Below, in pieces: positions 1-50,188 of a stretch of DNA of 50,188 nucleotides. The notes beneath the pieces are model-generated. The model did no database searches. It had not been told where the DNA came from and saw only the letters and a program-made list of their open reading frames with translations. Position 1 is the first letter of the stretch. Every line of letters begins with the position of its first letter. The stretch spans positions 1 through 50,188 of the IMG/VR virus record IMGVR_UViG_3300023251_000002, one strand, 5' to 3'. The DNA is from a virus. A program made the position numbers and the translations under genes.

Positions 1-300
1 GGCGGAATGAAGGGAGCCTTGGCTGGAGCAGGTTTAGGCGGTCTCGGTGGATTCTACAGCCCTGAGATGTACAAATGGATCAATAAACTTATAGCAGGTA
101 AGACTAAAGCCCCAGACGCTAATCAGCAGTATGGAGCTTTTAATCCCCGTCAGAGACCTCTGGATATGCTACCTAACAGACAATATAAAGATGAACCTTC
201 ATATCAAAATAGATTCAGAGCAAGTACAGATGGGCCTATAGATTTTGATATAGGAGAGGCTAACTTTAAACCTAATCCATGGGAATTGAAGAAGTACTAA
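1..300 (+). CDS. C-terminal end of a hypothetical virion-associated protein (5' truncated)
   Basis: The frame is open from the first base of the window, so the gene probably begins upstream; an ATG at position 7 could also be used but has no visible ribosome binding site in the window. The visible part starts with a Gly/Ala-rich hydrophobic stretch (MKGALAGAGLGGLGGF), followed by a polar, Pro/Asn-rich tail ending WELKKY. The same layout (Gly-rich hydrophobic segment, then a polar tail) is seen in the proteins at 3074 and 3703, so this is probably another small virion or ejection-type protein. I recognise no family. Confidence 0.6.
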   Translation, partial: GGMKGALAGAGLGGLGGFYSPEMYKWINKLIAGKTKAPDANQQYGAFNPRQRPLDMLPNRQYKDEPSYQNRFRASTDGPIDFDIGEANFKPNPWELKKY

Positions 301-318
301 AAATAACAGGAGATTAAT

Positions 319-981
319 ATGTCAGGAGATTTTGTACAGACTAACAGGAGCGGTGTGTTCAAAGAGCAGTCCAGTACCCCTGGAAAATATGAATCAGGGG
401 ATATGGGACGTACAGTACTTCCGGAAACATCAGGCCTCGGAGGATTTGGAGGCCCGGGAGAATATATGAAGTATCCCGAAGTAACAGTACAGAAATTTAA
501 TATGGATAAGGACGGAGTCGAGAAGACAGGAGAAGACACTGTTCCAGAGGTTAATTTTTTATCTCCTCCGCCGGATAGCTCTACTGCTCCTGATAGAGGT
601 GTCCACGAGGCGGAGGAGATTCTTTCTCCAACAGAGGCTGTTGTAGAAGAGCCTGTCACTAAGAAGAGAAAGAGAACGTCTAAGAAGAAAGATATACCGG
701 TAGAGAAGTATGTTCCTGTAACGATGGTGACATTCTCGGGAGATTTCGGAGAAACGACAGTGCCGTACGAGAAAGTATTCTTTTCCGGAATAACACTTGT
801 TCTGATAGCGGAAACAGATGGATCGGTTATGCTATACAGCCCGCCGCGGAACGATGTAGGTTTTGATGTCGAGTTCGACAATAATACAGTAAGAGCGTAT
901 TCGGTTGGAATATCTTTTATGTTCCCGGATACAACTAAGAAAGTAACAGTTTTACTTGTGGATGGAAAAAATGATAGCTAA
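319..981 (+). CDS. hypothetical protein with acidic, proline-rich N half and basic cluster
   Basis: This 220-residue protein has a good start: AGGAG lies 7 bases before the ATG. The first ~110 residues are low-complexity, rich in Gly, Pro and Glu, and look disordered. They are followed by a basic cluster (KKRKRTSKKK, about residues 115-124) and a C-terminal ~90-residue domain with alternating hydrophobic residues, consistent with a small beta-rich fold (VTMVTFSGDFGETTV, ITLVLIAETDGSVMLY). It directly precedes the zinc-ribbon and portal genes, so a head or connector role is plausible from position only. I do not recognise the family. Confidence 0.65.
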   Translation: MSGDFVQTNRSGVFKEQSSTPGKYESGDMGRTVLPETSGLGGFGGPGEYMKYPEVTVQKFNMDKDGVEKTGEDTVPEVNFLSPPPDSSTAPDRGVHEAEEILSPTEAVVEEPVTKKRKRTSKKKDIPVEKYVPVTMVTFSGDFGETTVPYEKVFFSGITLVLIAETDGSVMLYSPPRNDVGFDVEFDNNTVRAYSVGISFMFPDTTKKVTVLLVDGKNDS

Positions 982-1177
982 AGAGAACGATGAACGCAGA
1001 GTATGTCTGCATTGTAGTAATACCGTCGCAGACGGGACAGACTACTGTTCCCTCTGTAAGGAACTTTTATCTTATAACAAGAGAGAGATGAAGACTGCCT
1101 CCGAAGCTGTTGAACTGCCGGATACTTTAAGATCCTGTATAGACACAGCCGCATCTATCATCAAAGAGGGACTATAA
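962..1177 (+). CDS. small zinc-ribbon protein
   Basis: This is a ~71-residue protein. Near the N terminus it has two Cys pairs, VCLHC and YCSLC, spaced 14 residues apart as in a zinc ribbon that binds one Zn ion. The rest looks helical. It overlaps the end of the preceding gene and ends in a TAATG overlap with the portal gene, so it is translationally coupled to it. The start is uncertain: ATG codons lie at 962 and 971, with a TTG at 956; the GGATGG just before 971 is the best ribosome-binding candidate. The function is unknown; an assembly partner of the portal or a nucleic-acid-binding role are both possible. Confidence 0.6.
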   Translation: MEKMIAKENDERRVCLHCSNTVADGTDYCSLCKELLSYNKREMKTASEAVELPDTLRSCIDTAASIIKEGL

Positions 1178-3069
1178 TGGCTAACTATTCACAATCCAAT
1201 CCTTTCAGTCTTACACAGGATATTATCGGACAGAAAGACTTCGGCAGTCCTTTCGCTACATATGCCAGAGCTCATTACCCGAGGAATCTAAAAGAAGTAT
1301 TCAACTGGGCGGAATATCTATGGCTCCATCAGGGAGTATATTCCAAAGCCATCCAGCGGGCTGTTCGCTACTTCATTACAAAAGTAGAGATAACAGGTAC
1401 TTCCGATTTTAATATCAAGAAGAAGTATGCGGAGTTCCTTACAGACAATCTACACATTCTGGATGTCATGTCCCTTATGGGGGACGATCTCATGGCATAC
1501 GGTAATTCATTCACTTCTGTATACAGACCTTTCAATCGTAATCTTATATGTAAAAACTGTAAGACAATGCATCCTATAGAGCAGGTAAAGTACGAGTGGG
1601 CTGATTTCGGCTTCGAAGGCCCCTGCCCTAAGTGTAATAAGAAGGGTAAGTTCCTTGTCAAGGATATACCTAACGAACAGGACGACCTCAGAATAACCCG
1701 CTGGAACCCACGATCAATAGAGTTGGAGTACCACGATATCAGCGGAGAGACCAGATATTACTACGAACCGCAGAGTAAGGTCAGAGGATACATTACAAGC
1801 GGTAATAAGATGTATCTGGAACATACTCCATGGGAGATACTGGATGCTATCGCTAAAGACGAAAAGTTTATGTTCAAGAAGGGCGAGATCTATCATATCA
1901 AATGCGAGGCCGCAGCTTCTCTTACTACAAAGATGAACGGCTGGGGACTTCCTCCGTTCCTTTCCAATTTCGAACAGGTCATCCATCTGCAGATGCTTAC
2001 TAAGTACAACGAAGCCATCGCCATGGATATGATCGTTCCTTTTAGATTTATTTCTCCGGGTACCCGTAAAGGCAGTGGCCCGGGTAACGACCCTTTATTG
2101 ACTATCGACAGCGGACGCTTCATGCGTTCTGTCGAAGGGATGATAAAACAGCATCGCAAGGATCCTACAGCTATACACTCGATCCCATACCCTGTGGAAT
2201 ATCAGGCTCTGGGTGGAGAGGCTAAGAATCTGGCACCTACAGAACTTCTTCAGCTTGCTCTGGACGAACTTCTTAATTCAATGGGGATACCTCAGGAATT
2301 CTATTCAGGTAACCTTGTACAGGGAGGACCTCCAATAGGTCTCAGAATGTTCGAAAGAACTTGGATACATTTTATCTCGCAGATGAATAACTGGCTGGAC
2401 TGGATGATGGGACAATGCAGTAAACATCTGATGTGGGAGGATCTTGGAGCAGAACTTACCAGAACATCAGTATTGGAAGATGATCTTGTCAGACAGACCA
2501 AACTAAATTTACTGGGTGCTAACAAAGTATCCAATCAGACAGCCCTCAGTGCTTTCAATATCGATTACGAATACGAAGTCGATAAGATTCTTCTGGAACA
2601 GCAGATGTTCGACGAGAAGGCTGCAGATCTTGCCAGAAGTACAGGTAAAGATCAAGAGGGGCAGGCTATGATGGATCAGCCCGCACCTGCACCGGGTGGA
2701 ATGGGTGGAATGCCTCCTCCGGGAATGCCGATGGATATGGCTTCTATGGGTGGACCGGCTCCGGGTGGGATGTCTATGCCGATGCCAGGTGAATCCCAGA
2801 TGGGTGGAGCTATGCCTATGGGAGCAGGACCTACCCCTATGGGTGGACCTCAGTCTCTAGATGAAATGGCGATACAGGCAGAACAGATCGCTCAGCAAAT
2901 ATTAACAATGGATCCGACTACACGAAGAAGTGAGTTGGTTAATCTTAAACATTCGGACGATGCTCTCCATGCTATGGTGACATCTAAACTTAAGGAGCTT
3001 GAACAACAGGCTGCTCAGACCGGAGTCAATCTAACCAGGCAGGGACAAATCCCTCCAGGCGGAGTATAA
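1177..3069 (+). CDS. portal protein
   Basis: This 630-residue protein fits the size and general character of large-phage portal proteins, which form the dodecameric ring at the capsid vertex through which DNA enters and leaves. Portal-like features are the N-terminal region on tail-proximal domains, a central stretch on conserved turns (DDLMAYGNSFTSVYRP), and the late segment SMGIPQEFYSGNLVQGGPP followed by an amphipathic helix, typical of the crown/stem region. Unusually, a zinc-ribbon is inserted around residues 125-155 (CKNCK ... CPKCNKKG). The C-terminal ~130 residues are Met/Pro/Gly-rich (for example GGMPPPGMPMDMASMGG) and resemble the repeats of the 14205 protein. It lies upstream of the prohead protease and capsid genes, as expected in a head module. 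Confidence 0.85.
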   Translation: MANYSQSNPFSLTQDIIGQKDFGSPFATYARAHYPRNLKEVFNWAEYLWLHQGVYSKAIQRAVRYFITKVEITGTSDFNIKKKYAEFLTDNLHILDVMSLMGDDLMAYGNSFTSVYRPFNRNLICKNCKTMHPIEQVKYEWADFGFEGPCPKCNKKGKFLVKDIPNEQDDLRITRWNPRSIELEYHDISGETRYYYEPQSKVRGYITSGNKMYLEHTPWEILDAIAKDEKFMFKKGEIYHIKCEAAASLTTKMNGWGLPPFLSNFEQVIHLQMLTKYNEAIAMDMIVPFRFISPGTRKGSGPGNDPLLTIDSGRFMRSVEGMIKQHRKDPTAIHSIPYPVEYQALGGEAKNLAPTELLQLALDELLNSMGIPQEFYSGNLVQGGPPIGLRMFERTWIHFISQMNNWLDWMMGQCSKHLMWEDLGAELTRTSVLEDDLVRQTKLNLLGANKVSNQTALSAFNIDYEYEVDKILLEQQMFDEKAADLARSTGKDQEGQAMMDQPAPAPGGMGGMPPPGMPMDMASMGGPAPGGMSMPMPGESQMGGAMPMGAGPTPMGGPQSLDEMAIQAEQIAQQILTMDPTTRRSELVNLKHSDDALHAMVTSKLKELEQQAAQTGVNLTRQGQIPPGGV

Positions 3070-3073
3070 TATA

Positions 3074-3703
3074 ATGAATAAAGAAGCTTTTCTATTAGGA
3101 TACGGAGTTAAGTCGGATTATCCCGCTATGCGGAAGTCTGCTTTTATTAAAGCATATACTGCAGGTCTGCAGAAGCAGGCGGAGTCAGGAGCACAATTTT
3201 CTATGCGTCCCAGTGGTAAGGTTACAGATTACTCCGGAGGGGCATATACAAAACCAGGCAGTGTCGCCGGTTTTGCGAATAATACAGCGCAGGGATATGC
3301 AGATAACGTTGCCAATCTACCGCGTAATACTATAAATGCCGCAGGTACTGTTTTAGGAAAAGGAATGACTTCTGTTATGAGTCCAGAGGCGGCTCATAAG
3401 ACTTTAAATTATATACAGCATCCTTTCGATACAGCTAAGAGTGATATAAAATCCGGAATTAAGTCTATGACTCCCAGTAAAGAAACTATACTGAAGACGA
3501 TGCCTTGGGTACTTGGAGGTATAGGAGCATTAGGTTTAGGTTCCATGTTGTTCGGAGGCGGAGGAAAAGGACAGGCACAAGGACAGAATATGCCCGGAGG
3601 CGGAGGAATGTATTACGCCGGACCTACAAAAGGATATATACCTCGAGATCAACTAGGGATAGGATTACAACAGGGAACACCTCAGGAAATGAATATACGA
3701 TAA
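3074..3703 (+). CDS. putative virion/ejection protein with N-terminal packaging-like tag
   Basis: This 209-residue protein begins MNKEAFLLGYGV, a loose version of the tag seen on many genes here, and continues KSAFIKAYTAGLQKQAES, so the tag pattern (A-F/Y-x-x-x-G...K-x-A) may be present twice. About residues 140-165 form a hydrophobic Gly-rich segment (MPWVLGGIGALGLGSMLF) long enough to cross a membrane, followed by a Gly-rich tail. It starts just after the portal stop and ends in a TAATG overlap with the next gene. The combination of tag and membrane-active segment suggests an internal protein ejected with the DNA; this is inference and no family is recognised. Confidence 0.6.
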   Translation: MNKEAFLLGYGVKSDYPAMRKSAFIKAYTAGLQKQAESGAQFSMRPSGKVTDYSGGAYTKPGSVAGFANNTAQGYADNVANLPRNTINAAGTVLGKGMTSVMSPEAAHKTLNYIQHPFDTAKSDIKSGIKSMTPSKETILKTMPWVLGGIGALGLGSMLFGGGGKGQAQGQNMPGGGGMYYAGPTKGYIPRDQLGIGLQQGTPQEMNIR

Positions 3704-4638
3704 TGCAGAATGCACCTATAAATAAAGAAGCTGGAATAGGGGATCTTACTCTCCCCGATATCCAGGGCGCTTTTAATAAAGCTACAGTCAATCCGGCTGT
3801 ACGATCTCTGCTTATGGGTACAGTTGGATATTTCGGAACTAAGTACGGATACAGATATCTGTCGGATAAATTCGCCGGAATGCATATCCGTAAAGCACAT
3901 AAAGATAATCCGGGGATGCAGAATCAGGCGTGGCAGGATTATATTAAGAGGAGAGATAAGATGGAACCTTGGTTAGCAGGAATAGGCGGAGCGGTAGGAG
4001 CAGCCCTTCCATTAACACAGACAATCAAACCTTTTCAGAGATCATACAAGAAGTTTGAGGACACAGGGAGTTTATCAGATCTTTCAGCCCCTCTGTTCAA
4101 CAATAAACTACCTTTAGATAGATTTCCTAAGATAAGTTCTGAAAAGTCTACCACGATTGAAAAGTCTACCATGGTAGAAAATCTTTTACAGAAGCTTGCT
4201 GATTATGGATTACCTTCACACTCTCCGTATGGAAACCCTAATGATTTTGCTCTTGGTAAAGATTTTGTATTACCTAAAGTACGGGCTATAGAATTTATAG
4301 GAGACCCTACTATTCCTAAAATGAGTTCTATGGATCTTCTACAGACACAGGCTCCTATATTAGGACCGGACCTCACAGCCCGACTGGTGGCAGGAATAGA
4401 TAATGCCAGCCCCGAAGATTCAGGAATGATAAGCGGTATGGATATCGCTAAAGGATTGGCAAGGGTAGGAGTAGGCGCAGTAGCCGGATTGGGGCTGGGT
4501 AACATAATGGGAACTATCTTCTCACAACCTCCTGCGATGAAATCAAAGATGGGTAATTACGGGATGATCGGTGGGGCTATATTGAATTCAGGGCTGACAG
4601 GGCCTATATTAAATAAGTTTAAAGGGTTTTTACAATAA
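3703..4638 (+). CDS. putative virion/ejection protein with Gly-rich hydrophobic segments
   Basis: I place the start at 3703 (TAATG overlap with the upstream stop), giving 311 residues. The open frame extends back to 3505, but that part lies inside the upstream gene and reads as Arg-rich nonsense. The N terminus is MQNAPINKEAGIGDL, carrying the N-K-E-A site found at the end of the tags. Three Gly/Ala-rich hydrophobic stretches (GGAVGAALPLTQTI, GVGAVAGLGLGNIMGTIF, MIGGAILNSGLTGPIL) may be membrane-interacting. The middle contains the duplicated peptide EKST, encoded by a partial repeat of AAAAGTCTACCA. The second copy is the 19-bp palindromic element annotated at 4164. The function is unknown. 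Confidence 0.6.
   Translation: MQNAPINKEAGIGDLTLPDIQGAFNKATVNPAVRSLLMGTVGYFGTKYGYRYLSDKFAGMHIRKAHKDNPGMQNQAWQDYIKRRDKMEPWLAGIGGAVGAALPLTQTIKPFQRSYKKFEDTGSLSDLSAPLFNNKLPLDRFPKISSEKSTTIEKSTMVENLLQKLADYGLPSHSPYGNPNDFALGKDFVLPKVRAIEFIGDPTIPKMSSMDLLQTQAPILGPDLTARLVAGIDNASPEDSGMISGMDIAKGLARVGVGAVAGLGLGNIMGTIFSQPPAMKSKMGNYGMIGGAILNSGLTGPILNKFKGFLQ
4164..4182. repeat. 19-bp palindromic element, copy 1 (inside a gene)
   Basis: This is GTCTACCATGGTAGAAAAT, whose core TCTACCATGGTAGA is a perfect 14-bp palindrome. The identical 19-mer occurs at 46302 and, on the other strand, at 25389. Here it sits in the coding sequence, encoding ST-MVEN, and is preceded 18 bases upstream by a half copy (GTCTACCA). Confidence 0.7.
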
Positions 4639-4655
4639 TATAAGGATTATATACA

Positions 4656-4964
4656 ATGGACAAGATGGCATTTTATACAGGATATATGGAAGGCATCCCT
4701 AAAGTAGCGGGATCAGCTACGGATCTTATAAAGAAAACTTTAACGAATACAGGAGCACTTGTAGCAGCTCCGGCAGGTGTCAGTTATCTGGCAGGTAGAA
4801 TGCATTCTAAAGTACAGGAACCATCCTCTCAGGAAACTAAATTAATTCAGGCCCAGTATGTCAGGAAGAAACTGGAGCAGGCTATATCCGATCTGGACAA
4901 ACGTAAAAAGATGGAACAGATGAAGGAGCGTCAAGGTGGAAACAACGCAACCCTCAGGATTTAA
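4656..4964 (+). CDS. small tagged virion protein
   Basis: This 102-residue protein begins MDKMAFYTGYMEGIPKVAG, which matches the tag consensus (x-K-x-A-F-Y-x-G-Y-x-E...K-x-A) with a four-residue insertion before K-V-A. A Gly/Ala-rich hydrophobic segment follows (GALVAAPAGVSYLAG), then a charged helix likely to form a coiled coil (LEQAISDLDKRKKMEQMKE). AAGGA upstream of the ATG supports the start. It overlaps the next gene by 29 bases. It is likely one of the internal, co-packaged proteins, inferred from the tag and the head-module context. Confidence 0.65.
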   Translation: MDKMAFYTGYMEGIPKVAGSATDLIKKTLTNTGALVAAPAGVSYLAGRMHSKVQEPSSQETKLIQAQYVRKKLEQAISDLDKRKKMEQMKERQGGNNATLRI

Positions 4965-5268
4965 AGAGAAATACGGTCCGAATACATTTGAAGGGCTTCC
5001 TTACGAAGGGGTCATATACGATAGGAAAGAATCAGATCCCGAAGAGAAGCAGCCCGTTATGGTACAGACTGTGCATGTCAGGCAGTTTAATTTAAGTGTT
5101 CCCGATGATATGGTTGAATGGGAAGAGATTATGCAGAAGGTTGCGGACGAGGTGGCGATAATTTCGTTCGAGGAAAAAATATACGATAAAGATATAAAGT
5201 CATGGCGGATACTCCTGAGATGGATGGACCTGTCATTTACAAACCCGGAAGGTATCCAAGATGAATAA
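4936..5268 (+). CDS. hypothetical protein, GTG start
   Basis: This 110-residue protein starts with GTG at 4936, preceded by AAGGAG, and overlaps the end of the upstream gene by 29 bases. It has no tag and no hydrophobic segment. The sequence is acidic with a beta-alpha pattern (VMVQTVHVRQFNLSV then EWEEIMQKVADEVA) and Trp residues near the C terminus. It is followed by an 8-base overlap with the next gene. I do not recognise the family; from its position it is a head-module protein. Confidence 0.6.
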   Translation: METTQPSGFKEKYGPNTFEGLPYEGVIYDRKESDPEEKQPVMVQTVHVRQFNLSVPDDMVEWEEIMQKVADEVAIISFEEKIYDKDIKSWRILLRWMDLSFTNPEGIQDE

Positions 5269-6346
5269 GACAGCAAGCCTAGGCGATATAGTTTCTTCTT
5301 TCGATGATATAGCTGATTATATACAACGTATCCGTAATATTAAACAGAGAGTCTCAGAGGCTAAAGTTCCTCTTAAAGAAGCTTATAAGAAGTATAAGGC
5401 TGCACAAAAGTTAGGTGTTCCCGGAAGTGCGACCGTCACGGACTATCTGAAACAGAAAGCTATTCTGGCTCAGATTCTTTCAGGGCATAAGAAAGATGTG
5501 TCATCCCTTAAAACAATAGGTGGGTTAAGTGCCGGAGCTACTGCTGTTGGAGTAGGTGGAGGGGCTGCTTACAGTGCTCTCGAGGATAAGATAAAAGGCA
5601 ATAAAGAAGCTCTTAACGAAAAGAAAAAGATTGAAACAAATCTGTCCCTCAAAGAACTGCAGTCAGATATTTCATCCGACAAAGATGTTTTCGGTAAACA
5701 GGCAGGTCTCAAAGGTAATGCTGCTATTATAGGAGCTAGTCTAGCTGCGGGTTCAGGTATTATAGGGCACAAAGCTTTTCAGGATTTAAAAGAAGTCAGA
5801 GACCTGGAAAAGAAAAAAGAACTTATGGAGCAGATCAAGACTTTAAGGTCTAAATACAATCAGAAATTCAGACAGTCAATGCTCGGTGAATTTAATATAG
5901 AGCCGACTGCTTTAAAAGAGGAAGCGGATATTTTAAAGACATCCGGACTCAAGAGCATGCTGGCAACAGCCGGTAAAACTGTTCTGGATAACCCAGTACC
6001 CACCTCTCTAGCTATTCTCGGAGCCAGTGCCAGTGTACCTATGTATGCGGCAGGTAAAGAGCAGGGAGACGAAGCTTCAAAAAATATTCAGGACCTTAAG
6101 AAATACAGAGCTACACTGGAAAGAGTATCTCGTATGCATAATGCCCCTGTCAATATATCAGAGACGTCTTTCAGTCCAGAAGAAATGGTGGCTATGCAGA
6201 AACTGCGTACAACCTCTCCTGTTAAGAAATCTAAGAAAACAAAAGAGGCGGACATTATAAAGAACACAAAGGGCGGAACGGAAGCTCCTACAGTTTCTGC
6301 TGCCGTAGATGATCCAGAACTTCAGGAATTACTCGGGAGTGTTTAA
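5261..6346 (+). CDS. putative membrane-active virion protein, 361 aa
   Basis: The start MNKTASLGD has a short, degenerate version of the tag (N-K-T-A). The protein alternates charged helices with three Gly/Ala-rich hydrophobic stretches: GGLSAGATAVGVGGGAAYSA, AAIIGASLAAGSGIIG and PTSLAILGASASVPMYAAG. Several K-x-A sites occur, for example F-G-K-Q-A-G at about residue 148. Internal virion proteins that form a DNA-ejection channel often combine amphipathic helices with such segments, so this is a candidate. It ends in a TAATG overlap with the RNA polymerase gene, so the two are translationally coupled. No known family is recognised. Confidence 0.6.
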   Translation: MNKTASLGDIVSSFDDIADYIQRIRNIKQRVSEAKVPLKEAYKKYKAAQKLGVPGSATVTDYLKQKAILAQILSGHKKDVSSLKTIGGLSAGATAVGVGGGAAYSALEDKIKGNKEALNEKKKIETNLSLKELQSDISSDKDVFGKQAGLKGNAAIIGASLAAGSGIIGHKAFQDLKEVRDLEKKKELMEQIKTLRSKYNQKFRQSMLGEFNIEPTALKEEADILKTSGLKSMLATAGKTVLDNPVPTSLAILGASASVPMYAAGKEQGDEASKNIQDLKKYRATLERVSRMHNAPVNISETSFSPEEMVAMQKLRTTSPVKKSKKTKEADIIKNTKGGTEAPTVSAAVDDPELQELLGSV

Positions 6347-9300
6347 TGCCTATCAATCCTTCGACTCCCCCTGCTTCAACGGGGATGAAATTTATCTCGG
6401 ACACCCTATCGAAAGATAAAGGTGTCCTTACGTCTTTCGACGACTACGATAACCGTAGACAGCAGATTTTTGATTATTCTATAGACGCTGTTAAACAACG
6501 CTTTCCTTTATCCAATCAGAGATATACCCTGGAGTTGGATAATCCTTCCTACAAAGATACGAAACGTTTTTCATACAAAGAGCAGAAGGAAGCTATCCTT
6601 AACAACAGGTCTCTTACAAAGAAACTGCAGGGTAACTGGACTCTCAGAGACAACGAGACAGGTAAAGTCATAGACCGTACAAGTAAACGTACTGTACTCA
6701 ATGTACCTTATCTTACAGAAAGAGGGACCTTCGTCCGTAACGGAGTCGAACAATCCCTTATCAATCAGTTTAGACTTATTCCTAATGTATACAGTAAAGT
6801 AGCCGGAGACGGTACATACGAATCCCACGTCAATGTCAGACAGGGAACAGGAAACAGTTTTAAAGTATCCATGAATCCTAAGACAGCCGAGTTCTACATC
6901 AGATCCGGAGGTAGAAAGATCAAACTCTATCCGGTACTGCAGGCGCTAGGCGTTCAGGACAGTTTACTGGAAGATGCATGGGGGCCGGAAATCCTTAAGA
7001 GGAACAGAGCCGGTACTACAACTCAAGCTGTACACAGTGCTATACAGACCCTTATCCCTAAGCACATGCGTATGAATAAGACAGCCGAAGTAAAGATGAT
7101 GGGTCCGGAAGCGGGAGATATAGAAACACTTAAACAATCTTTTAATGCTATGGAGCTGGACCCGGACGCTACACAGACAACATTAGGTGCTCCGCATTCC
7201 AATGTCGGTTCAGGTCTTTTCCTAGATGTTACTAAAAAGCTTTTGAACATATCCAGAGGAACAGCCAAATCAGACGATAGGGATTCTATGGAGTTCCAGA
7301 GAATGTACGGGCCCCATAACTATTTCGCCGAACGTATACTCAAAGATCCGGGTAATGTACTCAGGAATAAACTATGGAAGATTACCAATCAGGGTAACTT
7401 ATCCTCTTTACAATCCGGAATGCTTAATAAACATGTGGACAGCCTGTTCAATACATCTGGGCTGAGTCAGATGCTCGAGGAGATAAATCCTCTAGACGCT
7501 TTAGATCAATCGTACAGGGTTACCAGAATGGGAGAGGGTGGAATAAGCTCTCTGGATGCAGTACCTGACGAAGCAAGAGCTGTACAGCCCACATATCGTG
7601 GGTATGTAGATATGGTGAGAAGTCCTGAATGTTACGACGACAAGACAGAAATCAAAACAAGTACGGGCTGGAAACTATTTAAAGATATCACAATGCAGGA
7701 CGAACTGGCCTGCCGTATTCATGACTGTGTCTATTATAAGACTCCGGAAGGACTTCAGTCTTACGATTACGACGGGCTGATGATAGGTTGTAAAAAACAG
7801 GTTAACTTCCTTGTTACTCCTAATCATAGAATGCGTGTTAAGACTAATGGTATAGGATATGTTATGACGCTTGCCGAAGATATTCTGGGTAAAGGTTTTA
7901 ATATGGAAATCGACGGAGGTATTATTTATATTCTAAAGAACGATACTTTCGAAAAAGAATATAAAGGTGTAGTGTATTGTGCTACTGTTCAGGGAGGTCT
8001 TGTATATGTAAGACGTAAAGGCAAAGCTTTCTGGTGCGGTAACTCTCTAAGGGTCGGTGTCGATATGAAGATGGCTCAGGGAACTCAGTACGGGAAAGAC
8101 GGTAAAGTATATCAGAAGTTCCTGAATACAAAAACAGGTAAGCAGGAGTATGTGGATTCTGTAACAGCATCCAGATCTATTGTAGCCTTTCCGGAAAGTT
8201 TTAAATACAAAGGTAAGTTTATTCCTGCGATGGTAAAGGGAGAGGGTATAAAGTATGTTCCCCGAACATCTGTGGATTACATGATAAACAGCGGTTCCGA
8301 TCTCTTCAGTACAGGAGCTAACTTGGTGCCTATGGCTTCCGGGATAAAAGCTATGCGTTTGCTAATGGGGTCGAAAATGCACAATCAGGCGCTTCCTCTT
8401 ACAAACAGAGAAGCTCCTCTTGTCCGTACAAGAATCGGTACTAAGGATATATACGATTACATCAGCCCGCATATGGGTAGAATAACTTCTGAAAAAGATG
8501 GTATCGTTAAATCCATAAGCAAAGATAAGATAACTACACAGAACGACGACGGAACAACATCCTCGTACGATACCTACGATAACTTTCCTTTCAGCAGAAA
8601 AACATCCGTGCGTACAATTCCTTTTGTAAAGGGAGCACAACGTGTTAAAAAAGGACAGGCTATCGCAGGATCTAACTTTACAGACGATAAGGGTACAGCA
8701 GCTCTGGGACTTAATCTCCGGGTAGCTTACATGCCTTATAAAGGGGCTGTGCATGAAGATGCTATAGTCATATCAGAAAGTGCCGCGAAGAAACTAAACT
8801 CAGAACATATGTATGCTAATAAGCTTCGTGAAGAAAGCGGAGTGGAAGTTCTTAAAGATAAGTATACAGCAATGTTTCCGGGAACGTTTACCGCGGAACA
8901 GTTCAAGACTATCGGTAAAGAAGGTACAGTCAAACCGGGAACTCTCGTCAGACAGGGAGATCCGCTTATTCTATCTACAAAGACAAGACAGCCCGGACCC
9001 GGAACAATGGGTCGTAGGCTAACAAGAGACTCTTCTGTGAAGTGGGAGCATGAAGACCCGGGCGTTGTCACAGATGTTGTTAAGAATAAAGAGGGCTGGA
9101 AAGTCTATGTCCGAGCCAACGCTACAACTAAGCGGGGCGACAAACTGGCAAATTTCTACGGAGGTAAGGGCGTTGTCGGAGATATAATTCCCGATAACAA
9201 AATGATTCACGATAAGGACGGTAAGCCTTACGAAATTATTCTTAACCCTGTAGGTGTAATATCCAGAACGAATTCATCACAGCTCATAGAATCGTCACTG

Positions 9301-12300
9301 GGTAAGGTAGCTACCAAGACAGGTAAACCTTATATATTACCAAGTTTTACAGACGACCCGGACGAATCCTTTATAGATCTAGCACAGACGGAACTCAAGA
9401 AGCATGGGCTTAGCGATACAGACGATATATACGACCCTACAACAGGACGTAAGATACCTAAAGTATTTAACGGAGTTTCACACTTTTTTAAGTTACAGCA
9501 TACCGCGGAAGCCAAGTCCGGAGGTAAGTCGTTCTCAGGATATACAATGGACGAACAGCCCTCTACAGGCGGTGGGAAGAGTAAGAGAATAGGTTGCTTT
9601 CCAGCAGGTCAAAAAATAAAAACTATTCATGGAGAAATACAAATAGGTAGATTAGTTGAAAAACGTTTTGCCGAGCAGGTCTGGACATTTGATGAAGATA
9701 AGGAGGAGTGGACATTTAAACCCATTACGGACTGGTTTACTTATCGAGCTAAAATAGAAGATATATTGTGTGTTGAAGTATCAGGTATTCCCTGTGAGAC
9801 AGGAGACAGAAAGATAAAGTATACCTCCTGTTTATATCCTACTAAAAATCATAAGGTATATACATTTGACGGATGTGAATTACTTGCCGGTGATTTAACA
9901 GTTGATGATAAACTTATTTCATGGGGGCCTCTGGTAACAAAAGATCAGCTGGATGTATTGTATGGAGGTATGTTGGGGGATTCCTATTTTAATAGTGTTA
10001 TCCAGATTATGCATTCTACAAAGCAAATAGAATACATGGATTTTAAGCAGAAGGTTCTGGCGGGGCTGATGGCTTATAGAAGTGATTGTAAGCCTAGTTT
10101 TTTAAAAAGAACAGGTAAAAGTTATGGACGTGGATTAGTAACAATGCCTACTGCTTATGTAGTTGATCAGATGAAAGCAGTTTGTTTAAAAGACGGTAAA
10201 AAACATGTAACTGAAGAATGGCTGAGCCATGTGGATGAATTAGGTATCTGTATGTGGGTATTGGATGATGGATCTATTTCCAATCGTTCTAAAGTCAAGG
10301 GAGGGGTTGCTTTACAAGGTGCAATAGCTACCCATGGATTTACTTACGAAGAAGTTGTTCTTTTACATAGATGGCTGGGTAATAAATTAAATATATCTTC
10401 TCTAAAAATATACAAAGCTTCAGGACGGGAAGAAGAGTGGTTTATTTATTTAACAGCAGAATCTTGTTGGATACTGATAGATATGTTAGCCAGAAATGTT
10501 CCTGCCTCTATTATTCCTAAAACAAAAAAGAAATTAAAAAAGCTGGTAGCTGAGAGACAACTGGTAAATCCTCCCCGTAAATTGGATATTGTTAATAGAA
10601 TGGGTAAAGTTCCGGTATCTATTAAAGATATTAGACCTTATAAACATGATAAACCGGGAATAGACGAAATTAATGTTTATGATTTTACTGTTGATAAAAC
10701 ACATTCATATACTGCGGGAGGAGTTCTTGTTAGTAATAGCATGGAAATTGCAGCCCTTGTAAGCCACGGCGCTAAAGAGATAATGAAAGACGCCAAACTG
10801 ATAAGAGGGTCTAAAAACGACGACTACTGGCGCGATCTTAAAATGGGTCGTACTCCTACGGTTCCCGACGAAAGCTTTATATACAAGAAGTTCCTTGCGA
10901 TGATACAGGCTGCCGGAGTTAATATACATAAGGATAAGAACAAACTTAATATATTTGCGATGACGAATGAGAACGCCAAAGAACTTACAGGAACCAGACA
11001 GATACAGACCGCAGATACATTCGATCCCAAACAGTTCAAGCCGGTTAAAGGCGGACTGTTCGACGAAACCTTAACAGGAGGAGCGGAAGGAAACAGATTC
11101 TCGTACATCAAACTAGACGAGCCTGTTCCAAATCCAGTGATGGAAGACTTCCTGAGGAGAATACTCAATCTCAAACAGAAGGAGTATACAGATCTTCTAG
11201 CAGGACGTAAAGAGTATAAAGGAGTTAAAGGCGGGAAAGCTATGTATAAGATGCTTTCCGAAATAGATGTCGATCAGGAAACACGCAGCGCATTAAACGA
11301 CGTCAAGACAGCATCAGCCTCCAGAAGAGACAACGCTGTTAAAAGACTCAGAGCTCTGCAGTCTATGAAAGAACATAAAGTCAGCCCGACCGAATTTATG
11401 CTGACCCGTGTTCCTGTACTGCCTCCTAAGTTCAGACCTATTGTTGTAACAGACGATATGAATATGTCTTCGGACTTCAATATTCTATATAGAGAACTCC
11501 TGCACAGCAGAAACGATCTAAGAGATGCCAAGACTACTCTACCCGACGAATATCTTCCTGAAGTACGGGAACGGCTGTATAACAGCTTTAAAGCTATCTC
11601 AGGGTTGGGAGACCCCGATAGCGTCGAACTACAGGAGAAGCGTGTTGGAGGGCTTTTAAAGACTATCTTTGGAAAAGGAAGTCCGAAGCACGGGATGATG
11701 CAGCGTCGTATGGTAGGAGGGGCTGTTGACCTTTCCTCGAGAGCTGTAGTAACTCCTAATCCTTCTCTCAAATTAAATCAGGTTGGATTGCCCGAGAACA
11801 GAGCATGGGAACTGTACGAGCCTTTCGTTATAAGACATATGGTGCGCGGGGGATACAAAGCGACAGAAGCCGCTAAATCTGTATCTGAAAGAAAAGGTGA
11901 CGCTTTGGTCGCTCTGCGGGCTGTTATGGAGGAACGTCCTATTCTAATGAATAGAGCTCCGACAATGCACAAGTGGAGTATACTTGCGGCTAATCCTATT
12001 CTTACAAAGGGAGATACTCTACAAGTACCTCCGCATATAGTTAAAGGGTTTAACCTGGACTTCGACGGAGATACAATGACGATACATGTGCCTTCCTCTG
12101 CTAAAGCAGTTGCGGAAGCTAGAGATAAAATGATGCCGGAAAAGATTCTGTTCGGAGCAAGAGATTTTAATCTGATGTATAAACCCGATCAGGAATATGT
12201 ACAGGGAGCACATCTTGCCACAAAGACTCCTCTCAAAGGAACTCCGGTTGTTTTCGAAACAGAAGCCGATGCTGTCAAAGCATACAAGACAGGTAAAATA

Positions 12301-12342
12301 GATATAGATACACCTGTTAAGATCAGGAAACGAGGAGTATAA
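6346..12342 (+). CDS. DNA-dependent RNA polymerase, beta subunit fused to N-terminal part of beta-prime, with two inteins
   Basis: This 1998-residue protein matches bacterial RNA polymerase motifs in order. Beta motifs: PYLTERGTFVRNGVEQSLIN (about residue 120), YRVTRMGEGGISS and the rif-region PTYRGYVDMVRSPE (391-428), LMGSKMHNQALPL (about 670), LGLNLRVAYMPYKG (about 790), KLANFYGGKGVVGD (about 930) and SKRIG-SMEIAALVSHGA (1079-1476, split by an intein). Beta-prime motifs: PKFRPIVVTDDMNMSSDFN (about 1692), RRMVGGAVDLSSRAVV, RAPTMHKWSILAANP, and the Mg-binding DFDGD (D1905, D1907, D1909). It ends where bacterial beta-prime reads 'HARVKVRI', just before the part encoded at 16147. After removal of inteins (residues 429-566 and 1084-1464) about 1479 residues remain. 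Coupling to virion genes suggests a virion polymerase, which is inference. N-K-T-A at about residue 244 resembles the proposed protease sites. Confidence 0.93.
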   Translation: MPINPSTPPASTGMKFISDTLSKDKGVLTSFDDYDNRRQQIFDYSIDAVKQRFPLSNQRYTLELDNPSYKDTKRFSYKEQKEAILNNRSLTKKLQGNWTLRDNETGKVIDRTSKRTVLNVPYLTERGTFVRNGVEQSLINQFRLIPNVYSKVAGDGTYESHVNVRQGTGNSFKVSMNPKTAEFYIRSGGRKIKLYPVLQALGVQDSLLEDAWGPEILKRNRAGTTTQAVHSAIQTLIPKHMRMNKTAEVKMMGPEAGDIETLKQSFNAMELDPDATQTTLGAPHSNVGSGLFLDVTKKLLNISRGTAKSDDRDSMEFQRMYGPHNYFAERILKDPGNVLRNKLWKITNQGNLSSLQSGMLNKHVDSLFNTSGLSQMLEEINPLDALDQSYRVTRMGEGGISSLDAVPDEARAVQPTYRGYVDMVRSPECYDDKTEIKTSTGWKLFKDITMQDELACRIHDCVYYKTPEGLQSYDYDGLMIGCKKQVNFLVTPNHRMRVKTNGIGYVMTLAEDILGKGFNMEIDGGIIYILKNDTFEKEYKGVVYCATVQGGLVYVRRKGKAFWCGNSLRVGVDMKMAQGTQYGKDGKVYQKFLNTKTGKQEYVDSVTASRSIVAFPESFKYKGKFIPAMVKGEGIKYVPRTSVDYMINSGSDLFSTGANLVPMASGIKAMRLLMGSKMHNQALPLTNREAPLVRTRIGTKDIYDYISPHMGRITSEKDGIVKSISKDKITTQNDDGTTSSYDTYDNFPFSRKTSVRTIPFVKGAQRVKKGQAIAGSNFTDDKGTAALGLNLRVAYMPYKGAVHEDAIVISESAAKKLNSEHMYANKLREESGVEVLKDKYTAMFPGTFTAEQFKTIGKEGTVKPGTLVRQGDPLILSTKTRQPGPGTMGRRLTRDSSVKWEHEDPGVVTDVVKNKEGWKVYVRANATTKRGDKLANFYGGKGVVGDIIPDNKMIHDKDGKPYEIILNPVGVISRTNSSQLIESSLGKVATKTGKPYILPSFTDDPDESFIDLAQTELKKHGLSDTDDIYDPTTGRKIPKVFNGVSHFFKLQHTAEAKSGGKSFSGYTMDEQPSTGGGKSKRIGCFPAGQKIKTIHGEIQIGRLVEKRFAEQVWTFDEDKEEWTFKPITDWFTYRAKIEDILCVEVSGIPCETGDRKIKYTSCLYPTKNHKVYTFDGCELLAGDLTVDDKLISWGPLVTKDQLDVLYGGMLGDSYFNSVIQIMHSTKQIEYMDFKQKVLAGLMAYRSDCKPSFLKRTGKSYGRGLVTMPTAYVVDQMKAVCLKDGKKHVTEEWLSHVDELGICMWVLDDGSISNRSKVKGGVALQGAIATHGFTYEEVVLLHRWLGNKLNISSLKIYKASGREEEWFIYLTAESCWILIDMLARNVPASIIPKTKKKLKKLVAERQLVNPPRKLDIVNRMGKVPVSIKDIRPYKHDKPGIDEINVYDFTVDKTHSYTAGGVLVSNSMEIAALVSHGAKEIMKDAKLIRGSKNDDYWRDLKMGRTPTVPDESFIYKKFLAMIQAAGVNIHKDKNKLNIFAMTNENAKELTGTRQIQTADTFDPKQFKPVKGGLFDETLTGGAEGNRFSYIKLDEPVPNPVMEDFLRRILNLKQKEYTDLLAGRKEYKGVKGGKAMYKMLSEIDVDQETRSALNDVKTASASRRDNAVKRLRALQSMKEHKVSPTEFMLTRVPVLPPKFRPIVVTDDMNMSSDFNILYRELLHSRNDLRDAKTTLPDEYLPEVRERLYNSFKAISGLGDPDSVELQEKRVGGLLKTIFGKGSPKHGMMQRRMVGGAVDLSSRAVVTPNPSLKLNQVGLPENRAWELYEPFVIRHMVRGGYKATEAAKSVSERKGDALVALRAVMEERPILMNRAPTMHKWSILAANPILTKGDTLQVPPHIVKGFNLDFDGDTMTIHVPSSAKAVAEARDKMMPEKILFGARDFNLMYKPDQEYVQGAHLATKTPLKGTPVVFETEADAVKAYKTGKIDIDTPVKIRKRGV
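7630..8043 (+). other. mini-intein 1 in RNA polymerase beta (rif region)
   Basis: These 138 residues interrupt beta between ...VRSPE and SLRVGVDM, next to the position of the bacterial 'IETPEG' motif. Splicing-block features: N-terminal Cys in CYDDKTEIKTSTGWKLFKDI (block A), VTPNHRMRV (block B, T-x-x-H), and a C-terminal block YVRRKGKAFWCGN followed by Ser+1. The penultimate residue is Gly rather than the usual His; this variant C-terminus is, from memory, familiar from phage-type inteins. There is no endonuclease domain. Removal would rejoin SPE-SLRVG. Confidence 0.85.
9595..10737 (+). other. intein 2 with LAGLIDADG homing endonuclease in RNA polymerase beta
   Basis: These 381 residues interrupt the highly conserved beta C-terminal motif (SKRIG | SMEIAAL, matching bacterial QRFGEMEVWAL). 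Block A starts at Cys (CFPAGQKIKTIHGEIQIG), block B is YPTKNHKVYT, and the C-terminal block is NVYDFTVDKTHSYTAGGVLV then SN and Ser+1, with Ser in place of the penultimate His. In the middle are two LAGLIDADG-type motifs, LYGGMLGDSYF and CMWVLDDGS, each with an acidic residue expected to cut DNA. The codons look more AT-rich than the surrounding extein, suggesting later acquisition. Confidence 0.88.
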
Positions 12343-12947
12343 TGAATAAACTAGCGTACTATCAGGGATATATAGAGAAGGAAGCTTTTAACTCGGCTCC
12401 ATATAGTATGGGAACTACTTTTAAAAAGCTATATGATAAGTCTAAGTTAGTTGAAGGGGGCGTAGAGGAAGCTGTTAGGTTAGGTACTGCTAATAGAGGG
12501 GTTGATTACGGAGTAAGTAAACCTACTACTAATGCAGCCTTCACAGCATACGATTTTGGAAAGCAAGTTTTTAAAGATCCTACAAAGGGCTGGAATAAAG
12601 ATATATTAAAGAATATAAAACGCAACGCAGATAAAACTATGAAGGAATCTCTTAAACAGAGTACTCCCAGAAGAATGTGGGAAGGTTATTCAGACAATGC
12701 TAAACCAATAGTAGCTGCAGGAGTCACAGGGGCTCGAACATATAGTGCTCTACAGGATATAACAAAGAATTATCTGGATTATCAGAATAAGACAGGAAGA
12801 GTAATGAATACAGGAGCCCCCATTAGCAAGCAGGAAGTTATAAATGCTAATCTTACCAGACGCGAGAATACAGCCCACAAAGCCCCTATAAGCAGACAAG
12901 CTGTTGTCAACGCTAACAAAGCACGGGCTGTTAGAAGAGGTGAATAA
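12342..12947 (+). CDS. tagged putative virion protein, 201 aa
   Basis: The protein starts MNKLAYYQGYIEKEAFNS, a full match to the tag consensus. The remainder is basic and helical, without a clear hydrophobic segment. Near the C terminus is an imperfect repeat: APISKQEVINANLTR and APISRQAVVNANKAR. The ATG overlaps the stop of the RNA polymerase gene (TAATG), so expression is coupled. Presumably it is packaged in the capsid with the other tagged proteins; no family is recognised. Confidence 0.7.
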   Translation: MNKLAYYQGYIEKEAFNSAPYSMGTTFKKLYDKSKLVEGGVEEAVRLGTANRGVDYGVSKPTTNAAFTAYDFGKQVFKDPTKGWNKDILKNIKRNADKTMKESLKQSTPRRMWEGYSDNAKPIVAAGVTGARTYSALQDITKNYLDYQNKTGRVMNTGAPISKQEVINANLTRRENTAHKAPISRQAVVNANKARAVRRGE

Positions 12948-12973
12948 GTAACTCCTTAATTAATCTCCTTTTA

Positions 12974-13001
12974 TTGGCATTATATACTGTAAGTATATAA
13001 C
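12974..13001 (+). promoter_or_regulatory. type A promoter-like element, copy 1
   Basis: TTGGCA is followed by TTATATACT and, 16 bases after TTGGCA, TATAAC. Copies with the same spacing occur at 30475 and 30862; this one matches the 30862 copy at 25 of 28 positions. It lies in the gap before the 13022 accessory gene, which has a strong AAAGGAGG site. It can be read as a sigma70-like promoter (TTGGCA, 16 bp, TATAAC) or as a phage-specific promoter centred on TATACT. Confidence 0.65.
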
Positions 13002-13021
13002 TACTAATTTAAAGGAGGTAG

Positions 13022-13345
13022 ATGAGCACTCAAGTTGAAGGACACCATATTTTATTCGGTGCAAATAAAGCCCCTATTAAATATAAGGGTCAACTTAATA
13101 ATAATGATGTAGCTTATGCGGGGACTGAGGGATATGATAGACACCGTGTATTTAAGATACGCAGTTTTAAAGGGGATAGGGGTTTACTAGAGGAACAACC
13201 GCATTCCCGAGGACTTGTCTTAAATGATTGTATGATACTCTATTTCAAAGAAGGAATAGGGTGGTGTTATAGGAATGAAGATTTTATAGTAGGTGGTTTT
13301 AAGTGGTTAAAAGGTACAAAACCAGTTAGAGTAAAAGGTATTTAA
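13022..13345 (+). CDS. hypothetical accessory protein sharing a domain with the next gene
   Basis: This 107-residue protein follows a strong AAAGGAGG ribosome binding site and a promoter-like element. Residues 15-31 (NKAPIKYKGQLNNNDVAYA) match the segment NKPIIYKGQLSKGDIVYL in the C-terminal part of the neighbouring 13358 protein, so the two share a small, probably beta-rich domain. The GIGWCY ending of the domain is mirrored by RGWVSV in the neighbour. There is no tag, so it is probably not cargo. The island 13022-14058 separates the two polymerase genes and appears to be an insertion with its own promoter and terminator. The function is unknown. Confidence 0.65.
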   Translation: MSTQVEGHHILFGANKAPIKYKGQLNNNDVAYAGTEGYDRHRVFKIRSFKGDRGLLEEQPHSRGLVLNDCMILYFKEGIGWCYRNEDFIVGGFKWLKGTKPVRVKGI

Positions 13346-13357
13346 AGAGGGAGGATT

Positions 13358-13825
13358 ATGAGATTAGTAGGGGAGTATTGGGTAGATAGTAATAACAATA
13401 GATGGATCGCAATTAAATATACGAAAGAGAACGCAATAGCTTATAGCAAGACTTTAATTAATTGCCATAATTGTGCCCACTGCAGTAGATGTACAAATTG
13501 TACGGATTGTCAGCAGTGTACGAATTGCATCGATTGTGTGAATTGCAGAGACTGCATGAATTGTTTAGATTGTGTGAATTGCACACGCTGTAAGGACTGT
13601 AATGACTGTAATGATCTAACAGAAAAACTAAGAATTAAGATATTATGTTGTCCTTTAAATAAACCTATTATATATAAAGGACAGCTCAGTAAAGGGGATA
13701 TAGTGTATTTATCTAAAAAGAGCTGTATTAGATACACTGTCGATAAGTCTTTAAAAGAAGTATCTTTTGAGGGAGTTAAGAAGAAGATATGGTTTAATAA
13801 AAAGAGGGGCTGGGTATCGGTATGA
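13358..13825 (+). CDS. Cys-x-x triplet-repeat protein, 155 aa
   Basis: Residues 36-84 hold 17 Cys residues spaced exactly three apart (CHNCAHCSRCTNCTDC...), with Asn or Asp often preceding Cys. An N-terminal ~35-residue part with two Trp precedes the array. A C-terminal ~60-residue domain shares NKPIIYKGQL...GDIVY with the upstream gene. A strict three-residue period with small or polar side chains fits a tightly wound solenoid or beta-helix, or a metal- or iron-sulphur-binding array; neither can be decided from sequence. A ribosome binding site (GAGGGAGGA) precedes the ATG. It overlaps the next gene by four bases. The function is unknown. Confidence 0.75.
   Translation: MRLVGEYWVDSNNNRWIAIKYTKENAIAYSKTLINCHNCAHCSRCTNCTDCQQCTNCIDCVNCRDCMNCLDCVNCTRCKDCNDCNDLTEKLRIKILCCPLNKPIIYKGQLSKGDIVYLSKKSCIRYTVDKSLKEVSFEGVKKKIWFNKKRGWVSV
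13463..13609 (+). repeat. 9-nt-period repeat encoding 17 consecutive Cys-x-x triplets
   Basis: Codons TGT or TGC recur every nine bases, mostly as (A/G)A(T/C)-TG(T/C). The repeat is degenerate at the DNA level, so it has been kept for the protein rather than being a fresh slippage product. Confidence 0.8.
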
Positions 13826-14058
13826 AAAGAAAAGAATTATTGAAAGAAGCACCAGCATTCTACAGACCAACAGAGATAATAAAAATCTTTGTTGAGAAGT
13901 ACGGGTACAATGGTTGCTCTGAGTTAGATACAAGCATTCTGGCTCAAAAGTTTTTATCTACGCGCGGTGGAGATGCGGTATGGGTGAAGATTCCAACAGA
14001 GGTGTTGGAATACGAGGAACCCACAATTTACTTAGGCAAGGATACCACAGAGCAGTAA
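13822..14058 (+). CDS. hypothetical small accessory protein, 78 aa
   Basis: It overlaps the upstream stop (ATGA), which indicates translational coupling. The sequence has a helix-rich N half (PTEIIKIFVEKYGYNGCSELD) and a C half ending in short beta-like segments (AVWVKIPTEVLEYEEPTIYLG). It has no tag and no recognised motif. It is the last gene of the small island before a terminator. The function is unknown. Confidence 0.55.
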   Translation: MKRKELLKEAPAFYRPTEIIKIFVEKYGYNGCSELDTSILAQKFLSTRGGDAVWVKIPTEVLEYEEPTIYLGKDTTEQ

Positions 14059-14107
14059 CGTTTAAAAAACACAGGGGGATAATATGAGAATTAGATTACT
14101 ATAAGAA

Positions 14108-14136
14108 CTAAAAAGGGATTAACCTCCCTTTTTTTA
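14108..14136 (+). terminator. intrinsic terminator after the 13022-14058 island
   Basis: AAAAAGGG (14110-14117) pairs with CCCTTTTT (14126-14133), with an 8-base loop and a T run. Just before it, at 14084-14104, a well-placed AGGGGG site precedes a six-codon ORF (MRIRLL), perhaps the remnant of a deleted gene or a short leader peptide. Confidence 0.75.
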
Positions 14137-14152
14137 ACTATATGATAAATAG

Positions 14153-14181
14153 TGGTAAAAAATAGTTTTATATTATATATT
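14153..14181 (+). promoter_or_regulatory. sigma70-like promoter for the 14205 gene
   Basis: TGGTAA, a 17-base spacer, then TATATT. It follows a terminator and precedes an AAAGGAGA site and the ATG at 14205. Other putative promoters here share the TATATTA -10 region (29361, 32743, 33560, 39227). Confidence 0.5.
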
Positions 14182-14204
14182 AAAAGATAAAAGGAGATCT
14201 GGAA

Positions 14205-15047
14205 ATGATTGATTTAAAATTACTTAGACAAGTAAAAGATTTGATGAACAAAGAAGCTGCTGTCCCTATGGGTCCGGCACCTGTAGCTCCTCCGATGGAC
14301 CCGGCAATGATGGGCGGAGCACCAATGGACCCCTCTATGATGGGTGGAATGCCACCCCCAATGGGCGGAGCACCTCCAATGCCGATGGACCCAGCTATGA
14401 TGGGCGGAATGCCTCCTCCTATGGATCCTGCTATGATGGGCGGAGCACCTCCTATGGATCCTGCTATGATGGGTGGAATGCCCCCTCCTCCGATGGACCC
14501 AGCGATGATGGGTGGAATGCCTCCTATGGATCCTGCGATGATGGGCGCACCTCCTGTTGAAGAACCTGTAGGAACACCTCTTACCGAAGAACGTTTTTTG
14601 GAAATCCTTCCTAAAGCTATCGAAGAAATGGATAAGGAAAAATCCGGAGAGCCTACTAAAGCAGACTTAGAAGCCCGAGTGGATGAAGTTGAAAATCAGG
14701 TAATGGAAGTTATGGGGGCTGTTGGAATGGCTCCTCCTGTCGCTCCGGAAGATCTCGGAGTTGTAGAAGAAGATACAACATCTCCCCCTCTCGGAGAAGA
14801 AACCACAGAAGTTCCCGAAGAAATTCAAGATGGAATGACTCCTGAAGCATTAGAAGCAGCAGCTGAACCTCCGGAAGAAGATCCAGCAGCGATGGGTATG
14901 GGCGGAGCACAGCCCCCTATGCCTGGAATGCCTCCTCCTGGAATGCCTCCTCAAGGAATGCCTGGAATGCCTGTAATGGCTTCGAGTAGACAGCGTAAAT
15001 CATCTGTTATGAAGATACAGGATCTTATTAAAAACCTCAGGAGCTAA
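14205..15047 (+). CDS. Met-Asp-Pro repeat protein, scaffold-like
   Basis: This 280-residue protein has an N terminus MIDLKLLRQVKDLMNKEAAV ending in the N-K-E-A site. Residues ~28-115 contain seven copies of MDP(A/S)MMG separated by Gly/Pro runs. Then comes an acidic, helical middle (ERFLEILPKAIEEMDKE ... EARVDEVENQVMEV), a second Met/Pro/Gly stretch, and a basic amphipathic C-terminal helix (RKSSVMKIQDLIKNLRS). An acidic body with a basic C-terminal helix is typical of phage scaffolding proteins, which bind the capsid protein through that helix. The 25482 protein has the same plan. A second scaffold, a core protein or a portal-interacting factor are possible; the Met/Pro/Gly repeats resemble the portal C terminus. 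Confidence 0.65.
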   Translation: MIDLKLLRQVKDLMNKEAAVPMGPAPVAPPMDPAMMGGAPMDPSMMGGMPPPMGGAPPMPMDPAMMGGMPPPMDPAMMGGAPPMDPAMMGGMPPPPMDPAMMGGMPPMDPAMMGAPPVEEPVGTPLTEERFLEILPKAIEEMDKEKSGEPTKADLEARVDEVENQVMEVMGAVGMAPPVAPEDLGVVEEDTTSPPLGEETTEVPEEIQDGMTPEALEAAAEPPEEDPAAMGMGGAQPPMPGMPPPGMPPQGMPGMPVMASSRQRKSSVMKIQDLIKNLRS

Positions 15048-15048
15048 A

Positions 15049-15438
15049 ATGAATAAACTAGCATTTTATCAGGGATATATAGATAAGAATGCTACGGATG
15101 CATTAAAAAGTGCAATCAGTGGCAATCCTACAGAAGGTCAGACAGGGGCTGTTAATTACGGAGGAGCTATAGGATCTCCTTCCTCTACAGAAAATATACC
15201 CCGGCAGATTGCTGACACTCAGAAACAGAAGGTGGAAGCTACATCTCCTTTAACGGTAGCTAAAAATACGCTTTCTCCTACAAAAAGCAAAATGTCTACC
15301 AGTATTCCGATACCTAAAAGAAAGGGACCCTCCATGTTCCAACAGTTTAATTATGCCGGAGGTAAACCGTCAAATAAGATACAGCCCATTCCACCTAATC
15401 CGTATCCACAGCAAAATCAATACGCTTCTAATAGGTAA
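15049..15438 (+). CDS. tagged putative virion protein, 129 aa
   Basis: The protein starts MNKLAFYQGYIDKNATDA, a near-perfect tag. The rest is polar and probably disordered, rich in Pro, Gln, Thr and Asn, with a basic patch (IPIPKRKGP). AGGAG lies 5 bases before the ATG, one base after the upstream stop. Its tag DNA is close to that of the 12342 gene (ATGAATAAACTAGC), while the bodies are unrelated. Presumed internal capsid cargo; unknown function. Confidence 0.65.
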   Translation: MNKLAFYQGYIDKNATDALKSAISGNPTEGQTGAVNYGGAIGSPSSTENIPRQIADTQKQKVEATSPLTVAKNTLSPTKSKMSTSIPIPKRKGPSMFQQFNYAGGKPSNKIQPIPPNPYPQQNQYASNR

Positions 15439-15448
15439 ATAATGTCGA

Positions 15449-16147
15449 ATGAATAAATTAGCATTTCATATAGGATATCTTGAAAAGAAAGCTATAGATA
15501 TAAAAGGAGTCCGTAAAGCCTCTAAACTCCTTAGACGGTCAGGGGATTGGATTAGACGAGCTCCTTTTATAAATGAGAATACCAACCTCACAGGATTTAC
15601 TAAAAAAATATTGTCTAGTAATAAAGAGCCATTGATTAGTATAGGGGCTATAACATCTCAAAATATTCCATCTGTTTTAAGAAAGAAAATGCCTAAAATG
15701 CCTAATGTTCCTCCAGGTAAGATAATATCCAGAGGAGATATCTTAAATATCCCAGCGGTGAATTTTTTTAACCCCGATGCAAAAATACCTATAAATAGAG
15801 AAATGATTAATCGCCTTTCAGTTATGCATGAGGGATTAGAACGTAAACAGGTCTTATCTAAACCCTTTCAATTATGGCATGGGCATAGAGGGCCTGAAGT
15901 AGTTATTCAGGAAAGTAATATGATAGCTTCTTTACCTAAAAAATATAAAGCTGTTAAAGATTTTTTTACTCATATGAGGAATATAGATAGCAGTCGTCCA
16001 ATGTTGGAAAAGGTTCTTCCCGGATTTAAATATGGAAAAACTAGAGTCTCTAATAAGGCTGCGCTAAAAATGGGAGGGATAGTTTCTAAGAAGCTACCCG
16101 AAGAAGTAATGACAGAGAAAAGTTTAAAAAAACTACTTGGAGTATAA
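15449..16147 (+). CDS. tagged putative virion protein, 232 aa
   Basis: The protein starts MNKLAFHIGYLEKKAIDI, matching the tag. The body is basic (many Lys and Arg) and helical with Pro-rich turns (MPKMPNVPPGK), as for DNA-associated internal proteins, and has no obvious enzyme motif. I chose the ATG at 15449 rather than the ATG at 15442, which hits a stop after four codons. It ends in a TAATG overlap with the second RNA polymerase gene, so the tagged protein and polymerase fragment are coupled. The function is unknown. Confidence 0.65.
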   Translation: MNKLAFHIGYLEKKAIDIKGVRKASKLLRRSGDWIRRAPFINENTNLTGFTKKILSSNKEPLISIGAITSQNIPSVLRKKMPKMPNVPPGKIISRGDILNIPAVNFFNPDAKIPINREMINRLSVMHEGLERKQVLSKPFQLWHGHRGPEVVIQESNMIASLPKKYKAVKDFFTHMRNIDSSRPMLEKVLPGFKYGKTRVSNKAALKMGGIVSKKLPEEVMTEKSLKKLLGV

Positions 16148-18435
16148 TGCCCGATACTACAACAATAGGTAAAGTGCTTTTTAACAGAGCGCTTCCTGAG
16201 AAATACAGAGATGAAGGCAGAGAACTCGATAAGAAGTCTCTGTCTGCTCTGTTATCAAGTGTAGCTGAAGACGACCCCGATGGATATATAGATACCTTAC
16301 AGAAGGTAAGCGATGTATCCCGAATGGCTGTCAATGACTATGGCAGGACCGCAAGTTTATCTCTTAACGATCTTAAACTGCCCCCTGCCATTAAACAGCT
16401 CAGAAATAAATACAGAGACGATGTTGCCAGGATAGCTAACAGCCCGACTCTAACTTCCGATCAGAAGGGCGAAAAAATAGTTAAACTGCTTGTTCCCGAA
16501 ATGAAGAAAGTTCAGAATCTCCTTCTAAGATCGGGCGGAGGCAAAAACAGTTTCACAGAGCAGGTTCGTGTAGGGGCTAGAGGTAACACAGCCCAGCTCA
16601 TGCAGCTAATGTTCGGAGACATGCTCGTTCTCGACCATAAAAATAAACCTGTCCCTATTCCGGGACTCCACGGGTATGGAGAGGGTGTGTCTCCGATTGA
16701 ATACTGGGCCGCTTCGTATGGCTCTAGAAAAGGGTATAGCGATGTACAGTTCGCTACAGCAGACAGTGGGTATTTTGGTAAGCAGTTAACACAAGCCGCA
16801 CATAGAGTAGTAGTTACAGAGAATGATTGCGGAGCACAAGAGGTCGGGCTGGAAGTAGACGGGGATGATTCGGACAATGTCGGATCTATTCTCGCTAAAC
16901 CTGTTAACGGATTACCTGCAGGAACAGAAATAAATAAGGAACATCTTCCTTTACTGGAAGACCAACCTGTTTATGTGCGTTCCGCAGCTACCTGTCAGGC
17001 CGCTACAGGAATATGTTCTAAATGTTCCGGACGCAGAGAAGGGGGAGAATTCCCTGATATAGGGGATGCTGTAGGAGTTACAGCTGCCAGAGCTATCGCG
17101 GAACCTACTACACAGGCAGGACTATGTTTAGAAGAAAACACTCTTGTAAGAATGGCAGACGGATCTGTCAGGAAGATCAAGGATATACAGGTTGGAGAAT
17201 CTGTTATGGGGTCTGATGTACAATGTAATACATCCCCTGTAAAAGTTCTTAACGTTTTTAACAACGGTATCAAAGAATGCTACCATACTATATTCGCAAG
17301 TCTGGATGTTAAATTCAGTGAATATCTAATAGCTACCAAGGAACATAAAGTACTAGGCTTCCCTATGGGGGACTGCGAACTTAATAAACATAAAATAATT
17401 CCTCTGCTGTCTCTGGGCACAGCTATATTTAAAAGGTCCGGAGAGAATGTACTGGGCTGGATGAGTTATTGCGAAGGACTCAGAGAAGTACAGACATACG
17501 ATCTCGAAGTAGATAGCAGAGATCATCTCTTTGTATTGGCTAACGGAATGATAGTATCCAACAGCAGTAAACATAGTGGTGGGGTTGTCGGAGAAGACGA
17601 TAAGAAGGTAACAGGGTTTAAAGAGATAGACCAGTTCGTACAGGTTCCTAAGAATTTTATAGGCTCCGCTACATTAGCTTCTACAGACGGTTCCATAGGA
17701 AAGATAGAAGATGCTCCACAAGGGGGCTGGTATGTACATATCAACTCCGAGGAACATTATGTACCCGGAGATAGAAAGTTAGAAGTAAAGACAGGACAGC
17801 GTATGGAAGCGGGAGATGCTTTATCTTCCGGAGTTCCTAATCCAGGAGAGGTTGTCAAATACAAAGGCATCGGAGAGGGCAGACGCTACTTCACAGAGAG
17901 GTACAATAAGATTTTAAAGGATAACGGGGCTGGTAACCATAGACGTAATATAGAAGCTATCTCCCGTGGATTTATAAACAGAGTTCGGGTAACGGATCCT
18001 AACGGATACGAAGGACATTTTATTAACGATGTTATACCCTACGACGATGTTGTCAGAGATTATAGACCCAGACCTACTTCGACGTTACAGAATCCTAAAC
18101 AGTCGGTAGGAATGTATCTGGAGAAACCGGTACTGCATTATTCTATAGGCACTAAAATCACAGCTAATGTCGCAAAAAAGTTGTCTTCTGCTAAAACAGG
18201 TAATATAGTAGTACACAGGGATGTCCCTCCATTTGAACCGTTTGTATCCCGTGTCCGGGACATTGTATCAACAGATCCGGACTGGGTAACACGCCTCGGA
18301 GGATTCGATCTTAAGAAGTCTTTTTTAGATGCAGCTCAAAAAGGAGCCACATCAGAAGGGGGAGGCACATCATATATCCCGAGTGTTGTCAGTGGACAAG
18401 AACTATATAAAAATATTAAGGACAAAAGAAAATGA
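16147..18435 (+). CDS. DNA-dependent RNA polymerase, C-terminal part of beta-prime, with one intein
   Basis: This 762-residue protein starts DTTTIGKVLFNRALP, matching bacterial beta-prime at 'DTTVGRALLSEILP', exactly where the 6346 fusion protein stops. Further motifs in order: VGARGNTAQLMQLMFGDM (bridge-helix region, bacterial GARGSAAQIRQL), FREGLNVLQYF-like GVSPIEYWAASYGSRKG, ATADSGYFGKQLTQAA, VVVTENDCGAQEVG, and CQAATGICSKCSGR, giving the four-Cys zinc site. Next is GVTAARAIAEPTTQ, interrupted by an intein at residues 327-472. The C-terminal part has MYLEKPVLHYSIGTKI and a short tail. Together with the 6346 product it would reconstitute the catalytic core (no alpha or omega gene is in this window). 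Start: TAATG overlap. It ends overlapping the 18432 tagged gene. Confidence 0.92.
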   Translation: MPDTTTIGKVLFNRALPEKYRDEGRELDKKSLSALLSSVAEDDPDGYIDTLQKVSDVSRMAVNDYGRTASLSLNDLKLPPAIKQLRNKYRDDVARIANSPTLTSDQKGEKIVKLLVPEMKKVQNLLLRSGGGKNSFTEQVRVGARGNTAQLMQLMFGDMLVLDHKNKPVPIPGLHGYGEGVSPIEYWAASYGSRKGYSDVQFATADSGYFGKQLTQAAHRVVVTENDCGAQEVGLEVDGDDSDNVGSILAKPVNGLPAGTEINKEHLPLLEDQPVYVRSAATCQAATGICSKCSGRREGGEFPDIGDAVGVTAARAIAEPTTQAGLCLEENTLVRMADGSVRKIKDIQVGESVMGSDVQCNTSPVKVLNVFNNGIKECYHTIFASLDVKFSEYLIATKEHKVLGFPMGDCELNKHKIIPLLSLGTAIFKRSGENVLGWMSYCEGLREVQTYDLEVDSRDHLFVLANGMIVSNSSKHSGGVVGEDDKKVTGFKEIDQFVQVPKNFIGSATLASTDGSIGKIEDAPQGGWYVHINSEEHYVPGDRKLEVKTGQRMEAGDALSSGVPNPGEVVKYKGIGEGRRYFTERYNKILKDNGAGNHRRNIEAISRGFINRVRVTDPNGYEGHFINDVIPYDDVVRDYRPRPTSTLQNPKQSVGMYLEKPVLHYSIGTKITANVAKKLSSAKTGNIVVHRDVPPFEPFVSRVRDIVSTDPDWVTRLGGFDLKKSFLDAAQKGATSEGGGTSYIPSVVSGQELYKNIKDKRK
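17125..17562 (+). other. mini-intein 3 in RNA polymerase beta-prime (trigger-loop region)
   Basis: These 146 residues lie between EPTTQAGL and SSKHSGG, within the bacterial motif GEPGTQLTMRTFHIGG. Block A is CLEENTLVRMADGSVRKIKD, block B is ATKEHKVLG, and the C-terminal block is TYDLEVDSRDHLFVLANG followed by MIVSN and Ser+1. The penultimate residue is Ser, not His. No endonuclease domain is present. All hallmark splicing positions are otherwise intact. Confidence 0.88.
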
Positions 18436-18475
18436 ACAAACTAGCATACTATAAAGGGTATATGGAGAAGGAAGC
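18404..18475 (+). repeat. tag-cassette direct repeat, copy 1
   Basis: This covers the 5' end of the 18432 gene. The 44 bases from the ATG through the codons for the tag (MNKLAYYKGYMEKEA) are identical to 19118-19161. The upstream stretch TATATAAAAATATTAAG plus a similar GGACAA(A)AGAA is shared too. After the tag the two genes diverge completely. Confidence 0.85.
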
Positions 18476-19085
18476 TTTAGGGATTATGCCTACACGACAG
18501 GAAGAACTTGATAGGCATATGCGTAATAGGGAACTGAAGCAGAGGTCTGCATCATGGTTACGAGATTTTGTAACTGGAGGAGTAGCAGGAGGTATAGCAA
18601 AGGAAGTTCCAGAAAATGTAGATAAAAGCATACATGATTTTAAAGTGGATATAGGTAATATTTCTAAAGGAAACTTAGGATGGAGTAATTCATTGAAAAG
18701 GAGTATTCCATTAGTATTTGGAAAACATACACCTCGACCTGTTATGGAGAAAGAGGCATTTAATCCAATAACTGTCGGAGCAACAATAGGAGCTCAAACA
18801 GCTAAAGATCCTATTGGGGGAGCTAAGCAAGGTGCAAAATCAGGACAAGAAACTAGGTATGGTTCAGCTGGAGTACATCCAGATTTAGCAGCCAATCCTG
18901 AATGGCAGAAGAAGAATAGGGAAATGAAGAAGTATTTTAATAATATCATGTCAGGACCATTCGGCATAAGAAATGAGAAGGCAACTTCTGAGCAGAAAAT
19001 GAGATCTTATAGACTGAAAAAACTACTTGAATTAAGTAGGTCTAATCCTCAATTGAAGATGAAGTACAAGGTAAATTTAACATAA
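18432..19085 (+). CDS. tagged putative virion protein, 217 aa
   Basis: The N terminus MNKLAYYKGYMEKEALGI is the tag. The body is basic and has a Gly/Ala-rich middle (GVAGGIAKEV; ITVGATIGAQTAKDPIGG) that could be mildly hydrophobic. Another K-E-A site occurs at about residue 115 (MEKEAFNP), followed by the second half of the protein, so this could be a fusion of two tagged modules. The start overlaps the polymerase stop (ATGA). Presumed capsid cargo; unknown function. Confidence 0.65.
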   Translation: MNKLAYYKGYMEKEALGIMPTRQEELDRHMRNRELKQRSASWLRDFVTGGVAGGIAKEVPENVDKSIHDFKVDIGNISKGNLGWSNSLKRSIPLVFGKHTPRPVMEKEAFNPITVGATIGAQTAKDPIGGAKQGAKSGQETRYGSAGVHPDLAANPEWQKKNREMKKYFNNIMSGPFGIRNEKATSEQKMRSYRLKKLLELSRSNPQLKMKYKVNLT

Positions 19086-19086
19086 T

Positions 19087-19161
19087 TATATAAAAATATT
19101 AAGAAGGACAAGAAGAAATGAACAAACTAGCATACTATAAAGGGTATATGGAGAAGGAAGC
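19087..19161 (+). repeat. tag-cassette direct repeat, copy 2
   Basis: This is the second copy of the repeat at 18404: the same upstream sequence (with three extra bases) and an identical 44-base tag-coding segment, now joined to a different protein body. Confidence 0.85.
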
Positions 19162-19480
19162 AGCTCGTGGAGAACCCCTTATTAGATGGCTTAAAAGATT
19201 AGCGGAACGTGGAGCCAAAAGTGGAAGGTCCCCTAATTTATTACCTGGAAATATGGCTACAAGAGCATTAACAAATCTTGAAGCAAAAATACTTAATCGG
19301 AAGTCGGGTTTTTTAAAAGCTCTAACTCCAGAGCTTAAACACACAGCTTCACCCGGTATAGTAAAGGATTTAACAGGTATGGCTAAAGGTGTTCGTCATG
19401 AATTAAAAGCAGCACCGGCAAAAGCTCAGAAGCTTATGAATATTAAAGGTCTTAATTTACTTAATTCAATAAATAAATAA
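19118..19480 (+). CDS. tagged putative virion protein, 120 aa
   Basis: The N terminus MNKLAYYKGYMEKEAARGEP is identical over 15 residues to that of the preceding gene, also at the DNA level. The body is strongly basic and helical (LIRWLKRLAERGAKSGR; HELKAAPAKAQKLM), fitting a DNA-binding internal protein. AAGGA precedes the ATG. No enzyme motif is seen. Presumed capsid cargo; unknown function. Confidence 0.65.
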   Translation: MNKLAYYKGYMEKEAARGEPLIRWLKRLAERGAKSGRSPNLLPGNMATRALTNLEAKILNRKSGFLKALTPELKHTASPGIVKDLTGMAKGVRHELKAAPAKAQKLMNIKGLNLLNSINK

Positions 19481-19509
19481 ATCTAACACAACAAACAAGG
19501 ATTTAAAAG

Positions 19510-21798
19510 ATGGCTTTCGACTCTAATTTCGAACTGAAGTTCGCGCAGCTTGTGGACACACGTCTACAGGAGAAGGTCCCCTCCCTGTATCCAAACAGAG
19601 TCGGTTTTCAATTGATCGATGTCAATGACACACAGGATAAAGGTGTAGGGGTAATGGCATTCATCGTTGACGGGCAGTGGTTATATGCTCCCGCCTTTTT
19701 CATTAAAGGAGCTCTAAAAGGGCTGGAGATGCTGTATGTCAAAAATAAAGATATGTTCGTCCCTCTAAAGGACAGCTGGATTTCCTTCATACAGAAGGGG
19801 GAAATGAAACTGCTGGGTAATGGAGTGGACAAGAAAGACCTTAAACTGCAGAGACCTGACATGATAGACTTGGTAATGTCTCCGCACGAGAAGATATCCA
19901 ACGAACAGAACTCTCTTATAGACAACGATACAGTTAAAAAGATGTTCACAAAGTTCGCTGAATTACAGAGCGACCTTAAGACTGAACTGCCTAAGCTGGG
20001 TAAGACAGCCTTTGTATCCTTTGTTAAATCCATGGAAAATAACGGCGAGTTCGCTAATGCCGTATTTAATTTTTATACTCCTGCTGATCTTCGTAAGATG
20101 GCCGAACAGATCGATCTGAATGCTAAGAGCATCGATAAGAAGGAAGATAAGAAAATAGATCCTGAACAGCCCGAAACAGAACTTACAGACAAGGCTGACG
20201 ATGCAGAGAATCTCCTGGCTAAAGCTATTATAGAGTCTATGGAGACTACAGACACCAAGACAGAGACAACGATAGTTCTTCCTACTCCGGACGAAGAAAT
20301 ACCTTCCGACAACGAAGCTATTAAAGGAGTTAAAGAAAAGACTACGGATGTCCCCGAAGATGCTAAGGTAGACGGTTCTAAAAAGTCTATGAAGACAGAC
20401 GAGCTTACCGTTATCACCAGCCCTTCAAGTGCCGAGGCGTCAACATTGACGGATAAGGAAAAAGAAATTTTAATGCGGGACGGTATCTTTGTAAAGGATA
20501 AACGTTCTGATACTTCAACTGTATTTAATACGGAAGTAAACACAGGCACATACAGTAATCCTACTTCAACAGGACTTTTCGAAGTTCTTCTGGCTGACGG
20601 GACAGGCATTCCAATGCTTATCATATTCCCGAACAAACAGGTTAAAAGTAGAACTTACTCGGACGACAAAAGTCCTAGTTACTGTCGGAGAAGTTCCACC
20701 GGGCTGGATTCTAAGATATGTCTGGTCGATCTTGCTCACCCCGATAAATACTACAGTGCTAAAACAAGAGATGTACTGTGTAAACCTTCAGCTAGACTTC
20801 CGGACGATCTGTACAACAAGATGAAGAATCTGCAGAAGTTCACACGTCAGAAATATATTGATGCTAAATTCAGTACATGCTTAGTCATCGATAAGAAGCA
20901 CAACGCTATTATCATCGACTATCCATACAGCACCACTACCAAACACACCGGAGATACTTTAAAGATCGGAGATAGCGATGCACATATCCGATTTACAGGT
21001 AAAGACGGACGTTTGATTGTCGATAAGAATATGGTGTATGTTCCGGAAGGCGCAGCTTTCTTCGAAGGAGATACCTGTCCTTATACATTAGGGGACGTCA
21101 ATACATTCATGTATCACATGCGTAAGAGTGCTAACCTTATGGATCTTAAGATCTATTCAGACCGTAACGGATACTCTATTACCTCTACTAAAGAGCAGAC
21201 TTATAATCTTAATAAGAATGCTGCTCTGCTTAATCTGATATCCAATCAGGGTATTCAGGCATCTCTCGCTAAGAAGATGATTAAAGAGGCTACAGACAGA
21301 GGCGGTATTCCTGTCTCTAAACGATACTTTGTAAAACAGGCAGATCTAAACGACCTCAATGCCGGAGACCCACGGGATAATCCTTCTGCATCAAGCGAAG
21401 CTCCGAGGGAAATAGAATACGACGACATGCCAGCACAAGCTCTGGAAACAGCTGTAGGCGCTTCCAACAAGGGAGTAAAGGAAGTTATGGATACATCTAT
21501 TCTGGCTTCTCTTGCAGGTACTTCGCATTCTCTGGAGTTGATGGGGACATATGTGACCGATCTTATTAAAGCGATGGACAGACTCGGTAGAATGTTATTT
21601 ATGTTCTACTGGCATGAAGAAGAGTTCAGAGACCAATACGGAAATCAGGAACTGGTTGAGTTGGAAGAATCATTGAGAGAAGTTTTTGAATCCACAGGCG
21701 ACTTAGTTCTTTTCCTTAAAGAAAAATCAGTAGATTTCGAATCTCTATTCAGTGGAGAACGAGGAGATCTGTCAGAAGATTTAGGAAACGTAGAATAA
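19510..21798 (+). CDS. large putative virion structural protein, 762 aa
   Basis: AAGGA precedes the ATG. Residues 1-200 form a compact, mixed domain starting MAFDSNFELKFAQLVD. Residues ~205-315 are acidic and Thr/Glu/Lys-rich, probably a disordered linker. Residues ~320-560 look beta-rich with several Cys (for example SPSYCRRSSTGLDSKICL), and the C-terminal ~150 residues are helical and acidic (LVELEESLREVFESTGDLV). K-x-A sites occur at GKTAF, NKNAA and VKQAD, possibly processed by the prohead protease. It lies between tagged genes and the protease. The size and position suggest a head or inner-body protein, but I do not recognise the family. Confidence 0.6.
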   Translation: MAFDSNFELKFAQLVDTRLQEKVPSLYPNRVGFQLIDVNDTQDKGVGVMAFIVDGQWLYAPAFFIKGALKGLEMLYVKNKDMFVPLKDSWISFIQKGEMKLLGNGVDKKDLKLQRPDMIDLVMSPHEKISNEQNSLIDNDTVKKMFTKFAELQSDLKTELPKLGKTAFVSFVKSMENNGEFANAVFNFYTPADLRKMAEQIDLNAKSIDKKEDKKIDPEQPETELTDKADDAENLLAKAIIESMETTDTKTETTIVLPTPDEEIPSDNEAIKGVKEKTTDVPEDAKVDGSKKSMKTDELTVITSPSSAEASTLTDKEKEILMRDGIFVKDKRSDTSTVFNTEVNTGTYSNPTSTGLFEVLLADGTGIPMLIIFPNKQVKSRTYSDDKSPSYCRRSSTGLDSKICLVDLAHPDKYYSAKTRDVLCKPSARLPDDLYNKMKNLQKFTRQKYIDAKFSTCLVIDKKHNAIIIDYPYSTTTKHTGDTLKIGDSDAHIRFTGKDGRLIVDKNMVYVPEGAAFFEGDTCPYTLGDVNTFMYHMRKSANLMDLKIYSDRNGYSITSTKEQTYNLNKNAALLNLISNQGIQASLAKKMIKEATDRGGIPVSKRYFVKQADLNDLNAGDPRDNPSASSEAPREIEYDDMPAQALETAVGASNKGVKEVMDTSILASLAGTSHSLELMGTYVTDLIKAMDRLGRMLFMFYWHEEEFRDQYGNQELVELEESLREVFESTGDLVLFLKEKSVDFESLFSGERGDLSEDLGNVE

Positions 21799-21813
21799 CA
21801 GAGGGTATTTAAC

Positions 21814-22638
21814 ATGAACCCAAATAGACGTCCAGAGTGGCGTCATAATTTGGCGGGTGATTACAGGAAGCAATCAGGGGCTTTCGATTTCGATAAGGTC
21901 GAGTTCGAAGAGAACGAAGATAAGTTTATCGTAAAATATACCGAATACTTATTTTACGATGCTGCTCATAAAACGGGAGCCCGTAAGAAATACCCGTTTA
22001 TACATGACGCAAGAATGATATTTTACAGGGAAGACCAGTTCAGCCCCAGATGGGTTATAGAAGCACTGGCCCTGACAGACTTATCTGATAAGGAGATAGC
22101 GGATTACGCGTACATAGAAAAACCGGAAATAGTAAACACATTCTGTAAATTATTTTTCGATGTACGTGACAAAGACACAAAAAAGGTATATATTAGAAAT
22201 ATATCCGGATTATGTGAATCCATTAAGAATGTAGAGCGATATGATATGGGCTGGAAGTATATAGCAGGTATCATGGGATTTGAATTTTTTGATTCAACTG
22301 TGTTTAACAGGTCTAAGATGACCCGTTCGGATAAACAGGATTATGATACAGATCGAGTCAATATGCAGGCACAGACAGCTTGGTGGACGACGTTTAAAAG
22401 ATATACATTGATAGACGAGACTCCTGATAATGATTTGAAAGTTCTGCTTGAAAAACAGAATCTGGATCTTGGTTCAACAGCATCACCGTCAGCAGGACAG
22501 GTAGACGGAGGTCCTTCGGAAGATGATGCAGCTATCATAAAGGCTGTTAAAGAGGTGGAAGGGTTAGTCGTACTGGCTGATCCGGATAAAATTAAAAGTA
22601 CAGAGAAAGAAGCAAGATTAACTAAAAAGAAGCGGTAG
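21814..22638 (+). CDS. hypothetical protein with helix-turn-helix-like segment
   Basis: This 274-residue protein has GAGGG ahead of its ATG. Residues ~85-110 (ALALTDLSDKEIADYAYIEKP) look like a helix-turn-helix in which a helix precedes 'S-D-K-E-I-A'. Such segments occur in small terminase subunits and similar DNA-binding phage proteins, but nothing else confirms that role. The middle has Trp and aromatic residues (AQTAWWTTFKRYT), and the C terminus is disordered and basic (EKEARLTKKKR). It lies upstream of the protease/scaffold genes. A DNA-packaging or head role is possible; unproven. Confidence 0.5.
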   Translation: MNPNRRPEWRHNLAGDYRKQSGAFDFDKVEFEENEDKFIVKYTEYLFYDAAHKTGARKKYPFIHDARMIFYREDQFSPRWVIEALALTDLSDKEIADYAYIEKPEIVNTFCKLFFDVRDKDTKKVYIRNISGLCESIKNVERYDMGWKYIAGIMGFEFFDSTVFNRSKMTRSDKQDYDTDRVNMQAQTAWWTTFKRYTLIDETPDNDLKVLLEKQNLDLGSTASPSAGQVDGGPSEDDAAIIKAVKEVEGLVVLADPDKIKSTEKEARLTKKKR

Positions 22639-22645
22639 GCTCAAA

Positions 22646-23935
22646 ATGGAAAAAATGTCTAAAAGCAATGAAAAAAGATTACTGAAATCCTTAGACAAAG
22701 CGGCTAACCTTTCAAGAGCCGGTATGGATCCGAATCTTGTATTAACAAAGGTAGCTAAAGAATTTCAGCTCACTCCTCAGGAAATATGCAGAGTGTCCGA
22801 GACATATAATAAGGCCAAGTCTGTCGCATTCCTGAAAAAAGCTTCGTCTGAAAATAGGGCTGGGGATTTTCCTCTGGCAGATTCAAAAACTATTATTCAG
22901 GGTATTTACGGAACTGTAGAGAAACAGGCATCCGACGGATCTTTCTCGATGAGAAACTATTCGACGACACGCTCGTATACAGTACTGGAGAAGACAGCTA
23001 CGGAAGAAAAGAAAACTGTTCCGAGAGTAAGCTCCTGTGAAAGAGATCCCGGAAGTGTCTTTAAAGAAGCTACAGAATTTACGTATCTAAGCAGACAGAT
23101 TCAGTCCGATATGTTTAATAAATACGCTTCGGAGAGGGACAACCTGGAGACGGCTATACGTAAAGTAGCCGAATACTGTCAGGTAGCTCCGGAAAAAGAC
23201 CTTAAGAAAACAGCCCGACTCATCGTCAATGCACACGGAGAGCAAGGGGTTAAATTTATAAACGATGTTAACAAGCGGATGTTTAAAGAGTGTTTACCCG
23301 TCGTGGAAAAAACAGCACACGCTGCTGTCTTCCCCGCGTGCGAACCTTTTATATCTGTAGCTAACGCTTTCGAACACGGAAAGAATCTTGTAAAGACTTC
23401 CAGAGATATCGATAGCTTCGATAAGCAGGCTGACGCTGACCTCCTAAGTCTTATAGGTGCAGGTGTTCCGCAGGGAAAAGCTAAAACTAAAGCCCCCGAA
23501 CAGGAAGGCTTTGTAGATCCGCAGACAGGTATGAGTCCTGTATGGGATAACTACCTTAAAGACCTACAAGCTAAGAAAACTTTATATACACTGTACAGAT
23601 TCGATCCGATTATAAAATCGTATCCTTTCGAGGATGTTATCGATATGTACAACGAGGTAGCAGATACCACGCCTTCTCTGGCTAACAACAAAGCATGGAT
23701 GCGTGCTTCTATGCGCAGAATGCTTACACAGGGTAAAGCAGCAGACCCGTTCGAGCTTAAAGATATGATGCAGGCAGAAACAGCCCGCACAGGCTCCCAG
23801 AAGCAGCATGTCGATATGATGTCTTCTATATATGGGGATAAGAAGTCTAAACCTGCGGAACCTCGCACAGAAGAGAATAAAACAACTAATGTGAGTATAC
23901 CAGTCAGTCAACTAGCGGGCAAAAATGATAACTAA
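22646..23935 (+). CDS. putative internal head protein with many K-x-A sites, 429 aa
   Basis: The protein is helical and charged, without enzyme motifs. Its striking feature is repeated hydrophobic-x-K-x-A sites: F-L-K-K-A, V-E-K-Q-A, L-E-K-T-A, L-K-K-T-A, V-E-K-T-A and F-D-K-Q-A, spread through residues ~45-255. These resemble the ends of the N-terminal tags and would make it a multi-site substrate of the protease encoded by the next gene, as for core proteins degraded or trimmed during maturation. The C-terminal part is disordered. It overlaps the protease gene by 11 bases. An alternative start is the ATG at 22655. The core-protein role is inferred. Confidence 0.55.
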   Translation: MEKMSKSNEKRLLKSLDKAANLSRAGMDPNLVLTKVAKEFQLTPQEICRVSETYNKAKSVAFLKKASSENRAGDFPLADSKTIIQGIYGTVEKQASDGSFSMRNYSTTRSYTVLEKTATEEKKTVPRVSSCERDPGSVFKEATEFTYLSRQIQSDMFNKYASERDNLETAIRKVAEYCQVAPEKDLKKTARLIVNAHGEQGVKFINDVNKRMFKECLPVVEKTAHAAVFPACEPFISVANAFEHGKNLVKTSRDIDSFDKQADADLLSLIGAGVPQGKAKTKAPEQEGFVDPQTGMSPVWDNYLKDLQAKKTLYTLYRFDPIIKSYPFEDVIDMYNEVADTTPSLANNKAWMRASMRRMLTQGKAADPFELKDMMQAETARTGSQKQHVDMMSSIYGDKKSKPAEPRTEENKTTNVSIPVSQLAGKNDN

Positions 23936-25379
23936 ACTTATACAGCCACACAGTTTCAATATGGACGAACCCACAGCGAAGCTTATAGAGATCCATTCTA
24001 AAGGTATAGACAGTAACTGGATGTCTAAAAGGGCTGCTATGTTTGACGATATCAAAGATCAGATAAAACCTGAAAAGGGTAAGACCTGTATCCATCTAAT
24101 TACTACTGGGGCTGGGGAAACATATGGAAGTAATAATAACTCTGACTTTTTTAATAAAGAAGCTAGAGAAGTTACTTTCCCGCATCCTAAAAAAGGAGCC
24201 TCTTCTAAAAGGATGCTGGCAGGAGGTCTTAAAGAGTATCATAAGACCTTTATGAAGACCGGGGCTGTATACAAACATCACAAGGATAATAAGGATAAGA
24301 ATAAATCCAGCGGTTCAATTAAATTTGAAACATATAACCCTAAGATGGAACGGGGAGAACTTATTGTTGAACTGGATAATAATAAGTGGGAAAGTGAACT
24401 TAATAAACTCGCTAACGATGAATCGATTTATTTCAGTATTGGGGCTGGGGTTCCATACGATATCTGTTCGATATGTAACAACGTATCAACTACAAGAGAC
24501 CAGTACTGTCATCACATGAAAAATGAAATGCTTCAAATGGACAAGAATGCCAATCAGGTATTTGTCTATAATGATAAACCCGGATTCCACGATATTAGTG
24601 GAGTGTTCCGGCCTGCGGATAAGATTGCCTTCGGACTGCGTAAAGTAGCTAACGGAGTTGTATCTTCCGCGGAACTCGCCGAAATGTCTCGCTATTCGAT
24701 TCCTGTCGAATTCACGGACATCTACCTTACCGGTAAAAAATATGACAGAAGGCAGGTTCTTAAGAAACTTGCCGCTATGGAAGAAGTAATTGACGGGGTG
24801 TCCGATGACAGCCCTCTAGGAATAGCTAAGTACGCTTTTTGCGGTGGCTCCGGATTTGATGAAATATCGCCTAATGTATTATCTAAATTAGGGGCTGACA
24901 CAGATCAGTCCTTGTCCGAGATGGGTAGAGCGAAGGTAGTTTTACCTTTAGAGTTATTTTTTAAGCTCGCTCTCGGAAACAAAGCAGACGAGATTGAACC
25001 TCATATTAAAGAGGCGAAGTCTAAGATGCCGAGTCTTTTTAGGGATATAGAATCAAACGACGGGCTGGACGAGTTCCTGGGGGACGGTACGTATGACGGA
25101 GCACCATGTCTTCTCCGAAACATAAAAGACGAAGTTGGCGGTTTGACCGAGTCCCATTCTCTGGCAGACGAGCCCCTTAGGAAACGCATCACAGTATCGA
25201 TGATTCGTAAGGAGCCCGGGTCGGGACCGTCGGTTGAGACTATTAAGAAAGCTTCTTCGGAAGCTGTTAGTGGTCCCGCCAATTTCCTCGCTAGAGAGTA
25301 CGGTAAGTACTTGCTGTCCTTTTGTAGGGATAAGGAAGAAGATGTTCAGAAATTGGCTGTTGTGCAGAAAGTTGTATAA
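23925..25379 (+). CDS. prohead (capsid maturation) serine protease
   Basis: This 484-residue protein has the herpes-assemblin-like prohead protease pattern known from T4- and SPO1-type and other large phages. GAGETYGSNNNSDFF (residues 62-76) matches the conserved 'N-x-N-x-D' entry. YKHHKDNKDKNKSSGSI holds the probable catalytic His (H118 or H119). After the ERGELIVEL strand, YFSIGAGVPYDICSIC holds the probable nucleophile S171. A C-x-x-C ... C-H-H motif (C181, C184, C195, H196) follows and may bind zinc. The protease would trim capsid, scaffold and core proteins inside the prohead. N-M-S-K-R-A-A near residue 35 and N-K-E-A at 77-80 are candidate self-cleavage sites. The extra C-terminal ~200 residues are not explained. 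Confidence 0.85.
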   Translation: MITKLIQPHSFNMDEPTAKLIEIHSKGIDSNWMSKRAAMFDDIKDQIKPEKGKTCIHLITTGAGETYGSNNNSDFFNKEAREVTFPHPKKGASSKRMLAGGLKEYHKTFMKTGAVYKHHKDNKDKNKSSGSIKFETYNPKMERGELIVELDNNKWESELNKLANDESIYFSIGAGVPYDICSICNNVSTTRDQYCHHMKNEMLQMDKNANQVFVYNDKPGFHDISGVFRPADKIAFGLRKVANGVVSSAELAEMSRYSIPVEFTDIYLTGKKYDRRQVLKKLAAMEEVIDGVSDDSPLGIAKYAFCGGSGFDEISPNVLSKLGADTDQSLSEMGRAKVVLPLELFFKLALGNKADEIEPHIKEAKSKMPSLFRDIESNDGLDEFLGDGTYDGAPCLLRNIKDEVGGLTESHSLADEPLRKRITVSMIRKEPGSGPSVETIKKASSEAVSGPANFLAREYGKYLLSFCRDKEEDVQKLAVVQKVV

Positions 25380-25388
25380 AAAGTATCA

Positions 25389-25407
25389 ATTTTCTACCAT
25401 GGTAGAC
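25389..25407. repeat. 19-bp palindromic element, copy 2 (reverse orientation)
   Basis: The reverse complement of GTCTACCATGGTAGAAAAT, lying just after the protease stop and ahead of the scaffold-like gene, in the intergenic gap. The 14-bp core is a perfect palindrome. Confidence 0.7.
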
Positions 25408-25414
25408 AATTTAG

Positions 25415-25443
25415 TTGCAATTAGGCTTTTTTTAGCTTATTGT
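25415..25443 (+). promoter_or_regulatory. possible promoter for the scaffold/capsid genes
   Basis: TTGCAA, a 17-base spacer, then TATTGT, beginning 8 bases after the palindromic element and ending 38 bases before the scaffold-like ATG. The -10 box is poor, so this is a weak call. The palindrome would lie just upstream of the -35, where a regulator could act. Confidence 0.3.
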
Positions 25444-25481
25444 AAAGAAAAGGTTAAATTAATTAACAGGAGTTTTTTGCC

Positions 25482-26546
25482 ATGCAAAAAATTAGTGATG
25501 AACAGACTTTGTCCTTTATCGACAGTTTCCTCACCGAAGTAAAAGAAGAAAAGACAGCGGAAGAATCTCCGATAACTGTCACGACTTCTGATACCGGAGG
25601 TGAAGCTGCCGGAACCGTTCCAGCATCTGTCGAGGGTAGTGTAGTTAACGATCCTGACAAGACTAAGGAAGAGGAAAAGGCAAGTGAAGGTGCATTCGGA
25701 AAAGAAAAATCAGGGGATTTAGCGGGAGCTATCGCAGCTACTGATGTAGAAGAGCCGAAAGCAGAGAATAACGAAAAGGTGGATAACGAACGAGCCGCTG
25801 GGGATATTAATCAAGGCCCTGTTGAAAGTGCCAAGATCGATACACCGAGTGCTGTTGAAGCCGAGAAAATGAAAGTAGCTGAGGAAAAAGACATGACTAA
25901 CGAATTAAAGAAAGCTCAGGATCTTGGCAATCTCATTTTGTCCAAATACGCTGAGAGTAAACAGGAAGCAGCTCCAGTAGCAGCTCCAGTAGCAGCTCCG
26001 GCAGTTGAAAAGACAGCCGAAGAAAAAGAAATGGACACATTGATCAAAACAGCTGCAGATCAGGCTTATCATGATTTCGTGACAAGTTACGAAGCAGGTC
26101 TTTTGAAAAGAGCTCAGGATGAACAGGATATTCAAGCCGCTCTGGGAGTTTCTCCAGAACAAGCATCAGGAATGCTTGATGAAGTAGCTGCTGAAAATCC
26201 AGAATCTGTAATGCCAGCGGAAGCTCCAGCCGAAGAAGCAATGGCAGAAGCCCCGATGGACGAAGCTCCTGTAGAAGAAGCAATGGGAGAAGCTCCAATG
26301 GAAGAAATGATTCCTGCAGAGGAAATTCCAGCTGGAATACCCGGCGAAGAAGGAATACCTGGCGAAGAAGGACTTCCTGGCGAAGAAGGAATGCCCGGCG
26401 AAGAAGGCGTAGCAGATGAAGAAGCTATTCTTGCAGCCCTAGTAGAAGCAGGAGTAACTCCTGAAGAGCTAGAAGCCGCAGCTATGGAAGTACAGGCGGA
26501 TGAAAGGCATTCAGCTATTAAGGATGCTGTACGCTCCTTAAAGTAG
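25482..26546 (+). CDS. scaffolding-like capsid assembly protein
   Basis: This 354-residue, very acidic protein (Glu/Ala-rich) sits directly after the protease and before the capsid genes, the classic scaffold position. It is helical, with Pro/Ala linkers (AAPVAAPVAAPAVEKTAE) and a tandem GIPGEEG/GLPGEEG/GMPGEEG repeat at about residues 285-310. The C terminus is a short amphipathic basic helix (DERHSAIKDAVRSLK), as used by scaffolds to bind the coat. K-x-A sites VEKTA, IKTAA and LKRAQ suggest proteolytic removal during maturation. CAGGAG precedes the ATG. Confidence 0.7.
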   Translation: MQKISDEQTLSFIDSFLTEVKEEKTAEESPITVTTSDTGGEAAGTVPASVEGSVVNDPDKTKEEEKASEGAFGKEKSGDLAGAIAATDVEEPKAENNEKVDNERAAGDINQGPVESAKIDTPSAVEAEKMKVAEEKDMTNELKKAQDLGNLILSKYAESKQEAAPVAAPVAAPAVEKTAEEKEMDTLIKTAADQAYHDFVTSYEAGLLKRAQDEQDIQAALGVSPEQASGMLDEVAAENPESVMPAEAPAEEAMAEAPMDEAPVEEAMGEAPMEEMIPAEEIPAGIPGEEGIPGEEGLPGEEGMPGEEGVADEEAILAALVEAGVTPEELEAAAMEVQADERHSAIKDAVRSLK

Positions 26547-26555
26547 GGGAATACA

Positions 26556-26864
26556 ATGAGTAATGTAAATAAAGAAGTTGTAGAGTATATCGAAGCTTCT
26601 AATAACATAATCGAAGTTCAGAAACAAACAATCGAAACTCTTCAGAAAGAAGCTTCCGAGAAAAACCGGAAGCTGGAAGAGTACGAAAAAGTTATTTCTG
26701 AAAACGAAAAACAGGTTGCTCAGTCCAAAGAAGTGAAAGCTTCTGAGGACGAGCAAGGTCCCGCCATCTCCTCTTTGGGAGAAGGCAAGAAAAAGGAAAT
26801 TACTACAGACGGAATGCGGAAATCTGAACAAGTACTCTGCGACCGCTTTAGTATTCCATATTAA
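26556..26864 (+). CDS. small coiled-coil protein
   Basis: This 102-residue protein is largely a predicted coiled coil: residues 5-60 show a heptad-like pattern of Ile, Leu and Val (VVEYIEASNNIIEVQKQTI...), rich in Glu and Lys. The C terminus is short and contains one Cys. It is preceded by AGGGGA and placed between scaffold and capsid-associated genes, so a core or assembly accessory protein is plausible. A K-E-A-S site occurs at about residue 32. Confidence 0.6.
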   Translation: MSNVNKEVVEYIEASNNIIEVQKQTIETLQKEASEKNRKLEEYEKVISENEKQVAQSKEVKASEDEQGPAISSLGEGKKKEITTDGMRKSEQVLCDRFSIPY

Positions 26865-26882
26865 TAATAAGGAGATTGAAAA

Positions 26883-27497
26883 ATGGCTGGAACAATCACT
26901 CCAGGTCAGATGTTTGATCATTCTTTAGCTGAACTCAGCGGTCGTTCTACGATGCATGCGTTGGATTTTTCTGCGGCTCCGGCCTCAGGAGAACTAACCT
27001 ACGAAGGTAGCGTGATGACTCTGAATTCGAACGGCGAGTTTGTTGCTGGTATGGGCACGGGTGTAGCTAATACCCAATTGTACCAACATAACGCTCCTAT
27101 GGCAATCTTTATGATCCAGGGAACAAACGAATTCGACGCAAACTCAGACGTAGGTAATATGTCAGGCGGAGTACAATCAGGTATTGTAGCTTCCGGTGGA
27201 TACGAAATCCAATCAACTGAATTTGTTGCTGGTACTTATAACCCTAATGATTTGTTAACTTTTGCTACTGGCGATGACCGTGGCGATGTTACTATTTCTT
27301 CGGATAATTATAGCGACTGTCATGTAGTCGGTGTAGTAAGTAAGGGCACAGAAACTAATGCTGATAACAAGAGCGTACTATCTTTCTGGACTGTTTTCTG
27401 TCCGGCAATAAATAGTTCTCAAACTCCTCTTGATTACAGTTCTAGTTCTAACTCAAGTTCAAGTCAAAGTACTAAATCTAGTTCTAGTACTTCATAA
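26883..27497 (+). CDS. capsid-associated (decoration-like) protein, Ser-tailed, copy 1
   Basis: This 204-residue protein has a beta-rich body (MAGTITPGQMFDHSLAELSG ... VLSFWTVFCPAINSS) and a Ser-rich tail of about 30 residues. It is a tandem duplicate of the next gene: the two share the body almost throughout, including the ribosome-binding region AATAAGGAGATTGAAAAATG. Its position between scaffold and capsid protein suggests a capsid decoration or stabilising protein with an exposed Ser-rich arm. It has no signal peptide. An alternative would be a second coat component. Confidence 0.6.
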   Translation: MAGTITPGQMFDHSLAELSGRSTMHALDFSAAPASGELTYEGSVMTLNSNGEFVAGMGTGVANTQLYQHNAPMAIFMIQGTNEFDANSDVGNMSGGVQSGIVASGGYEIQSTEFVAGTYNPNDLLTFATGDDRGDVTISSDNYSDCHVVGVVSKGTETNADNKSVLSFWTVFCPAINSSQTPLDYSSSSNSSSSQSTKSSSSTS

Positions 27498-27512
27498 TAA
27501 GGAGATTGAAAA

Positions 27513-28235
27513 ATGGCTGGAAACCTAACTCCTGGTCAGATGTTTGATCATTCTTTAATCGAGCTTAGCGGTCGTTCTACGATGCACGCTCTAGACTACT
27601 CAGCTGCTCCGGCATCTGGGGAATTGGTCTATGAAGGCAGTGTAATGACCCTGAATTCGAACGGTGAATTCGTTGCAGGTATGGGCTCAGGTGTGGCTAA
27701 CACGCAGGTTTTCCAGCATAAAGCACCTCTGGCACTCTTTATGATCCAGGGGACGAACGAGTTCGATGCTAATTCAGATGTCGGGAACATGTCCGGTGGA
27801 GCACAGTCAGGTATTGTAGCTTCCGGCGGATATGAAATTCAAACAACTGAGTTCGTCGCAGGTACTTACAATCCTAACGATCTGATGACATTCGCTACCG
27901 GTGCAGACCGCGGTGATGTCACACTCGCTAAGGATAATTATACTGACTGTCATATCGTCGGTGTAGTAAGTAAAGGTACAGAAACTAATGTTGATAACAA
28001 GAGTGTAATATCTTTCTGGACTGTATTTTGTCCAGCAGTGAATAGTTCTAAAAGCCCTCTTGATAATAGTTCTAGCTCTACTTCAAGTAATAGTTCTAGC
28101 TCTAGCTCGACGATTGGTAAGAGTACAAGTTCTCAATCCAGTGATTCTAGTTCAACGATTGGTAAGAGTACAAGTTCTCAATCTAGTTCAACTGAATCTA
28201 GTTCAACAGTTAATAAAAGTACAAGTACTTCTTAA
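27513..28235 (+). CDS. capsid-associated (decoration-like) protein, Ser-tailed, copy 2
   Basis: This 240-residue paralogue of the preceding gene shares conserved blocks such as GQMFDHSL, ELSGRSTMHALD, MTLNSNGEFVAGMG, FMIQGTNEFDANSDVGNMSG and SFWTVFCPA. Its tail is longer (about 65 residues) and contains two copies of STIGKSTSSQSS, encoded by a near-exact DNA repeat. Differing tail lengths on similar bodies suggest the tails evolve by repeat expansion. It probably coats the capsid surface; this is inferred from position. Confidence 0.6.
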   Translation: MAGNLTPGQMFDHSLIELSGRSTMHALDYSAAPASGELVYEGSVMTLNSNGEFVAGMGSGVANTQVFQHKAPLALFMIQGTNEFDANSDVGNMSGGAQSGIVASGGYEIQTTEFVAGTYNPNDLMTFATGADRGDVTLAKDNYTDCHIVGVVSKGTETNVDNKSVISFWTVFCPAVNSSKSPLDNSSSSTSSNSSSSSSTIGKSTSSQSSDSSSTIGKSTSSQSSSTESSSTVNKSTSTS

Positions 28236-28256
28236 AATAGTTAAAGGAGATTAATA

Positions 28257-29261
28257 ATGCAAGATCCAACAACAAGAATGGTTAATGAACAAATCATTAA
28301 CGGTTTCTTGTCTGACGATACCGTCATTCGTAAGGAAGCACAGGAAGGCGTAGAAGATTATCTGCGCATCCGTCTTTATGAAGATGGCTTCGCCCGTAGA
28401 ATTCAGCCTCCGACGAAAGTCGAACCGGCTGACCTCGACCGTCAGGTAGACACTGAGAAACCAGTAATCATCCTTGATAAAGAACCTAATGCTCCTGCAG
28501 CGTATAGCGTACCTTTCGGTACTCTGCCTGTTGGTCATTATATCAAGGGACCGCGCTTCCGCGTAATGTTCGATAGAATCATGTCCCGTAGATTCCGTGC
28601 AGACGTAAACACCCTGCTCACCTACGACATGGATATCAAACAGATCCTGGAAGATATTATCCTCAAACAAATAATGTCCGAAGAAGACCGGAAGTATTTA
28701 TATGTTGTCGACTACATTGTCACGCAGGGATCACCTGCTAATGTAGATGTGGCTGCTGGTCAGGATGCTAACTCTCTGAACACCGAGATTAACGCCTGTC
28801 AAAATATTACGTACAACGGAATCACAAGAGCTAATCTTGCCGAAATGCGTAAAGGTCTGCCTACGACTAATCGTCATCTTAATCCTGCCATGGCGCTGGT
28901 TAATAACATCACTATTTGGGATGTTGTCCAACTCAGTCGCGATAACATTGGTGGAGATTTGGCTGAAGAGATGTTTGTTAACGGATTCTCACAGCAAAAA
29001 ATCATGGGCTTAAATTGGATCGTCACTATCAAGACTGATCTGGTTCCGACTGGTGTAATCTATCAGTTTGCTGAGCCTAAGTATCTTGGTCGTTTCTTCG
29101 TTCTGGACGATGTTACACTGTCCACAAAGAAAGAAGACTTCATGTTGGAATTTTTTGCCTATGAATGTATTGGCGCGGCTGTGGGTAATGCTGCAGCAGT
29201 ATGTCGGGCTGATTTTTCCGGAACGGCAAATCATAGCTGGGAAAATGGGGCGGTTATTTAA
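28257..29261 (+). CDS. major capsid protein (probable)
   Basis: This 334-residue protein follows protease, scaffold and decoration-like genes and is followed by a strong terminator, the usual place of the major coat gene. It has an excellent ribosome binding site (AAAGGAGA). The N terminus (residues 1-28) ends in V-I-R-K-E-A, matching the K-E-A end of the packaging tags, and so may be a short delta-like segment removed by the prohead protease. The body has the mixed alpha/beta character of HK97-fold coats, with a long helical middle (DMDIKQILEDIILKQIMSEE) and a C-terminal beta-rich domain. The fold is inferred, not demonstrated. Confidence 0.72.
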   Translation: MQDPTTRMVNEQIINGFLSDDTVIRKEAQEGVEDYLRIRLYEDGFARRIQPPTKVEPADLDRQVDTEKPVIILDKEPNAPAAYSVPFGTLPVGHYIKGPRFRVMFDRIMSRRFRADVNTLLTYDMDIKQILEDIILKQIMSEEDRKYLYVVDYIVTQGSPANVDVAAGQDANSLNTEINACQNITYNGITRANLAEMRKGLPTTNRHLNPAMALVNNITIWDVVQLSRDNIGGDLAEEMFVNGFSQQKIMGLNWIVTIKTDLVPTGVIYQFAEPKYLGRFFVLDDVTLSTKKEDFMLEFFAYECIGAAVGNAAAVCRADFSGTANHSWENGAVI

Positions 29262-29300
29262 TATAACTACTTCAGTATAAACCAAGTATGTAGATATTCA

Positions 29301-29339
29301 AATCCTCCTTTTGAGTAAATTCAGAAGGAGGATTTTTTT
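29301..29339 (+). terminator. strong intrinsic terminator after the capsid gene
   Basis: AATCCTCCTT (29301-29310) pairs perfectly with AAGGAGGATT (29325-29334), with a 14-base loop and a run of seven T. It separates the head operon from the accessory island. Confidence 0.88.
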
Positions 29340-29360
29340 AGCTATTTTTTAAAGTTATAC

Positions 29361-29389
29361 TTGATAAAGTCAATTATATAGGGTATATT
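29361..29389 (+). promoter_or_regulatory. sigma70-like promoter for the homing endonuclease
   Basis: TTGATA, a 17-base spacer and TATATT, followed by AAAAGGAGG and the ATG at 29411. It has the best spacing of the TATATT-type promoters in the window. Confidence 0.65.
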
Positions 29390-29410
29390 AAGTAAAAGGA
29401 GGATTTTAAA

Positions 29411-30430
29411 ATGAAACAAGATATGATTGAATCAATCATTAACATGTACGTGCACGAAGGAATTGGCTGCCCTAAGATAGCCAAAATATTGGGGCTTACG
29501 AATTTCATAGTCCGTAATCGTTTGTTAAAAGAGGGTATCACAATTAGGTCTAAAAAAACCGCCACGAAGTTTAGAATACCTGAGGAGGTAAAACAGAATA
29601 TAATAAAAGACTATTTAGAAAATACTCTATCCGAGCCAGAATTGGTAAAGAAATATAATCTATCGAAGTCTACTTTAAATAGACGTTTAAAAGAATGGGA
29701 AAAAATAAGAAGCCATTCTGAAGCTCATAGACAGTATGCTGTGGATGAAGAGTATTTTGGTGATGTATTAAATGAAGAGAAGTTATATTTTTTAGGTCTT
29801 CTATACGCAGATGGGTGTTGTACGGGAGGAGAGATAGTATTAGGACTTATAGAAAAGGATAAACATATTTTAGATTTCTATAACAACAAACTTCACGAAG
29901 GTAAAAAACCCCTTACATATATAGCTCCTTATATTGGTAAAGAAGGATTTACCAGCAGCCCTTACTATAGATTAGTTATACATAATCAAAAACTATATAA
30001 GAAGGCTCAGGAACTAGGTGTTGTAGAGAGAAAAACATTTAAGCTTACCTTTCCAGACTGGATACCCCCAGCCCTTCAACATCATTTTATACGGGGATAC
30101 ATAGATGGGGACGGGTGTTTCCTTTTTTCAAAAAGGAAGGATAATCATGGTACTTATAATACGCGCATAGAGTTAATATCAACCCAGCCCTTCTGTGCTT
30201 CAGTACAGAATATACTGGAAGACAATAAAATACTTTCAAGTATAAAACCATGTAACAAAATATATAGGCTTAATATCTTCAATCGCATAAACCTAAAGCG
30301 CACCATAGAATACCTATACAAGGATGCTACTATCTATCTACCCAGAAAGAAAGAGAAGGCTGATCAGATACTGGAGTACATCGACAGTATCCCTGAGGAG
30401 TATCAGTTCGATTGTAATCACATAGAATAA
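29411..30430 (+). CDS. free-standing LAGLIDADG homing endonuclease
   Basis: This 339-residue protein has two helix-turn-helix-like N-terminal segments (GIGCPKIAKILGLTNFIVRN, and SEPELVKKYNLSKSTLNRRL) that probably bind DNA, then two LAGLIDADG motifs: LYFLGLLYADG (about residues 132-142) and HHFIRGYIDGDG (about 230-241). The acidic residues ending each motif are the expected metal ligands. Such enzymes cut a target site and spread by repair. It has its own promoter and lies just after the capsid gene, in a region of accessory genes. It is not inside an intron or intein that I can see. The target site is unknown. Confidence 0.88.
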   Translation: MKQDMIESIINMYVHEGIGCPKIAKILGLTNFIVRNRLLKEGITIRSKKTATKFRIPEEVKQNIIKDYLENTLSEPELVKKYNLSKSTLNRRLKEWEKIRSHSEAHRQYAVDEEYFGDVLNEEKLYFLGLLYADGCCTGGEIVLGLIEKDKHILDFYNNKLHEGKKPLTYIAPYIGKEGFTSSPYYRLVIHNQKLYKKAQELGVVERKTFKLTFPDWIPPALQHHFIRGYIDGDGCFLFSKRKDNHGTYNTRIELISTQPFCASVQNILEDNKILSSIKPCNKIYRLNIFNRINLKRTIEYLYKDATIYLPRKKEKADQILEYIDSIPEEYQFDCNHIE

Positions 30431-30474
30431 CGCCTTTTCAGCATGCCTGAATATGCTTAATTTATCGCGTTTTT

Positions 30475-30502
30475 TTGTCAGTATATACTAGAGGATTATA
30501 CC
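30475..30502 (+). promoter_or_regulatory. type A promoter-like element, copy 2, upstream of the structured RNA
   Basis: TTGTCA, then GTATATACT, then TATACC after a 16-base spacer: the same layout as at 12974 and 30862. If the true -10 is TATACT (30484-30489), transcription would begin at about 30496, exactly at the start of the RNA's closing helix. Confidence 0.55.
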
Positions 30503-30837
30503 TCACCTGTGAAAGTAGTAAGTTTTCCTAGTGAAAACATTAGACAGATATCACAGGGGACAATAAGTAATCTGTCGCCGTTCCTATGCTGAATTGTCTT
30601 GAAAAGCATAGGGGAACTCTTGCCTGGTGGGTTCTATCGGGTTGCCTTTAGTGAGGTATAAAAAGGGAAAGAATCTTTCCTGACACTGAGATGCCCACCT
30701 TAAAATGGGACCTCCTGGAATTTACCAATCCAGGATGCACTGTATCCCACTAAGGGAGTGCAGTATGGATGAGCGGGGAGATAGGTGCTCTGTGGTAGAG
30801 AGTGGCTCCCACTTAGAAGGATTAATCCCCTTCTTTT
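30497..30837 (+). ncRNA. unidentified structured non-coding RNA, about 340 nt
   Basis: No reading frame of note occupies this stretch, but helices are dense. TATACCTCAC (30497-30506) pairs perfectly with GTGAGGTATA (30651-30660), closing a 5' domain. Inside it are GTTTTC/GAAAAC (30522/30533), CCTGTGA/TCACAGG (30506/30551) interleaved with GACAGAT/ATCTGTC (30543/30570), which implies a pseudoknot, and GTTCC-TATGCT/AGCATA-GG-GGAAC (30580/30605). The 3' domain has GGAAAG/CTTTCC (30666/30675), TCCTGG/CCAGGA (30713/30730), TGCACT/AGTGCA (30736/30757), GGGAG/CTCCC enclosing CTCT/AGAG (30776/30806), then a terminator. I compared it mentally with RNase P, tmRNA, 6S, group I and group II signatures and found no match. 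Its role is unknown; the strand is inferred from promoter and terminator. Confidence 0.72.
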
Positions 30838-30838
30838 A
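30815..30838 (+). terminator. intrinsic terminator of the structured RNA
   Basis: AGAAGG (30815-30820) pairs with CCTTCT (30829-30834) around an 8-base loop, followed by a short T run. It is shorter than the other terminators here. Confidence 0.55.
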
Positions 30839-30861
30839 GCTACTTAATAAAGCTCCCTTTC

Positions 30862-30889
30862 TTGGCATTATATACTAGAAATATATAAC
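30862..30889 (+). promoter_or_regulatory. type A promoter-like element, copy 3
   Basis: TTGGCA, then TTATATACT, then TATAAC after a 16-base spacer. It matches the element at 12974 at 25 of 28 positions and precedes the 30910 gene, whose ribosome binding site (GTGGGGA) is modest. Confidence 0.65.
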
Positions 30890-30909
30890 CATTAAATAAG
30901 TGGGGAATT

Positions 30910-31620
30910 ATGATAAAGACAATAATGAGTTGGTTATTCGGGTCATCTATTGACCCTAATGAATATTATGATACTACAAACTTAAAAGGTTTCTCTAAGT
31001 CTGTAGCTACAAAAAAGAGCACAGCCCGCACAGGCAAATCAAGTCCATTAACACAGACAAGTAAACCTAAGCCAAGCACCATCGATTCAAGCAGCGTAAG
31101 CAAAACTAAAGCTAATTATTCAGTAGCTAATAGACTGGCTATGATGAATATTGCAATAGGCCAGGTTCCCGGAGAGTTATCATATATAAATGTTAAAAAA
31201 GGAACATCTATGCTTGATATCTTGATAATAGCCGAGGTACATCATTTATATACTTCGGGGGCGTTTATTTTAAAGCTTAACGGGGCTGAAGTAGATTTGG
31301 ATTCTGTAGTACAGGACGGCAGCAATATATTTCTGGTAAAGAAATATGGAGCTTTTTCAAGGTCCAAACCTATAAAAAAATATAATATGAGTACTTTAGA
31401 GTGCTGGTACTGTGGCCATAAGTGGGGTAGTAAAACTGTTGTACCGCTGTCTAGATATTCAGGCCCGTGCCCATCTAGTTGTCCTGCTTGTGACACCCAG
31501 TGCTGTCCAAATTGTGGGGGTCAGATGGGTAAAGCAGTAGACGACGGTGGTGATATGGATGAGTACACAAATGGAGGATGTCATAACTGTGATTATACAT
31601 GTTGTGGCGGATGTATTTAA
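30910..31620 (+). CDS. beta-grasp-like and zinc-ribbon accessory protein, 236 aa
   Basis: The N-terminal ~80 residues are basic, Ser/Thr/Lys-rich and probably disordered. Residues ~90-150 resemble a ubiquitin/ThiS-like beta-grasp unit: GTSMLDILIIAEVH, then FILKLNGAEVDLDSVVQDG and SNIFLVKKYG, recalling the 'VNG..VDLD..L.DGD.I.LV' pattern of that fold. The C-terminal ~80 residues are Cys-rich zinc-ribbon repeats: ECWYCGHKW, CPSSCPACDTQCCPNCGG and CHNCDYTCCGGCI. The combination suggests a binding or modification adaptor. It ends CGGCI, so it lacks a free Gly-Gly end of a canonical modifier. It starts its own transcription unit in the accessory island. The function is unproven. Confidence 0.6.
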   Translation: MIKTIMSWLFGSSIDPNEYYDTTNLKGFSKSVATKKSTARTGKSSPLTQTSKPKPSTIDSSSVSKTKANYSVANRLAMMNIAIGQVPGELSYINVKKGTSMLDILIIAEVHHLYTSGAFILKLNGAEVDLDSVVQDGSNIFLVKKYGAFSRSKPIKKYNMSTLECWYCGHKWGSKTVVPLSRYSGPCPSSCPACDTQCCPNCGGQMGKAVDDGGDMDEYTNGGCHNCDYTCCGGCI

Positions 31621-31636
31621 AAAAAGGAGAAGAAGT

Positions 31637-31963
31637 ATGATTAGAAAAGGTTACATGTTTAAGTTCGAAGATATTATTCTAAACCGAATACACAAGGTCT
31701 ATGTCTACAGAGATGAACAGAGCGATGAGGTAGATAATAGATTAGCTAGTACAGACGAGCTCATAAGCATAGTCCCCATCTCAGTGGAATATGGTACCCC
31801 ATTAGATGAACAGGGCTGTGAAAGTCTTGTGAAAATCATAGAAAAAAATAGAGAGATTCAGCATACCAAATTAATAGTGGAGAAGATGTCTAGGGAACTA
31901 ACCACTGTCAAAAGGGAGTTGAAAACCCTTAAAAAGGGAGAGAGGAAGTATGGACAGACATAG
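31637..31963 (+). CDS. hypothetical accessory protein with C-terminal coiled coil
   Basis: I take the ATG at 31637, which follows AAAAAGGAGAAG; the open frame begins at 31547, but that part lies inside the preceding gene. The product is 108 residues. The N half is beta-like (VYVYRDEQ ... ISIVPISVEYG) and residues ~60-105 form a charged coiled-coil helix (LVKIIEKNREIQHTKLIVEK ... ELKTLKKGERK). It overlaps the next gene by 14 bases. The function is unknown. Confidence 0.6.
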   Translation: MIRKGYMFKFEDIILNRIHKVYVYRDEQSDEVDNRLASTDELISIVPISVEYGTPLDEQGCESLVKIIEKNREIQHTKLIVEKMSRELTTVKRELKTLKKGERKYGQT

Positions 31964-32375
31964 CAAAGGAGTAGTCTGGGGAAAGATGTCCAGTGAAGAG
32001 CATAAAGAGATAATAAAAGCAGGACACGTTCAGAGATATGAGGACGATGATATAGGATGGATGATATTAATAAATGAGTCCTGGAGGGATAAGGAGAGTG
32101 TACCGGTATATCATTGGTCTGAGTACTATTTCCTGGATTATCAGGCATACTGGTCTCACAAACTTAAATTAGTATCTGACAAAGTTAAGTCTAATGCTAT
32201 TATTCCTTTAGGGCTTATGTCAGACAAGGAACGCAAAGAAATAAAGAAAGAATTTAAGAAGGATTTTACGAATGTAGAAATGTATTGGGGTGGTCCTGAA
32301 CAATGGTGGAGACCACATAATGCACAAACCGATGGAATCTTTCTTAATTCATATCAACCATACAGATTAAAATAA
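31950..32375 (+). CDS. hypothetical accessory protein, 141 aa
   Basis: The gene overlaps the previous stop and is preceded by GAGAGGAAG. It is soluble, with mixed charge and rich in aromatic residues, especially Trp and Tyr (WGKMSS, WMILINESW, YHWSEYYFLDYQAYW, YWGGPEQWW). No catalytic motif is recognised. It is in the accessory island and has no tag, so it is probably active in the cell rather than carried in the virion. The function is unknown. Confidence 0.6.
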   Translation: MDRHSKGVVWGKMSSEEHKEIIKAGHVQRYEDDDIGWMILINESWRDKESVPVYHWSEYYFLDYQAYWSHKLKLVSDKVKSNAIIPLGLMSDKERKEIKKEFKKDFTNVEMYWGGPEQWWRPHNAQTDGIFLNSYQPYRLK

Positions 32376-32389
32376 AAAGGAGAGGAAGC

Positions 32390-32689
32390 ATGGGAGTTCA
32401 AATTCCAATGAAGGTCGGTCATTCGATAAGCTTTTGTATCGGAGATATCTGTAAAGAAGAAGTTCTCATTAACGAAGTGAATCACATAGAGGGAAACACC
32501 TCTGTGGTAGATCCACAGGTACGTGAGAACTGGCAGAAAGTTATCGACCAGTACAAGAAGGTGTACTGGAAAGACTTTCCAGAGAAGGCGGAAGAAGTAT
32601 TTAACCGTCTTTTCCAGGAAGGAAGAATATTACAACGTTTTCCGGGTAAAGAACATCTTTCCGGAGAGGATTGGAAGAAGTGGGATTAA
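32390..32689 (+). CDS. hypothetical accessory protein, 99 aa
   Basis: AAAGGAGAGG precedes the ATG. The small soluble protein contains two Cys (FCIGDICKEE) in its N half and a helical C half (ENWQKVIDQYKKVYWKDFPEKAEEVFNRLFQEG). The stop codon lies in the terminator stem, so transcription ends with this gene. No family is recognised. Confidence 0.6.
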   Translation: MGVQIPMKVGHSISFCIGDICKEEVLINEVNHIEGNTSVVDPQVRENWQKVIDQYKKVYWKDFPEKAEEVFNRLFQEGRILQRFPGKEHLSGEDWKKWD

Positions 32690-32701
32690 TCCCACTTTTT
32701 T
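32678..32701 (+). terminator. intrinsic terminator overlapping the 32390 gene stop
   Basis: AAGTGGG (32678-32684) pairs with CCCACTT (32691-32697), loop ATTAAT, then T residues to 32701. The stem contains the last codons and the TAA of the gene. Confidence 0.85.
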
Positions 32702-32742
32702 AGCTATAACACAATTCAGATGTAAATATATAGAATAACAAC

Positions 32743-32770
32743 TTGAATAATAAACCTTCCATACTATATT
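32743..32770 (+). promoter_or_regulatory. sigma70-like promoter ahead of the 32777 gene
   Basis: TTGAAT, a 16-base spacer, then TATATT. The next ATG is only six bases after the -10 box, so the transcript would begin at or very close to the start codon. Confidence 0.55.
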
Positions 32771-32776
32771 AAATAT

Positions 32777-33049
32777 ATGTACTTATCTAACGCATTACTC
32801 GGTTATTATCATTCTTTAAGACATAAGGATGAATATAACGGACGACCTATTCAGGAGGTAAAAGACGAACTCCTGGGAATAGTGAAGAAAGATTATCCGG
32901 AAATAACACACGAGATATTAAAAGAAGTTCTATATGCTAATGTCTGGTGTGGAGATTACTGCTGCTGGGATGGAACCTTTACGGATGGTAAAGGCGAAGT
33001 AGGAGTAGTGATAGATGCTCTGGGTAAAGAATTTAATATGGCGCAGTAG
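32777..33049 (+). CDS. hypothetical accessory protein, probably leaderless
   Basis: This 90-residue protein starts at ATG 32777 directly after a TATATT -10 box, with no room for a ribosome binding site, so translation is expected from a leaderless transcript. No other ATG in the frame gives a sensible protein. Features are LLGYYHSLRHKDEYNG, and a Trp/Cys-rich segment NVWCGDYCCWDG. It ends at 33049, inside the first ten bases of the tRNA gene. The function is unknown. Confidence 0.5.
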   Translation: MYLSNALLGYYHSLRHKDEYNGRPIQEVKDELLGIVKKDYPEITHEILKEVLYANVWCGDYCCWDGTFTDGKGEVGVVIDALGKEFNMAQ

Positions 33050-33116
33050 ACGAATTGGTAGAGTCACCAGGTTTTCATCCTGGAGTTTGCGGGTTCAAGT
33101 CCCGTCTGCGCTTCCA
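33040..33116 (+). tRNA. tRNA-Glu (anticodon UUC), CCA encoded
   Basis: The 77 bases fold as a full cloverleaf. GGCGCAG pairs with CTGCGCT (one G-T pair), the D arm is GAC...GTC, the anticodon stem CCAGG/CCTGG encloses TTTTCAT (anticodon TTC), and the T arm is GCGGG-TTCAAGT-CCCGT, followed by T and CCA. It overlaps the end of the 32777 gene by ten bases. It would read GAA and GAG, and GAA is a common Glu codon in this phage. Confidence 0.93.
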
Positions 33117-33150
33117 ATTTTTAATTCGCAATATATTACAGGAGGTTTAT

Positions 33151-33552
33151 ATGAACGTTACAACAGAGGAATCTTTTAAGAAGTTTATCGGTTATTGTGA
33201 ACACTGGGTGAATTATTTTAGTCTATCGGACATAGAATTTTTTTATTTTCACGAAGTGATGTCCGGTGAAGAGGCTGATGATATGGCTACATGTGTTTAT
33301 GGATATTTAGATGCTGTGGCTAATGTTACTCTTAATAAAAACTGGGGGAACTCTAAGGTCACAGATGCTATGCTTAAGAACGCGGCTTTTGAGGAGATAG
33401 CACATGCTTTACTAGGCCCTATAGATGTACTTGCCAGAGATCGTACTTTTAATGAATCTATGCTGGAGTCCGAGATACATCGTGTTATACGCAGACTGTA
33501 TAAGATCATACTCAAAGATAGAGCCCTCAAGAAGACTGCAACTTCTTCTTAG
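33151..33552 (+). CDS. metallopeptidase-like protein with altered HExxH motif
   Basis: The start at 33151 has GGAGG 5 bases upstream; the open frame extends back to 33055 but runs through the tRNA. The 133-residue protein resembles small phage HExxH-type proteins: a Trp-rich start (WVNYFSLSDIEFFYF), a beta strand ANVTLNKNWGN, then AAFEEIAHALLGPIDVLAR and a C-terminal Glu-rich helix (MLESEIHRVIRRLYKI). The family motif would be H-E-x-x-H, but here it reads E-E-I-A-H, so the first metal ligand is replaced. The protein may be inactive, bind differently or have a non-catalytic role. The family assignment is from memory of the pattern. Confidence 0.5.
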   Translation: MNVTTEESFKKFIGYCEHWVNYFSLSDIEFFYFHEVMSGEEADDMATCVYGYLDAVANVTLNKNWGNSKVTDAMLKNAAFEEIAHALLGPIDVLARDRTFNESMLESEIHRVIRRLYKIILKDRALKKTATSS

Positions 33553-33559
33553 ACAATAG

Positions 33560-33588
33560 TTGTAAACACTTGATAAAATAGCTATATT
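33560..33588 (+). promoter_or_regulatory. sigma70-like promoter for the 33628 tail genes
   Basis: TTGTAA, a 17-base spacer, then TATATT, 39 bases ahead of the ATG at 33628, which has an AGGAG site. It would restart structural-gene transcription after the accessory island. Confidence 0.5.
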
Positions 33589-33627
33589 AATTAGATAAAC
33601 CAAATTTAAATCAGGAGCAGGAAAAAC

Positions 33628-34434
33628 ATGATTGTGCAGACGAAAATTATTAATCCAACGGATAGTAAACAGCATTACAGCTGGGTTCCTAAGTACGGGC
33701 TGTATATCGCGGCTAAAGACGAAGTCATTATCGACGGAGATATTTACACCTTATCAGCCAGTGTTGTTAAGGATAGGAAATGTATCGACGAAGATATCAG
33801 GACGAAGAGGGTCGAGATTATTATGCTCACAGACCTCCAGGTCGAGAGCATCGAGGAGGCTGTCAAACCAGCCCCAAAAGTAGTGAAACCTAAACCAGCC
33901 CCGAAACCCCCTGTACCTATGTCGAGGAATATCAAAGAAGACGAAGAGCTTCCTCCCGACGAAGAGCCTACCAGAGTTACGGCACCTAAGGGTACTTTCT
34001 CAGAGATTCAGAACGAAGAACTTCCTCGTATACCTGCAGAGCCTATTAGAGATGCGGATCTATCTATCGCTCCGACTCCTATGCCGAAAGAAAAAAAATC
34101 TGATAGAAGTATTGTCGACGAAGTATTCGACATTGCTAATATCCAAAGCGACGATATTCCGAAAGACATACCCATCGAAGTAGAAGTATACAAAGAACCT
34201 GACTTTATCGACCGGGACGAGGAAATCAATATCCTCGGAAAAGGGCTGGTAGACGGAAGTATCGAAGACAACAAGTCACAAGCTCTCGATCCTTTTACAG
34301 GGGAAGTTTTAAAGAACGATCTTCCTAAAGCGGAGAGTGTCAGCGACTTTTTATGGGGCGGAGACGACGAAGATGTTGTCGACGAAAGTACATCCTCAAG
34401 TACCGAAGAAGAATCTTCTCCGTGTGCCGAATAA
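33628..34434 (+). CDS. putative structural protein with Pro/Lys and acidic linker, 268 aa
   Basis: AGGAG precedes the ATG. Residues 1-75 form a compact beta-like domain (KQHYSWVPKYGLYIAAKDEVIIDG) rich in Lys and hydrophobics. The rest is low-complexity: a Pro/Lys stretch (KPAPKVVKPKPAPKPPVP), acidic segments, and an end in STSSSTEEESSPCAE, the first of the Ser-rich tails in this region. Its position at the head of the tail/fibre genes suggests a virion surface or connector protein. No family is recognised. Confidence 0.55.
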   Translation: MIVQTKIINPTDSKQHYSWVPKYGLYIAAKDEVIIDGDIYTLSASVVKDRKCIDEDIRTKRVEIIMLTDLQVESIEEAVKPAPKVVKPKPAPKPPVPMSRNIKEDEELPPDEEPTRVTAPKGTFSEIQNEELPRIPAEPIRDADLSIAPTPMPKEKKSDRSIVDEVFDIANIQSDDIPKDIPIEVEVYKEPDFIDRDEEINILGKGLVDGSIEDNKSQALDPFTGEVLKNDLPKAESVSDFLWGGDDEDVVDESTSSSTEEESSPCAE

Positions 34435-34465
34435 AATATAACCAGTATTATAAGGAATATAGAAA

Positions 34466-34762
34466 ATGGCTTTAACTTTAGAAAGACATACAGGCGGGAC
34501 TCCTTCACACGCGGCTGTCACTATTGTCAGTACGGAGATAGTTGCTAATAATCTCAACAGGGGTTATTGCCTTATTCAGAACGACAGTGCTGTTACAATG
34601 TATATTGCTCTGAATGCTCCGGCTGTTCTTAACAGCGGGATACGTCTGAACGCGGGCGGAGGCTCTTACGAGATAAACTATACGAATCTCTTTACAGGGC
34701 CTATATATGCTATTCACGGCGGAGCGGGTAATGCTAACGCCTGTATACAGGAAGGCCGTTAA
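34466..34762 (+). CDS. small virion surface-type protein, 98 aa
   Basis: AAGGA lies upstream of the ATG. The short beta-rich protein (RGYCLIQNDSAVTMYIALNA, then IRLNAGGGSYEINYTNLFTG) resembles the small phage proteins that carry a fibre or decoration-type beta-sandwich, but the match is by character only. It lies between two other tail-region genes with short gaps. There is one Cys in each half and no signal peptide. Confidence 0.5.
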   Translation: MALTLERHTGGTPSHAAVTIVSTEIVANNLNRGYCLIQNDSAVTMYIALNAPAVLNSGIRLNAGGGSYEINYTNLFTGPIYAIHGGAGNANACIQEGR

Positions 34763-34781
34763 TCTTCTACGGAGTTACTAA

Positions 34782-35504
34782 ATGCCTATTCTCAATCCGA
34801 ATGTGGATATTTATCAGGGAGGACGGGGCTGGGGAATCTACAATTTTGTAGAGTTTATCCCACCCCCTGCGACTCAGTCTTCAAGTTCTTCCAGCAGTAC
34901 GGAAGTTCTGACGACTTCTTCCAGTAACTCCAGTAGCTCAAGCTCAAGTAATTCCAGCAGCTCAAACACAAGCAGTTCCAGCAATTCAAGCTCCAGCAGC
35001 TCCAGTTCCAGCAGTTCCAGCAGCTCCAGCAGTACAGAAGCCATGACGACAAGCTCCAGCAGCTCCAGCAGTACAGAAGTAATGACGACAAGTTCTTCAA
35101 GCAGTACAGTAAACAAGTCATCAAGTTCAAGCTCTTCAAGCAGTACGGAAGAGTTAACCACCAGTTCAAGTTCAAACAGTTCAAGCAGTACGGAAGTATT
35201 AACTACAAGTTCTTCAAGTAATTCCAGTAGTTCCAGCAGTACAGAAGTATTAACCACCAGTTCGAGTTCAAGCAGTAGTTCTAACTCGTCAAGCAGTTCT
35301 TCAAGCAGTCAGAGTTCTTCAAGCAGTACAGAAGCAAGGACTACCAGTTCCAGCGACTCAAGCAGCTCCAGCGAATTCGATGCTGTTTTAGGTTTGAATG
35401 CCGGAGGATCTTTACTGATTAATGCCGGAGGTTTTCTTAAACTCAACAACGAGGATACACTAAGTACTTCCTCGGAAGATATAACCAGTTCGAGTACATC
35501 TTAA
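34782..35504 (+). CDS. poly-serine virion protein, 240 aa
   Basis: The short N-terminal domain (MPILNPNVDIYQGGRGWGIY...) is followed by about 165 residues almost entirely of Ser with Asn, Thr and periodic STEVLTTSS or STEVMTTSS units. The C terminus (GLNAGGSLLINAGGFLKLNN) is a small Gly-rich segment, ending in EDITSSSTS. Ser codons are varied (AGT, AGC, TCA, TCT, TCC), so the composition is maintained at protein level. Very long Ser/Thr runs are typical O-glycosylation targets in other systems; a glycosyltransferase gene lies at the window end. It may be a short fibre or spacer. Confidence 0.65.
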   Translation: MPILNPNVDIYQGGRGWGIYNFVEFIPPPATQSSSSSSSTEVLTTSSSNSSSSSSSNSSSSNTSSSSNSSSSSSSSSSSSSSSSTEAMTTSSSSSSSTEVMTTSSSSSTVNKSSSSSSSSSTEELTTSSSSNSSSSTEVLTTSSSSNSSSSSSTEVLTTSSSSSSSSNSSSSSSSSQSSSSSTEARTTSSSDSSSSSEFDAVLGLNAGGSLLINAGGFLKLNNEDTLSTSSEDITSSSTS

Positions 35505-35519
35505 TAAAAGGATATAGAA

Positions 35520-37697
35520 ATGAGTAATACATTAGTAAAAGATATGGATTCCGAATCAACCCTCGGAAATACAGATCTGGTATATGTCTCCACAGACGAA
35601 GGGGGAGGTACCTTTCTGGATGCAAAAATGTCAGCAACCGACCTCAGGGCTAACGTTTCCCCACAACTCGGGAATGTTGTCTGGGTAACTACAGCGGGTA
35701 GCGATTCTACAGGAGACGGCACTTCGGAAAAATCATATGCGAGTATTAAATATGCATTAAGCCAGATCACGGATAACGATACAACTCATAGATATACTAT
35801 TTTAGTTGGTCCCGGAGTATTTACCGAGGACAATCCTATTACATGTAAAAGTTATGTCGATATACGTGGAATAGGTGGGGCATATACTGTTAAAGTTGTT
35901 GCTCAGAATGTTAATAGTAATATTTTGAATCTGGCAGTATTAGCAAGTGTTGATGATATTACCTTCTCCGGTTGTACCGGTGCAACTGCTTTATATATGG
36001 CTGGAGCAGTAGGAGCGGCTAATATAAATAGATGTACAATTCAGGATTGCCAGACAGGTGTTGGATTAAATAGTATAACAGGTGGTATTACTTCACACGA
36101 TCTTACATTTTTCACTACTCCGGTAGTTGGCTCTATTACAACAGGAGTGCATGTTCAGGCAGGAACTATTTCATTGTTCAATACGGAAGGTGTGAACACT
36201 CCGTCAATAACAACAGTTTTTAAGATAGAGGGTGCTAATTCCAGTGGTAATATCGACGGAGCATATTTAATAGCTACAGGTACAAACGGGCTGTATTGTG
36301 ATAATGGATGTACATTCGGTTGCTCAAGTATGACAATCAGTGGCTTTACAAATTCAATAAGAATTGGAAGTACCGGAGCTACAGACCTTACAATATATAA
36401 TTCAAAAACAGCTAACTCCGGAACGTACGATTTACTGATTGAATCCGCTACAGCTATTTTTGATGGGTGTTCTATTGAAGTGACTAGAGATAAAACATCT
36501 ATAGCTAGTGGTGCAGATGTTCATACATTTGGACACGATCATTCACTGGATGCACTTAGTGTTTTACAGGATTTAAAAGTAGGACAGGACGGCATTGGAA
36601 ACAAAAGTGCCTTTGGTGAAGGTGGTTCTTATAATTTTAATACAAAGGTTATTACATATAACCCTACAGGGGCTGTATACGCTGATGAAACAGACAGTGC
36701 CAACATAAACTTCCCGAGTACTCTTCAGAATGCAGCTATTTATTTCGGAGATATAGATTCCTTTCAGTTTCACGGGCTGGGATATATAATGGGTAATACG
36801 GATCTTCTGGGGGGGACACTTGTCTGGGAGTATTATGACGGGGGTCCTAACGATTGGTTGGAATTTGACATAATGCATACTATAAGTGATTATAGTGATA
36901 GAGTAGACCAGTTCACAGGTATAGATGGTACTAAATATACTTTTAGATTGGATTGTTCTTTAACTGCAGGTGTTACAGAAAGTGATGCCTCGGCTACAGG
37001 ATGGGTACCAAATATTATAGATGGAGATTCAGGCTATTGGGTAAGATGTCGTGTAGCTACAGCTATTACGACTTCTATGAATTTTTCAACTGTTCGGTTT
37101 AAAGGTAACTATACAGAGATAAGAGATAACGGAACTATCTCTCATCACGGAGATGCCCGTACTTCTAAGGATAATCAAATATTACTTTTTGAGGTGGAAG
37201 GTACAGCTGCAGATACTAAAAATCTTAATATCTCAACTAATATATTACTCGTAAAGATAAAAAAGAGTTTGTTTAAAAATGGTGATCTGGATAAAATATA
37301 TTTCCGTACAGCAATATTAGACGGCATGGATGTAAGTTGCGGTCTTGATTGGACTGCGAAGGTGTTTACAGATGTAGCACCTTCCGGAGCTGATCAGACA
37401 GCGAAACTACATCTAACATATGCTAAAATAAAAAATGGTGATGCATATGTTAATACTAACCCTGATTCTACCCAATTAATAACTGTTACAATACCCGACG
37501 GAAATACGTCTAATGAAATACAGACAGTAGTTGCTACAGACAGGTTGGATATCTCCGATCTAGAAGCGGGGGATGAAGTATGGGGCATGGTGTATAGAGA
37601 AGCTAATGAAGCAGGGGATGATCTGGCCGGAGATTTATCTATATCTAATGAATGGATTACTTATTCAAAATGGCAAACAGGATCAACCTACGCATAA
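35520..37697 (+). CDS. tail spike with right-handed beta-helix fold (probable)
   Basis: This 725-residue protein has a short N-terminal anchor, then DSTGDGTSEKSYASIKYALS (about residues 65-82) and LVGPGVFTEDNPITCKSYVD followed by IRGIGG, the typical entry of pectin-lyase-like parallel beta-helix proteins. Repeated short strands continue to about residue 320. The C-terminal ~370 residues contain further beta-rich domains (for example TYDLLIESATAIFDG; TKYTFRLDCS). Such spikes bind and often cleave surface polysaccharide; no catalytic residues can be identified here. AAAAGGA precedes the ATG. Confidence 0.7.
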   Translation: MSNTLVKDMDSESTLGNTDLVYVSTDEGGGTFLDAKMSATDLRANVSPQLGNVVWVTTAGSDSTGDGTSEKSYASIKYALSQITDNDTTHRYTILVGPGVFTEDNPITCKSYVDIRGIGGAYTVKVVAQNVNSNILNLAVLASVDDITFSGCTGATALYMAGAVGAANINRCTIQDCQTGVGLNSITGGITSHDLTFFTTPVVGSITTGVHVQAGTISLFNTEGVNTPSITTVFKIEGANSSGNIDGAYLIATGTNGLYCDNGCTFGCSSMTISGFTNSIRIGSTGATDLTIYNSKTANSGTYDLLIESATAIFDGCSIEVTRDKTSIASGADVHTFGHDHSLDALSVLQDLKVGQDGIGNKSAFGEGGSYNFNTKVITYNPTGAVYADETDSANINFPSTLQNAAIYFGDIDSFQFHGLGYIMGNTDLLGGTLVWEYYDGGPNDWLEFDIMHTISDYSDRVDQFTGIDGTKYTFRLDCSLTAGVTESDASATGWVPNIIDGDSGYWVRCRVATAITTSMNFSTVRFKGNYTEIRDNGTISHHGDARTSKDNQILLFEVEGTAADTKNLNISTNILLVKIKKSLFKNGDLDKIYFRTAILDGMDVSCGLDWTAKVFTDVAPSGADQTAKLHLTYAKIKNGDAYVNTNPDSTQLITVTIPDGNTSNEIQTVVATDRLDISDLEAGDEVWGMVYREANEAGDDLAGDLSISNEWITYSKWQTGSTYA

Positions 37698-37718
37698 TAC
37701 CCGGAGAAAGGGAATACA

Positions 37719-38444
37719 ATGAATCCAGCCCATACCTTACCAGAAATGTATCAGAAATTCGGCTTATCAGGTGTAGTTATTCTGATAGGTATATCTCTTA
37801 TACTCTTCATGGGATACGAAGTAAGTAAATATTTAATAATCCGGCTTATCGAGAGATACTGGCCCGGACTTAGACCTCGTAAGAATCCCTTGAAAGCGAT
37901 ATTCTTCGATAAGATGAGTGTGCTTCTGTATTACAAGATTCCCCGGTTTTCAGTTAACTGCCCCCTACGAAGAAAGATATTCACGAAGATGCTTCGGATA
38001 TGTTTCGAGGTATGGCGGTCTGAGGCTCAGGAAAAGGCTGTTGTACAGGAAGTGGATAAGCTGGATTCAGAAAAGTATCTTAACTTCTGGAAAAACTTTG
38101 TATTCAACACCACAGCTAAGTGGGAAGACGAGGCTGTAAAGCAGGGAATACCTGAAATAGCTGTTTTTAAATACAGGGATATTCATCAGAAAAATCTTAT
38201 AATTATAGAAAATGTAGTCGAACAGATATGTAGTTCAGTAGATGTTTATCGATCAAATGCAGAAAGAACGATTGCTATTCTTGATTTCATGGCTATATTA
38301 TTAGACATGGCACTGATGGACGCTGAAAAGACAGTGATGCAGCTTAACGGTGAACTCAGTGAAATAGAATTCGAAGGAGTCAAGTGTGAAGATTGTGATA
38401 ACGGCAATTGTGAACACAGGGCTGAAGTAGACTCTAATAAATAG
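37719..38444 (+). CDS. membrane protein, 241 aa
   Basis: A single strong transmembrane segment lies at about residues 17-37 (GVVILIGISLILFMGYEVSKY), followed by basic residues, so the rest is probably cytoplasmic. The C-terminal part is helical and acidic and ends in a Cys cluster (CEDCDNGNCEHR). The position next to tail genes could suit a lysis, exclusion or tail-linked function, but nothing decisive is visible. GGAGAAAGG precedes the ATG. Confidence 0.6.
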   Translation: MNPAHTLPEMYQKFGLSGVVILIGISLILFMGYEVSKYLIIRLIERYWPGLRPRKNPLKAIFFDKMSVLLYYKIPRFSVNCPLRRKIFTKMLRICFEVWRSEAQEKAVVQEVDKLDSEKYLNFWKNFVFNTTAKWEDEAVKQGIPEIAVFKYRDIHQKNLIIIENVVEQICSSVDVYRSNAERTIAILDFMAILLDMALMDAEKTVMQLNGELSEIEFEGVKCEDCDNGNCEHRAEVDSNK

Positions 38445-38454
38445 GAGAAGCAGA

Positions 38455-39231
38455 ATGAAGACAGTTGTACTACTCGGTGATTTACACGCGGCACATCTTG
38501 CGGGATTAACTCCCCCGGGATGGATGGTACGGGCTGAAAGATTCCCTCAAGTCAATCAGATGCAAAATGAGATGTGGAAGTACTATAAAGGGTGGGTGAA
38601 GAAATATAAGAAGCCTGATCTCCTTATATGTAATGGAGACGCATGCGACGGAAAAGGAAATAAAAGTGGAGGTAACGAATTAATAACATCAGATTTACAC
38701 GAGCAGGCCGATATAGCTGTCTCTGCCCTCGAGATGTGGGACGCGGAAAAGATCGTCATGACTACAGGAACCCGGTACCACACAGCGACAGGGTCCGGCG
38801 AGGATGTGGAACAGATAATCGCAGACAAACTCGGAGCACAGATATTCGATCATGCGTTTGTTAGGATGGAAGGGCTGTTACTGGACATCAAACATTTTAT
38901 AGGAAGTTCCAGTATCCCATGGGGAAGACATTCAGCAGTAGCTAGAGACCGTGTCCAGAATCTACTTTGGCAGGAACAGGACGGTCAGCCCAAGTCGGAT
39001 ATCTTCGTCAGATCACATTGTCACTACCATCAATACGCAGGCGGCCCGGGTTGGTTGTCAATGACTCTCCCAGCCCTACAGGCCCCCGCTACGCGCTTTG
39101 GGGCAATGATATGCTCAGGAACCGTAGACTTCGGTATTGTTGTAATGACACTGGATAATGGGAAGATTCTGGAATGGCATCCGGAGATTATAAGACTTAA
39201 AAGTTGTTTCCCGGAAGTCGTAACAGTTTAA
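38455..39231 (+). CDS. calcineurin-like metallophosphoesterase
   Basis: This 258-residue protein carries the metal-binding motifs in order: VLLGDLHAAH (G-D-x-H, residues 7-16), CNGDACDG (N-G-D, about 60), TGTRYH (the G-N-H/E-like motif with a variant), and RSHCHYH (H-x-H, about 186-190). It would hydrolyse a phosphodiester or phosphomonoester; the substrate is unknown. No signal peptide is seen, so it acts in the cytoplasm unless it is a virion part. AGGAG precedes the ATG. It sits between a membrane protein and a small regulator in the tail region, an unusual neighbour. Confidence 0.82.
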   Translation: MKTVVLLGDLHAAHLAGLTPPGWMVRAERFPQVNQMQNEMWKYYKGWVKKYKKPDLLICNGDACDGKGNKSGGNELITSDLHEQADIAVSALEMWDAEKIVMTTGTRYHTATGSGEDVEQIIADKLGAQIFDHAFVRMEGLLLDIKHFIGSSSIPWGRHSAVARDRVQNLLWQEQDGQPKSDIFVRSHCHYHQYAGGPGWLSMTLPALQAPATRFGAMICSGTVDFGIVVMTLDNGKILEWHPEIIRLKSCFPEVVTV

Positions 39232-39255
39232 AAAAGCATATAATCAGACTATATT
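39227..39255 (+). promoter_or_regulatory. weak sigma70-like promoter ahead of 39273
   Basis: TTTAAA, a 17-base spacer, then TATATT, followed by AGGAG and the ATG at 39273. The -35 match is poor; the -10 and its TAAATA extension match the 32743 element. Confidence 0.35.
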
Positions 39256-39272
39256 AAATACAGGAGCGAAAC

Positions 39273-39554
39273 ATGAATGTCTCTGGAGGAACGTTGGATA
39301 AAAAAGTAACAACGCTGAGAATGAGTGAAGATCTCTGGAAAGAGTTCGATCAGATAGCAAAGGAAAACCCTACCGAGTCGACAGTCGTCTGGGATCCGGA
39401 AGCGGAAAAGATACTTACTAAGTATTATCCGATAACATCCACAAGGGTGGTATCGGAAATGCTGGCTAAGGTGTTTCCGGAACAGGAGTGGACAGAGTCT
39501 AAGGTCAGGGCTAAAGCCAGAAGAATGTTTCTGGAAAAGGAAGGTAAGGCATGA
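39273..39554 (+). CDS. small DNA-binding-type protein, 93 aa
   Basis: The N half has a ribbon-helix-helix-like pattern (KKVTTLRMSEDLWKEFDQIA). The C half (EAEKILTKYYPITSTRVVSE followed by VFPEQEWTESKVRAKARRM) recalls a Myb/SANT-like helix-turn-helix in which 'ts.. v..kA.r' forms the recognition helix. A DNA-binding regulator is therefore likely. It has its own possible promoter and overlaps the next gene by four bases. Basic residues cluster in the last helix. The target is unknown. Confidence 0.6.
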   Translation: MNVSGGTLDKKVTTLRMSEDLWKEFDQIAKENPTESTVVWDPEAEKILTKYYPITSTRVVSEMLAKVFPEQEWTESKVRAKARRMFLEKEGKA

Positions 39555-39901
39555 AATATTTAATACTTATATTACTGTTAGTCTGTGCGGGCTGTGCTAC
39601 TCCCAGTAAAATTATTAGAGAGTACACAATCATAGATGGTAAGTCTTATCTAATTAAAGAAACTATAGAATATGATAACAGTACTTTTTACTCTATAAGG
39701 GTATATGGTCTTGATGTTGGTATTGACCCTACTACGAAAATACCGACAATTAGGTTTGGAGTAATTAAATATGAATCTGCCAGGATCAGTAAAGGTCAGA
39801 TATATGATTCTGAATTTGGATTCAGTGATATTTCACTCATAAAAGGTGAGGGTGAAGGTTATCAATGTTTTCGTATAGAGGATACCAAGGATGCAGATTA
39901 G
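39551..39901 (+). CDS. putative lipoprotein, 116 aa
   Basis: The N terminus MKYLILILLLVCAGC is a lipoprotein signal peptide with Cys15 as the likely lipidated residue (A-G-C; the -3 position is Cys rather than the usual Leu). The mature part is soluble and beta-rich (SYLIKETIEYDNSTFYSIRV). Phage lipoproteins near late genes can be outer-membrane spanins or exclusion factors; neither is supported by other sequence. The ATGA overlap with the previous gene suggests coupling. Confidence 0.6.
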   Translation: MKYLILILLLVCAGCATPSKIIREYTIIDGKSYLIKETIEYDNSTFYSIRVYGLDVGIDPTTKIPTIRFGVIKYESARISKGQIYDSEFGFSDISLIKGEGEGYQCFRIEDTKDAD

Positions 39902-40277
39902 GGAACAGGTAAAAGAAGCTATGCTTAAGGTGGACCCGCTATTCTGGGAAACATCCGATATAGATATAATCGGAGCTTGGAATGGGATAGGTCCCGCATG
40001 GCTGTCTAATACTATACGAAAACGTATAACCTATGCTCTACAATTCTACAGACTCGTATACATTATACATGACTTTGACTTTAAATTTTGTATAGACAGA
40101 TCAAGAAAATCATTTAACAAATCTAACGACAGAGCTAAAATCAATATGGCTATACTCAGGGAAACGTTGCCTTGGTATAGATTCATTAAAAGATTTATGC
40201 TTAGAAAAGCGGCGCATGTCCTTTACTACTTCTGTGATGAACACGGTTGGTCCGCATGGCAGGTCGCTAATAGATAG
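39891..40277 (+). CDS. hypothetical protein, 128 aa, late region
   Basis: The start at 39891 overlaps the lipoprotein stop and has AAGG just before the ATG. It is basic and rich in aromatic residues. The segment YIIHDFDFKFCIDRSRKSF followed by NKSNDRAKINMA has the H-D ... spacing of small phage proteins that keep an 'HD...D' pattern, like some DUF1353-type or phospholipase-like proteins, but no confident match can be made. Its position behind a lipoprotein leaves a lysis or envelope role open. Confidence 0.45.
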   Translation: MQIREQVKEAMLKVDPLFWETSDIDIIGAWNGIGPAWLSNTIRKRITYALQFYRLVYIIHDFDFKFCIDRSRKSFNKSNDRAKINMAILRETLPWYRFIKRFMLRKAAHVLYYFCDEHGWSAWQVANR

Positions 40278-40283
40278 GTAAAT

Positions 40284-40568
40284 ATGCCTGATTACACAAT
40301 TAATCCGATAGAACATAATCTCGGGGGAGTAGATACTCCTTACGAGAAATATCATTTAATGGCGTCGGAACATACTGTTGCTACCCGACTGGCTACAGCT
40401 TCCAGAGAAGGGCTTATGCCTTACGGGCTGTTTGGAACTCTGGAGCTTGTGGGTGTTCCAACACATATGACAGATCCCGGGAGCATAGGGCAACGGGCGC
40501 AGGACGAATATTATATATATTTTTATACAACCGACGGGTGGCGTAGAGCCGAAGCGGAAACTTTTTAA
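40284..40568 (+). CDS. stand-alone fibre anchor domain, 94 aa
   Basis: The whole protein aligns with the first 94 residues of the giant fibre encoded next: MPDYTINPIEHNLGG... versus MADYVINPKEHDQGG, then YEKYH, and a shared end YYIYFYTTDGWRRAE versus DYLYFYTGAGWRRSE. It therefore represents the virion-attachment domain without a fibre. It could compete for or share the same attachment site, or be an adaptor. Its ATG follows GATAGGTAAAT and the gap from the upstream gene is six bases. Confidence 0.65.
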   Translation: MPDYTINPIEHNLGGVDTPYEKYHLMASEHTVATRLATASREGLMPYGLFGTLELVGVPTHMTDPGSIGQRAQDEYYIYFYTTDGWRRAEAETF

Positions 40569-40580
40569 GGAATACCGGCA

Positions 40581-43500
40581 ATGGCTGATTACGTTATAAA
40601 TCCTAAGGAACACGATCAGGGGGGCATAAACGTCCCCTACGAGAAATATCACCAGACCCTTGCCCAGACTACTGTTTCTACACGAAGAACCACAGCGTTG
40701 CTTAACGGGCTTATGTCGCCTACTCTGGCAAAAGCTGTAGAATATACAGATGTTCCGGCATCTATGTCTACAACAGGAGAATCCGGACAACGTGCGATAA
40801 ACGACGATTATCTTTATTTTTACACAGGTGCGGGCTGGCGTAGATCAGAATTAGATATATTCAGACCTTCCAGTTCTTCAACCACTTCTGTCTCAAGTTC
40901 CAGCAGTTCTACTTCATCTAATTCCAGTTCGTCTACATCCAGTAATTCAAGCAGTTCTAACAGTTCCAGCTCCAGTAGCAGCAGCCTAAGCTCTTCAAGT
41001 AGTAGTACATTAGTTATGACTACTTCCTCGAGTAGTTCAAGTTCATTTAGTTCGAGTTCATCAAGCTCAAGCTCGTCTAATTCCAGTAGTACTATGAGTG
41101 AATCATCAAGTAGCTCCAGTAGTTCAAGTTCAAGTAGCTCCAGTAGTTCGTCTTCTTTGGGAATAACATCATCATCCAGTACATTGGCCTTAACCACATC
41201 GTCTAGTTCTTCCAGTCAGTCTTCAGGACAAAGCGAATCAGAAACAAGTCTGTCTGAAAGCAGTAAATCAGAGAGTAGTGTAAACAGCACTACCAGTACT
41301 AGCAGTAGAAGCACAGCTTCCGAGAGCAGCCGTTCGGAAAGTAGTGCTTCGGAAAGCAGTAAGGGGAATAGAAGTACAAGCAGTCATTCACAGACTTCAC
41401 CTTCCAGTATCAGCTCAGAGGGAATTATTACAAGTAGTAGCAGTACAAGCAGTGAAGGTGTTATTACCAGTTCCAGTTCTTCGAGTTTAAGCTCAGAACG
41501 TATTACCAGCAGTACCTCAAATATTTTTACAAGTTCAACATCCAGTTCCCAATCTTTTACATCTATTTCCAGTTCCAGTTCACGGGGAATTATAACAAGT
41601 TCAAGCTCTCAAAGTTCAACATCAGGACAAAGCGAATCAGAAACAAGTCTGTCTGAAAGCAGTAAATCAGAGAGTAGTGTAAACAGTTCAAATAGTAGTA
41701 GCAGTATAAGTACAGCATCAGAAACAAGCTTATCTGAAAGTAGTAAATCGGAGAGTAGTAAGGGGAATAGAAGTACAAGCAGTGTTAACAGTACAACCAG
41801 TGAGTCTTCATTCAGTTCATCAAGCACTCAATCCCTTACTTCTACATCCAGTTCCAGTTCACGGGGAATTATAACAAGCTCCAGCAGTTCCAGCACAGAA
41901 GTAATGACAACAAGTTCCAGTAGTTCAAGTTCCAGCAGTTCGAGTACAGAAGCTTTAACTACCAGTTCCAGCAACTCAAGTAGCTCCAGTAGTTCAAACT
42001 CTAGTAGCTCAAACAGTTCAAGTTCCAGTAGCTCCAGCAGCTCAAGCTCAAACAGCTCGAGTTCTTCTTCTCCCAGTAGCTCAAGCAGTTCAGAACGTAT
42101 AACTAGTAGTACTTCTTCTCCAAGTTCCAGCAGCCCTGTCAGTCATTCTTGGGATGTAGACTATGATTTTAATGATTATGTACGTACTATTGTTATTGAT
42201 GATGCAGGAAATAAGTATATTGGGGGGGTATTTACAACAGTAGATGGACTTACAAGAAATGGAGCTTGTAAGATTAATGTAGATGGTAGTATTAGTACCT
42301 GGGATCCTAACTGTAATGGCACTGTTTATGCAATAGCTATTGACGGAGGCGATATTTATCTAGGAGGTAATTTTACAACAGTAGGAGGTACTACTAGAAA
42401 TAATGTTGCTAAAGTTAATAGTACGGATGGTACTCTCAACGCCTCATGGAACCCTAATTGTAACTCATCAGTTTTAACAATTATAACAAATGGAAGTTAT
42501 ATATACATGGGGGGTTCCTTCACTACAGTAGGGGGACTTTCTAAGCCGTATGCAATTAGTGTAAATAATACAAATGCTACTCACAATAATAGTTGGCTTC
42601 CTGAATGTAATGGTAATGTTTGGGATATGGTTATTGATGGAAGTTATATATACATGGGAGGTGTCTTCACTACAGTAAAAAGTACCACTAGAAATAGAAT
42701 TGCTAAAGTTAGCATTACAGATGCTACTCTTGATGCTTCCTGGGATCCTGATTGTAGTAGTACTGTTTATGCAATAGCTATTGATGGATCAGATTTTTAT
42801 CTAGGGGGTCAGTTCACTTCAGTAGGAGGAACAACTAGAAATTATGCGGCTAAAGTTAATAATACAGACGGAGCAGTTGATGCTACGTGGGATCCTGATT
42901 GTAATAGTTATGTCTCTTCAGCAGGGGTTGATGGAGATAGCATATACTTAGGAGGTTATTTCACTACAGTAGGAGGTACTACTAGAAATTATATTGCTAA
43001 AGTAAATAATACGGATGGGACTGCTGAGGGCTCATGGAATCCTAATTGTAATAATTATGTGTATACACTAGCCCTGGATAGTATATATGTTTATTTGGGA
43101 GGTGCCTTCACTACAGTAGGGGGAGAGAATAAATCTTATTATGTGGCTGTTACTAAGGATAATGCAAGCTCTAGTAGTACAGAAGTCTTAACAACAAGTA
43201 GTAGCTCCAGCTCAGTAGCTCTTACAACAAGCTCAAGTAGTAGTTCCAGTACGGAAGTATTAACGACAAGCTCCAGCTCCAGCTCCAGTACAGAGGCATT
43301 ACCGACAAGCTCAAGCTCCAGCCCCAGTACAGAAGTATTAACAACAAGCTCCAGCTCCTCAGAACGTATAACAAGTAGTACTTCAGAACGTATAACAAGT
43401 AGTACTTCAGAACGTATAACAAGTAGTACTTCAAGTGATCACTGGATGGGGGATTATAATTTTAATGGGTCTGTATATACTATTGTTGTTGACGCAGACG

Positions 43501-46214
43501 GTGGAAAATATGTTGGAGGTGCATTTACATCAGTAGAGGGAATTACAAGAAATAAAGCATGTTATATCGAGCCTGATGGGAGTATAGGCTCCTGGAATCC
43601 TAATATTGGTAGTACTGTTTATGCTATGATAATAGCTAGTGGGAATATATATATAGGAGGTGCTTTTTCCAGCGCTGGGGGGGTTTCACACTCCAAGGTT
43701 TGTAAAGTTAATACAACAGGGTCAGTTTCTTTATGGAATCCAGGCAGTGTTAATAGCACTGTCTATACCTTAGCATATGATGGTTACTTGCAAATTGGAG
43801 GTAGTTTTACCTATATTGACGGCACTTACAGAGCAAGAGCAGCTGAACTAAATATTTCTACAGCGACTCTGGGTAGTTGGGACCCTGAATGTAATGGTAC
43901 TGTTAAATCTATTGTGCGCGATGGGTCTGATTTTTATATAGGGGGTGAGTTCACTACAGTAGGAGTAACTGCTAGAAATAATGTTGCTAAAGTTAATAAT
44001 ACGGATGGTACTGCAGATGGTTCATGGGATCCTGATTGTAATGATGAGGTGCGTGACATTGAAGTAGATGGGTCTGATATTTATCTAGGGGGTGATTTTA
44101 CTACAGTAGGAGTAACTGCTAGAAATAGAGGGGCTAAAGTTAATAATACAGACGGAGCAGTTGATGCTACGTGGGATCCTGATTGTAATAGTGTTGTTTA
44201 TGATATTGAAATAGACGGAAGTGATATTTATCTAGGAGGTAGTTTTACAACAGTAGGAGGTACTACTAGAAACAGAGTATCCAGGGTTAACAATACAGAT
44301 GCTACTCTTAGTAGTTGGAATCCTAATTGTAATAGTGTTGTCTTTTCAATAGCATCAGATGAAGGACATGTTTATTTAGGAGGTGCTTTTACTGAAGTAG
44401 GAGGAGAACCTAGAAAACGATATGCAGTTATAGATAATGAACATTCAAGCTCCGGCACAGAAGTTATGACAACAAGTTCCAGTTCAGAAGAGTTAACTAC
44501 AAGCTCTAGCTCTTTAAGTAGTTCAGAAGCTTTAACTACAAGCTCTAGCTCTTCAAGTAGTTCAGAAGAGTTAACTACAAGCTCTAGCTCTTTAAGTAGT
44601 TCAGAAGAGTTAACTACAAGCTCTAGCTCTTTAAGTAGTTCAAGTTCCCTAAGTTCAAGTAGTACAAGTTCCCCAAGCTCAAGTAGTACCTCAGACACAA
44701 TATCCAGCAGTACTACCTCGGCGGGTATAACAAGCAGTAGTACACTAGAGGAACTACCTTTCTGGGATGACTTCCAGGACGGAACATTAGATAAATGGGA
44801 TATCATCGGTAGTGGAACAGAACCGTCTGTAGTTAATTTAAGTGGAGATTATGTTGCCTATTTACAATCACAGGATAAAGACATCTTAGCAACTTTTGAG
44901 ACAGTTAGTTCTAGTGTTATTATTGATCTTAAGATGTATATGAGTAATGACGATCCTAGTAGTGCGAGAGCAATTATACTCGGTCCGGGTAGCGACATAA
45001 TAGCAAGTATTTATTTAAATTATGTCGCAGGTGTGAAAAAAATGTTTATTTTAGCTACTGAGGTAATGGATATTTCAGTTACAACATGGTATTCTATAAA
45101 ACTTTATGATTTTGATTTTAGCGCATATACTTTTAAATTAAAAGTTAATGGAGACTATAAAGACACCTATTCTTTTGAAAATAATGTTATTGGAGTAAAT
45201 GCAATACAGTTATATGATAGCTCAATAAATAATGACACATACGGATATTATAATGATATTTATGTTCAGGGAATTCAAGATAGCAGTTCTTCCAGTAGCT
45301 CTTCCTCAGAACGTATAACAAGTAGTACTTCGGAACGTATAACAAGCAGTAGTACTTCCTCGGAAGGTATAACAAGTAGCAGTACCTCAGAAGGTATAAC
45401 AAGTAGTACCTCAGACACAATATCCAGTTCTTCGGAAGGTATAACAAGCAGTAGTACTTCTTCGGAAGGTATAACAAGCAGTACAAGCTCGGAACGTATA
45501 ACAAGTAGTAGCTCGGAACGTATAACAAGCAGTACTTCAGAACGTATAACAAGCAGTAGTACTTCAGAAGGTATAACAAGTAGCTCAAGCACACTAGAAG
45601 ATTTACCTTTTTATGATGATTTTCAGGATGGTACATTTGATAAATGGGATATTACCGGAGCTGGTGACACCCCCATCATAGTTAATTTGGATGGGGATTA
45701 TGTTGCTCGTTTAATGCCTGATGATAACGAGGCTAATGTATTTTTTGATACATTGGATACCAATGTTATTATTGATTTTAAAATGTATATGAGTAATACT
45801 GATCCGAATAGTGCACAAGCATATCTGTTAGGTCCAGATGCCGAAATAATTGCAGTTATTCATTTAAATTATATTGATGGTGTTAAAAAAATGGTTGCAA
45901 ATTTTGATGACGTAATGACTATTTCCGTAATAACATGGTATTCTATAAGACTTTATGATTTTGATTTCGAGGCATATACTTTTAAAGTAAAAGTTGACGG
46001 GGTTTATAAGAATACTGTTTCTTTCCAGCATAATGTTGGTGGAATAAATTCATTGCATATAGCTAATGGTTCATCTGATAACACTGCATACGGATATTAT
46101 GATGATATTTATATTCAGGGAACCGGAGTCAGAAGCAGCACCTCAGAACGTATAACAAGCAGCACCTCAGAACGTATAACAAGCAGTAGTACTTCTTCAG
46201 AAGATATAACTTAA
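40581..46214 (+). CDS. giant poly-serine tail fibre with repeat and ConA-like domains, 1877 aa
   Basis: Domains in order: anchor (1-94), long Ser-rich stalk (~95-520) with units such as SSTEVMTTSS, SERITSSTS and SEGITSSS, a delta-60-like repeat domain (~522-863, repeats of about 45 residues with GGxFTTVGGTTRN and WDPxC), a second Ser linker, another delta-60-like domain (~953-1288), more Ser linker, and two paralogous concanavalin-A-like domains (~1388-1566 and ~1672-1849) both starting LPFxDDFQDGTxDKWDI. It ends in Ser-rich SERITSS units. Terminal lectin-like domains suggest host-surface sugar binding. Ser stalks could carry glycans. The start has AAGGA and an ATG shared with the upstream paralogue layout. 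Confidence 0.72.
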   Translation: MADYVINPKEHDQGGINVPYEKYHQTLAQTTVSTRRTTALLNGLMSPTLAKAVEYTDVPASMSTTGESGQRAINDDYLYFYTGAGWRRSELDIFRPSSSSTTSVSSSSSSTSSNSSSSTSSNSSSSNSSSSSSSSLSSSSSSTLVMTTSSSSSSSFSSSSSSSSSSNSSSTMSESSSSSSSSSSSSSSSSSSLGITSSSSTLALTTSSSSSSQSSGQSESETSLSESSKSESSVNSTTSTSSRSTASESSRSESSASESSKGNRSTSSHSQTSPSSISSEGIITSSSSTSSEGVITSSSSSSLSSERITSSTSNIFTSSTSSSQSFTSISSSSSRGIITSSSSQSSTSGQSESETSLSESSKSESSVNSSNSSSSISTASETSLSESSKSESSKGNRSTSSVNSTTSESSFSSSSTQSLTSTSSSSSRGIITSSSSSSTEVMTTSSSSSSSSSSSTEALTTSSSNSSSSSSSNSSSSNSSSSSSSSSSSSNSSSSSSPSSSSSSERITSSTSSPSSSSPVSHSWDVDYDFNDYVRTIVIDDAGNKYIGGVFTTVDGLTRNGACKINVDGSISTWDPNCNGTVYAIAIDGGDIYLGGNFTTVGGTTRNNVAKVNSTDGTLNASWNPNCNSSVLTIITNGSYIYMGGSFTTVGGLSKPYAISVNNTNATHNNSWLPECNGNVWDMVIDGSYIYMGGVFTTVKSTTRNRIAKVSITDATLDASWDPDCSSTVYAIAIDGSDFYLGGQFTSVGGTTRNYAAKVNNTDGAVDATWDPDCNSYVSSAGVDGDSIYLGGYFTTVGGTTRNYIAKVNNTDGTAEGSWNPNCNNYVYTLALDSIYVYLGGAFTTVGGENKSYYVAVTKDNASSSSTEVLTTSSSSSSVALTTSSSSSSSTEVLTTSSSSSSSTEALPTSSSSSPSTEVLTTSSSSSERITSSTSERITSSTSERITSSTSSDHWMGDYNFNGSVYTIVVDADGGKYVGGAFTSVEGITRNKACYIEPDGSIGSWNPNIGSTVYAMIIASGNIYIGGAFSSAGGVSHSKVCKVNTTGSVSLWNPGSVNSTVYTLAYDGYLQIGGSFTYIDGTYRARAAELNISTATLGSWDPECNGTVKSIVRDGSDFYIGGEFTTVGVTARNNVAKVNNTDGTADGSWDPDCNDEVRDIEVDGSDIYLGGDFTTVGVTARNRGAKVNNTDGAVDATWDPDCNSVVYDIEIDGSDIYLGGSFTTVGGTTRNRVSRVNNTDATLSSWNPNCNSVVFSIASDEGHVYLGGAFTEVGGEPRKRYAVIDNEHSSSGTEVMTTSSSSEELTTSSSSLSSSEALTTSSSSSSSSEELTTSSSSLSSSEELTTSSSSLSSSSSLSSSSTSSPSSSSTSDTISSSTTSAGITSSSTLEELPFWDDFQDGTLDKWDIIGSGTEPSVVNLSGDYVAYLQSQDKDILATFETVSSSVIIDLKMYMSNDDPSSARAIILGPGSDIIASIYLNYVAGVKKMFILATEVMDISVTTWYSIKLYDFDFSAYTFKLKVNGDYKDTYSFENNVIGVNAIQLYDSSINNDTYGYYNDIYVQGIQDSSSSSSSSSERITSSTSERITSSSTSSEGITSSSTSEGITSSTSDTISSSSEGITSSSTSSEGITSSTSSERITSSSSERITSSTSERITSSSTSEGITSSSSTLEDLPFYDDFQDGTFDKWDITGAGDTPIIVNLDGDYVARLMPDDNEANVFFDTLDTNVIIDFKMYMSNTDPNSAQAYLLGPDAEIIAVIHLNYIDGVKKMVANFDDVMTISVITWYSIRLYDFDFEAYTFKVKVDGVYKNTVSFQHNVGGINSLHIANGSSDNTAYGYYDDIYIQGTGVRSSTSERITSSTSERITSSSTSSEDIT

Positions 46215-46301
46215 ATAACATAATCAGAAACAATTTAATGCGATTCTTGAAAGAAGAGGACTTACAGCCAATATTAATAGAAGGCTGTTAATAACATAAA
46301 A

Positions 46302-46320
46302 GTCTACCATGGTAGAAAAT
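46302..46320. repeat. 19-bp palindromic element, copy 3, at a start codon
   Basis: GTCTACCATGGTAGAAAAT ends four bases before the ATG of the 46325 fibre gene and occupies the place of its ribosome binding site. The upstream gap 46215-46301 contains a hairpin (ACAGCC at 46264 pairing with GGCTGT at 46283) and nothing else I recognise. Confidence 0.7.
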
Positions 46321-46324
46321 TAAA

Positions 46325-49300
46325 ATGGCTATAAACTTTAAATTACATAAACAAGGCGGATTAAAAGCCGAAAGAGGACATCTCTCTAAGAACAACTGGG
46401 AGAGAGTTCGCAGACGGGCTACTTCCAGTTTAGACGGGTATATGGATGCGGAACAATACCGTAGATGTACTCAGGTGGACCCCCCTGCCTATTTCGATTC
46501 AACAGGTCTGCCGGGACAATGGGCTTTAACAACTGGATATTATTACGAGTGTGTAAACACTGATTCATGGAGAAAGCTTAAACTTAATAAATTTTATGAG
46601 ATGAGTAGTTCCAGCAGTACAGAAGTATTAACAACAAGTTCGAGTAACTCAAGCTCTTCTTCAAGTAGTTCTTCAAGTTCCAGCAATTCAAGTTCCAGCA
46701 GTTCAAGCTCCAGCAGTTCCAATAGTTCAAGTTCAAGCTCTAACAGCTCCAGCTCTAGCTCCAGCAGCTCTAGCTCCAGCAGTTCTAGTAGTAGTTCCAA
46801 TCCTTTAAGTACTAGCTCCAGTAGCTCGAATAGTTCTTCAAGTTCAAGCAGTTCAAGTAGTTCAAGCAGTTCAAGCAGTTCATTAGGAATAACAAGTTCA
46901 AGCAGTTCAAGCAGTTCAAGTAGTTCAAGCAGTTCATTAGGAATAACAAGTTCAAGCAGTTCAAGCAGTTCATTAGGAATAACAAGTTCAAGCAGTTCAA
47001 GCAGTTCATTAGGAATAACAAGTTCAAGCAGTTCATTAGGAATAACAAGTTCAAGCAGTTCATTAGGAATAACAAGTTCAAGTTCCAGTAGCTCCAGCAC
47101 CAGTTCTGAAAGAATCACAAGTAGTACAAGCAGTTCAAGTTCCAGTACCAGTTCAGAAGGATTCTCAGCCAGTGAAAGTAGCTCAAGCACTCCTTCCTCG
47201 GAACGTATAACAAGTAGTACTTCCTCGGAAGGTATAACAAGCAGTACTTCCTCGGAAGGTTTAACAAGTAGTAGTTCTCCTGCTGATGATACATGGACTG
47301 CTAATAATCTAACACTTCAACCATTTGATTCAAGTTTAGTGACATATTGGAATCTTGAAGATGTAGAGGATTCTTTTGCTTCTCATACATTAACAAATAA
47401 TAGTTCTGTATCTTTTGCAAATGCTGGGATTCATGATAATTGTGCTACAACCTCCGGGGCAAATTGGTTATCAGTAGCTAATCATGCAGATTTTCAATTT
47501 GGAACTGGTGATTTTGCTATTAGTATATGGATTCACCCAGAATCAACAGCAAATGGTAATTTCTTTTTAGGAATAACTAATACCAATGAGCTTGGTTTGC
47601 TTTGTTTTGTTGAAAATACCACTTTAAAATGCTTTCTTGGTAATGGAACTTGGGCCCAGGGAAGCGCAGTAAGTGCAGTTACTCAAAATGTATGGAATCA
47701 CTTAATGTTGTACAGAGAATCTGGAACCTATAAAGTAAGGGTTAACGATGTTGAAAAAATATCGTTTGTTTTTGGTGGAGCATTTGACGACACAGATGCT
47801 CCTTTAACTTTAGGTAAGTGGGATTTTACATCTGAATATTTTACAGGTAAAATAGACGAAGTGTCGATATGGAAAGGAAGCCCGCTTGATACTAATTCAC
47901 ATACAGCCCTATATAACTCAGGAACAGGTTCCTACTATAAAGGTCCTGCTTACAGTTCTAGCTCTTCTTCGGAAGGTATAACAAGTAGTAGTAGTTCTTC
48001 GGAAGGTATAACAAGTAGTAGTAGTTCTTCGGAAGGTATAACAAGTAGTAGTTCTCCTGCTGATGATACATGGACGGCTAACGATGCTATACTTAGACCG
48101 CTGGATAGTGATATGGTAGCGTATTGGAAAGCTGAAGATTTAACTGATTCTGTTAATAGTCATACGCTTACGAATGTCAATTCAACTACATTTACCGCAG
48201 GGAAACATAATAATGCATTCACACTAAACGGCTCAACACAATATCTATACACCGCAGATGCCGCAGACCTACGATTCGGAACTGGGGATTTTACCATTTC
48301 AACATGGTTCTATATGGATGAATTGCCTACAGCAGACCCTTACAGCGCATATATCTCTGGAATTTATAACAAATGGTATAATGATGCAACTAATGAAAAT
48401 GGATATGCTTTATTAATTATCAATGGTAATACTACGCCAGTCATGTCATTTTCTTATTATAATGCTGGATTTGTCGGTGTTTCATCATCAACTGAAATAT
48501 TAGTTGATACGTGGTATCATACTGTAGTGACGAGGGTCTCAGGGACAATTACTATTTATGTCAATGCGGTAGCAGGCAGTAGTCCACTAAGTTTTTCAGG
48601 TAATTTGGGGGATAGTGGCAGAGCTTTTGAATTGGGAACACAGTATGTATCAAACACTAGAAGCAGATTGTTAAATGGGCAAATAGACCAGCTCTCTATT
48701 CACAAGGGGCATGGAATGTCCTTAACAGAAGTACAAGCATTATATAATTCTAATACAGGTTCCTACTATAAAGGTCCTGCTTACAGTTCTAGCTCTTCCT
48801 CAGAAGAAATAACAAGTAGCACTTCTAGCAGTTCAGAAGGTATAACAAGCAGTACTTCAAGTACCTCGGAAGGTATAACAAGCAGTTCCATCTCAAGCGA
48901 CAATCCAGAGTCGCAACATTGGACAGCTAATGGAAATATTCTAGGTAGATTAAATGATGACATGGTAGCATACTGGAAAGCTGAGGATATAGAGGATTCG
49001 ATTAATAGCCATACACTTACAAATGTTGGGTCTGCAACATACACATCAGGAAAACATAATAATGCATTTACATTGAATGGCAGCAGTCAATATTTGAATG
49101 TTGCGTCAAGCGGCTTATTACCAGGAACCGGTGATTTCACTTACTCGTTTTGGGTATATCCAACAGTAAATGCTACAGTAATCATGTTTGCAACTGATTC
49201 AGCTTCTTACGGTGGGTTTTATATAGCAATGGTGGCTTTAAAAATTGAAGTTGCCACATCTGCCGCCGCATCAGCACCTTGGCACACTGTTACAAGTACA

Positions 49301-49642
49301 GGATCAGTAACGCTAAGTGCATGGAACCATGTTGTATTGACCAGAATAGGGTCAACTCTTTACTTATATTTAAATAATTCTAGCGATTCTATTTCCGACT
49401 CTGATAATATTACAACTGCAAAAGACCTTTATATTGGAGCCAACCCCGGTGGTAATAATGTGACTGGTCAAATGGACGAAGTAGGCGCATGGATAGGACA
49501 CGGCATGTCACAAGCAGAAGTTCAAGCACTTTATAATTCCGCAACCGGTGCATACTGGATAGACCATGCTATAAGTAGCTCTTCTTCAGAAGAAATAACA
49601 AGCAGTACTTCAGACACAATATCCAGTTCCACTATAACTTAA
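46325..49642 (+). CDS. poly-serine tail fibre with three LamG-like domains, 1105 aa
   Basis: The anchor domain (~1-92) is a distant relative of those at 40284 and 40581 (QGG near the start; GYYYECVNTDSWRKL at the end). A Ser stalk (~93-317) carries six LGITSSS units. Three LamG/concanavalin-A-like domains follow (~318-543, ~577-818 and ~858-1083), each with SHTLTN, a TGDF strand, a W-x-H or W-Y-H-T strand, and an ALYNSxTGxYY end. Ser linkers separate them. LamG-like domains bind carbohydrate, so a receptor-binding role is likely. The start lacks a clear ribosome binding site: a palindromic element lies there instead. Confidence 0.7.
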   Translation: MAINFKLHKQGGLKAERGHLSKNNWERVRRRATSSLDGYMDAEQYRRCTQVDPPAYFDSTGLPGQWALTTGYYYECVNTDSWRKLKLNKFYEMSSSSSTEVLTTSSSNSSSSSSSSSSSSNSSSSSSSSSSSNSSSSSSNSSSSSSSSSSSSSSSSSSNPLSTSSSSSNSSSSSSSSSSSSSSSSSLGITSSSSSSSSSSSSSSLGITSSSSSSSSLGITSSSSSSSSLGITSSSSSLGITSSSSSLGITSSSSSSSSTSSERITSSTSSSSSSTSSEGFSASESSSSTPSSERITSSTSSEGITSSTSSEGLTSSSSPADDTWTANNLTLQPFDSSLVTYWNLEDVEDSFASHTLTNNSSVSFANAGIHDNCATTSGANWLSVANHADFQFGTGDFAISIWIHPESTANGNFFLGITNTNELGLLCFVENTTLKCFLGNGTWAQGSAVSAVTQNVWNHLMLYRESGTYKVRVNDVEKISFVFGGAFDDTDAPLTLGKWDFTSEYFTGKIDEVSIWKGSPLDTNSHTALYNSGTGSYYKGPAYSSSSSSEGITSSSSSSEGITSSSSSSEGITSSSSPADDTWTANDAILRPLDSDMVAYWKAEDLTDSVNSHTLTNVNSTTFTAGKHNNAFTLNGSTQYLYTADAADLRFGTGDFTISTWFYMDELPTADPYSAYISGIYNKWYNDATNENGYALLIINGNTTPVMSFSYYNAGFVGVSSSTEILVDTWYHTVVTRVSGTITIYVNAVAGSSPLSFSGNLGDSGRAFELGTQYVSNTRSRLLNGQIDQLSIHKGHGMSLTEVQALYNSNTGSYYKGPAYSSSSSSEEITSSTSSSSEGITSSTSSTSEGITSSSISSDNPESQHWTANGNILGRLNDDMVAYWKAEDIEDSINSHTLTNVGSATYTSGKHNNAFTLNGSSQYLNVASSGLLPGTGDFTYSFWVYPTVNATVIMFATDSASYGGFYIAMVALKIEVATSAAASAPWHTVTSTGSVTLSAWNHVVLTRIGSTLYLYLNNSSDSISDSDNITTAKDLYIGANPGGNNVTGQMDEVGAWIGHGMSQAEVQALYNSATGAYWIDHAISSSSSEEITSSTSDTISSSTIT
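46870..47085 (+). repeat. tandem repeats encoding LGITSSS units
   Basis: The unit ATTAGGAATAACAAG followed by TTCAAGCAGTTC recurs six times with almost no base changes, in contrast with the varied Ser codons elsewhere. Spacing varies by multiples of nine bases, so repeat-number change keeps the frame. Confidence 0.75.
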
Positions 49643-49682
49643 CTAACTTAATTGGAGAACTTCAGGAGGCTCGTAGACTGTA

Positions 49683-50188
49683 ATGGAAAGAGGAATTGTT
49701 TTTTATATAGCGGGATTTGGAATCAACTATCTTATTCCAACAGCCCTTCTAACCTTAAGAAGGCACTACAAGGGCCCCATCTGTTTTATAACAGACCCTG
49801 GCTTCTCACCTATTATCACAGCCCGGATAAACGAGCTCCCCGATACATTCTGTATAGAGGACGAGCTAAGGCACGGGCTGGGTCTTAAACGTATAGACCT
49901 GTGGTGCAGGAAAGCTTACCACCACATAGACCAGTATCCTTTCGATGTAAACCTGTATTACGATCTCGACCATATCTGGATGTCTGAATTCGATTATTCT
50001 ATATTTGACCTTATAGAGAAGCACGGGCTGGTATGCACTTCCGCTAACAATACTCCGGGACAATGCAGTAGAAAGAAAAGAGAGGCTGAGAAATGTATAG
50101 GGGAGAAACTGCCTTTCTTCCACGCTATCAACGGAGGGTGCGCGGGGGCTGTAAAGAAATCCGATCAGGCGTATATGTGGACGGATAT
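49683..50188 (+). CDS. glycosyltransferase (3' truncated by window end)
   Basis: The frame from ATG 49683 is open to the last base, giving 168 complete codons. MERGIVFYIAGFGINYLIPT starts a Rossmann-like GT-A fold. LYYDLDHIWMSEFD contains the D-x-D motif that binds the metal and the nucleotide sugar (compare 'LYLDADTLVLKPLD' in GT8-like enzymes), and NGGCAGAVKKSDQA resembles the acceptor-side 'NGGVFGFR' strand. AGGAGG lies 13 bases ahead of the ATG, a long spacing, and an in-frame stop (49674) rules out an earlier start. It follows the Ser-rich fibre genes directly, suggesting that it modifies their Ser/Thr residues (inference). Confidence 0.7.
   Translation, partial: MERGIVFYIAGFGINYLIPTALLTLRRHYKGPICFITDPGFSPIITARINELPDTFCIEDELRHGLGLKRIDLWCRKAYHHIDQYPFDVNLYYDLDHIWMSEFDYSIFDLIEKHGLVCTSANNTPGQCSRKKREAEKCIGEKLPFFHAINGGCAGAVKKSDQAYMWTD

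What the first reader, a model, noticed from the sequence alone, without database searches (positions are those of the whole stretch)
30497..30837. Unrecognised, highly structured ~340-nt RNA gene
At least nine helices can be drawn by eye, including a perfect 10-bp closing helix, an 11-bp helix with a GG bulge and interleaved 7-bp helices that imply a pseudoknot. A promoter-like element lies at its 5' end and a terminator at its 3' end. It sits next to a homing endonuclease and accessory genes, without an ORF, and matches no RNA class I know.
Basis: partly seen in the sequence, partly recalled or inferred. Interest (0 to 1): 0.85.

Follow-up and report, generated by a model that had tools for sequence, protein, structure and literature searches.

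The report
Phage structured RNA gene, unknown family
A large bacteriophage carries what looks like a free-standing gene for a folded RNA of about 340 bases that belongs to no known family; it has the same type of promoter as a known RNA-antitoxin motif in the same phage, so it may help the phage to disarm its host, but this is untested.

Summary
The named features exist: window 30497-30837 can form an 11-bp closing helix, an H-type pseudoknot and a helix with a GG bulge, and has no convincing ORF. Folding energy is not exceptional (z about -2.3; 11 of 80 random windows of this phage are as low). The strongest evidence lies outside it. The window is part of a ~185-kb phage (IMGVR_UViG_3300005936_000001, identical where compared) with 16 copies of a 42-bp promoter motif (35-54 bits; next best site 13.9). 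One copy ends three bases before the closing helix; a weak terminator hairpin closes the RNA, directly before another copy. So it probably is its own transcription unit (about 0.8). No Rfam, blastn, nhmmer or covariance-model relative was found, so covariation could not be tested. Other promoter copies lead further ORF-poor stretches; one holds an abiF RNA motif (36.6 bits, just under the gathering score of 37), the RNA antitoxin of AbiF, although the phage shows no Abi_2 protein. abiF RNA without Abi_2 also occurs in other phages. Best guess: an RNA that counteracts a host defence by mimicry or sequestration (0.33), by association only.

The parts
30451..30492 (+). 42-bp phage promoter motif (-35-like CTTAAT 30456-30461, 17-nt spacer, -10-like CAGTAT 30479-30484; transcript start predicted near 30491)
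   Evidence: One of 16 copies in the 185-kb phage, 47.9 bits; best non-member site 13.9 bits; the -35/-10 reading is inference
30491..30838 (+). candidate non-coding RNA gene (about 348 nt)
   Evidence: Bounded by promoter and terminator-like hairpin; no convincing ORF; no Rfam family
30496..30661 (+). 5' domain closed by the perfect 11-bp helix P1 (30496-30506 / 30651-30661)
   Evidence: z -3.23 for this domain
30506..30576 (+). H-type pseudoknot: S1 30506-30512/30551-30557, S2 30543-30549/30570-30576, hairpin 30522-30527/30533-30538 in loop 1
   Evidence: chance estimates
30580..30617 (+). P3: 11-bp helix with GG bulge
30626..30699 (+). possible second pseudoknot GGTGGG 30626-30631 / CCCACC 30694-30699 crossing P1
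   Evidence: competes with other pairings in the MFE fold
30665..30762 (+). 3' domain hairpins: 30665-30671/30675-30681, 30713-30719/30729-30735, 30736-30741/30757-30762
   Evidence: 3' domain z -1.72, weakly supported
30815..30838 (+). weak intrinsic terminator: AGAAGG 30815-30820 / CCTTCT 30829-30834, then TTTA
   Evidence: hairpins before TTCTTTTA recur in the phage; not reported by the generic scan
30838..30879 (+). second copy of the promoter motif, before the gene at 30910
   Evidence: 49.8 bits
29411..30430 (+). LAGLIDADG homing endonuclease gene upstream (phrog_4645, E 3e-50)
30910..31620 (+). 236-aa cysteine-rich protein without a family above cut-off, own promoter copy

Best explanation
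It is an independently transcribed phage non-coding RNA of about 348 nt. It belongs to a set of accessory units behind one phage promoter type, and it most likely acts during infection as a protein-binding RNA that neutralises a host defence factor (an RNA antitoxin or decoy), as the abiF RNA of the same promoter set is expected to do. Steps: promoter set (shown by sequence); terminator (weak, shown by sequence); independent transcription and non-coding nature (inferred); compact pseudoknotted 5' domain (predicted from one sequence); binding to a host protein and counter-defence (inferred by association only; target unknown).
For: 16 copies of the promoter, clearly separated from all other sites, one at each end of the RNA. 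Hairpin-TTCTTTTA ends like that of this RNA close two other units of the set, G001 128039 and 129111 (the first of these units may encode a 34-aa protein). A unit behind the same promoter (G001 116610) holds an abiF RNA motif, E 1.5e-4, 36.6 bits, gathering score 37, with the 24-base core intact, while no Abi_2 protein was found in the phage. abiF RNA neutralises AbiF in trans by direct binding in C. difficile (PMC12373285, abstract and passages). abiF RNA without Abi_2 is seen in other phages: 0 of 16 IMG/VR records (G001 included; several are fragments, some are near copies) and 0 of 8 phage records examined show Abi_2, while a plasmid with abiF RNA has the gene. The RNA lies in an accessory block: in 5 of 7 other loci with a similar capsid gene, a relative of the gene at 33628 follows the capsid gene. 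Conserved early promoters have been used to find anti-defence genes in archaeal viruses (PMC11065993, abstract).
Against: No sequence link between this RNA and any defence-system RNA; the function rests on guilt by association. The promoter also drives proteins, nearly all of unknown function. No relatives, so no covariation; folding energy unexceptional. The abiF hit in this phage is just under the gathering score, and that unit as a whole does not fold better than shuffles (z +0.14). An RNA ligase gene starts 316 bases after promoter 112378, but a terminator-like hairpin lies between, so it does not count as support. The terminator of the RNA is weak. No expression data; host unknown.
Confidence: 0.33

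Rival explanations
1. An 'ornate' phage RNA in the manner of GOLLD or ROOL: a free-standing structured RNA with a structural or host-takeover role (RNA-only complex, ribosome or polymerase binding), not a defence decoy.
For: Own promoter and terminator-like end, possible pseudoknots, phage accessory region with a tRNA gene 2.2 kb downstream. ROOL and GOLLD are phage RNAs of unknown function, often near tRNA islands (PMC12286853, passages).
Against: Much shorter than GOLLD (many members over 800 nt, PMC12286853), no Rfam match, no relatives found, folding energy ordinary.
Confidence: 0.3
2. A regulatory small RNA or antisense RNA of the phage that controls phage or host genes by base pairing; the long folded body is mostly a stability scaffold.
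For: Discrete promoter-terminator unit; ordinary folding energy.
Against: Blastn of the RNA against its own genome listed no complementary match longer than 18 bases; the length is unusual for such RNAs (recalled).
Confidence: 0.2
3. A coding or decaying stretch: a short peptide gene (24-44 aa within 30705-30839) or degenerate sequence left by insertion of the homing endonuclease.
For: ATG at 30765 with GGAG upstream; homing endonuclease adjacent.
Against: The frame runs through the terminator hairpin and its stop lies in the T tail; an intact promoter copy flanks the stretch on each side.
Confidence: 0.1

Closest known systems
abiF RNA / RCd22 (Rfam RF03085), RNA antitoxin of AbiF (Abi_2)
   Same: Phage-borne RNA; in this phage an abiF motif sits behind the same promoter type
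   Different: The RNA of the finding has no abiF motif and no Rfam match; partner unknown
pseudo-ToxI of phage PhiTE (PMC3475682, abstract read)
   Same: Proposed principle: phage non-coding RNA that mimics a defence RNA
   Different: ToxI-type RNAs are tandem repeats; none found here
Racr, RNA anti-CRISPRs (PMC10651486, abstract read)
   Same: Proposed principle: solitary phage RNA that poisons a defence complex
   Different: Racrs mimic CRISPR repeats; such similarity was not tested here
GOLLD and ROOL (PMC12286853, passages read)
   Same: Phage RNAs of unknown function, often near tRNA genes
   Different: No Rfam match, shorter, no covariation evidence

Membership tests
Any Rfam 15 family (4227 models; group I intron and tmRNA models are among them) | Score at or above the family's gathering score | tested here: not met
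   only a tRNA at 33040 in the whole window. (E up to 10): two sub-threshold hits, E 0.53 and 3.8. (E up to 5): one sub-threshold hit on this RNA, E 1.2
GOLLD / ROOL | Match to the Rfam model | tested here: not met
   that Rfam holds these models is taken from a passage of PMC12286853
abiF RNA (RF03085) | 37-nt hairpin with CTCTCAACGATGCT core | tested here: not met
   Not in the RNA of the finding; a just-sub-threshold hit is at G001 116610 (L086 35-71)
Type III toxin-antitoxin RNA | Tandem repeats of the antitoxin unit | tested here: not met
   No tandem or direct repeats reported in the RNA
Group I intron | Conserved core and an interrupted gene | tested here: not met
   No RF00028 hit here, although the model fires elsewhere in the same phage; no interrupted gene is apparent
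Racr (RNA anti-CRISPR) | Similarity to a CRISPR repeat of the host | not tested
   Host unknown
RNA decoy or antitoxin against a host defence | Binding and neutralising a host protein | not testable with these tools
   Needs bench work

The most novel reading that the evidence does not exclude
The phage carries a dedicated regulon of structured RNAs behind one promoter type, each aimed at a different RNA-dependent host defence: one at AbiF (an orphan abiF RNA), and the 348-nt pseudoknotted RNA at a defence whose natural RNA is not yet known. Phage orphan RNAs could then serve as a hunting ground for undiscovered RNA-guided or RNA-antitoxin defences.
Probability: 0.2. Interest if true: 0.85.

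Novelty: new variant of a known kind. Interest (0 to 1): 0.55.

Why it matters
If the RNA is made, it is a phage RNA gene without any catalogued relative, in a promoter-defined set that also contains an orphan RNA-antitoxin motif. A single 42-bp motif then lists the candidate RNA genes of this phage and gives a testable idea of what they do. The wider pattern, abiF RNA without a recognisable AbiF in several unrelated phages, suggests RNA antidotes as a recurring phage counter-defence.

Tried and rejected
Known RNA class: rejected. Relatives by DNA: blastn in phages gave only a 22-nt match, E 0.5, in two records of equal length (the surrounding locus was fetched and not studied further); none in plasmids or E. 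coli. Relatives by synteny: 8 loci with a similar capsid gene, one of them the same phage; the 7 others gave only short chance-level matches, and their whole records nothing better than 20 bases at E 0.043. nhmmer found nothing in intergenic stretches of 110 nt or more of G002-G008, nor in G009 and the other loci. Exact words of 16-17 bases of the RNA: 9 and 3 viral loci (one in each list is the phage itself) and 21 loci in species genomes; of the 31 other loci none had an nhmmer E-value below 0.26. A covariance model of the 5' domain, built from two identical copies, found in 76 sources (1.3 Mb) one hit at E 1.8 that lies inside reading frames, and in the phage itself only the RNA and one hit at E 7.3. 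Single-sequence models and exact words are weak tools, so absence of relatives is not proven.

The neighbouring 236-aa protein gave only the same phage in IMG/VR, the endonuclease the same phage and one partial match.

The unit at G001 127882 was first taken as a second RNA gene; it holds a 34-aa ORF with a weak SD that ends before the terminator, so it may be a small protein gene.

The RNA ligase gene after promoter 112378 was first counted as part of the set; a terminator-like hairpin lies between, so I dropped it as evidence and lowered the best explanation from 0.35 to 0.33.

abiF core pattern in 369 genomes of one class: no match. RF03085 in four bacterial genomes: no match, and no control rang. 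These say nothing on hosts.

Full report
Where it lies. The window (50,188 bases) is a virus record. IMGVR_UViG_3300005936_000001 (185,256 bases, here G001) is identical to it where compared: window 22257-32392 and window 32283-50188 (17,906 bases, no mismatch). The two ends of G001 thus overlap by 110 bases, as in a circular or circularly permuted genome of about 185.1 kb. The capsid gene (28257-29261, phrog_2522) has about 28% identity to those of Salmonella phage Arash and three Vibrio phages. In 5 of 7 other loci with a similar capsid gene, a relative of the gene at 33628 follows it, so 29262-33627 looks like an accessory block: homing endonuclease, the RNA, a cysteine-rich protein, small ORFs and tRNA-Glu.

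The observation. The named helices exist. As an energy argument the claim is modest: z -2.3 to -2.5, reached by 11 of 80 random 341-nt windows of the phage; five perfect stems of 7 bp or more are reached by 284 of 1000 shuffles. The domain closed by P1 has z -3.23, but 30496-30640 and 30662-30810 taken alone have z -1.27 and -0.81. An H-type pseudoknot enclosed by a stem of at least 9 bp occurs in 15 of 5000 shuffles and 7 of 2000 random windows, a criterion chosen after seeing the RNA.

Promoter set. The 3' end of the RNA recurs in the phage. Comparing such places gave a 42-bp motif containing GCTTAATTAAnnCnnTTTTTTGGCATWATATAYTA. A weight matrix of 16 sites scores these at 35.5-54.3 bits and every other place in 186 kb, both strands, at 13.9 or less (the 16 are the sites that the matrix was built from, but the gap is wide). 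All 16 are on one strand. One copy ends at window 30492, three bases before helix P1; another starts at 30838, right after the terminator-like hairpin of the RNA, and precedes the gene at 30910. Seven of the 16 are followed by more than 130 nt without a convincing gene start, if a 34-aa ORF at 127882 is left aside (65033, 73113, 96932, 116610, 127882, 128870, 183339). Three of these (127882, 128870 and 183339, the finding) end in a hairpin and TTCTTTTA directly before the next promoter copy. Folding z: 65033 -4.36, 127882 -3.1, 73113 -2.0, 128870 -1.65, 96932 -0.18, 116610 +0.14. Of 11 proteins downstream of promoter copies that were scanned, one is an RNA ligase (behind a terminator-like hairpin), one matches a PHROG of unknown function, and the others have weak or no matches. 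Exact pattern scans of IMG/VR found the promoter in few other contigs: five contigs whose copies have the same downstream bases as copies of G001, and a 159-kb phage (G009, L050) where a copy precedes an ORF-poor stretch with a long hairpin and a terminator-like end. Weaker look-alikes are in G007 and G009.

An RNA antitoxin in the set. The unit at 116610 matches abiF RNA (RF03085) with E 1.5e-4 and 36.6 bits, gathering score 37. No Abi_2 protein was found in the phage. The exact core occurs in 16 IMG/VR stretches, this phage included; of 15 stretches scanned, 10 reach the gathering score and 5 (L094, L095, L096, L098, L102) do not; L105 was not scanned. None of the 16 records shows Abi_2; several are short fragments, some are near copies of each other, and in the 14 named control genomes the family rang once and never over its cut-off. 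In sequenced phages 47 records match an abiF query by blastn, 37 of them mycobacteriophages. I examined 8 phage records: 7 reach the gathering score, Arthrobacter phage Mimi does not, and none of the 8 shows Abi_2. Of two plasmid records examined, OY726013 has two abiF RNAs and an Abi_2 gene (E 4.9e-52), the expected pair and a positive control; NZ_CP016620 shows neither. The abiF RNA of Clostridioides difficile neutralises its toxin in trans by binding (PMC12373285, abstract and passages). Cyanophage S-CREM1 was already reported with an abiF RNA (PMC9964418, passages), and AbiD/F is elsewhere said to co-occur with an RNA of unknown function (PMC12165695, one passage). In the listings of searches I saw no paper that reads phage abiF RNA as counter-defence; the listed papers were not all opened, and the library holds open papers only.

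What the RNA probably does. Shown by sequence: promoter set, weak terminator, no family. Inferred: independent transcription, non-coding, folded 5' domain. By association only: a role against host defence. Rivals are an ornate phage RNA with a structural role, a base-pairing regulator, and a coding or decaying stretch.

Against my reading. No relative of this RNA was found in 50,697 phage records, 72,556 plasmids, 5,426 E. coli genomes, the fetched relatives, or by exact words in IMG/VR and species genomes; so no covariation. The promoter also drives proteins. The ordinary folding energy leaves room for a less ordered RNA. The host is unknown.

Noticed in passing
G001 116610-116850 (L086): Orphan abiF RNA motif (36.6 bits, gathering 37) behind the shared promoter; no Abi_2 found in the phage.
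   Followed up: yes
L091-L106, L173-L180: abiF RNA motif without Abi_2 in other phages, several beside tRNA genes and two between scaffold, portal/collar or capsid genes; in L091, L093 and L101 it seems by eye to start a longer shared RNA.
   Followed up: partly
L088 (G001 128870-129140): Second candidate RNA gene of about 245 nt with the same promoter and terminator type; no family, no phage match; a GTG-started 59-aa frame runs through its terminator.
   Followed up: partly
L083 (G001 65030-65200): About 130-nt stretch closed by a long end-to-end helix, z -4.4 to -4.6, behind the shared promoter; only a 26-nt match at E 0.4 in phages.
   Followed up: partly
L034 19261-19515 (G001 98861-99115): Group I intron (RF00028, 58.9 bits) in the same phage.
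   Followed up: no
L050 5052-5240: Another phage with the promoter followed by an ORF-poor stretch holding a long hairpin and a terminator-like end.
   Followed up: partly
L140 1451-1519: Short stretch scoring as tmRNA (RF00023, 56.3 bits, 69 bases across the whole model) in the phage of L050.
   Followed up: no
window 26883-28235: Two tandem paralogous genes, 86% identical over 184 residues, with serine-rich tails.
   Followed up: no
window 30910-31620: Cysteine-rich protein; related stretches occur twice in L044 3261-3659 (about G001 100445-100843).
   Followed up: no
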